Source: a virus
IMG/VR virus record: IMGVR_UViG_3300044961_000607
Location: 1-30,089 of that record
Direction: 5' to 3' (one strand)
DNA length: 30,089 nucleotides
Position numbers and translations under genes: made by a program. Under the pieces are notes generated by a model. That model saw only the letters and a list, made by a program, of their open reading frames with translations, had not been told where the DNA came from and did no database searches. Shown one piece after another: positions 1 through 30,089 of this stretch; the stretch's first letter is position 1; each line of letters starts with the position of its first letter.

Positions 1-450
1 TTGATAATCTGCGCGGCGATCAGCGATCGCATTGACGACCTGGAGGCTGACGCGACCCGGGAACGTCTCCGCGCGCGCCGGGCCGCAAACAAGTCAACGA
101 TTGCGGTATTTGGTTACAGCGATGACATAATCGCCATCAGTGGGGACATCAATGACGAGCTTAGCCCAGACGATACACCGGCCAAGCTGGCGTTCTCCGA
201 CGGCACGGTGCTGTCGGTCATTTACGACGCCGACGGCTGCTGGCGCGTGAACCGTGTCGCCGCCGGCAGTGCGACGATGGAAAAGGTGGAGGCCGAAGGG
301 CCGGACACCGATAACTACTCCGACCGCGTCACCCTGACCGGCGAAATCCGGTGGATGGTGGCCGGGAATTACTACGTGGCAACGGGGGAGGAGGCGACCG
401 CAGAAGCTCAATCTGCTCGGCAGTGTGGCCGGGGCGGGAACAGTGGTTGA
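1..450 (+). CDS. Hypothetical protein, 5'-partial
   Basis: An open frame runs from the first base to a TGA at 448-450, giving 149 codons. Codon use is normal from the first codon, and no good internal ATG precedes the conserved-looking part, so the true start is probably left of the window; the TTG at base 1 is only a formal start. The recognisable core (about residues 32-125) is a beta-rich segment with FGYSDD, GDIND, FSDGTVL and TGEIRW. This resembles a small family of uncharacterised bacterial and phage proteins that I recall but cannot name. There are no membrane segments or catalytic motifs. The charged first 30 residues look helical. It sits just ahead of the head genes. Function unknown. 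Confidence 0.6.
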   Translation: MIICAAISDRIDDLEADATRERLRARRAANKSTIAVFGYSDDIIAISGDINDELSPDDTPAKLAFSDGTVLSVIYDADGCWRVNRVAAGSATMEKVEAEGPDTDNYSDRVTLTGEIRWMVAGNYYVATGEEATAEAQSARQCGRGGNSG

Positions 451-477
451 CCAAAGCAGCGCAGGAAGGTGGCGATC

Positions 478-765
478 ATGAGCAGCAACAACATTGTGAT
501 GGAGCGGACGAAGGCGGCGGAGGCGGCGCGGGCGCGGGCGCTGGCGGCGCTGGTGGCGCGGCACGGGGTCCGGGTGCGGGCCGGGGTGGCGATGCAACTG
601 CTGTGCATTGCGGACCACGAGACCTTTCGCAAGGTGGTTGACGCCAACCCCAAGTTGAAGCATTGTCTGCCGGGCGAGTCGCAGCCGAAGTATCTCACTG
701 CGGAGATTTTCGCGTTGCTGCCCGCCGCCGCCTGGTGTGGGACCGTGGGGCAGGAGAAACCTTGA
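478..765 (+). CDS. Small hypothetical protein, possibly HTH-like
   Basis: A 95-codon protein. I chose the ATG at 478 over the in-frame GTG at 469 because an AGGAAGG-type Shine-Dalgarno lies about 9 bases upstream of 478. The first half is an Ala/Arg-rich helix. The second half contains ADHETFRKVVDANP, then LPGE and PKYLTAEIFALLP, an arrangement reminiscent of AlpA/excisionase-type winged helix proteins that read a short DNA site. That resemblance is weak and rests on pattern only. Its TGA is 3 bases before the portal ATG, so it is co-transcribed with the head genes. A small terminase subunit would fit the position but I see no supporting motif. Confidence 0.65.
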   Translation: MSSNNIVMERTKAAEAARARALAALVARHGVRVRAGVAMQLLCIADHETFRKVVDANPKLKHCLPGESQPKYLTAEIFALLPAAAWCGTVGQEKP

Positions 766-768
766 GCT

Positions 769-3087
769 ATGGACTCCTGTGCTTACCTGAATGAGGACGG
801 TTCGCCGAATCTGCCTCTCCTGATCGAAACCTTCACGCGCTCTGGTCCCGCCATGTCCGGCGGCACGGAGTGGATGGATAACGTCCGGTTCTGTCGCTGG
901 CCGGGGCAATGGGAGGACGGGCGCAAGCATGACCGGCGTTCGGACCCGGACGGCGCGGCGTTGCCGTGGGATGGCGCGAGTGATTGCCGTCCGTTCGTGG
1001 CCGATGACATCATCAACGAGGGGGCGGCGATGCTGACGGCGGCGTTCTGGCGTTCGATGGTGCAGCCGGGCAGCGCAAACAGCGAGGCGGAGTCCTACGC
1101 GGTGGCGCTGGTGGAGCATCTGGTGTTCAGCCAGTTGACGGGGGCGTTGCTGGATGAGGTGGAGTTGTCCGCGAATTACATGCTGCATTACGGATGGTGT
1201 GTGCTGGCGCCGCGCTGGCGGCGCGAGTTGGGGCTGAAGCATTTTGAACTGAAGTGGGACCAGATTGCGCAGGCGGCGGCGGCGGCGGAGGCGGCGGTGC
1301 AGCAGGCGTTGGCGCAGGGGCAGCCGGTGGACCCGCAATTGCATGGGTTGGCGCAACTGCCGATGATGATTACGGACCCGTTGAGGGAGGACGCGGCGGT
1401 GGAGTTCCTGCGCGGCTACTACGATGACTACGTGCAGAAGCTGGTGCCGGAAGATTTGCGGGACCGCGCGCCCAAGACCACGGCGGCGCAGGCGCGCAAG
1501 GTGGTGCGGGATTTGAGGGTGTCCGGGAGCGCGAAAACGGCGTTGCCCTACCTGTGTGTAAATGAGCCGGAAATTTCCGCGCTCAAGCCGTGGGATGAGG
1601 TGTATCTGCCGCCGGAGTTGACCACGGAGAACGAGTTGGTGTTTCAGGTGGAGCGGGTGAGCGAGGCGACGCTGCGGGCGCGGGAGGTGACGGAGCAGTA
1701 TGACCCGGAATGGGTGAAGCTGGCGCTGACGAAGAAAGGCCAGTGGACCAGCAGCCGTCTGCCGGTGGGACAGGAGCGGGGCATTGCGGGCAACCTGGCC
1801 GGCGGCAACGTGGTCCCAGTGGTCACGCAGGCCAGCGGGCCGCACGATGACCGGACGGGGCCGATTGAGTTGATTCACGCGATTTACAAGGGGGTGGACG
1901 AATGGGGGGTGCCGGGGGTGTATTGCACCACGTTCCACCGGGACATCCGCACCGATCCGCGTGGCAAGCCGCTGTTTGCGAAACATTCGCTGGTGGAAGG
2001 GGTGGGGCAAGCCGACCTGCCCTACACGGTGCTGACGCGCGAGCGGTGGAACCGGAGCGTAACGAGCAGTCGCAGCGTGCCGGAAATGGTCCACACGCAG
2101 CAAAATTTGGTAAAGGGCTTTCTGGATTCGCTGATTGACCGGGCGAGCATCACGGTGTTGCCGCCGGTGAACGTGTATGAAAGCCCGATGGACGCGGAAT
2201 ATCACTTCGGGCCGGCGCGAAAGAACTACTGCCGCCCGGGGCGCGAGCCGCAATTCATGCAGATGCCGGCGGGGGCGGGGATGGTGGATGGGTTGCAGGT
2301 GCATAACGTGGTGCGGGAATCGGTGGACAACCGGTTTGGGATGTTGAGCGAGCATGTGCCGGCGGCGCGGCAGCAGACGGCGCAGGAGCGTTTGGTGCGG
2401 CGATTCCTGATGAGCTGGACGCGGGCGCTGCAACAGGTGCTGGCGTTCTACCAGAAGCACGGGGACGACGCGGAGTTTGCGCGCATCACGGGGGCGGACG
2501 CGGGCTGGCTGGAGGCGCGGCGCAATGTGCCGAACCTGCTGACCAGCGTGCTGGAATTCGACGTGCGCGAGCTGGACAGCGAGTTGAACATGAAACGCAT
2601 CGAGACGTTCAACTCGGTGGCGCTGCCGAACGACATCAACGGCATTTACGACCGGGTGGTGTGGGCGCAGGACATGGCGCGGGGCATTTTGGGACCGCGC
2701 GCGAGCAAGCGGCTGGTGCGGAGCGAGGCGAGCGCGAGCGCGGCCTTGAAGGAGAAGGCGCAGTTACAGGTGCTGAAGATGTTTGCGGGCGACCTGCCGA
2801 CGTTCCTGGATGACAAAGACCCGACGGCCGCGCCGTTGTTGCAGTTCACCCAGCAGATCGTGATGCAGAACCCGAACTACCTCAAGGCGCTGACGGATGA
2901 GGCGTTGGTGACGCTGGCGGGGCCACAGGCGCAAATGATCGCGCAGCAGCTTGGGCAAAGCCGCCGACCCGATGAGCGGTTCAGCGCGCTGCTGGTGAAG
3001 TGGCTGGAAAACCTGAAATTTATCGGGGTGACGCAGGTGCAGAACCGGCAGATCGGTCGCACGGGCGTGGACGCGACGGAGGTTTGA
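769..3087 (+). CDS. Phage portal protein (head-to-tail connector)
   Basis: A 772-residue protein of the size of podovirus portals. It would form the dodecameric ring at one capsid vertex through which DNA is packaged and ejected. The N-terminal part shows a pattern I associate with this family: RWPGQ followed by DGRKH (about residues 45-55), then LPWDGASD and a helix with DDIINE (about residues 65-85). A poly-Ala/Gln insert lies near residues 170-195, and the C-terminal third is long and helical with many Leu/Gln/Glu, as in portal stem and barrel regions. Position supports the call, since scaffold and capsid genes follow. The ATG at 769 follows the previous stop by 3 bases. Family membership is recognised from memory of portal sequences and was not searched. 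Confidence 0.75.
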   Translation: MDSCAYLNEDGSPNLPLLIETFTRSGPAMSGGTEWMDNVRFCRWPGQWEDGRKHDRRSDPDGAALPWDGASDCRPFVADDIINEGAAMLTAAFWRSMVQPGSANSEAESYAVALVEHLVFSQLTGALLDEVELSANYMLHYGWCVLAPRWRRELGLKHFELKWDQIAQAAAAAEAAVQQALAQGQPVDPQLHGLAQLPMMITDPLREDAAVEFLRGYYDDYVQKLVPEDLRDRAPKTTAAQARKVVRDLRVSGSAKTALPYLCVNEPEISALKPWDEVYLPPELTTENELVFQVERVSEATLRAREVTEQYDPEWVKLALTKKGQWTSSRLPVGQERGIAGNLAGGNVVPVVTQASGPHDDRTGPIELIHAIYKGVDEWGVPGVYCTTFHRDIRTDPRGKPLFAKHSLVEGVGQADLPYTVLTRERWNRSVTSSRSVPEMVHTQQNLVKGFLDSLIDRASITVLPPVNVYESPMDAEYHFGPARKNYCRPGREPQFMQMPAGAGMVDGLQVHNVVRESVDNRFGMLSEHVPAARQQTAQERLVRRFLMSWTRALQQVLAFYQKHGDDAEFARITGADAGWLEARRNVPNLLTSVLEFDVRELDSELNMKRIETFNSVALPNDINGIYDRVVWAQDMARGILGPRASKRLVRSEASASAALKEKAQLQVLKMFAGDLPTFLDDKDPTAAPLLQFTQQIVMQNPNYLKALTDEALVTLAGPQAQMIAQQLGQSRRPDERFSALLVKWLENLKFIGVTQVQNRQIGRTGVDATEV
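3078..3082 (+). promoter_or_regulatory. Shine-Dalgarno deciding the start at 3093
   Basis: GGAGG lies inside the last codons of the portal gene, 10 bases before the ATG at 3093. It supports that start rather than longer in-frame extensions back into the portal gene. Confidence 0.55.
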
Positions 3088-3092
3088 TCACA

Positions 3093-3419
3093 ATGAACTG
3101 GTGTAAGCGACAGTGGAACCGATGGGCGCGCCGCGCGCCGTGCGGAACGATGGACTTGAGCGGAGATGGCCGAGCGGAGAAGCTGCGGCAGTTGCGGGTG
3201 CGGCTGGGGCAGTTGCCGGCGGATGATCCGGTGATGAACGGGCTGCTGGCGTGGCAGGAGGAGCGGCTGCTTCTCCTGCTGCGGGAATGTGACGACCGCA
3301 ACCTGACGGGCGAGCAGGCGTTGAGCCTGGTGCATCGGATTGCGGAGACGGCGGCGTTTCGCGCCGACCTTGAACGGGTGTGGAAAGAGGAGCGGCGGAA
3401 GGCGGAAGCCGGAAAATAG
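3093..3419 (+). CDS. Small helical hypothetical protein
   Basis: A 108-residue protein starting 5 bases after the portal stop, with a good GGAGG upstream. An alternative ATG at 3150 would remove a basic Trp/Arg-rich leader. The body is predicted to be almost all helix: LRQLRVRLGQLP, a Leu-rich stretch LLLLLRE around residue 68, and a charged C-terminal helix ending in EERRKAEAGK. There is no membrane or catalytic motif. Small genes between portal and scaffold often encode chaperone-like or capsid-size factors, but nothing in the sequence identifies one here. Confidence 0.7.
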   Translation: MNWCKRQWNRWARRAPCGTMDLSGDGRAEKLRQLRVRLGQLPADDPVMNGLLAWQEERLLLLLRECDDRNLTGEQALSLVHRIAETAAFRADLERVWKEERRKAEAGK

Positions 3420-3553
3420 AAAAGAGTTCGTGCGGTTTCGTGGGGAAAGCGCGGGTTTGTGCCGGTAATCCGGGCAAGAGGCTTTCTTTTACTTTCCAAG
3501 AGTGGTTCAGGTGAGGCGTTCAAAGGCCGCGATGGCTGGCGAACGCTCTCACA

Positions 3554-4801
3554 ATGTCAGCATCCACAGCGTCACCGAGTGCCGCGCCGGGAACGGTAGC
3601 CCCGGCACCTGTTGCTACCCCGTCGCCGCCCGCGCCGAGCGCCGCGCCGACGAACCCGCAACCCTTAACCCTGGCCGACTACGACCGCATTGCGGCCGAA
3701 TCGCTGCGTCGCAATGCCAAAGCCGTGGTGGCCAACCCTGCCGCCCCCGCCCCTGGCCCGACTGGGCAAGAATCACCGACAGTCGAGCCGACCGCAGCGG
3801 AGGCGCAGTCCCCTGCATCCGCACCTGGCGCTGGAGAGCCGGTGGCTGATGCGGAAGGGGAAGAAGCCGAGCCAACACCGGAAGAACAAGCCGGTTGGAC
3901 GGAGGGTGAACGCCGTTTGCACGGCGCACTGGTCAAGGAACGTCAGGCCCGCAAGGAGGCCAAGAGTGAACTCAAGGAATTGAGGGCGCAACTGGAAGCC
4001 TTGCAGGCGAAACTGCAACCGAACCCGAATCAACCGCCGACGGCCGAGCCGCCGGCAACTCCCGCACCCGTGGCTGCGCCGAGCGTGGCCGCCCCGGTGT
4101 TGATGGATTGTGAAACTTTCGAGGCGGTGGATGCCCGCGTCATGCAGGCCGCCAGCGCCGAAGCCGAAGCGATGCGTATGCAACAGACGCTGCTGCGGCA
4201 GGGTTACGAAGCGGTTTTGCCGCAACTGGCCGCGCACGGTTACACCGTGCAGGACGGCATGCTGGTGGACCCCGCCAAGAACGTGCTGGGCGAGGCGAAC
4301 GAGCAGACCGTGGGCGAATTCATTGCCAATGTGTATGCCGGCGCGCGCCAGACCCAGGCGCAAGCCCCCGTGCGCAAAGCCTACCTCGTGCAACAGGCGC
4401 AAGCCTGGCAGGAGGCGGTCAAAATCCTCCCCGAACTGGCCAACGAGAAATCGGAAACCTTCCAGCGGATTGCGCACTTTGCGCGAGCCAACCCGGTCAT
4501 CCGGCAGCATCCCGGGTGGCCCGTGACGGCGGCCAAGTTGTATCTGGGCGAACAAGCCTGGAACAGCAAGGCCAAGCCGCCCGCGGAGCGCGGAGCGCGG
4601 AGCGCGGAAGGCGGCCAGTCCGCGGCCAAGCCGGTCACACCCCCGAGCGCGCCCGGCGCGCCCCGGACGAGTGTGAGCGGCCTGCCCCAGCGCAGCGAGG
4701 CGGAGGAACTGGCCGCCAAATTGAAGAATGGCACGGCAACGTATGCGGACGTGGACCGGCTGGCGAGCCTGCGCTTGCAGGCAAACGCGGCCAAGCGGTG
4801 A
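3554..4801 (+). CDS. Putative capsid scaffolding protein
   Basis: A 415-residue protein lying between portal and major capsid, the usual place for a scaffold. Composition fits: a disordered Pro/Ala-rich N-terminus (residues 1-100), an acidic stretch, a coiled coil around residues 125-160 with RQARKEAKSELKELRAQLEAL, a second Pro/Ala linker, a helical central domain (about residues 185-345) and a disordered basic tail. Scaffolds guide procapsid assembly and are then removed or cleaved. The ATG at 3554 has no clear Shine-Dalgarno, and a stop at 3512-3514 excludes an upstream extension. The 134 bases before it carry no recognisable gene. A heptamer repeat lies within the C-terminal tail coding region. 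Confidence 0.7.
   Translation: MSASTASPSAAPGTVAPAPVATPSPPAPSAAPTNPQPLTLADYDRIAAESLRRNAKAVVANPAAPAPGPTGQESPTVEPTAAEAQSPASAPGAGEPVADAEGEEAEPTPEEQAGWTEGERRLHGALVKERQARKEAKSELKELRAQLEALQAKLQPNPNQPPTAEPPATPAPVAAPSVAAPVLMDCETFEAVDARVMQAASAEAEAMRMQQTLLRQGYEAVLPQLAAHGYTVQDGMLVDPAKNVLGEANEQTVGEFIANVYAGARQTQAQAPVRKAYLVQQAQAWQEAVKILPELANEKSETFQRIAHFARANPVIRQHPGWPVTAAKLYLGEQAWNSKAKPPAERGARSAEGGQSAAKPVTPPSAPGAPRTSVSGLPQRSEAEELAAKLKNGTATYADVDRLASLRLQANAAKR
4583..4610 (+). repeat. GCGGAGC heptamer tandem repeat, 3 exact copies plus one variant
   Basis: Three exact copies of GCGGAGC in a row are followed by GCGGAAG. The array lies inside the scaffold coding sequence and encodes part of the disordered Ala/Arg/Gly tail. 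Four units total 28 bases, so the array is not itself a multiple of three; copy-number change would shift the frame unless in steps of three units. Confidence 0.85.
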
Positions 4802-4813
4802 TTCAAGAAAACG

Positions 4814-4827
4814 GTTCCACATGGAAC
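4814..4827 (+). promoter_or_regulatory. Small hairpin in the capsid gene leader
   Basis: GTTCC and GGAAC form a 5-bp stem with an ACAT loop, 16 bases ahead of the major capsid ATG, in a 42-base A-rich leader without a Shine-Dalgarno. It may shape mRNA stability or translation of the capsid gene. The stem is short, so this is tentative. Confidence 0.3.
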
Positions 4828-4843
4828 ACAACATTGAATCAAC

Positions 4844-5878
4844 ATGGCACTGAAATACTCCGACCAGGTCGGTCAACAAGAAGATTGGGCAAACGTCATT
4901 ACCAACGTGGCGATGGTGGACACGCCCAAACTGGCGTGGCTCCCCGAGGGGCCGAATATCATCAGCACCGAACGCCTTTACCAGGCGGAAACCTACCGGC
5001 CGCCGAGCCGCAATTCGCACGCGGATGGCGTGCCGGTGGGCGGCGAGCAGAGCGCGGGGGAGACGCGCAAGGAATTGCGCAGCGTGATCCAGTATTCCAC
5101 CAAGCGCGCGGGCGTCACGGTCCTGCAACAGGGCTTTGGCAACGTGGCGGGGGTGGAGGACGAGCTGGGCCGCGAAATCCGCAAGCAGACGAAGGAGCTT
5201 TCCAAGGACATCGAGGCGGCCATTTCCAGCGCGCAGGAATGCCGCGTGGGGGTGTCCGGGACCACGGGTTACATGACCCGGGGCATCCCGAACTGGATTC
5301 AAGCCAGCCCGCAGGCGGTGTATCCGGTGGACAGTTCGTTGTATCCGTCGGCGGCGCAGATCAGCACCACGGCGACGGCGAGCCTGACCGAGGATGTGAT
5401 TCTGAACATCCTGCAAGGGATGGGCACCACGACGCGCGACAAGCAGACCATCACGGCATTCATCGGGCCGACGTTGCAGCGCATCATCAACAACTGGCCG
5501 ATGTTTGTGCCATCCTCGGGGTCAACGATCAACGGCGGGGCGTATCCGAGCGCGGTGCGCGGCGGGGCGTTTGACCGGGGGATTGTGCGTTACATCAGCC
5601 CGTTCGGGCCGGTGGACCTGGTGCTGGACTACAACAACTATGCGCTGGACAGCAATGGCGTGGCGCAGAGCGGCACCACCTACAACACGCACAGCGCGTT
5701 CTTCCTGCACCAGGACAAGTGGCAGTTCTCGTGGGGCAGCATGAACGGCGGCAGCGGCAAGCCCAAATGGGTGGAAAGCGGCTACGAAGGTGGGAAACGC
5801 AGCGCGTTCTGCGAATCGGTGTGGATGCTCACCTGCCTCAATCCGCAGGGGGAAGGCAAATACGCGCCGGCGTCGTAA
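4844..5878 (+). CDS. Major capsid protein, SU10/DUF5309-like
   Basis: A 344-residue protein of typical length for an HK97-fold capsid subunit. The N-terminus has DWANVITNVAMVDTPKL, matching the opening of SU10-type capsid proteins (PF17236-like), in which residues around a T-P-x-L follow the first helix. The next part has the family's run of charged helices (ELGREIRKQTKELSKDIEAAI) preceding a loop. Later come TITAFIGPTLQRIINNW and DLVLDYNNYALDS, resembling the strand-rich P and A domains. Gene order after portal and scaffold supports it strongly. The leader is A-rich with no Shine-Dalgarno, as is often seen for capsid genes in Bacteroidota- and Verrucomicrobiota-type hosts (inference). Family assignment is from pattern memory. 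Confidence 0.82.
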   Translation: MALKYSDQVGQQEDWANVITNVAMVDTPKLAWLPEGPNIISTERLYQAETYRPPSRNSHADGVPVGGEQSAGETRKELRSVIQYSTKRAGVTVLQQGFGNVAGVEDELGREIRKQTKELSKDIEAAISSAQECRVGVSGTTGYMTRGIPNWIQASPQAVYPVDSSLYPSAAQISTTATASLTEDVILNILQGMGTTTRDKQTITAFIGPTLQRIINNWPMFVPSSGSTINGGAYPSAVRGGAFDRGIVRYISPFGPVDLVLDYNNYALDSNGVAQSGTTYNTHSAFFLHQDKWQFSWGSMNGGSGKPKWVESGYEGGKRSAFCESVWMLTCLNPQGEGKYAPAS

Positions 5879-5916
5879 GCGCGCGGCCAAACCAAGGCAA
5901 ACCAAACACAAGAAGA

Positions 5917-6345
5917 ATGAAAACTCGAATCCTCAGTTTTGCGGAAAAGGTCACGACCGGGGCCGATTTGGCCGTGACGTTTGACTACACCGATGTGGCG
6001 GCGGCCACGAGCGGGGCGGCGGTGCCGACCATTGGTGTGCAGGCGGGCACCAAGGTGCAGGTGGTGGGCATGAAGCTCAACACCGCCTTTGACCGCGCCG
6101 GCACCGGGGCGCTGGCCGTGACGGTGGGCGATGGCGACAGCGCCACCGCGCTCCAGGCGAGCACGGTGATCGCGGTGGATGGGACGGAAATCCTCTACCA
6201 CGCCGGCGGCAGTCCCAAGGTGTATTTGGTGGATGACAACGTGGACGTGTTCTTCACGGACGCTGGGGGGATGACCTACACCAGCGGCTCGGTCACGTTC
6301 TACTTCCGCGTCGAAAACATGAACGAATGGCCGGTGGCGGCCTGA
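5917..6345 (+). CDS. Small capsid-associated (decoration-like) protein
   Basis: A 142-residue protein immediately downstream of the capsid gene. The frame is open upstream, but the ATG at 5917 follows the capsid stop and an A-rich AAGAAG leader, so this start is preferred. The protein is beta-rich, with many Val, Thr, Gly and Asp, and lacks charged helices: VTFDYTDV, ALAVTVGDGD, VYLVDDNVDVFFTD, GSVTFYFRVENM. Such compact beta proteins beside capsid genes are commonly decoration or head-stabilisation proteins; that role is inferred from position and composition only. Confidence 0.6.
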   Translation: MKTRILSFAEKVTTGADLAVTFDYTDVAAATSGAAVPTIGVQAGTKVQVVGMKLNTAFDRAGTGALAVTVGDGDSATALQASTVIAVDGTEILYHAGGSPKVYLVDDNVDVFFTDAGGMTYTSGSVTFYFRVENMNEWPVAA

Positions 6346-6429
6346 ACAATCCTGCCCTAACGGTCCCACACCGGGGGCGGGCGGTTGGCGTGTTCCTCCG
6401 CCAACCGTTCGCCCCAGGGCACTTCAGCA

Positions 6430-6894
6430 ATGAAAAGCGGAAAGGCCAGTATGAGCGAAGCAACGAAGGCAACGGCGGAAACCAAAGCCAAAACCGACCT
6501 GCCGCCCGCGGCGGCGAAGGCCGGCCCCGCCCCGGCGGTGGAAAAAGTGTTGGTGTTGCCGGGCGGCAAGCTGACCGAGGACGGATTGAGCCTGTTGGAG
6601 GCCGGGTTGAGTGGCGCGGTGGAGGCCATTGCCGATGGGTTGCGGCAGTTCCTCGACAACGGGATCGAGGTGGGGCAGGCCACCCGCGGCGCCCTGGAGA
6701 ATGCCTTTGAGGCGGCCCGCACGGCGCTGCGCAAGCGCCCCACGGTGGGCGACCTGGTGGCGGCGCGCACAGCGGTGGAGGAGTTGGCCGCGCTGCTGGC
6801 CAACCATTCCGTGCGCGATACACAGGCGCTGGCCCGGGTGCGGGCGGCGCTGCACCGGACGAACAAGATCATTGCGGCCTTGACGCCCCTGTGA
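6430..6894 (+). CDS. Helical hypothetical protein
   Basis: The ATG at 6430 gives 154 residues. An equally plausible start at 6451, preceded by GCGGAAAGG, would give 147 residues beginning MSEATK. The first 45 residues are Ala/Lys/Pro-rich and look disordered. The rest is helical: LTEDGLSLLEAGLSGAVEAIADGL, then RGALENAFEAARTAL and AAALH-like helices to the end. There is no membrane segment. It lies in the head-completion region between the capsid-associated gene and the connector genes. No function is recognised. Confidence 0.6.
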   Translation: MKSGKASMSEATKATAETKAKTDLPPAAAKAGPAPAVEKVLVLPGGKLTEDGLSLLEAGLSGAVEAIADGLRQFLDNGIEVGQATRGALENAFEAARTALRKRPTVGDLVAARTAVEELAALLANHSVRDTQALARVRAALHRTNKIIAALTPL

Positions 6895-6897
6895 GCC

Positions 6898-7269
6898 ATG
6901 AAACTGACCGTGGACTTGAGCGGCGTGCGGATGGAGGCGCGGCAGCAGTTCCTCAAGGACATGCACCGCGAGGACAAGGCGCGCTACGCTTTGGGTCTGA
7001 TCGAACAGTTGAAGCTCAAGCAACGGGCGGACGAGTTGGCCAAAGCCAAGTATCAGGGGGAATTCCGGGCCGTGGCGGTCCTGAGCGAAGATCAGTGGAA
7101 GCGCGCGATGGACCGTTACGGGACAATGTGCCTGAGCGACCCGGACTTTATGCCGTGGCTGCTCAAGCGGGAGGAAGGCCAGGACATGCGGGTGCGCGAC
7201 CCGGGCAGCAAGATTCAAGTGGGCTGGCGCGCCACCCTGAACCCTCAACCGGTCGGAAAGCGTGGCTAA
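6898..7269 (+). CDS. Hypothetical protein, connector region
   Basis: A 123-residue protein whose ATG is 3 bases after the previous stop. The first 60 residues are a charged helix (MEARQQFLKDMHREDKARYALGLIEQL). The middle has LSEDQWKRAMDRYG and a DPDFMPWLLKREE segment, and the C-terminus is a basic tail of about 30 residues. Its 3' end overlaps the next gene by 8 bases. It is not recognised; position suggests a head-tail joining or virion accessory role. Confidence 0.6.
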   Translation: MKLTVDLSGVRMEARQQFLKDMHREDKARYALGLIEQLKLKQRADELAKAKYQGEFRAVAVLSEDQWKRAMDRYGTMCLSDPDFMPWLLKREEGQDMRVRDPGSKIQVGWRATLNPQPVGKRG

Positions 7270-7564
7270 TCAGTGTTATTTCGACGGCGATTTCTGGCAG
7301 TGCGTGGTAGCGACGAGCGCTGGGGAAAGCCCGGCCACGCACCCGGGCAAGTGGCGGCGCATTCAGATTCCGAAGGAATGGCGGTGGGTGCTGGGGCAGC
7401 TTACCTACGCGCACCTGCTGGAGATGGATGGCCAGATGGACAAGGCCAATGCGGTTCGGGCGCGGGCGCAAGACGCGCCGCGCCGGGGGTTGAATGATTT
7501 GATTCGCCGCGAGGCGAACCGCGAGCGGCATTTGGTCCGCCCGGACGTGCAGACGCGAAACTGA
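7262..7564 (+). CDS. Small protein with chitin-binding-like motif
   Basis: A 100-residue protein starting at a GTG that overlaps the previous gene by 8 bases; GGAAAGC just upstream may act as Shine-Dalgarno. The N-terminal half reads Y-F-D-G-D-F-W-Q-C, then ATSAGESPATHPGKWRRI. This is the aromatic, S-x-G-x-x-P and final W pattern of CBM5/12-like carbohydrate-binding modules, usually found in chitinases and in some phage tail proteins. The C-terminal half is a basic helix. The same pattern recurs in the next gene. Sugar binding is inferred from the motif only. Confidence 0.55.
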   Translation: MANQCYFDGDFWQCVVATSAGESPATHPGKWRRIQIPKEWRWVLGQLTYAHLLEMDGQMDKANAVRARAQDAPRRGLNDLIRREANRERHLVRPDVQTRN

Positions 7565-7565
7565 C

Positions 7566-8615
7566 ATGCAAACGGTAGCGGCCAGCGTGATTCTGGAAGA
7601 TGCGCATCGCCTGATGGGCGAGGATGTGACGCAGCTCGATGAGCCGCGCCGGGAACAGGAGGCGCGCACCGGTTTGAGTCTGGCCTTGCAGGAAGTATGG
7701 GAAGCGTGGTGGTGGCAGGAGTTGATGACGCTGTCGCAGCAGAATCTGCGCGACACCTACGACAGCGCAAAGACTTACGCGGCGGGGGATGAGGTGTGGT
7801 GGCCGGGCACGAACAAGTATTACCAGTGCATTCAAGCCAGCACGGGCAAAAAGCCGGAGGACACGGAGTATTGGATCGAAGCGAGGCTGTCCTACACGGC
7901 AAATAATTTTGCGGCGGCCTACTATGATTACGGCGAACTGGCGCGTGACCCGGCCAGCGGTGTCATCTATGCGCGCATCGCCAACGGCATCAAGATTACG
8001 GGAGCAACCAACGTGTTTCTGGCGGGGATCGCGGAAACCGTGTTCACAAAATTCCCGGCAGGGTCCTATAACACGTCCGTGATTCCACCGGATGGGGGCG
8101 TGGTGGCGGCGGTGGGCGACTCATGGCAAAACGGTGATCCAGCGACGTATGCCTTTGCTTTTGCCATCCGCTACAACGCCACGGCGAAATTGTGGGTTCT
8201 GACCTCGGCATCGGCGGTGCATAACGTGTATGGCACCAGCCCTACGTTGGTGGGCACCTACAGCGCAGAATACAATTATGCCCTCGGTGCCAGCAACAAT
8301 CCCGCAGGCACGTTGTCGTGGGTGGATGCCGAGGCGCCACCGTCCACGAATTGGCAGGCAGTCAGCCCATTCATTCCATCGCTCAAAACCAATCGCAAGG
8401 TGCGGATGGTGTCCCGGCTGAAGCCCACGCAGACCAACAACCCGGGCGAGTATAACTTCATTGCGACAGCGGACGGCATCGAGTTGACGGAGATTCCCGC
8501 CACCACACCGTGGATTTGGGCGCGGCGCGTGACGCCGGTGCTGACGGGGGATGATTTCTCGGCGACCGCCACCTACACGGCCACGGACGCCCGCGAACTC
8601 GTGTTTGATTCCTGA
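7566..8615 (+). CDS. Putative head-tail adaptor (tail tubular protein A-like)
   Basis: A 349-residue protein starting 1 base after the previous stop. The N-terminus is helical (VILEDAHRLMGEDVTQLDEPRR, then ALQEVWEAWWW), resembling adaptor proteins that sit under the portal in T7/P22-type tails. A CBM5/12-like insert follows at about residues 70-105, with AGDEVWWPG, YYQCIQAS and PEDTEYW. The rest is beta-rich and ends with PWIWARRVTPVLTGDDF, a strand-rich end typical of tail tubular proteins. It lies between the capsid genes and the nozzle gene, though separated from the latter by the export block. Assignment is by pattern and order; alternatives include a tail-side receptor-binding protein. 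Confidence 0.5.
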   Translation: MQTVAASVILEDAHRLMGEDVTQLDEPRREQEARTGLSLALQEVWEAWWWQELMTLSQQNLRDTYDSAKTYAAGDEVWWPGTNKYYQCIQASTGKKPEDTEYWIEARLSYTANNFAAAYYDYGELARDPASGVIYARIANGIKITGATNVFLAGIAETVFTKFPAGSYNTSVIPPDGGVVAAVGDSWQNGDPATYAFAFAIRYNATAKLWVLTSASAVHNVYGTSPTLVGTYSAEYNYALGASNNPAGTLSWVDAEAPPSTNWQAVSPFIPSLKTNRKVRMVSRLKPTQTNNPGEYNFIATADGIELTEIPATTPWIWARRVTPVLTGDDFSATATYTATDARELVFDS

Positions 8616-8637
8616 TCAGCGACAACCCATTGAAGCT

Positions 8638-8937
8638 ATGGCCCAATTCCTCAAAACCACAACGACAACGGCCGGACCAACGCCGCTTTCCAGCACGCTG
8701 CTCACGTGCCGCAAATTCTCGCTCATTGCCGCCAAGGGGCTGAACGGTCCCAGCGCCAGCCCGAATGCGGGCGTGGTGTTCATTGGGCAATCGGCGACCG
8801 CCGGGCAACAGCCTATTGAGATGAGTCCGGGCGATGAACGCAGCTTTGGTGACGCCAACGGGCCGTTGATGGACCTGAGCAAATTCTACCTGACCGTGGC
8901 CACGAGTGGCGACGGTGTGGTGGTCATTTACCACTGA
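8638..8937 (+). CDS. Small beta-rich virion protein, hypothetical
   Basis: A 99-residue protein. The frame is open upstream into the previous gene, but the ATG at 8638 lies 22 bases after that gene's stop and is the sensible start. The protein begins with a Thr-rich stretch (FLKTTTTTAGP), then short strands: FSLIAAKG, GVVFIGQSAT, PIEMSPGDERSF, KFYLTVATSGDGVVVIYH. Small single-domain beta proteins like this recur near tail genes in podoviruses as minor structural components. No enzymatic motif is seen. Function is inferred from position only. Confidence 0.6.
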   Translation: MAQFLKTTTTTAGPTPLSSTLLTCRKFSLIAAKGLNGPSASPNAGVVFIGQSATAGQQPIEMSPGDERSFGDANGPLMDLSKFYLTVATSGDGVVVIYH

Positions 8938-8943
8938 CACAGT

Positions 8944-10212
8944 ATGCAAGGCACGTATCGCGTGACGTTGGGCGGCGCCGCCCGTGGGCGGTGGGTGCGA
9001 TGGGTGGCGGTCGTGTGTGCCCTGGGGGCGGGCGCCGGCATGGCGCAAGAACGCGAGATCAACACCACGCCGTTCACCCGCACCTTTCTGCGCGCGACCA
9101 ATCCCTTGAGCGCGGCGGCTGCCCTGGGCTTTTCCACGAATGTAACGGTCGGCACGAACATCACGGTAACGACCTCGAACATCTATACGAGTTTTGACGT
9201 GCCATTCCTGACCATTGGCCAGGGGACCAATACGATGACCCTGACCCCGACCAACGGCAGCCTGGTGGCGGACGTGCCGTGGTATTTCCCCGAGGCCTCG
9301 GCGGGGGCTATCACGCTCGGCGGCGTGCGGCGCACGACCTGGCCGGAAGGCGGCACCAACATTTACACCGTGGGCAGCTTCAGCGGGGGAATCGTCCTTT
9401 ACACTTCGTTCCAAACAAACTTTGCGACCGTCGCCAGCCTGACGAACCTTGGCCTGTTCACGAACGGCTGGTTTGACGCCTCGTGGACCAGCACCAACGG
9501 CGCTGCGCTTGGCCTGGAAGCCTCCACCAACGGGGTGGACTGGTCCCAGGCAGAGGCCGGCACGAACAGCGTTTATTTGCGCCTAGTCGTTTCCCTGGGG
9601 TCGCCGGGGGGCGGCACCCCGGCGGTAAGCAACATGGTTATTCGCTCCATCGCGAACAAGGAAGCGTTTGGCGGAACCAACGATTTTCGGCGGACGTTGC
9701 TGCTGGCCGATCCGCCCGCTTCCGGCGAACAGGTCGCGAACAAAGAATACGTTGACGATGTGGCGCTACGCCGGGCCATGAGCTGGTCCACTCACCCCGC
9801 CGCTGCCCCCGTGCGCCTCCTCGGCCAGGAACTCCAGATCAGCGGCGAGTGGGCCATTCGCACGCTCGTAGTCAGCAACGAGCTGCGCGCCGTGCTCCAG
9901 TTCGGCGGGGCGACCATTGCGGAATTTTCCCCCGGCTTCACGGCGTTGACCAACGCCACGATTGACCCGGCCACTAACACGGCCTGGCTGACGCTGCGCG
10001 TCCCCACAAACGGCCTAACTCTGCCGTTGCGCGTGCTGATGGCAACGAACTTCACCACCGGCCCGTGGCGCTACGTTACCGCCACCAACGGCACCGCCGG
10101 GACCAACTACACCCTGAACGTCCCGCGCTCCCTGGTGCCGGATACGGCGTTTTTCTACGTCGGACGATCCAACGCGCCCGCCTACCGGCTGCCGGCGCTC
10201 ACCCTGCCATGA
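8944..10212 (+). CDS. Tail-fibre-like protein with an N-terminal signal peptide
   Basis: A 422-residue protein. Residues about 14-34 form a classical Sec signal: RGR-W-VR, then a hydrophobic core WVAVVCALGAGAG, then AGMAQE with probable cleavage after the Ala before Q. The mature part is beta-rich and loaded with Thr-Asn pairs, typical of exported Verrucomicrobiota proteins. Around residues 255-275 it has ADPPASGEQVANKEYVDD, matching the tail-fibre and collar motif that ends in NKxYVD. A signal peptide on a tail-fibre-like protein is odd, because virion proteins normally assemble in the cytoplasm. It may instead be an exported surface protein built from fibre modules. Its stop overlaps the next start as ATGA. 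It opens the exported-protein block. Confidence 0.65.
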   Translation: MQGTYRVTLGGAARGRWVRWVAVVCALGAGAGMAQEREINTTPFTRTFLRATNPLSAAAALGFSTNVTVGTNITVTTSNIYTSFDVPFLTIGQGTNTMTLTPTNGSLVADVPWYFPEASAGAITLGGVRRTTWPEGGTNIYTVGSFSGGIVLYTSFQTNFATVASLTNLGLFTNGWFDASWTSTNGAALGLEASTNGVDWSQAEAGTNSVYLRLVVSLGSPGGGTPAVSNMVIRSIANKEAFGGTNDFRRTLLLADPPASGEQVANKEYVDDVALRRAMSWSTHPAAAPVRLLGQELQISGEWAIRTLVVSNELRAVLQFGGATIAEFSPGFTALTNATIDPATNTAWLTLRVPTNGLTLPLRVLMATNFTTGPWRYVTATNGTAGTNYTLNVPRSLVPDTAFFYVGRSNAPAYRLPALTLP

Positions 10213-11117
10213 AACGTCGCGGCATAGCCTTTTTGAAGGCCAGCGCCTGGTATCTGGCCGCGCTCGCCTTGTGGCTTGGGCTGCTGCTCTCTGCGTCCGG
10301 CCAGTGGTTTGCCTACCGAACGCACTTCACGCACCACCCGGCCACCTACACGCCACCAGGAAGCCTCGCCCATCACCTGTGGACAAACTGGACGGCCCGC
10401 ACCAACGGACGCACGCCCGCGCTCCTGGCCAGCGTCACCAGCACGTCCGCCACCTGGAACACCAACTGGTTTTTCTACGGCGCGAGCAACTTTACGGCCC
10501 AGACGATCCACCGGACCAACACCGTGGACCATTACAGCCGGTTCCGCTGCACGGTGATTTCTCCCGTCCTGCTGCTCCAATGTGCCCATGCGTTCAACAT
10601 CGCCGCCGGCACGAGCGGAACGAATCTCGGCGTGGGCCAGTGGTTCAGCGTGCTGGACCCGACCAACGGGCTGCACTGGCGGCGCGTGGCGCACTCCCTG
10701 GGCCGCAGGGTCACGGACGATTACATCCTGTTTGCCATCACAAATCCGCTACCGGCGGAAGTGGGGGCGATGCGGGTAGCCCACTATCAGACCGTGACCA
10801 ACAAGCTGGGATTTCCGTTTGGCTTTGGACCACAAGTGCCGATCACATCTCTCTGTCAGCATTACCTGAACATCGGGGCGCTGGGGTTTTACCTGGACGG
10901 CCACGGTGTGGAGGACGGCGACAGTGGCAGCCCCACCGTCCTGCTAATCGGGGACGAACTGGTTTCCGTGCCGTGGGGTTTAACGTCGGCCTCCGTGTCA
11001 AATTTGACGCAATTTCTGGCGGACGTGAACACGTTGACCACGCTGGCCGGCTTCAGCACCAACACCTATCCGGTGCGGATCGCCAACCTGTCCGAATGGA
11101 ATCCACCTACACCATGA
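10209..11117 (+). CDS. Secreted trypsin-fold serine protease
   Basis: A 302-residue protein beginning at the ATGA overlap at 10209. Residues 1-35 are an N-terminal signal or anchor: MKRR, then LAALALWLGLLLSASGQ. The chymotrypsin-like triad is visible: His127 in ISPVLLLQCAHA, Asp171 in TDDYILFA (fitting the D-I-A-L motif) and Ser239 in GDSGSP. The spacing of 44 and 68 residues is short but acceptable for a compact S1-type enzyme. The likely activity is hydrolysis of peptide bonds outside the cytoplasm. It is followed by an Fn3 lipoprotein overlapping by 4 bases, so the two are probably coupled. Possible roles include cleavage of cell-surface proteins during lysis or entry, processing of a virion protein, or exclusion of other phages. 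The protease call is strong; the role is unknown. Confidence 0.8.
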   Translation: MKRRGIAFLKASAWYLAALALWLGLLLSASGQWFAYRTHFTHHPATYTPPGSLAHHLWTNWTARTNGRTPALLASVTSTSATWNTNWFFYGASNFTAQTIHRTNTVDHYSRFRCTVISPVLLLQCAHAFNIAAGTSGTNLGVGQWFSVLDPTNGLHWRRVAHSLGRRVTDDYILFAITNPLPAEVGAMRVAHYQTVTNKLGFPFGFGPQVPITSLCQHYLNIGALGFYLDGHGVEDGDSGSPTVLLIGDELVSVPWGLTSASVSNLTQFLADVNTLTTLAGFSTNTYPVRIANLSEWNPPTP

Positions 11118-11491
11118 GCACAACCAGAAGCGGCGCAAGGCCATTGCAATATCTGACGGCGGGGTTGCTGCTGTTGGGCTTGGTAGCCGGATGCGCGGCG
11201 CAGACGGTCACACTGCGCTGGAACGCGCCGACCAACGCCGCCGAAGCCGGGGTGACGGGCTACCGCGTCTGGCTGGCGCCCGCCGGCACGACCAACTGGT
11301 CCGTGCTGGGAGCGGCGGCTTCCACCAACTACGTAATGCCGTTCAGCGCCACAAGTTTTGGGGACCGCTACTTCGTGACGGCGACGAACGCGGTGGGGTT
11401 GGAAAGCCCGCCGTCCAATGTCGCCACCAATCTCATCCCGCGCAGCCCGGAAAACATGCGGCTGAACCATAACCTGTCGTTTCCGCCTTGA
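11114..11491 (+). CDS. Fn3-domain lipoprotein
   Basis: A 125-residue protein starting at ATG 11114, which overlaps the protease stop as ATGA. Residues about 12-28 form a lipoprotein signal ending in LVAGC, so Cys would be lipidated and the protein membrane-anchored. The mature part is one fibronectin type III domain: VTLRWNAPT at the first strand, GVTGYRVWLAP in the middle and FVTATNAVGLESPPSN at the end, the usual Fn3 landmarks. Fn3 domains mediate binding in phage tails and in secreted enzymes. Coupled translation with the protease suggests the two act together at the envelope. Confidence 0.75.
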   Translation: MSTTRSGARPLQYLTAGLLLLGLVAGCAAQTVTLRWNAPTNAAEAGVTGYRVWLAPAGTTNWSVLGAAASTNYVMPFSATSFGDRYFVTATNAVGLESPPSNVATNLIPRSPENMRLNHNLSFPP

Positions 11492-11494
11492 GTC

Positions 11495-11821
11495 ATGGAC
11501 TACACGCTGACGTTGCTGAACTTTGATGCCTGGTTACAATCGTTGCCGACCGGGGCATTGCTGGTCGTGGCATGTCTCGCGTTGGGCTACGTGCTGAAAT
11601 GGTTGCCGTGGGTGGAAAACCGGTTCATTCCGGTGTTGGTGGTAGTGGCGGGCATGGTGATGGCGCTGCTGCTGGCGGAACGCGGCGATCTGCCGCTGCG
11701 CGCGTGGGTCGTGCGTCACCTGATCCTCGGCCTCGTGAGTGGATGCGTCGCGTGGCTGGTGCATAACAAGTTGCTGAAACGCATCGAAACCAAACTGTTC
11801 GGAGAGAAGGAAAACCTATGA
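11495..11821 (+). CDS. Holin-like membrane protein
   Basis: A 108-residue protein with three hydrophobic segments: about residues 20-36 (GALLVVACLALGYVLKW), 44-60 (IPVLVVVAGMVMALLLA) and 74-90 (LILGLVSGCVAWLVHN). It ends in a charged tail KRIETKLFGEKENL. Size, three segments, the NRFIPVL start of the second segment and the GLVSG motif in the third resemble phage holins, which open the inner membrane at a set time to start lysis. Its neighbours are lipoproteins and an XhlA-like protein, consistent with a lysis cassette. The stop overlaps the next gene as ATGA. Confidence 0.65.
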   Translation: MDYTLTLLNFDAWLQSLPTGALLVVACLALGYVLKWLPWVENRFIPVLVVVAGMVMALLLAERGDLPLRAWVVRHLILGLVSGCVAWLVHNKLLKRIETKLFGEKENL

Positions 11822-12231
11822 AGGCAAAGCGTGTGTTTCCACCGGCGGGCGTGCTGCTGGCGCTGGCGCTGGCACTGATTCCCGTGTGGCTGGCCGGCTG
11901 CGGCACGACCGGGGGCGCGAATGTGAGCACGGACGGCACGAGCGTTGGCGGCGAAGTGGGGTGGAATGTATCGAGCAACGCCGCGGTGAATGTGTCCGGC
12001 CATTACAACACGGCGACGGGCCAGTGGATGGTGGCCGTGGGGGTGACGTTCCGCGAAACGCCGCCGCCGGATGTGATTGCGGCCCTGGAGGCGGCGGGCG
12101 CGGTGCCGGGCAAAACGGGGCGGACGTGGATTTTCCCGGCGGGCATGAAGCCCACCGACAACCAGGTAATCAAGGCGCTGACCGCGTGCGCCACGGCGCC
12201 CGGGGGGTATGTGCTGATGCCGGTCCAGTGA
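11818..12231 (+). CDS. Small lipoprotein, possible outer-membrane spanin-like subunit
   Basis: A 137-residue protein starting at the ATGA overlap with the holin-like gene. Residues 1-27 form a lipoprotein signal with the lipobox LAGC. The mature part is Gly/Asn/Val-rich (GGEVGWNVSSNAAVNVSGHY, then QWMVAVGVTFRE), which suggests beta strands. It ends with a segment that looks like a small globular domain (PDVIAALEAAGAVPG...TWIFPAG). Small lipoproteins next to holins are often o-spanins, but this one is longer and less Pro-rich than usual, so that call is weak. It is certain only that it is exported and lipid-anchored. Confidence 0.65.
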   Translation: MKAKRVFPPAGVLLALALALIPVWLAGCGTTGGANVSTDGTSVGGEVGWNVSSNAAVNVSGHYNTATGQWMVAVGVTFRETPPPDVIAALEAAGAVPGKTGRTWIFPAGMKPTDNQVIKALTACATAPGGYVLMPVQ

Positions 12232-12235
12232 TGCC

Positions 12236-13030
12236 ATGAAAGCCGCCGTCGCCTTTGGCCTCAATCTGGTCAACCCCGAGCATTATCAGGGCTGGGGCGG
12301 GCCGTTGACGGGCTGTTGCCCGGACGCCAGCAGCATGGTGGCGGTGGCGGGGCAACGGGGCTATGACGTGGCAACCAGCCGGTTGAACACTTACGCGGGT
12401 CCGATGACGGCGCTGGGCCATACCATCCCGCCCTACCGGCTGGTCATGGACGCAACAGCGGCCAATTGGATTGCGTTGCACCGCAAATATGCGGAGCTGG
12501 CGCAACCGGGGGACTGCTTTGTGTTCAGCTTTTCGGGTCATGGCGCCCGGAGGATTTACGTCCTCAGCGCCACGGAATCGTTCTGTTTCTCGGAGCGGAT
12601 GATGGATGACGCCGAGTTCAAGGATTTGATGGCGTTGTGGCCGGCGGGCGTGCGGGTGCTGTATGTGCTGGACTGCTGCTACGCGGGCGGGATGCACCGC
12701 AATCTGGGCTTTCTGGGCCGGCCCAAGACGGCGGGGCTGCAATTCAGCCGCCAGCCCAAGCCGGACTATGCGCCGACGCGCGCGGCAGTGCGGGCGGACA
12801 TTGCGATTTGGGCCGCGTGCGCGGCGGAGCAGGTGGCGTTGGATGGCCAGTATAACGGGGCGTTCACCGGGAGCCTGCTGGCGATGCTGGAGCAGCATCC
12901 ACTGGCCGACGTGCCCACGCTGCACGAGCATCTGCGGGGGTTCATGAGGCGGCATTTTCCGAACCAAACGCCGCAGTTGAATTTTCTGGGGCAACGGCAG
13001 GTATGGGCCGGCCGTCCGGCCTGGACGTAA
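12236..13030 (+). CDS. Caspase-family (metacaspase-like) peptidase
   Basis: A 264-residue protein with the caspase p20 fold landmarks. The N-terminal strand KAAVAFGLNLV is followed by LTGCCPDASSM (the L-x-G-C-x-x-D-A motif). The catalytic His is H102 in FVFSFSGHGAR, and the catalytic Cys is C148 in VLYVLDCCYAGG, a DCCHSG-type motif with Y and A in place of H and S. Family members are clan CD cysteine peptidases, usually cutting after Arg/Lys in metacaspases. No signal peptide is seen, so it should act in the cytoplasm or virion. It lies between a holin-like/lipoprotein pair and an XhlA-like gene, where an endolysin would be expected. Roles could be capsid or polyprotein processing, host killing or lysis control. 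The family call is strong and the biological role unknown. Confidence 0.82.
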   Translation: MKAAVAFGLNLVNPEHYQGWGGPLTGCCPDASSMVAVAGQRGYDVATSRLNTYAGPMTALGHTIPPYRLVMDATAANWIALHRKYAELAQPGDCFVFSFSGHGARRIYVLSATESFCFSERMMDDAEFKDLMALWPAGVRVLYVLDCCYAGGMHRNLGFLGRPKTAGLQFSRQPKPDYAPTRAAVRADIAIWAACAAEQVALDGQYNGAFTGSLLAMLEQHPLADVPTLHEHLRGFMRRHFPNQTPQLNFLGQRQVWAGRPAWT

Positions 13031-13048
13031 CGGGAGCCAGAGAGTGCA

Positions 13049-13327
13049 ATGAAAGACCTCGAAACACGAGTGGCGATGGTGGAGCGCGACGTGCATGAAC
13101 TGCGCGAGTTGCGCGGGTTGATCCACGTCATGGACAAGAAACTGGACGTGTTGGCGGCCCGCAAAGAATGCCCGGACCCCAACCGCTGCCTGGCGCTGGA
13201 GCCGCGGCTGGCCAGTCTGGAGGCGACGCGCAACAAGTTCCTGGGCGCGATGGTCGTTTGCACCGGACTGGGGACGGTGGCGGGCGGACTGGTGGCCGCC
13301 CTATTGCAACGGGTGCTGAACTCATGA
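13049..13327 (+). CDS. XhlA-like coiled-coil membrane protein
   Basis: A 92-residue protein starting 18 bases after the caspase stop. The N-terminal 60 residues are a charged helix with heptad character (LETRVAMVERDVHELRELRGLI, then LDVLAARKE). A C-terminal membrane segment follows (residues about 65-88, FLGAMVVCTGLGTVAGGLVAALL). This layout matches XhlA-type phage lysis accessory proteins, which sit in the inner membrane and cooperate with holins. It supports reading the preceding genes as a lysis cassette. The stop overlaps the nozzle ATG as ATGA. A spanin-like or anti-holin role is also possible. Confidence 0.55.
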   Translation: MKDLETRVAMVERDVHELRELRGLIHVMDKKLDVLAARKECPDPNRCLALEPRLASLEATRNKFLGAMVVCTGLGTVAGGLVAALLQRVLNS

Positions 13328-15201
13328 ACCGACATCGCACACATGGTCCGCTGGACGACGTGCCCGAGATTGTGGGGGACGCCGGCTGGCAGCGGGTGGA
13401 CATGGCGACCGACCCGGCGTTGCTGCCGGAGCAGACGCTTTCGGTCAGCGAAAACCTGCGGTTTGATCAAGCGGGCACCACGGTGCGCAAGGGATTGGGG
13501 CGGCAGTTTCCAGCCGGGACCAGCCCGGGCACGATCCTGCACGCGGGGGTTTTCAAGCCCGACCGCGGGGATGACCAGATTGCGCTCGTGACGGCAAACA
13601 CGCTCGTGTTGTTCGCGCCCGGGACGCAGACGCTCACGGTATGCAATTTCCCCGCCGGCGAGACCATTGGCGCGGCGGATCGGATTGACACCATCCAGGC
13701 GGGCGTGGGAAGCGGGACGTTGCCGACGCTGTATGTATTGCGCGGGTTTGGCAGTGACGTGCTCAAGTATGACGCGGGCACCATCACCACGGACGCGACG
13801 TTTCAACGCAGTGAATTCGGACTGTTTGTGCAGGACCGCATTGTGGCCAATGCCGACACGCAAAGCGTGGGGGTCAGCGACTTCCTCGACTTCGGCACCT
13901 GGAGCGTGTTGAACCAGTTTCAAATCCTGAAAGGCGGGGATGATTACCTGGTGGCGTTTCTGCCCTACCAAAAGGACTACGTGTTGATCGGGACACGCAA
14001 GGCGTGGTTTATCGCGTTCTTTGACCCGACCGTGGGCAGTGGGGGTTACACCGGGGCGATCAAGGACAGCAGCTTTCTGCGGCAGTTGACGCGCGAGGCC
14101 GGACCGGTGGGGCCGCGCGCGGTCATCGAGGCGATGGGCTACATCTGGTTCATCACGGATGGAGCCATTTACGCTTTCATGCCGCAGTTGGACAACGAGC
14201 TGACGGTGCTGGGCAAGCCCATCAGCGCGGAGCTGGAGCCGTTGATGGCGCGCATGAGCGTCAAATATGCCCGGCGCGCGTGCGTGGCGCGGTGGGGGCA
14301 CCGGCTGTATTTTGCGCTGCCGATTTCCGACGAGCCGGTGGCGGTAAGCGACATCAGCATCGAAAATTACACGACGCTGGGGGCCGATTTGCCGTTTGAC
14401 CTGCCCACGAGCCTGGCCGCCGGCTCGCTGGCCACCGTGACCACCGCCGCGCCCCACGGACTGGTGGCGGGGGACAGCGTGCTGCTGTCCGGCGTGGTGA
14501 CATCGGGGTTGAACGGCGAAAACACGGTGGCGGCGGTGTTGTCCGCCACGGCGTTTGTCATTGCGTGCGATGTGACCAGCGTGATCGTGGGCAGCGATGC
14601 GAAAGCGCAAAAGCTGGCGCGGCGAAACAACCGCATCGCCGTGTATAATTTGAGCACAAAGGGCTGGGAAAGCGTGGATACGTTGCCAAGCGGTTTGTAT
14701 GCGGACTGGCTGGTAACGGCGGATTACGGGAGCCAGCGCCGGCTGTGGGTGGTGGATGAAACGTATGGGCCGGCGCTCTACGAGGAGCGTGAAGCGGACG
14801 AAGTGGGCGACATCGTGGGCGGAGTGTCGCTGCCCTGCGATCTGCCGGTCGAACTGAGCGAGGCGAATTTTGCCACCGCGCCAATCCCGGGCCGGCTGCG
14901 GACGCGGGCGTTACGGTGGGGCGCGTTTCCGCGGCGCATCAAGGAGTGCGAGGCGCGGGCCACGCTGCCGCCGGGCAGCGAGGTGACGCTGAACCTGCTG
15001 GCGCGCACGCCGAATAACCGTTTGTGGACCGGCACGCGGGTGTTTCGGTCCACGGATTTCAAGGTGGCGGATGCGCCGTTGCGCAAGCTGTGCGGCGAAC
15101 GGGCGCTGGAAGCGCAAGTGGAATTGTTGACCACCAGCGGAAGGCCGACGTTCCGCAGTGTGGCGCTGGACACCCGAGCCGTCGGCGTCAATCCCCAGTA
15201 A
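13324..15201 (+). CDS. Tail nozzle protein (tail tubular protein B-like)
   Basis: A 625-residue protein starting at the ATGA overlap at 13324. It resembles nozzle/tail-hub proteins that form the lower tail tube of podoviruses. It opens with LLPEQTLSVSENLRFDQAGTTVRKGLGRQF, the usual N-terminal statement of bound input coordinates, then runs as a beta-propeller-like series of short strands (YVLRGFGSDVLKYD, YVLIGTRKAWFIAFFD, YIWFITDGAIYAFMP). A typical phage insert domain occurs at about residues 360-415, with ATVTTAAPHGLVAGDSVLLSG. The C-terminal part is beta-rich. The gene order with fibre and internal proteins downstream agrees. No catalytic motif is seen. Confidence 0.7.
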   Translation: MNRHRTHGPLDDVPEIVGDAGWQRVDMATDPALLPEQTLSVSENLRFDQAGTTVRKGLGRQFPAGTSPGTILHAGVFKPDRGDDQIALVTANTLVLFAPGTQTLTVCNFPAGETIGAADRIDTIQAGVGSGTLPTLYVLRGFGSDVLKYDAGTITTDATFQRSEFGLFVQDRIVANADTQSVGVSDFLDFGTWSVLNQFQILKGGDDYLVAFLPYQKDYVLIGTRKAWFIAFFDPTVGSGGYTGAIKDSSFLRQLTREAGPVGPRAVIEAMGYIWFITDGAIYAFMPQLDNELTVLGKPISAELEPLMARMSVKYARRACVARWGHRLYFALPISDEPVAVSDISIENYTTLGADLPFDLPTSLAAGSLATVTTAAPHGLVAGDSVLLSGVVTSGLNGENTVAAVLSATAFVIACDVTSVIVGSDAKAQKLARRNNRIAVYNLSTKGWESVDTLPSGLYADWLVTADYGSQRRLWVVDETYGPALYEEREADEVGDIVGGVSLPCDLPVELSEANFATAPIPGRLRTRALRWGAFPRRIKECEARATLPPGSEVTLNLLARTPNNRLWTGTRVFRSTDFKVADAPLRKLCGERALEAQVELLTTSGRPTFRSVALDTRAVGVNPQ

Positions 15202-15204
15202 TTT

Positions 15205-16401
15205 ATGGCACAACTATCCAAAGGCGAGACTTTCACGGATGTCAGCCCGGGCAAAACAGTCACGAGCAGCCGGCTGAATAACCACGTGGACGGCGCGGTG
15301 TTGTTGAACGGCGCGGTGCTGGACCAGACCGAGAAGGCCGTTACGGTGCCCGCCGACATGGTGTTGTTGGGGGATTCGACCCTGCCCGCGAGCGCCGCCC
15401 CGCGCAAGGTGCAGCTTACCAACCTGCTGCCGGAAATCATCCGGCAGGGGGTGCAGCAATACGTGGGCACGGACTCCGGCGGGGCCAACGCCTATGTGGT
15501 GGCCCTGTCGCCGGCGGCCACGGCCTACACGGCGGGCATGGTGGTGCGGTTCAAGGCGGCCAACGCCAACACGGGCGCCAGCACGCTCAATGTGAACGGG
15601 CTGGGGTTGAAAAACATTTACACGCGGGCGGGCACGGCGCTGGCCGCCAATGACATTCTGGCCGGGCAGGTGTGTGAGTGCGTCTATGATGGCACGCAGT
15701 TCCAGCTCATGTCGGCGTTGGGCGCGGGCCAGGTGACGGCGGCGCAGAGCGCGGAGGCCAACCGGCAGGGGGTGCATCAGTATGCCGTGGACGGTGGGGC
15801 GGCAAATGCCTACGCGGTGACGCTGACCCCGGCGGCCACGGCCTACACGGCGGGCATGGTGGTGCGGTTCAAGGCGGCCAACGCCAACACGGGCGCCAGC
15901 ACGCTCAATGTGAACGGGCTGGGGGCAAAAGACCTGCGGAAGGTGGTGGCGGGCGCCGTGGCCGCGCTGGCGGCGCGGGATGTCCAGGTGGCCGATCTGG
16001 TGGAGGCGGTCTATGATGGCACGCAGTTTCTGCTGACCAGCCGGGTGCGTTCGTGGGATTTTGTCAGCGCCGACACCAACGTGCCCGCCGCGTCCGCCAA
16101 TGTGGACATTGCCCACGGGCTGGGCGCGGTGCCAAACAAATTGCACGTGGTGCTGGTGCAAACCGATGCGACGGCGCGCAACGGCTACGCGCAAAACGAT
16201 CAGGTGGAACTGTTGTCCATCCAGGGGACCACGAACAGCCCGGCGTTTGCGGTGAGCGCGGATGCCACCAACGTCACCATTGCGCGCAGCAACAACACGC
16301 TCGCCTACATGGTGCCGAAGGGCGGGGGCGCGCCGGTGGACCAGCACGCCAACATGGTGACAAACACCTACTTCAAAATCCGAGTGTATGCCTCGCTCTG
16401 A
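15205..16401 (+). CDS. Tail fibre with duplicated domain
   Basis: A 398-residue protein. The N-terminus (FTDVSPGKTVTSSRLNNHVDGAVL) looks like a virion-attachment part. Two tandem copies of a domain of about 100 residues follow, each with ANAY, TAYTAGMVVRFKA, NTGASTLNVNGLG and VYDGTQF. This is a well-known phage tail-fibre repeat unit. The last 100 residues (IAHGLGAVPNKLHVVLV to TYFKIRVYASL) form a different distal domain, a candidate receptor-binding tip. The two repeats share a 96-bp exact nucleotide match, so the duplication is recent or is kept alike by recombination. Its 3' end overlaps the next gene by 14 bases. Confidence 0.75.
   Translation: MAQLSKGETFTDVSPGKTVTSSRLNNHVDGAVLLNGAVLDQTEKAVTVPADMVLLGDSTLPASAAPRKVQLTNLLPEIIRQGVQQYVGTDSGGANAYVVALSPAATAYTAGMVVRFKAANANTGASTLNVNGLGLKNIYTRAGTALAANDILAGQVCECVYDGTQFQLMSALGAGQVTAAQSAEANRQGVHQYAVDGGAANAYAVTLTPAATAYTAGMVVRFKAANANTGASTLNVNGLGAKDLRKVVAGAVAALAARDVQVADLVEAVYDGTQFLLTSRVRSWDFVSADTNVPAASANVDIAHGLGAVPNKLHVVLVQTDATARNGYAQNDQVELLSIQGTTNSPAFAVSADATNVTIARSNNTLAYMVPKGGGAPVDQHANMVTNTYFKIRVYASL
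15511..15606 (+). repeat. Direct repeat copy 1, 96 bp exact, within tail fibre
   Basis: Identical base for base to 15829-15924. The two copies are 318 bases apart, exactly 106 codons, so both are read in the same frame and encode the same 32 residues. The match ends at a T/G difference at 15607/15925. Confidence 0.95.
15829..15924 (+). repeat. Direct repeat copy 2, 96 bp exact, within tail fibre
   Basis: Second copy of the repeat starting at 15511. A shorter exact match of about 20 bases further on (15682 and 16009) is spaced by 327 bases, so the second domain copy has gained three codons after the long match. Confidence 0.95.
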
Positions 16402-16822
16402 AAATCTTATCACGCTGCCGGGGCCGGAGCTGCTGCGCCGCGCCGAGTTGCTGCCCCTGCAACCGCGGGACCAGGCCGAGGCGCAGGCGCTGCCCGCCAA
16501 ACTCGACGCGCTGCGCGCCCTCGCAGCGGAGGATGGTCACATGGTGATCAACCCGACGCATGTGATGGTGGGGCCGGAGGGCAACATCATCGGCTACCTC
16601 AGCCTGAACGGTTTGCCGGTGGTCCATGCGTGGTTTGATACCAAACACAAGCACGTGCGGGATTCGCTGACGATGATCGAGCACGGCCAGACCATTTTGC
16701 GGCAGCAGGGCGTGCGCGGCTTTGCCGTGGCGTGTGCTGCCGAAAGCCCGTTCACGCCGCATCTGCCCCGGCTGGGCTTTCATCAACTGGGCGCCACCGT
16801 GCTCTGGCACAAATACCTGTAA
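16388..16822 (+). CDS. GNAT-like protein in the internal virion gene cluster
   Basis: A 144-residue protein whose ATG lies 14 bases inside the end of the tail fibre gene. The first 50 residues are helical and charged. From residue 50 on there are alternating strands and helices: MVINPTHVMVGPEGNIIGYLSLN, then LTMIEHGQTILRQQGVRGFAVAC, and a C-terminal LPRLGFHQLGATVLWHKYL. The L-G-F ending and the G-x-I-x-G-Y-L strand resemble the GNAT acetyltransferase fold. A full acetyl-CoA loop (R/Q-x-x-G-x-G/A) is not obvious, so it may be a structural relative. Small GNAT-like proteins are found beside internal virion proteins in several podoviruses. Confidence 0.5.
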   Translation: MPRSENLITLPGPELLRRAELLPLQPRDQAEAQALPAKLDALRALAAEDGHMVINPTHVMVGPEGNIIGYLSLNGLPVVHAWFDTKHKHVRDSLTMIEHGQTILRQQGVRGFAVACAAESPFTPHLPRLGFHQLGATVLWHKYL

Positions 16823-16826
16823 CCGT

Positions 16827-17870
16827 ATGGGATGCTTCAGCCCCAAAGCTCCGCCCCCGCCGAACTACGGGCAGATCACCCGCGACACGCTGCAAGCGCA
16901 GGTGGACCTCGCGCCGCAACAGTATGCCAGTGAGGCGACCTACCAGCCGCTCTACACGGACCTGGCATTGAGCAATCTGAACAGCCTGCTCTACGGAACA
17001 CCGGGCGGGCAGGAGACGTATCAGCAGACCATCACCGCGGACCGGGCGGGATGGTATGGCCCCGACGGCCAGTATCTGGGAAGCGACCGTTATCAGTATT
17101 ACACGCCGGGCAGCCAGGCCCCGCAAAGGGCACCCGGGTTGGGGGGGCTGGTTCAGGCGATGAATCCCAACGTGACCAGCGGAGGGACGCAACAGGTGCC
17201 GGAGGGCGTGCGCTGGCTGGGCAAGGGCGGGACGATGCAGGTGACGGGCACGCGCACGCGGACGCCGCAAACGGGCCTGCTCGAACTCATGCAGGGGGCA
17301 CAAGCCAGCCAGCGGGCGGCGGATATTGCCGATGTGATGACGCTTGGCCCGCAGGCCCGCGAGGCATTATTGGCGGCCAACCCGGAAAGCGCGGCGCTTC
17401 TGGCCAAGCTCAATGCGCAGGCCAATGCCGGGCTGGATGCCGGAAGCAGTTTGACGCCGGAAGAACAGCGGGCAATGCAGCAGGCCAGCCGGGCAGCGTT
17501 TGCGGCGCGGGGCATGGGTGGGAGCAATAGCGCCATCACTGACGAATTGCTGCGGCAGTTTGACCTGGGCCAGCAGCTTTTGCGACAACGCCAGGCGTTT
17601 GCGCAAAGTGTGCTGGCCAACAACCAGCAGCTCCTGGGCGACCCGTTCATGCAAATCCTTGGTCGCGGCAGCAACGCCGTCGGCCAGGCGCAAGGCGTCT
17701 GGCAGGGGGCCGGGCCGAGCCTGTTCAACCCGCAGGCGGGTTTGGGCCTGGCCGCCAGCAACTACGCCACGGCCGCAAATTTTGCCGCCGCGAACAACCC
17801 GTTGGCCAATATCGGCAACATTTTGGGCGGAGTAGGCAGAGCGGCGGGTGGCATTGCTCAGCTTTTCTAG
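16827..17870 (+). CDS. Internal virion (ejection) protein
   Basis: A 347-residue protein starting 4 bases after the previous stop; the frame is open upstream but MGCFSPKAPPPPNY is a characteristic beginning. Next comes TLQAQVDLAPQQYASEATYQPLYTDLALSNL, a pattern I recall from phage internal proteins of environmental podoviruses. The middle is Gly/Gln/Thr-rich. The C-terminal half is Ala/Gln-rich helix with FAARGMGGSNSAITDELLRQF and ends in a glycine-rich hydrophobic tail (IGNILGGVGRAAGGIAQLF). Such proteins are packed in the virion and extruded with the DNA to form a channel through the envelope. The role is inferred from these patterns and from gene order. Confidence 0.65.
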   Translation: MGCFSPKAPPPPNYGQITRDTLQAQVDLAPQQYASEATYQPLYTDLALSNLNSLLYGTPGGQETYQQTITADRAGWYGPDGQYLGSDRYQYYTPGSQAPQRAPGLGGLVQAMNPNVTSGGTQQVPEGVRWLGKGGTMQVTGTRTRTPQTGLLELMQGAQASQRAADIADVMTLGPQAREALLAANPESAALLAKLNAQANAGLDAGSSLTPEEQRAMQQASRAAFAARGMGGSNSAITDELLRQFDLGQQLLRQRQAFAQSVLANNQQLLGDPFMQILGRGSNAVGQAQGVWQGAGPSLFNPQAGLGLAASNYATAANFAAANNPLANIGNILGGVGRAAGGIAQLF

Positions 17871-17874
17871 GAGG
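17869..17874 (+). promoter_or_regulatory. Strong Shine-Dalgarno AGGAGG
   Basis: AGGAGG overlaps the stop codon of the upstream gene and lies 6 bases before the ATG at 17881. It is the clearest Shine-Dalgarno in the window and fixes that start. Confidence 0.8.
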
Positions 17875-17880
17875 CACCCC

Positions 17881-19086
17881 ATGATTTCCCCCTACCAAAA
17901 CACCGGAATGGGGCAGTATTACGGCCCGCCCGACGGGCTGGCGTATCTGCTGGCGCAGCGCAACCGCGACAACGCGGCGGCGTGGGAAAACCTCGGCAGC
18001 TTTGCCGGCGCGGTGGGCGCGGGCATCGGGGGGGTGATGCAGGCCCGCCGCGACCCGGCACTGTTGGATCAGGCGTTTGGCATGGGACGCGGCAGCCCGG
18101 CACAGGCGGGGCTGATGAACTTCGCGGCGGTCTATGATCAGGCCGGTGGAGGCGGAACCGGGTTCAGTGCGCCCAAGGCCGATGGCGGGGGCGGCGGTGG
18201 CCGGGGGGTGACGTTCAAGCAGCTTGCCGAACTGGGCAAGGCGGCGGACGCAACCCGGCGGGCGCTGCGGATGGCCCAGCCCAAAGTGGGCGACGAGCAG
18301 CCCGACGTGTTCGGGACCGACGAGGAATGGCAAACGCTGGGGGCACGGGAGAAGTTTGGCCGGGTGCAGGCGTTTGTGCAGGCCAACGCCGAGCAGGCAG
18401 CCCTGCAAAAGATGGCGCTGGTGGGCCAGCAAATGGAGGCGCAACGGCAGGCAATGGAGCAGCAAAAGGCGTTTGGGGAAGCGATGAGTCTGGCGCAAGG
18501 CCGGATCAACAACGCGGCGCTGGCGGAAGGCAACGGACGGGTGCGCACGCGCGCGCCCGGGCTGGCTGATTTCGCCCAAGTGGCCGGGCCGGCGGCCTGG
18601 GCCGCGCCGCAAGCCAACGCCTTCCGCGAAATGGCAGCGCAGGGGGAGGCAGCGCCCGGCATGACGCCCGGAGAAATTCATCCCATTCCGGGCGCCCCCG
18701 GTCACTCATTTGTCGCGTTGAGCCGCGGCAGTGGCACGGTGATCAACACAGGCCGCGGAGCGACGCCAGACAGGGCGCCGCAGCTTTTCGATCTGCCCGG
18801 AGGGCGGAAAGGATTTTACGACACGGATGGCAGTTTCAAGACTTACAGCACGGAGTCGGCCCTACCCCCGCAGGTCGAGGCGCAGTTGTCCACTTACTAC
18901 GCGCAACTGGGTAGTGTGTTGGCGGAGCTGGGCGACCCCAACGTGAGCGCCAAACGCCGGGCGCAACTGGAAAAGGACCGGGCACGCTACGAGCAGCAGA
19001 TCGAGCAGATCAAAAAGGGATTTGGCGCGACCGGCGGAGGCGCGGCGCCCATCAACCCGAACGACCCGCTGGGTTTGGGGTTCTAG
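17881..19086 (+). CDS. Internal virion protein, helical
   Basis: A 401-residue protein with an AGGAGG just upstream. The N-terminus is Tyr/Gly/Pro-rich followed by a short hydrophobic glycine segment (FAGAVGAGIGGVM, about residues 41-53). A poly-Gly linker lies near residues 102-108. The central part is a long Gln/Ala/Glu-rich helix (FGRVQAFVQANAEQAALQKMALVGQQM), and the C-terminus has a second coiled coil (AKRRAQLEKDRARYEQQIEQIKKG). Position between another internal protein and the giant polyvalent protein suggests an ejection protein or a packing partner for the giant protein. No enzymatic motif is seen. Confidence 0.6.
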   Translation: MISPYQNTGMGQYYGPPDGLAYLLAQRNRDNAAAWENLGSFAGAVGAGIGGVMQARRDPALLDQAFGMGRGSPAQAGLMNFAAVYDQAGGGGTGFSAPKADGGGGGGRGVTFKQLAELGKAADATRRALRMAQPKVGDEQPDVFGTDEEWQTLGAREKFGRVQAFVQANAEQAALQKMALVGQQMEAQRQAMEQQKAFGEAMSLAQGRINNAALAEGNGRVRTRAPGLADFAQVAGPAAWAAPQANAFREMAAQGEAAPGMTPGEIHPIPGAPGHSFVALSRGSGTVINTGRGATPDRAPQLFDLPGGRKGFYDTDGSFKTYSTESALPPQVEAQLSTYYAQLGSVLAELGDPNVSAKRRAQLEKDRARYEQQIEQIKKGFGATGGGAAPINPNDPLGLGF

Positions 19087-19087
19087 C

Positions 19088-22000
19088 ATGAGCAAAACGC
19101 TGGCTGCCATTCGGGCCAAGTATCCGCAATACGCCCATGTGCCGGATGAAGATCTGGCGGTGCGCGTGGCAAGCAAGTATCCGATCTATCGCCAGCGGGA
19201 CGCCGAGCTGGATGCCATCGTCAAGGCGTGGGTGCCGCCCTCGATGCGGCCCATTGCGCCCGGGGGCGAAGATTCCCTGGCCCCCGCGCCGCCAGAACCG
19301 GTGGCGTGGCCAACGGAGAGCGACGAACTCACCCGCTTACGCCAATTACGGGAATTCTACGGCACGCCCGAGGGACAGGCCAAGCTGGACGCGGCCAGTC
19401 GCGCGTTTGGCGAGGTGACGGGCGCCAGCGTGGTGGGTCCGGTATTGCACCGCGCCGCGAAGTTGACCGAGGCGGCAGCGCGCGATGTGGTGGGGGACAT
19501 GGCGGCGGGGTTGGTGGCCCGGGATGACCAAGAGTGGCAGGCATTGCGGGAGCGCAACATGCAGGCTTTTGCGCGCGACCCCGAGGCGGAATTGCCCGGC
19601 CGGGCCGCGTCGCGCGAATACCTGAGCCGGGGTCAGCGGGTGGCCGAAAATGTCGGTCTGCTGGGAGCAACGCTGCCGGTGATGGCTGGTCAGGTGGCGG
19701 GGGCAACGATGCTGGGAGTGCCGGCTCCCCTGGCGCTGGCCGCCATGATGGGCACGACGGAGGTGGGCGAGGTGGACCCGGTCGGCGCCGTGATGGGTCT
19801 GGGATTGCCCGGTGCGACGCAGATGGGCAAGCAGGCAGTGGCGGCGGGCTTGGAAAAGGCGGGCATTGACCGGGTGGTGGTGGAAGTGGTCAGCCGCGAC
19901 CCGCTGCGCCTCAAGGGCAAGGTGGTGCAACGGCTGGGGGGCATCGAGATTTCCAACGATGCGTTCCGCAAAGTGTTGGAGAATGGCGGCGGCCTGCTGG
20001 CGGCGAACACCTACATGAACGCTTTGAGTGCGCCGCAAGTGTTGGCGCTGCCCGAGGAGGAGCGCACCGAGGCGGCGATGAACATGGTGGCGAACAACCT
20101 GGCCATGAGCGTGGCGGGTCTGTTCGAGCAGCGCCCCACGAGCATCACGCTCGAAAACTTGATGCCCAAACTGCGGCAGCAGTGGCGGGAGGCGAACACG
20201 CCGCCGTATCGCGCCCGGATGGGCCAGTCCGGGCCGGCGGAGGAAGGTGCGCCGGTTCGCCCCGGGCCTTATCCCGCGCTGCCGGAACGTGGGGTTGGCC
20301 GGATGCCTTCGGAACCGCCGCCCGCTTCGCCTTCCAACCTTCCGACTTCCCCGGAGCGTCCCGCCCCTGCGGTTCCAGCGGGCGCTCCGACTTCTCTTTC
20401 CCCCGAGGCCACGGTGCCACCGGCATCCAGTGCAGGGGGCACACCCACGGCGGCGCCCGCGGGGACCAAGGCCGCCGGTGAACTACCACCGGCGGCCAAT
20501 GCGGACGCGGGCGAGGCGGTGGCCAACATGGTGGCGCGGCGGTTGAGGTTGGGCGAAACCGTGACGCCCGCGCAGGTGAGGGATGAAGGGTTGTCGTTCG
20601 GGTTGGATGAACGGCAGTCCGGCGAATGGGCGGAACTCGGGGCGGCCGAGGTGGCGCGCGAGATTGCCCAAGACGCCACGATGAGCAACCGGGACAAGTT
20701 TGCGGCGCTGGTCAGTCTCTACAACCGGATGCCCGCCCACGGCACGCGCACGGTGGAAACCAAGGCGATGCAGCAATACAGCACGCCCCCGCCGCTGGCC
20801 TTCGTCGGCGGGGTGCTGGCGGACCTCCCGGGCGGCGGCGTAGTGGCGGATTCCACCGCCGGGCATGGGATGCTGACCATCAGCGCCAGCCCCAGCGCCT
20901 ACCTGGTGTTGAACGAACTCAGCGGGGAACGTCACCAGCGGCTGCGGCGGTTCCTGCGCGGCAGGGCAGGCGAAAGTCCGGGCTTGGATGCCTTGAGCGG
21001 CGACTTCTGGCGGCTACTGTCCGAGCGCCGGCCGGATCGCGTCGCCCTGAATCCGCCCTTCGGCAGCGTGCTCGATCCCGCGACCGGCGCCCCCAAGAAA
21101 TTCCCCATTCTGAATGCGGCCACCGAGGCCAAGACGACGACAAGCATTGATCTGGCGATCGCGCTGAACACGTTGGAAGCCATGACGCCGAACGGCAAAG
21201 GCTTTGCCATTATCGGGGCCAAGACGGGCACCCCCTACGGCGGCACGTTTGGGACCGACCAGGCGCGCGCCGAGGAATATCGGCGGGCGGCCATGCTGGA
21301 ATTCTTCGAGCGGTTCAACGTGGTTGACTGGTTCACCATCGGGGGCGACCTTTACCGGAAGATGGGGGCCGCGTGGCCGGTGGACATGATCGTGGTCCAC
21401 GGCAAGGGCAAGACGCCCAGCGCGCAAGCGGGGGGGCTGGTGCGTCCGTGGGTGAAGCCGCCGCGCGTCATCGAAACGTGGGAACAGCTCGGTCAACTCA
21501 TCGAACAGTATGAAACTCGAACAAGCCCAGGAAAAGCTGGCGGAGGCGCTGGCGGAACACGTTCAAGCCCGCCTGCGGGAGCAGGAGCAACCACTGGACC
21601 GCGAGAGCCTGGGGTATCTCCTGCACGACCTGAACGACCTCCTCAAGGCAGCCGGCCCGGGGGCGGCACTGCAACCCCGGCACCTGCGCCAAGCCCAAAC
21701 CCTACTCCTGCCCCACCTGCGCAGCGCCCTGGAGATTCCGGCGCAGGTATTGGCAAGGGAACTCCCGAACCGGCTGGGTCAGTGGCTCCGGGCGGAACCC
21801 CAGGAGGGAAGCCCGCAGCGCCCCCAGTGGGTGGAACAGGGGCGGTGGCTGCTGGATCAGGCCAGGACAACGCGGGGAAGTCTGAGCTAGATCAGGTCAA
21901 GGGACTATGGCAGCAACTCGCTGCGCTCAATGGGGATGCGGGCCAATTCGAGGCGGCAATCAAAGCGGCGGAGGGTGGGTATCCCGTCAACCTGAAAGAC

Positions 22001-25000
22001 TTGGCGAGGCAAATTCGGGACGCGATTGCGCAGGCGCAAAAGGTTCGCAGCGGCACAACGGCCACCCCCAAACCGCCTCAAGTCGGGACTCCAAGCCCGA
22101 AACCGTCTGTCCCCGTTGAGGGTTTGCCGGCCTCGCTGATGGTGCCGTATCAGTCGGTGAGCAAGGGGCCAAGCCTCAACCTAGTGGCCCCACGCAACAT
22201 TGCCAACCAGATGCAGGCAGCGGCGCGGCAACTGGAGCAGGAAGTCGGAATGCCGATTGACGAGTATCTGGCGGCCAAGCTCGGGCGCGATGTCAAAACC
22301 CTCCACTCGCAATTGGCGGGCGCCCAGGTGGACACGGCGGCGCTCGCGATCCGCAACATCGAACGCGGCAGCGCGCTGATCTGCGCACACGAAACCGGCG
22401 TTGGCAAGGGCCGCGTGGTGGCAGCCCTGATCGAATATGCCCGGATGCGCAACCTGATGCCCGTATTCATCACGGCCAAGCCGAACCTTTACGAGGACAT
22501 GCTGGCGCGCGACCTGCCGGCGCTGGGCAACAAGGAGTTCAAACCGTTCATCACCAATACCAACTACGCCTACGAAGATGCGCACGGGCGCGAGGTAAAG
22601 AGCAGCGGCAACGCCGCGGCTCGTGTGGCCGAGATGGAGAGCGTGGTGCGCACGGGCAACCTGCCCGGCGGCGCGCAGGGCATTTTCACCACCTACGACC
22701 AACTCAAAAGCGACAAGCCGGCGGGCTGGTCGGAAACCGCCAAGGAGAAGTTTGCGCGCAAAGGGGGGCGCGAAGGTAAAAACGCCAAGGCGCGCCCGGA
22801 TGGTCCCCGATTTGCCATGCTACGGGCGATTGCGCCCCGGGCCATCTTTATTCTGGATGAGGCGCACCTGGCCGCCGGGCCGGGGAGCGAGGTGAATTTG
22901 TCCCTGTCCACCATCCTCCCCCAGGCAAAAGGCGTCTATTACAGCAGCGCCACGTTCGCCAAGCGGCCGGACAATTTGGGCTTGTATGCGCTCGGCACGC
23001 TGATGAAGCGCACGGGGCTGAACAGCGCCCAGATGACGGAGGCATTGCAAAAGGGGGGGGTGCCGTTGCAGCAGGCATTGACCTCGATGCTGGCCGAGTC
23101 GGGTGAGTTGATCCGGGTGCAGCAAGATTGGGCCGGCGTGGAAATGAGGTTCGAGAGCACGGCGGCCAACCCGGCAGCGATGGCCCGCGAAGTCGAGGCG
23201 GCGGACACCTACACGAGTTTCATCCGCGATTTGATCACGCTCAACAAGCTGATTAACCAAGCGGGGAAGGCGTTGGAGGATGGCGAGAACCAGGTGCGGG
23301 CGGACGAGCAGCAAGTCAAATTGCAGGACATCAACCCGATGGCCCGGCTGTTCAACTTGTCCAATCAATACCTGTTCGCCTTGCGGGCCGACGCCGTGGC
23401 GGACAAGGCGGTGGCCGAACTCAAGGCGGGCCGAAAGCCGTTCATTCACGTCCACAACACGCTCGAAGGGCCGTTGCTGGACCTGCGGGCGCGCAAGCTG
23501 CCCATGAATTTTCAGGGCATTCTGTTGCGCGAAATGCAGAAGATGCTCGTGCTGACCCTGCGCGACCCCAAAGTGGAGGGGGGGAAGCGGCAAGTGGAAT
23601 TGAAGCCCGAGGATTTGCCGGACGGCGGCAAGTTCTACCGGCAGCTCGAACGCCAAATCCTGGCCGCGGACCTGAGCCAGTTCTCGATTTCGCCCATTGA
23701 CCACATCAAGAAGAAGATTCAGGCGGCGGGCTACAGCATCGGCGAAATCACGGCGCGGGACGGCGAGGTGGACGACGCGGGCGGCGAGGTCAAGATCGCC
23801 AAGCGCGAGAAGGCGTCGCGCAACAAGATTCTCAAAGCCTATAACGACGGAGAATTGGACGTGTTGCTGATCAACGGCAGCGGGGGCACCGGGTTGAGTG
23901 CGCACACCGATCCCAAATTCAAAGACCAGCGGCAGCGCGTCTATATCGAGGGGCAGCCGGCGCCGGACATCAATGACGAGATGCAGGCGATGGGGCGCAC
24001 GATGCGCAGCGGGCAGACCAGCAAGCCCAAATACATCTTTCTGAGCACGGCGTTGGCGGCAGAACGGCGCTTTGCCACGATGCTGCGCGGCAAGATGACC
24101 AGCCTGAACGCCAACACCACGGCGGAGGGCGAATCCGGGCTGACCCAGCAAGAGGGATTTGCCGAGGACATTTTCAACCAGGTGGGGGATGACGTGGTGT
24201 TTCGGGTCATGCAGGCCAATCCGGTGGAGGCCGCGCTGATGGACCTGGCTATGGAGGCCGACGATGCAGATTTGACGGCGGGGTTTGCGCGTTACGCCAC
24301 CGGGCGCTTCGTGTTGCTGCCCAACGCGGACGCGCAGCGGTTGTGGGATGAAATCATTGCGGAATACCAGGACGAGATCACGCGCCTGAATGAGGAGGGG
24401 CAGAACCCGCTGCGCGCCACCGCCGAGGATTTGCGGGCGCAAACGATCGAGACAACCGAACTCACCGCCGCCACCGGCAACACCTTGTTTGACGGGGCCG
24501 CTGTTTTGGAGAAAACGATGATTCGTCCTCCCAAGGCGCCGCCCACGCACGACGAAGCCGTCCAGCGGGCGCGCGACAACATCCCGGCGACCAAGCAGCG
24601 GGTGCGCGAATGGTTGGAAAAGAGCAAGGCCGCCGAGGCGGAGCGCGTGGCCGCGGCGCAAGCGCGCGGCCAAACCGGGCAGCAGGTGGAGCGCATCAAA
24701 GCGAACATGCAGGCCGTGCGCGAGGCGGTGATCGAGGCGTTTCGCAAGCAGGGCGACACGTTCGGCGTGGACAAGCTGGGCGATGGCTCGAACAGTTTCT
24801 ACGGTGTGGCGGCGGAATTGAGGCTGGCGGAGAAGCAGGCCAGCGATTTCAGCAGCCTCAGCCGCCAGGAGCTGATCCTGACGGCCAACACCTTTGCGGG
24901 TCGGTATCGCATCCCGTTGTCCAAGCTGTTCAAGAACGGCGAGGAACAGCCGTTGCTGAACCTGCTGGACGAGGACGCCGCGGCAGAACAGTTCAACACC

Positions 25001-28000
25001 ACGGCGGAAAGTAGTGCGGAACGGTATATCGTGACCGGCAACCTGCTGCGCGGTTGGGAGGCGGCAGACCAGGCGACGGCGGGTCGCGAAATGGGGAGGC
25101 CCAGGGTGGCGATCTACACGCGGCACGATGGCAGCCTCAACACGGGCGTGCTGATGCCGCCGGGATGGACGCCGGGCGCGGCAACCGAGCCGGTGCAGGT
25201 GATTACGGACGCCTTTGAATTTGCCGCCGCGGTGCAGGCGCAAACGCCGTTACGGTCACTGCCGACCAGTGCAGTGCATCCAGTGGAGGTGCGCGACGGG
25301 CGGCTGCTTGTGCCGTCCTCGGGACAGGGCAAATTGTTATGGGGCGACCCGCAGTTCTCCGAGTTCTTTGTGCGTCCGCCCCAGCAAATTCAGGGCAATT
25401 TCGTGGGCGTGATTGGTGTGGACCCGGCCCGGCTGTTTGAATTTCTCAAAGCGAAGGGCGTGCGACTGGTCAACAATCCTTCGGAATCGGCCGCCATGCG
25501 CGGCCCGGGAGGCGGCGGCGGTGGTGGCGTGGCAGCGCGGGGTGCATTTGTGTCCGGGGCCTCGAAAGCCCCAGGCAGCGTGCCGCCGACGGTGAATTTT
25601 GGCGGAATGAATCTCGTGCGACCGCTGGAATTGCCGGAGCTGGTGCGCATTGCCCGCGAGTTGGCTGGCGCGGTGCCCAAGATTCGCAAGTTTCCCCAGC
25701 GCGGCGGCAAGCAAACGCTCGGGCACTTTGGGGATGGCATCATCACGCTTGATCCGCGCATTTTCAAGGATGCCGAAACGGCGGCCAAGGTGCTGGCCCA
25801 TGAGTTGGGCCACCTGGTGGACTATCTGCCGCACGAAACGCTCAAACGCGGCAACCTGCTGGGCCACCTGCTGGCGCTGCGCGGCTTTCTGCGGCACAAC
25901 TTCGGCCCGCTCAACAACAAGGTGCTGCGGGATGAACTGCTGGCGTTGACCATGTGGTGGCGTCCGTATGACCCGGTGAACGACTCGCCAACGTATGTGA
26001 AGTATCGGCAATCACCCGAGGAGCTGTATGCGGATGCGCTCTCGGTGCTGTTCAACGCGCCCAACGAACTGGAGACGCGCGCCCCGGCATTTTACAAGGC
26101 ATTCTGGGAGAAGCTCGGCAACCGGCCCGAGGTCGAAACGGCGCTGTTTGCCATTCAGGAGTTGCTGAACAAGGGCAAGCTGGAGACGGCCACCGACCGG
26201 GAGGCGCGCCTGCTGGCCGGGTTTGCCGAGGGCGAGGCGCGTTGGAAATCCGCCGTGCAAGCCCGGGCGCAGGCGGCCCGGTCCTGGGAAGGCTGGTGGA
26301 CGCGGCTCGGCCAGGAATTCTACTGGCAATTTTTCCCGCTGGAGCAGCGGGCCAATCGCTTGGAGAAAGCAGGCGTCAAGCTGCCGCTCGAAAAGGATCC
26401 GCGGGTGTTCCTCGATGATCTGGGATTCAGCGATGTGGCGGTAATGCGCTGGGGGAGGACCATTCACGAAAAGGTCGTGCAGCCCATCGAATCTGCCGGT
26501 CTGACGCTGGTGGATGCGGGCAAAATGCTGTTCTACGAGCGCATCCTGGAAGGCGACCGGGCGGGCCTCGCCAATCCGGGCGGGATGACACCGGAAGCGG
26601 CCCGGCTCGGATTGCTGAAAATGAATCTGGAGCTTGGCTTGGGCAAAATGACACTGCTGCGCGCGGCGCTGGACCGGTTCCATGCCGAGGTGTTCAAGCT
26701 GGCCGAGGTGGCCGTCGCGGTGGGCGCTTACAACCGGAGCACTTTCGAGCGCGTCATCAGGCCCAACAAGGGCACGTATGCGACGTTCGCCGTGCTGGAT
26801 TACGTGGATGATTGGATGCCGCCGGGCATCAAGGAGCAGGTCGGCACGCTCAAGGACGTGGCGAACCCGTTTCAGGCGACCATTCTCAAAAGCATCGGGT
26901 TGATCCACCTGATTGCGCAGCAGCGCGCCAAGAACAAGACGGTGGAGTTCCTTACCACGTTTTTCCCGGGCGACCTGGCGCGGGCGCCCGGCGACGGAAC
27001 ACCGGCAGCGCGCAAGGGCAAGGGTGTGTTCATGCGGTTGGAGAACGGCAAACCGGTGTATTATTACACCGACCCCTACATTGCCGAGGCGTTCGACAAA
27101 GGCAATCCGCGCACGCTGTGGCCCATCGTCAAGGCGGCGGATGGTGTGTTCCGCAAATTCGTGTATCCCCTGATCATCACCTACAACCCCGCCTTCCTCT
27201 ACATCATGTCGCCGTTGCGCGACATGCAGCGCACGGCGCGCAACCTGCCCGGCCTCCGGTTCAGCGTGGGGGGCCTGCCCGTTGAGCAGGCGCGCAATCT
27301 CCGCCAGACGGGACAACGCTACACCGGTCAACACACCTACACCACGCCCTCCGGGCGCACTTACACGGGCCAGGGCAGCCCGCTGATCCGCGAAATGGAG
27401 GCCATGCTGGCACTGGGCACGCCGTTCGACCAGTTCATCCGGGGCAATCGGGACGATTTCATGGCCGACCTGCTGCGCCGGATGCGGGTGCTGCCCGACG
27501 GCGAGGTGGAGGGATGGTTCGAAAACGTAGTGTGGCTGCCCCTTCGCACGGCGCTGGATAAGCTGGAATTGGGCGGGCTGACGCTGGATGCGCTGGCCAA
27601 GACTTCAGCCTATTCCATGCTCAGGAAGCAGGGCCGGTCTTCCCGCGAGGCGGGTGTGTGGGTGCGCAACAATGCGGGCCTCCCCAACATCAACAAGAAG
27701 GGGCTGCTGGTGAAGCAGGTCCGGGCGCTGGTGCCCTTCTGGAACGTGTTTGTGCAGGCGTGGCGGGCCGATCTGAAGCTGATGACGCACCCAACCACGC
27801 GGGCTGGGTGGTGGTTTCGCTACTTTGCCAGCAACGGGCTGGCGCGGGTGCTCCTGGCCGTGGGCGCTACGGGAGCGTTGGGGGCGGCACTCAAGGAGTT
27901 GTTCGACGGCATCGGCGAGTATGACAAAACGAATTATCTGTCGGTGCCGGTGGGCGCAACGGATGGGGCGGACTTCGGACGCAAAACTGTGTATCTGCGC

Positions 28001-28693
28001 ATTCCCGAGTCGGAAACCGACCGGATGATTGGTGCCCTGATTAGCAAGGCGATCCGTTCGCTGGGGCCGCAGGACGTGGCGTTGACGGACATCCTCGATT
28101 TTGGGATGGGTCAAATTCCGTCGGTGAACCCGGTCGTTTCCGTGCCGCTCAAGTGGAGCGAATACCTGCGCGGGCAGAATCCCCGGGACACGTTCCGGGG
28201 CCGCGAGATCGTGCCGCCCCGGGAGTGGCAGGCCGGCGGGTTACATTCGGTGGAGCCAATGGCGCTTTGGGCGGTCGAACAAACCGGGCTGATGAATTTC
28301 TTTCGGTGGGACCCGCGCAGCGAAACGACGTGGCAACTGACGTTGTCCGCCACGCCGGGCCTGAACAAGTTCCTCAAGATGTCGGACCAAGGTTATCGCG
28401 AACAGCAGCGCGCGGTGCAGGACGAGCAGGTGGCCGCGGCGGCGGCGGAAAAGTTGCGGTTGCCAAAGCCGGTGCAGAGCATCGAGGCAGAATACTGGAG
28501 GCTGGCGCGCTTGGGCGAACAGCGCACACCGGAACAGCAGCGGCGCTACGTGGACCTGCACGCATGGTATCGCACCATCTACGCTCCGGCGTGGGAGTCA
28601 ATCCAGCAAGCCACCGAGGAACAGCGCGGCGAAACGGCGCAGCGGCTGCGGGATGCTCTGGACAGGGATAGCCGGTCCTATTACCGTCGGTAA
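19088..28693 (+). CDS. Giant polyvalent virion protein: methyltransferase, Sno-type helicase, metallopeptidase
   Basis: A 3201-residue protein, 32% of the window. The ATG at 19088 follows the previous stop by 1 base. Parts in order: an N-terminal KYPQY...KYPIY motif (residues 10-40); a hydrophobic segment (about 190-230); a Pro-rich linker (about 405-470); a methyltransferase-like domain with QQYSTP (562), motif I DSTAGHG (588) and NPPF (655); a low-complexity Gly/Pro linker (about 808-935); a Strawberry-notch-type helicase with ETGVGKGR (K1107), DEAH (1257-1260), SATF, then GTGLSAH (about 1600) and GRTMRSGQ (about 1635); a zinc peptidase motif HELGH (2238-2242) with a downstream SPEELYAD Glu near 2311; and a C-terminal LPD38-like region (NPAFLYIMSPLRDMQRTAR near 2700 and LVPFWNVFVQAW near 2880). 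Polyvalent proteins are delivered with phage DNA and are thought to protect or process it. No inteins or stops interrupt it. Confidence 0.85.
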   Translation: MSKTLAAIRAKYPQYAHVPDEDLAVRVASKYPIYRQRDAELDAIVKAWVPPSMRPIAPGGEDSLAPAPPEPVAWPTESDELTRLRQLREFYGTPEGQAKLDAASRAFGEVTGASVVGPVLHRAAKLTEAAARDVVGDMAAGLVARDDQEWQALRERNMQAFARDPEAELPGRAASREYLSRGQRVAENVGLLGATLPVMAGQVAGATMLGVPAPLALAAMMGTTEVGEVDPVGAVMGLGLPGATQMGKQAVAAGLEKAGIDRVVVEVVSRDPLRLKGKVVQRLGGIEISNDAFRKVLENGGGLLAANTYMNALSAPQVLALPEEERTEAAMNMVANNLAMSVAGLFEQRPTSITLENLMPKLRQQWREANTPPYRARMGQSGPAEEGAPVRPGPYPALPERGVGRMPSEPPPASPSNLPTSPERPAPAVPAGAPTSLSPEATVPPASSAGGTPTAAPAGTKAAGELPPAANADAGEAVANMVARRLRLGETVTPAQVRDEGLSFGLDERQSGEWAELGAAEVAREIAQDATMSNRDKFAALVSLYNRMPAHGTRTVETKAMQQYSTPPPLAFVGGVLADLPGGGVVADSTAGHGMLTISASPSAYLVLNELSGERHQRLRRFLRGRAGESPGLDALSGDFWRLLSERRPDRVALNPPFGSVLDPATGAPKKFPILNAATEAKTTTSIDLAIALNTLEAMTPNGKGFAIIGAKTGTPYGGTFGTDQARAEEYRRAAMLEFFERFNVVDWFTIGGDLYRKMGAAWPVDMIVVHGKGKTPSAQAGGLVRPWVKPPRVIETWEQLGQLIEQYETRTSPGKAGGGAGGTRSSPPAGAGATTGPREPGVSPARPERPPQGSRPGGGTATPAPAPSPNPTPAPPAQRPGDSGAGIGKGTPEPAGSVAPGGTPGGKPAAPPVGGTGAVAAGSGQDNAGKSELDQVKGLWQQLAALNGDAGQFEAAIKAAEGGYPVNLKDLARQIRDAIAQAQKVRSGTTATPKPPQVGTPSPKPSVPVEGLPASLMVPYQSVSKGPSLNLVAPRNIANQMQAAARQLEQEVGMPIDEYLAAKLGRDVKTLHSQLAGAQVDTAALAIRNIERGSALICAHETGVGKGRVVAALIEYARMRNLMPVFITAKPNLYEDMLARDLPALGNKEFKPFITNTNYAYEDAHGREVKSSGNAAARVAEMESVVRTGNLPGGAQGIFTTYDQLKSDKPAGWSETAKEKFARKGGREGKNAKARPDGPRFAMLRAIAPRAIFILDEAHLAAGPGSEVNLSLSTILPQAKGVYYSSATFAKRPDNLGLYALGTLMKRTGLNSAQMTEALQKGGVPLQQALTSMLAESGELIRVQQDWAGVEMRFESTAANPAAMAREVEAADTYTSFIRDLITLNKLINQAGKALEDGENQVRADEQQVKLQDINPMARLFNLSNQYLFALRADAVADKAVAELKAGRKPFIHVHNTLEGPLLDLRARKLPMNFQGILLREMQKMLVLTLRDPKVEGGKRQVELKPEDLPDGGKFYRQLERQILAADLSQFSISPIDHIKKKIQAAGYSIGEITARDGEVDDAGGEVKIAKREKASRNKILKAYNDGELDVLLINGSGGTGLSAHTDPKFKDQRQRVYIEGQPAPDINDEMQAMGRTMRSGQTSKPKYIFLSTALAAERRFATMLRGKMTSLNANTTAEGESGLTQQEGFAEDIFNQVGDDVVFRVMQANPVEAALMDLAMEADDADLTAGFARYATGRFVLLPNADAQRLWDEIIAEYQDEITRLNEEGQNPLRATAEDLRAQTIETTELTAATGNTLFDGAAVLEKTMIRPPKAPPTHDEAVQRARDNIPATKQRVREWLEKSKAAEAERVAAAQARGQTGQQVERIKANMQAVREAVIEAFRKQGDTFGVDKLGDGSNSFYGVAAELRLAEKQASDFSSLSRQELILTANTFAGRYRIPLSKLFKNGEEQPLLNLLDEDAAAEQFNTTAESSAERYIVTGNLLRGWEAADQATAGREMGRPRVAIYTRHDGSLNTGVLMPPGWTPGAATEPVQVITDAFEFAAAVQAQTPLRSLPTSAVHPVEVRDGRLLVPSSGQGKLLWGDPQFSEFFVRPPQQIQGNFVGVIGVDPARLFEFLKAKGVRLVNNPSESAAMRGPGGGGGGGVAARGAFVSGASKAPGSVPPTVNFGGMNLVRPLELPELVRIARELAGAVPKIRKFPQRGGKQTLGHFGDGIITLDPRIFKDAETAAKVLAHELGHLVDYLPHETLKRGNLLGHLLALRGFLRHNFGPLNNKVLRDELLALTMWWRPYDPVNDSPTYVKYRQSPEELYADALSVLFNAPNELETRAPAFYKAFWEKLGNRPEVETALFAIQELLNKGKLETATDREARLLAGFAEGEARWKSAVQARAQAARSWEGWWTRLGQEFYWQFFPLEQRANRLEKAGVKLPLEKDPRVFLDDLGFSDVAVMRWGRTIHEKVVQPIESAGLTLVDAGKMLFYERILEGDRAGLANPGGMTPEAARLGLLKMNLELGLGKMTLLRAALDRFHAEVFKLAEVAVAVGAYNRSTFERVIRPNKGTYATFAVLDYVDDWMPPGIKEQVGTLKDVANPFQATILKSIGLIHLIAQQRAKNKTVEFLTTFFPGDLARAPGDGTPAARKGKGVFMRLENGKPVYYYTDPYIAEAFDKGNPRTLWPIVKAADGVFRKFVYPLIITYNPAFLYIMSPLRDMQRTARNLPGLRFSVGGLPVEQARNLRQTGQRYTGQHTYTTPSGRTYTGQGSPLIREMEAMLALGTPFDQFIRGNRDDFMADLLRRMRVLPDGEVEGWFENVVWLPLRTALDKLELGGLTLDALAKTSAYSMLRKQGRSSREAGVWVRNNAGLPNINKKGLLVKQVRALVPFWNVFVQAWRADLKLMTHPTTRAGWWFRYFASNGLARVLLAVGATGALGAALKELFDGIGEYDKTNYLSVPVGATDGADFGRKTVYLRIPESETDRMIGALISKAIRSLGPQDVALTDILDFGMGQIPSVNPVVSVPLKWSEYLRGQNPRDTFRGREIVPPREWQAGGLHSVEPMALWAVEQTGLMNFFRWDPRSETTWQLTLSATPGLNKFLKMSDQGYREQQRAVQDEQVAAAAAEKLRLPKPVQSIEAEYWRLARLGEQRTPEQQRRYVDLHAWYRTIYAPAWESIQQATEEQRGETAQRLRDALDRDSRSYYRR
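21510..21890 (+). CDS. Candidate overprinted gene inside the giant gene
   Basis: A 126-residue ORF in the +1 frame relative to the giant gene, ATG to TAG. Its protein looks real: helical and charged (MKLEQAQEKLAEALAEHVQ, then LGYLLHDLNDLLKAA, then LPHLRSALEIPAQVLARELP). In the same stretch the giant frame reads only Gly/Pro/Ala/Thr linker. By hand count of the first 40 codons, third positions are G/C in about 30 of 40 in this frame but only about 11 of 40 in the giant frame, whereas the giant frame is GC-rich at third positions both before and after. There is no strong Shine-Dalgarno. It could be a nested gene, or a former separate gene now read out of frame as a linker. No family is recognised. 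Confidence 0.5.
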   Translation: MKLEQAQEKLAEALAEHVQARLREQEQPLDRESLGYLLHDLNDLLKAAGPGAALQPRHLRQAQTLLLPHLRSALEIPAQVLARELPNRLGQWLRAEPQEGSPQRPQWVEQGRWLLDQARTTRGSLS

Positions 28694-28888
28694 ATGAAAT
28701 GGCTGGCTTTGGTCGGCGGATTTGCCCTGGGAGTGCTCGCGGTCGTCACGCTGGTGGACCGTTACGCTCTCATCGCCGCGAGCGACGGTCAAACGGGCTA
28801 TATCCTCCGCGTGGACCGGTGGACGGGGCGTGCGGATTATTGGGTAGTCGGGAGTGCGCTGTGGCGCGAAGTCTCCGACGAGAAGTAA
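28694..28888 (+). CDS. Small membrane protein
   Basis: A 64-residue protein whose ATG abuts the giant gene's TAA directly. Residues 1-21 (MKWLALVGGFALGVLAVVTLV) form one membrane segment or uncleaved signal anchor. The rest is a short soluble part with SDGQTGYILRVDRWTGRADYW, a small beta motif often seen in short membrane proteins of unknown role. It is the last gene before the attachment site. It may be a late operon passenger or a superinfection-exclusion protein; neither is shown by the sequence. Confidence 0.6.
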   Translation: MKWLALVGGFALGVLAVVTLVDRYALIAASDGQTGYILRVDRWTGRADYWVVGSALWREVSDEK

Positions 28889-28893
28889 GCTGG

Positions 28894-28915
28894 CACGTAT
28901 CCTAAGACGTATCCC
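28894..28915 (+). repeat. Putative left integrase arm-type sites, two direct repeats
   Basis: CACGTATCC (28894-28902) and GACGTATCC (28907-28915) lie in the same orientation 13 bases apart, just left of the tRNA-derived core. The same word occurs twice on the right of the core. Short direct repeats flanking a core in this way are typical arm-binding sites of tyrosine integrases. Confidence 0.6.
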
Positions 28916-28949
28916 GCGTTGCAAGCCTTTGACAGCAAGGGGTCGCGGG
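28913..28949 (+). other. Inverted repeat between the late operon and the attachment core
   Basis: CCCGCG (28913-28918) pairs with CGCGGG (28944-28949). TTGC (28919-28922) can extend the stem with GCAA (28935-28938), leaving a 5-base bulge. There is no T-tract after it, so it is not a clear terminator. It may end the late transcript or be part of the integration complex. Confidence 0.35.
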
Positions 28950-28953
28950 TAGT

Positions 28954-28998
28954 CTCTTAATCAATTGGTCCAAGGTTCGAGTCCTTGCCGAGGCACCA
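28954..28998 (+). other. attP core: 3' half of tRNA-Lys(CUU)
   Basis: The stretch reads as a tRNA 3' half: anticodon loop CTCTTAA with anticodon CTT, 3' anticodon strand TCAAT, variable loop TGGTC, T-stem CAAGG/CCTTG closing loop TTCGAGT, acceptor strand CCGAGGC, discriminator A and encoded CCA. No matching 5' half (an acceptor strand pairing as GCCTCGG, or a D-arm) lies upstream, so this is not a functional tRNA gene. Phages that integrate into tRNA genes carry such a half to restore the gene. The adjacent integrase and the flanking repeats make this the phage attachment core. Confidence 0.85.
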
Positions 28999-30089
28999 TT
29001 TCTTTTCAGGCACTTTGACCGTTTTTCCCACGGCAGCAACAGTTTCAGTTGACTCGCGCGCGCCTATGTCATTGCCATCGGGTTGGGTAGCCTTACCGAT
29101 TCCGTGGGGTATCTTAGACACGTTTTGACGTATCATGGACGTATCCGATTGGGCAAGCAGTTGCCAGGCAACTGGGACTCCGCTCGCAGCACTGGGGAGC
29201 CAGTCGAAAAGCTGGCCACCAAGCATGTCGGCGGGATCACCATACACGGCGCGAATGAGTTGGCCGTTGGTAGTTTGGCCAAGTTCGCCAGCAATGGTGG
29301 CGTCGTCGGCACCCTGGGAGCGGCGGACCTTGACGTAGTAGGCGCGGCCAAAACCGTGTGGCGTGAAGTGCGGCAGGCCCAGCGCGGTGGTGGCTTGTTC
29401 GAGGGCGCGGTTGAGGGCGGTCAGATCGGTGATGAGGGGGAATAGGCGGTTCTCATCACGGTGGTGGCGGGAATGGTAGGCGCGCCAGGCGCAGAGGAAG
29501 TCATTCAGGGCGGGGTGGATGGTAATAAATGGGTTCTGTCCGTGTTTCAATCGCATGACCTTCATCCGCAGGCTGCCGTCCGGCGCGGGAAAGATGCTGC
29601 CGCAGGGGAGTTCGCGGGTGCTGGTGGGTGTGGCTGGTAGGACTTCGTGCCGCAGCAAGGCAATGGGTTCTCCGGGTCGCTGCCCGCTGAGGGTGCAGTA
29701 GGCGAGCCACGCGCCGGCGACGCGGCGGGCGGGATCGGGAGACTCAAAGAGCCAGCCGAGGACGCGGTGGAGGGCTTCGTCGTTCTCCGGGCAGGCCTCG
29801 TGGCAATGCCGCTTGACGACAGCAAATCGGGTGCGGGTTGCGAAGGGGTTTTCTTTCAGGCGACCAGTCAAAACGGCCCATTGGCAGAGGCTGCTCAAAG
29901 CTGAGAGTTCGAGGTCGGCGCTGCGCGCGCCGGTGCCGCGGGCTACGTTTTGCTGTCGCCAGGCTACGAAATCCTCGTGGCGGTCGGGGGTGATGCTGGC
30001 GGCGGCAATGTTGGACCAGAATGGAAGGCAGCGTTCGAGGGCGGCGCGGAGGCGGGCCGCGGCGGCAATGGTCCGGGGTTTGACTTTGG
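28957..30089 (-). CDS. int: Tyrosine-family phage integrase, 5'-partial
   Basis: The frame is open from the right window edge to a TAA at 28957-28959, 377 codons, so the N-terminus is missing. A TTG at 29896-29898 is a possible but unlikely start, because the sequence before it reads as an SAM-like core-binding domain (TIAAAARLRAALERCLPFWS, then ALSSLCQWAVLTGRLKENPF). Catalytic landmarks: Arg in LSGQRPGEP (about 29677-29679), Lys in LKHGQ, His in PHGFGRAYY and the Tyr in VYGDP (29242-29244). The second Arg sits one place late (HGFGR rather than HxxR) and the third His is replaced by Gln (ELGQ). The last 15 residues, ending WCLGKDSNLGPID, are the antisense of the tRNA half. It should catalyse integration into a host tRNA-Lys(CUU) gene. 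Confidence 0.85.
   Translation of the reverse strand, partial: KVKPRTIAAAARLRAALERCLPFWSNIAAASITPDRHEDFVAWRQQNVARGTGARSADLELSALSSLCQWAVLTGRLKENPFATRTRFAVVKRHCHEACPENDEALHRVLGWLFESPDPARRVAGAWLAYCTLSGQRPGEPIALLRHEVLPATPTSTRELPCGSIFPAPDGSLRMKVMRLKHGQNPFITIHPALNDFLCAWRAYHSRHHRDENRLFPLITDLTALNRALEQATTALGLPHFTPHGFGRAYYVKVRRSQGADDATIAGELGQTTNGQLIRAVYGDPADMLGGQLFDWLPSAASGVPVAWQLLAQSDTSMIRQNVSKIPHGIGKATQPDGNDIGARESTETVAAVGKTVKVPEKKWCLGKDSNLGPID
29127..29146 (+). repeat. Putative right integrase arm-type sites, two direct repeats
   Basis: GACGTATCA (29127-29135) and GACGTATCC (29138-29146) lie 11 bases apart, in the same orientation as the left pair, inside the 3' part of the integrase gene. A related word, GTATCTTAGAC at 29109-29119, resembles GTATCCTAAGAC at 28897-28908 on the left. 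Confidence 0.6.

Follow-up and report, generated by a model that had tools for sequence, protein, structure and literature searches.

A gene for a caspase-type protease lies in the lysis slot of this phage, at the position where its relatives carry the endolysin. The DNA analysed, hereafter the window, is the whole of IMG/VR record IMGVR_UViG_3300044961_000607 (30,089 bases, with no longer parent record); it holds no recognised terminase or replication genes and represents a fragment of a phage genome. The block of interest corresponds to the slot in which a podovirus-like family, with an SU10-type capsid and an adaptor-nozzle tail, carries its fibre and lysis genes. Caspases are the proteases that run programmed cell death in animals, and the recurrence of phage-encoded members in lysis modules, here at the endolysin position, suggests that regulated proteolysis may take part in host lysis.

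All seven genes that a sequence-only reading had placed between 8944 and 13327 were found as open reading frames at those positions, on the plus strand, as are the genes flanking them. The slot is bordered on the left by an adaptor-like protein (7566..8615; phmmer against the adaptors of relatives, L155 3.5e-17 and L156 1.6e-18), followed by a 99-aa protein (8638..8937) known as an open reading frame alone, with no Pfam or PHROG family match. The block then opens with a 422-aa fibre-like protein whose N-terminus is hydrophobic (8944..10212) and a 302-aa protein with a signal-like N-terminus and trypsin-like motifs (10209..11117). These are succeeded by a 125-aa lipoprotein (11114..11491), a holin (11495..11821), a 137-aa lipoprotein directly 5' of the caspase (11818..12231), the caspase itself (12236..13030) and a 92-aa coiled-coil protein (13049..13327). 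The right border is the tail nozzle gene (13324..15201), which is similar by tblastn to the nozzle genes of relatives (L079 2.6e-16, L111 8.3e-13) and, at 4e-7, to the 'head closure' gene of phage C75C1. Four-base ATGA overlaps occur at 10209, 11114, 11818 and 13324, while the other block junctions are gaps of 3, 4, 6 and 18 bases. This coupling had been taken to mark one unit. The overlaps and short gaps are real, but the packing is equally tight through the nozzle and the remaining late region (spacings of 3, -14, 1, 13 and 1 bases); the coupling therefore does not distinguish the block and was dropped as a sign of a discrete unit.

The neighbours of the caspase are characterised to differing degrees. 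The holin matches PF16079 (8.9e-10, above the curated cut-off) and the PHROG holin family phrog_1129 (4.5e-9), and has three transmembrane (TM) segments, at 21, 53 and 80. Both lipoproteins have a clear lipobox, LVAGC in the first and WLAGC in the second; the Fn3 domain claimed for the first corresponds to a PF00041 match below the cut-off (E 0.026), and the second has no family match. The 92-aa protein has the architecture expected of its 'XhlA-like' label, a coiled coil with a C-terminal TM segment at 77, but neither Pfam, PHROGs nor NCBIfam links it to XhlA, it has no other family match, and no alignment was obtained with the analogous protein of caspase contig L013.

The caspase passes the curated cut-off of PF00656 (C14) by a wide margin (70.3 bits vs 21.4; E 2.5e-19), in keeping with its first assignment as a caspase-family peptidase with C148. 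Its dyad, H102/C148, sits in SGHG and DxC motifs. An AF2 model built with 23 phage homologues (pLDDT 81.5, pTM 0.82) finds GSU0716 (3bij) as the nearest solved structure in Foldseek (3.4e-20), followed by metacaspases, paracaspases and caspases, and sequence searching agrees. The H/C dyad is kept in 52/52 phage caspase sequences, and likewise in 28/28 of the loci retrieved by patterns that omit it. In metacaspase MCA2 of T. brucei, a putative pocket for basic substrates is lined by Cys92, Asp95, Ser156 and Asp211 (PMC4357240; PMC6426788). The phmmer alignment pairs these with C27, D30, S100 and D146 of the window caspase, residues that are conserved. Because these predicted S1-pocket residues are conserved, the enzyme would probably cleave after Arg or Lys. 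As a signal peptide is absent, its site of action should be the cytoplasm unless it is released. Overall, it appears to be an active metacaspase-type cysteine protease, with fold and catalytic residues intact.

The identity of the slot emerges from relatives. Alignment of the window portal with that of C75C1 retrieved at least 573, among which 13 distinct relatives with both adaptor and nozzle visible were compared. In 10 of the 13, the adaptor-nozzle interval is a lysis cassette. Nine have a fixed order: an optional fibre, a 63-71-aa TM protein, a 57-aa TM protein, usually a lipoprotein of ~50 aa, the gene at the endolysin position, and the nozzle; in some relatives, a fibre gene lies between the last two. 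The endolysin position is held by an Amidase_2 in L094, L106, L111 and L115, and by an uncharacterised 187-aa protein in L097, L098, L100, L120 and L129. The tenth relative, L107, has an M15/VanY peptidase immediately 5' of the nozzle. The window thus shows holin, lipoprotein, caspase and coiled-coil TM protein where relatives show TM (read as the holin), TM, lipoprotein and endolysin, with its 137-aa lipoprotein in the same relative position as their ~50-aa one. The remaining relatives depart from this order. L079 has a fibre, a lipoprotein and a glycosyltransferase-like gene in the interval, while in L075 and L077 the adaptor is followed directly by the nozzle. Just upstream of the adaptor, L075 has genes for a two-TM protein, another small TM protein and a putative lipoprotein, with no recognised endolysin there. 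The sequence-only reading had looked for the seven genes to stay together, rather than scattered, in related phages. This expectation is partly contradicted, as a caspase is found in 0/40 portal relatives and the other slot genes of the window have no detectable homologues among them.

The 187-aa family is found at L164:11983-12543(-), L165:8031-8594 and L163:4732-5277(-). It has an invariant H136 and an SEGC motif, and no Pfam family or PDB match. The motif recalls L,D-transpeptidases, which we take as a lead only, and the family is a candidate for an undescribed endolysin family. A separate gene of the window, for an acetyltransferase-like protein of 144 aa (window 16388-16822), is placed 3' of the fibre gene; L075 and L077 have a similar-sized gene likewise placed.

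Searching IMG/VR with caspase alignments brought up about 60 contigs, 51 of them non-redundant, that encode active-looking caspases; some are possibly misassigned or host-derived. When the caspase, trypsin-like, nozzle and capsid proteins were each run singly against IMG/VR, in a mode that finds close relatives only, no match was obtained. Several of the contigs display lysis modules. L013 has holin-like, caspase and coiled-coil TM genes, which is the window order minus the lipoprotein. L030 has SLT lysozyme, lipoprotein, caspase and holin-like genes, and L018 has genes for a coiled-coil TM protein, a small TM protein, a lipoprotein and a tail-lysozyme domain, and then a caspase gene with an ATGA overlap. 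The caspase follows a two-TM and a GH25 gene in L047 and an NlpC/P60 gene in L028, overlaps a PHROG endolysin (4.9e-18) in L043, and lies 0.75 kb from an Amidase_2 in L071 and 2.3 kb from a GH108 in L074; lysis modules are also seen in L009 and L011. The holin-like genes of caspase contigs are of other or unrecognised types, none of them PF16079. As these examples had been chosen by eye, whole contigs were searched for seven endolysin families, which were present in 11 of 42-43 caspase records. The distance from caspase to endolysin is 2.5 kb or less in 5 of the 11 (1.3 expected, P=0.005) and 1 kb or less in 4 (0.57 expected, P=0.0015), P values that are approximate, since the families were partly chosen after viewing the neighbours; L043 was left out of the count, its endolysin being missed by the seven families. 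Small TM or lipoprotein genes are likewise more frequent near the caspase (30/191) than far from it (8/121, p=0.011). On the phage caspase tree the lysis label requires 11 changes, at least 9 of them on supported branches, and the linkage has therefore been gained or lost many times. It is a tendency and not a rule, because ~40/51 phage caspase loci show neither a recognised endolysin nor a recognised holin at a distance of up to two genes; some adjoin terminase or portal genes, or lie in genomes of 100-480 kb.

Three side observations concern the same contigs. In L020-L026 (viral or host contigs) the caspase stands in a conserved string, preceded by a gene for a secreted L,D-transpeptidase-like protein and followed by Hsp20 and ClpS-like genes. 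DUF1353-like or thermonuclease-like genes repeatedly adjoin phage caspases (L008, L030, L064, L066, L070). A lipoprotein with endonuclease/exonuclease/phosphatase-like sequence is encoded two genes 5' of the caspase at L009:8455-9321.

The location among tail genes could also be explained if the caspase were a virion maturation protease that processes a tail or head protein. It does lie between adaptor and nozzle, and some phage caspases adjoin terminase or portal genes. However, the corresponding interval of relatives holds lysis genes but no maturation protease, and elsewhere the linkage of the caspase is to holins and endolysins, which makes such a role the least probable of those considered, with a slight chance at best.

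With the slot a lysis cassette in most of the relatives compared and caspases recurring beside lysis genes in unrelated phages, the suggestion that the block is a lysis cassette is supported. The accompanying statement that it lacks an endolysin applies to the 30-kb fragment: the slot proteins have no endolysin match in Pfam, PHROG or NCBIfam, and profiles built from the endolysins of relatives match nothing anywhere in the 30,089-base window. On one explanation, holin and endolysin lyse the host in the ordinary way, the endolysin is encoded elsewhere in the genome, and the caspase is in the slot by coincidence. A 30,089-base fragment without terminase or replication genes leaves room for this, as do L075 and L077, whose adaptor-nozzle interval likewise lacks a recognised endolysin. 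Coincidence nevertheless accords poorly with an exact slot match and with a linkage that recurs across unrelated phages, and we regard it as improbable. At the other extreme, the endolysin might have given way to the caspase, perhaps joined by the exported trypsin-like protein, the host being opened by holin and proteases; host envelope or division proteins could, for example, be cut and host autolysins complete the opening. If true, the phage would encode its own equivalent of caspase-pore cell death. Such proteolytic lysis in place of an endolysin, as first proposed for this block, departs from the pattern in other phages that carry a caspase in the lysis region, where a muralytic enzyme usually adjoins it (L028, L030, L043, L047, L071, L074), and its chance of being correct is small. 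Because a muralytic enzyme is also present in most lysis-linked cases, the caspase is more likely an addition to a lysis module than a replacement for the endolysin.

The exported proteins of the block offer a different explanation. The 302-aa protein had been described as a secreted trypsin-fold protease. The residues H127, D171 and S239 (in GDSG) are indeed present in trypsin-triad order, but the fold has no profile or structure match: no homologue or profile was found in Pfam, PHROG, NCBIfam, the PDB or by tblastn, and a single-sequence model is unusable (pLDDT 36). Its motifs make a trypsin fold likely. The 422-aa protein has no Pfam, PHROG or NCBIfam family match; it may be a fibre, given an NKEYVD motif and the fibre-gene position that it holds in common with genes of L160 and L165 and with the 450-aa protein of C75C1.

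Three exported proteins of the block have no homologues in Pfam, PHROG or portal relatives, and together with the caspase they could be late accessory (moron) cargo of a variable slot, acting on the host rather than in lysis. Such cargo might serve host takeover, block host death or defence proteases, or benefit the lysogen. The phage is probably temperate: an integrase gene on the minus strand (PHROG 3.9e-16) continues into a tRNA-Lys(CTT)-like sequence (window 28925-30087) resembling a 3'-half attachment site. An exact copy of the 45-base tRNA-Lys 3' end was not found in the bacterial genome collection, and bacterial genome scans with the portal gave no match. Positions 19088-28693 encode a polyvalent protein of 3201 aa that combines a strawberry-notch-type helicase (PF13871, PF13872) with a methylase-like motif (NPPF) and a zincin-like one (HELGH).

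Accessory genes also gather preferentially in lysis regions. Phage caspases are sporadic and found in many gene contexts, and the many loci without a lysis neighbour, their absence from the 40 portal relatives and the long branch of the window caspase (2.05) all count against a lysis role. Bacterial gasdermin operons, moreover, employ caspase-like and trypsin-like proteases (PMC9612521). Set against this are an endolysin linkage above chance and a gene order that recurs in unrelated phages, and the accessory reading, all its options for the cargo together, is rather unlikely, at somewhat less than one chance in three.

The reading that we favour, at a little below an even chance, is that the caspase is a late lysis-module protease that cuts proteins at the inner membrane and, with the holin, hastens failure of the envelope. 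It would be made late, together with the holin, and cut its targets after Arg or Lys on the cytoplasmic side of the inner membrane. By analogy with five other phage caspases that have their own C-terminal TM tail anchor (L026, L047, L050, L052, L055), the neighbouring tail-anchored coiled-coil protein, to judge from its architecture, may bring the enzyme to the membrane. The target could be a lysis protein, which would be processed, or an envelope or division protein, which would be cut, and caspase and holin would then trigger or hasten envelope failure. The murein itself would most likely be cut by an endolysin beyond the fragment or beyond recognition.

Laboratory phages have not revealed such caspases, as three caspase queries against 50,697 GenBank phage records gave only one match, in an unannotated 485-kb uncultured phage. 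A search of the open-access literature, with subscription papers and preprints outside its scope, found no description of caspases in phage lysis modules. Viral caspases in BFVD at E<=1e-3 are mainly from giant eukaryotic viruses, with none from a tailed phage; the giant DNA virus caspases and metacaspases are virus-encoded and have the fold seen here, but they have eukaryotic hosts and no lysis cassette. The window caspase shares its fold, H/C dyad and acidic S1 pocket residues with prokaryotic metacaspases or orthocaspases (Geobacter GSU0716, 3bij) and eukaryotic TbMCA2. In contrast to these, it is phage-encoded, single-domain and in a lysis slot, and each bacterial plasmid homologue in the comparison belongs to a larger protein.

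Caspase-type proteases and membrane pores are the core of animal programmed lytic death and of some bacterial defences. In bacterial gasdermin operons, caspase-like or trypsin-like proteases are encoded next to a protein that forms membrane pores, and lysozyme or amidase genes accompany them in some cases (PMC9612521). These operons serve in anti-phage defence with gasdermin as the pore, whereas the window has a holin; an operon of this type was rejected, as no slot protein matches gasdermin in Pfam. The nearest functional precedent is LypABC of Caulobacter (PMC13236601). This protease-containing system is required for the lysis that releases gene transfer agents, in a setting where a search found no holin-endolysin genes. 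As proposed here, proteases control lysis of a phage-derived particle producer; unlike the window with its holin, the system is host-encoded and CARD-NLR-like, with a trypsin-like peptidase and ATPases and no caspase. Compared with holin-endolysin(-spanin) cassettes, the window has the holin above the Pfam cut-off, an adjoining lipoprotein (not identified as an o-spanin), a tight late operon and the genome slot of its relatives, but no endolysin in its 30 kb; at the muralytic position it has instead a caspase and a coiled-coil TM protein.
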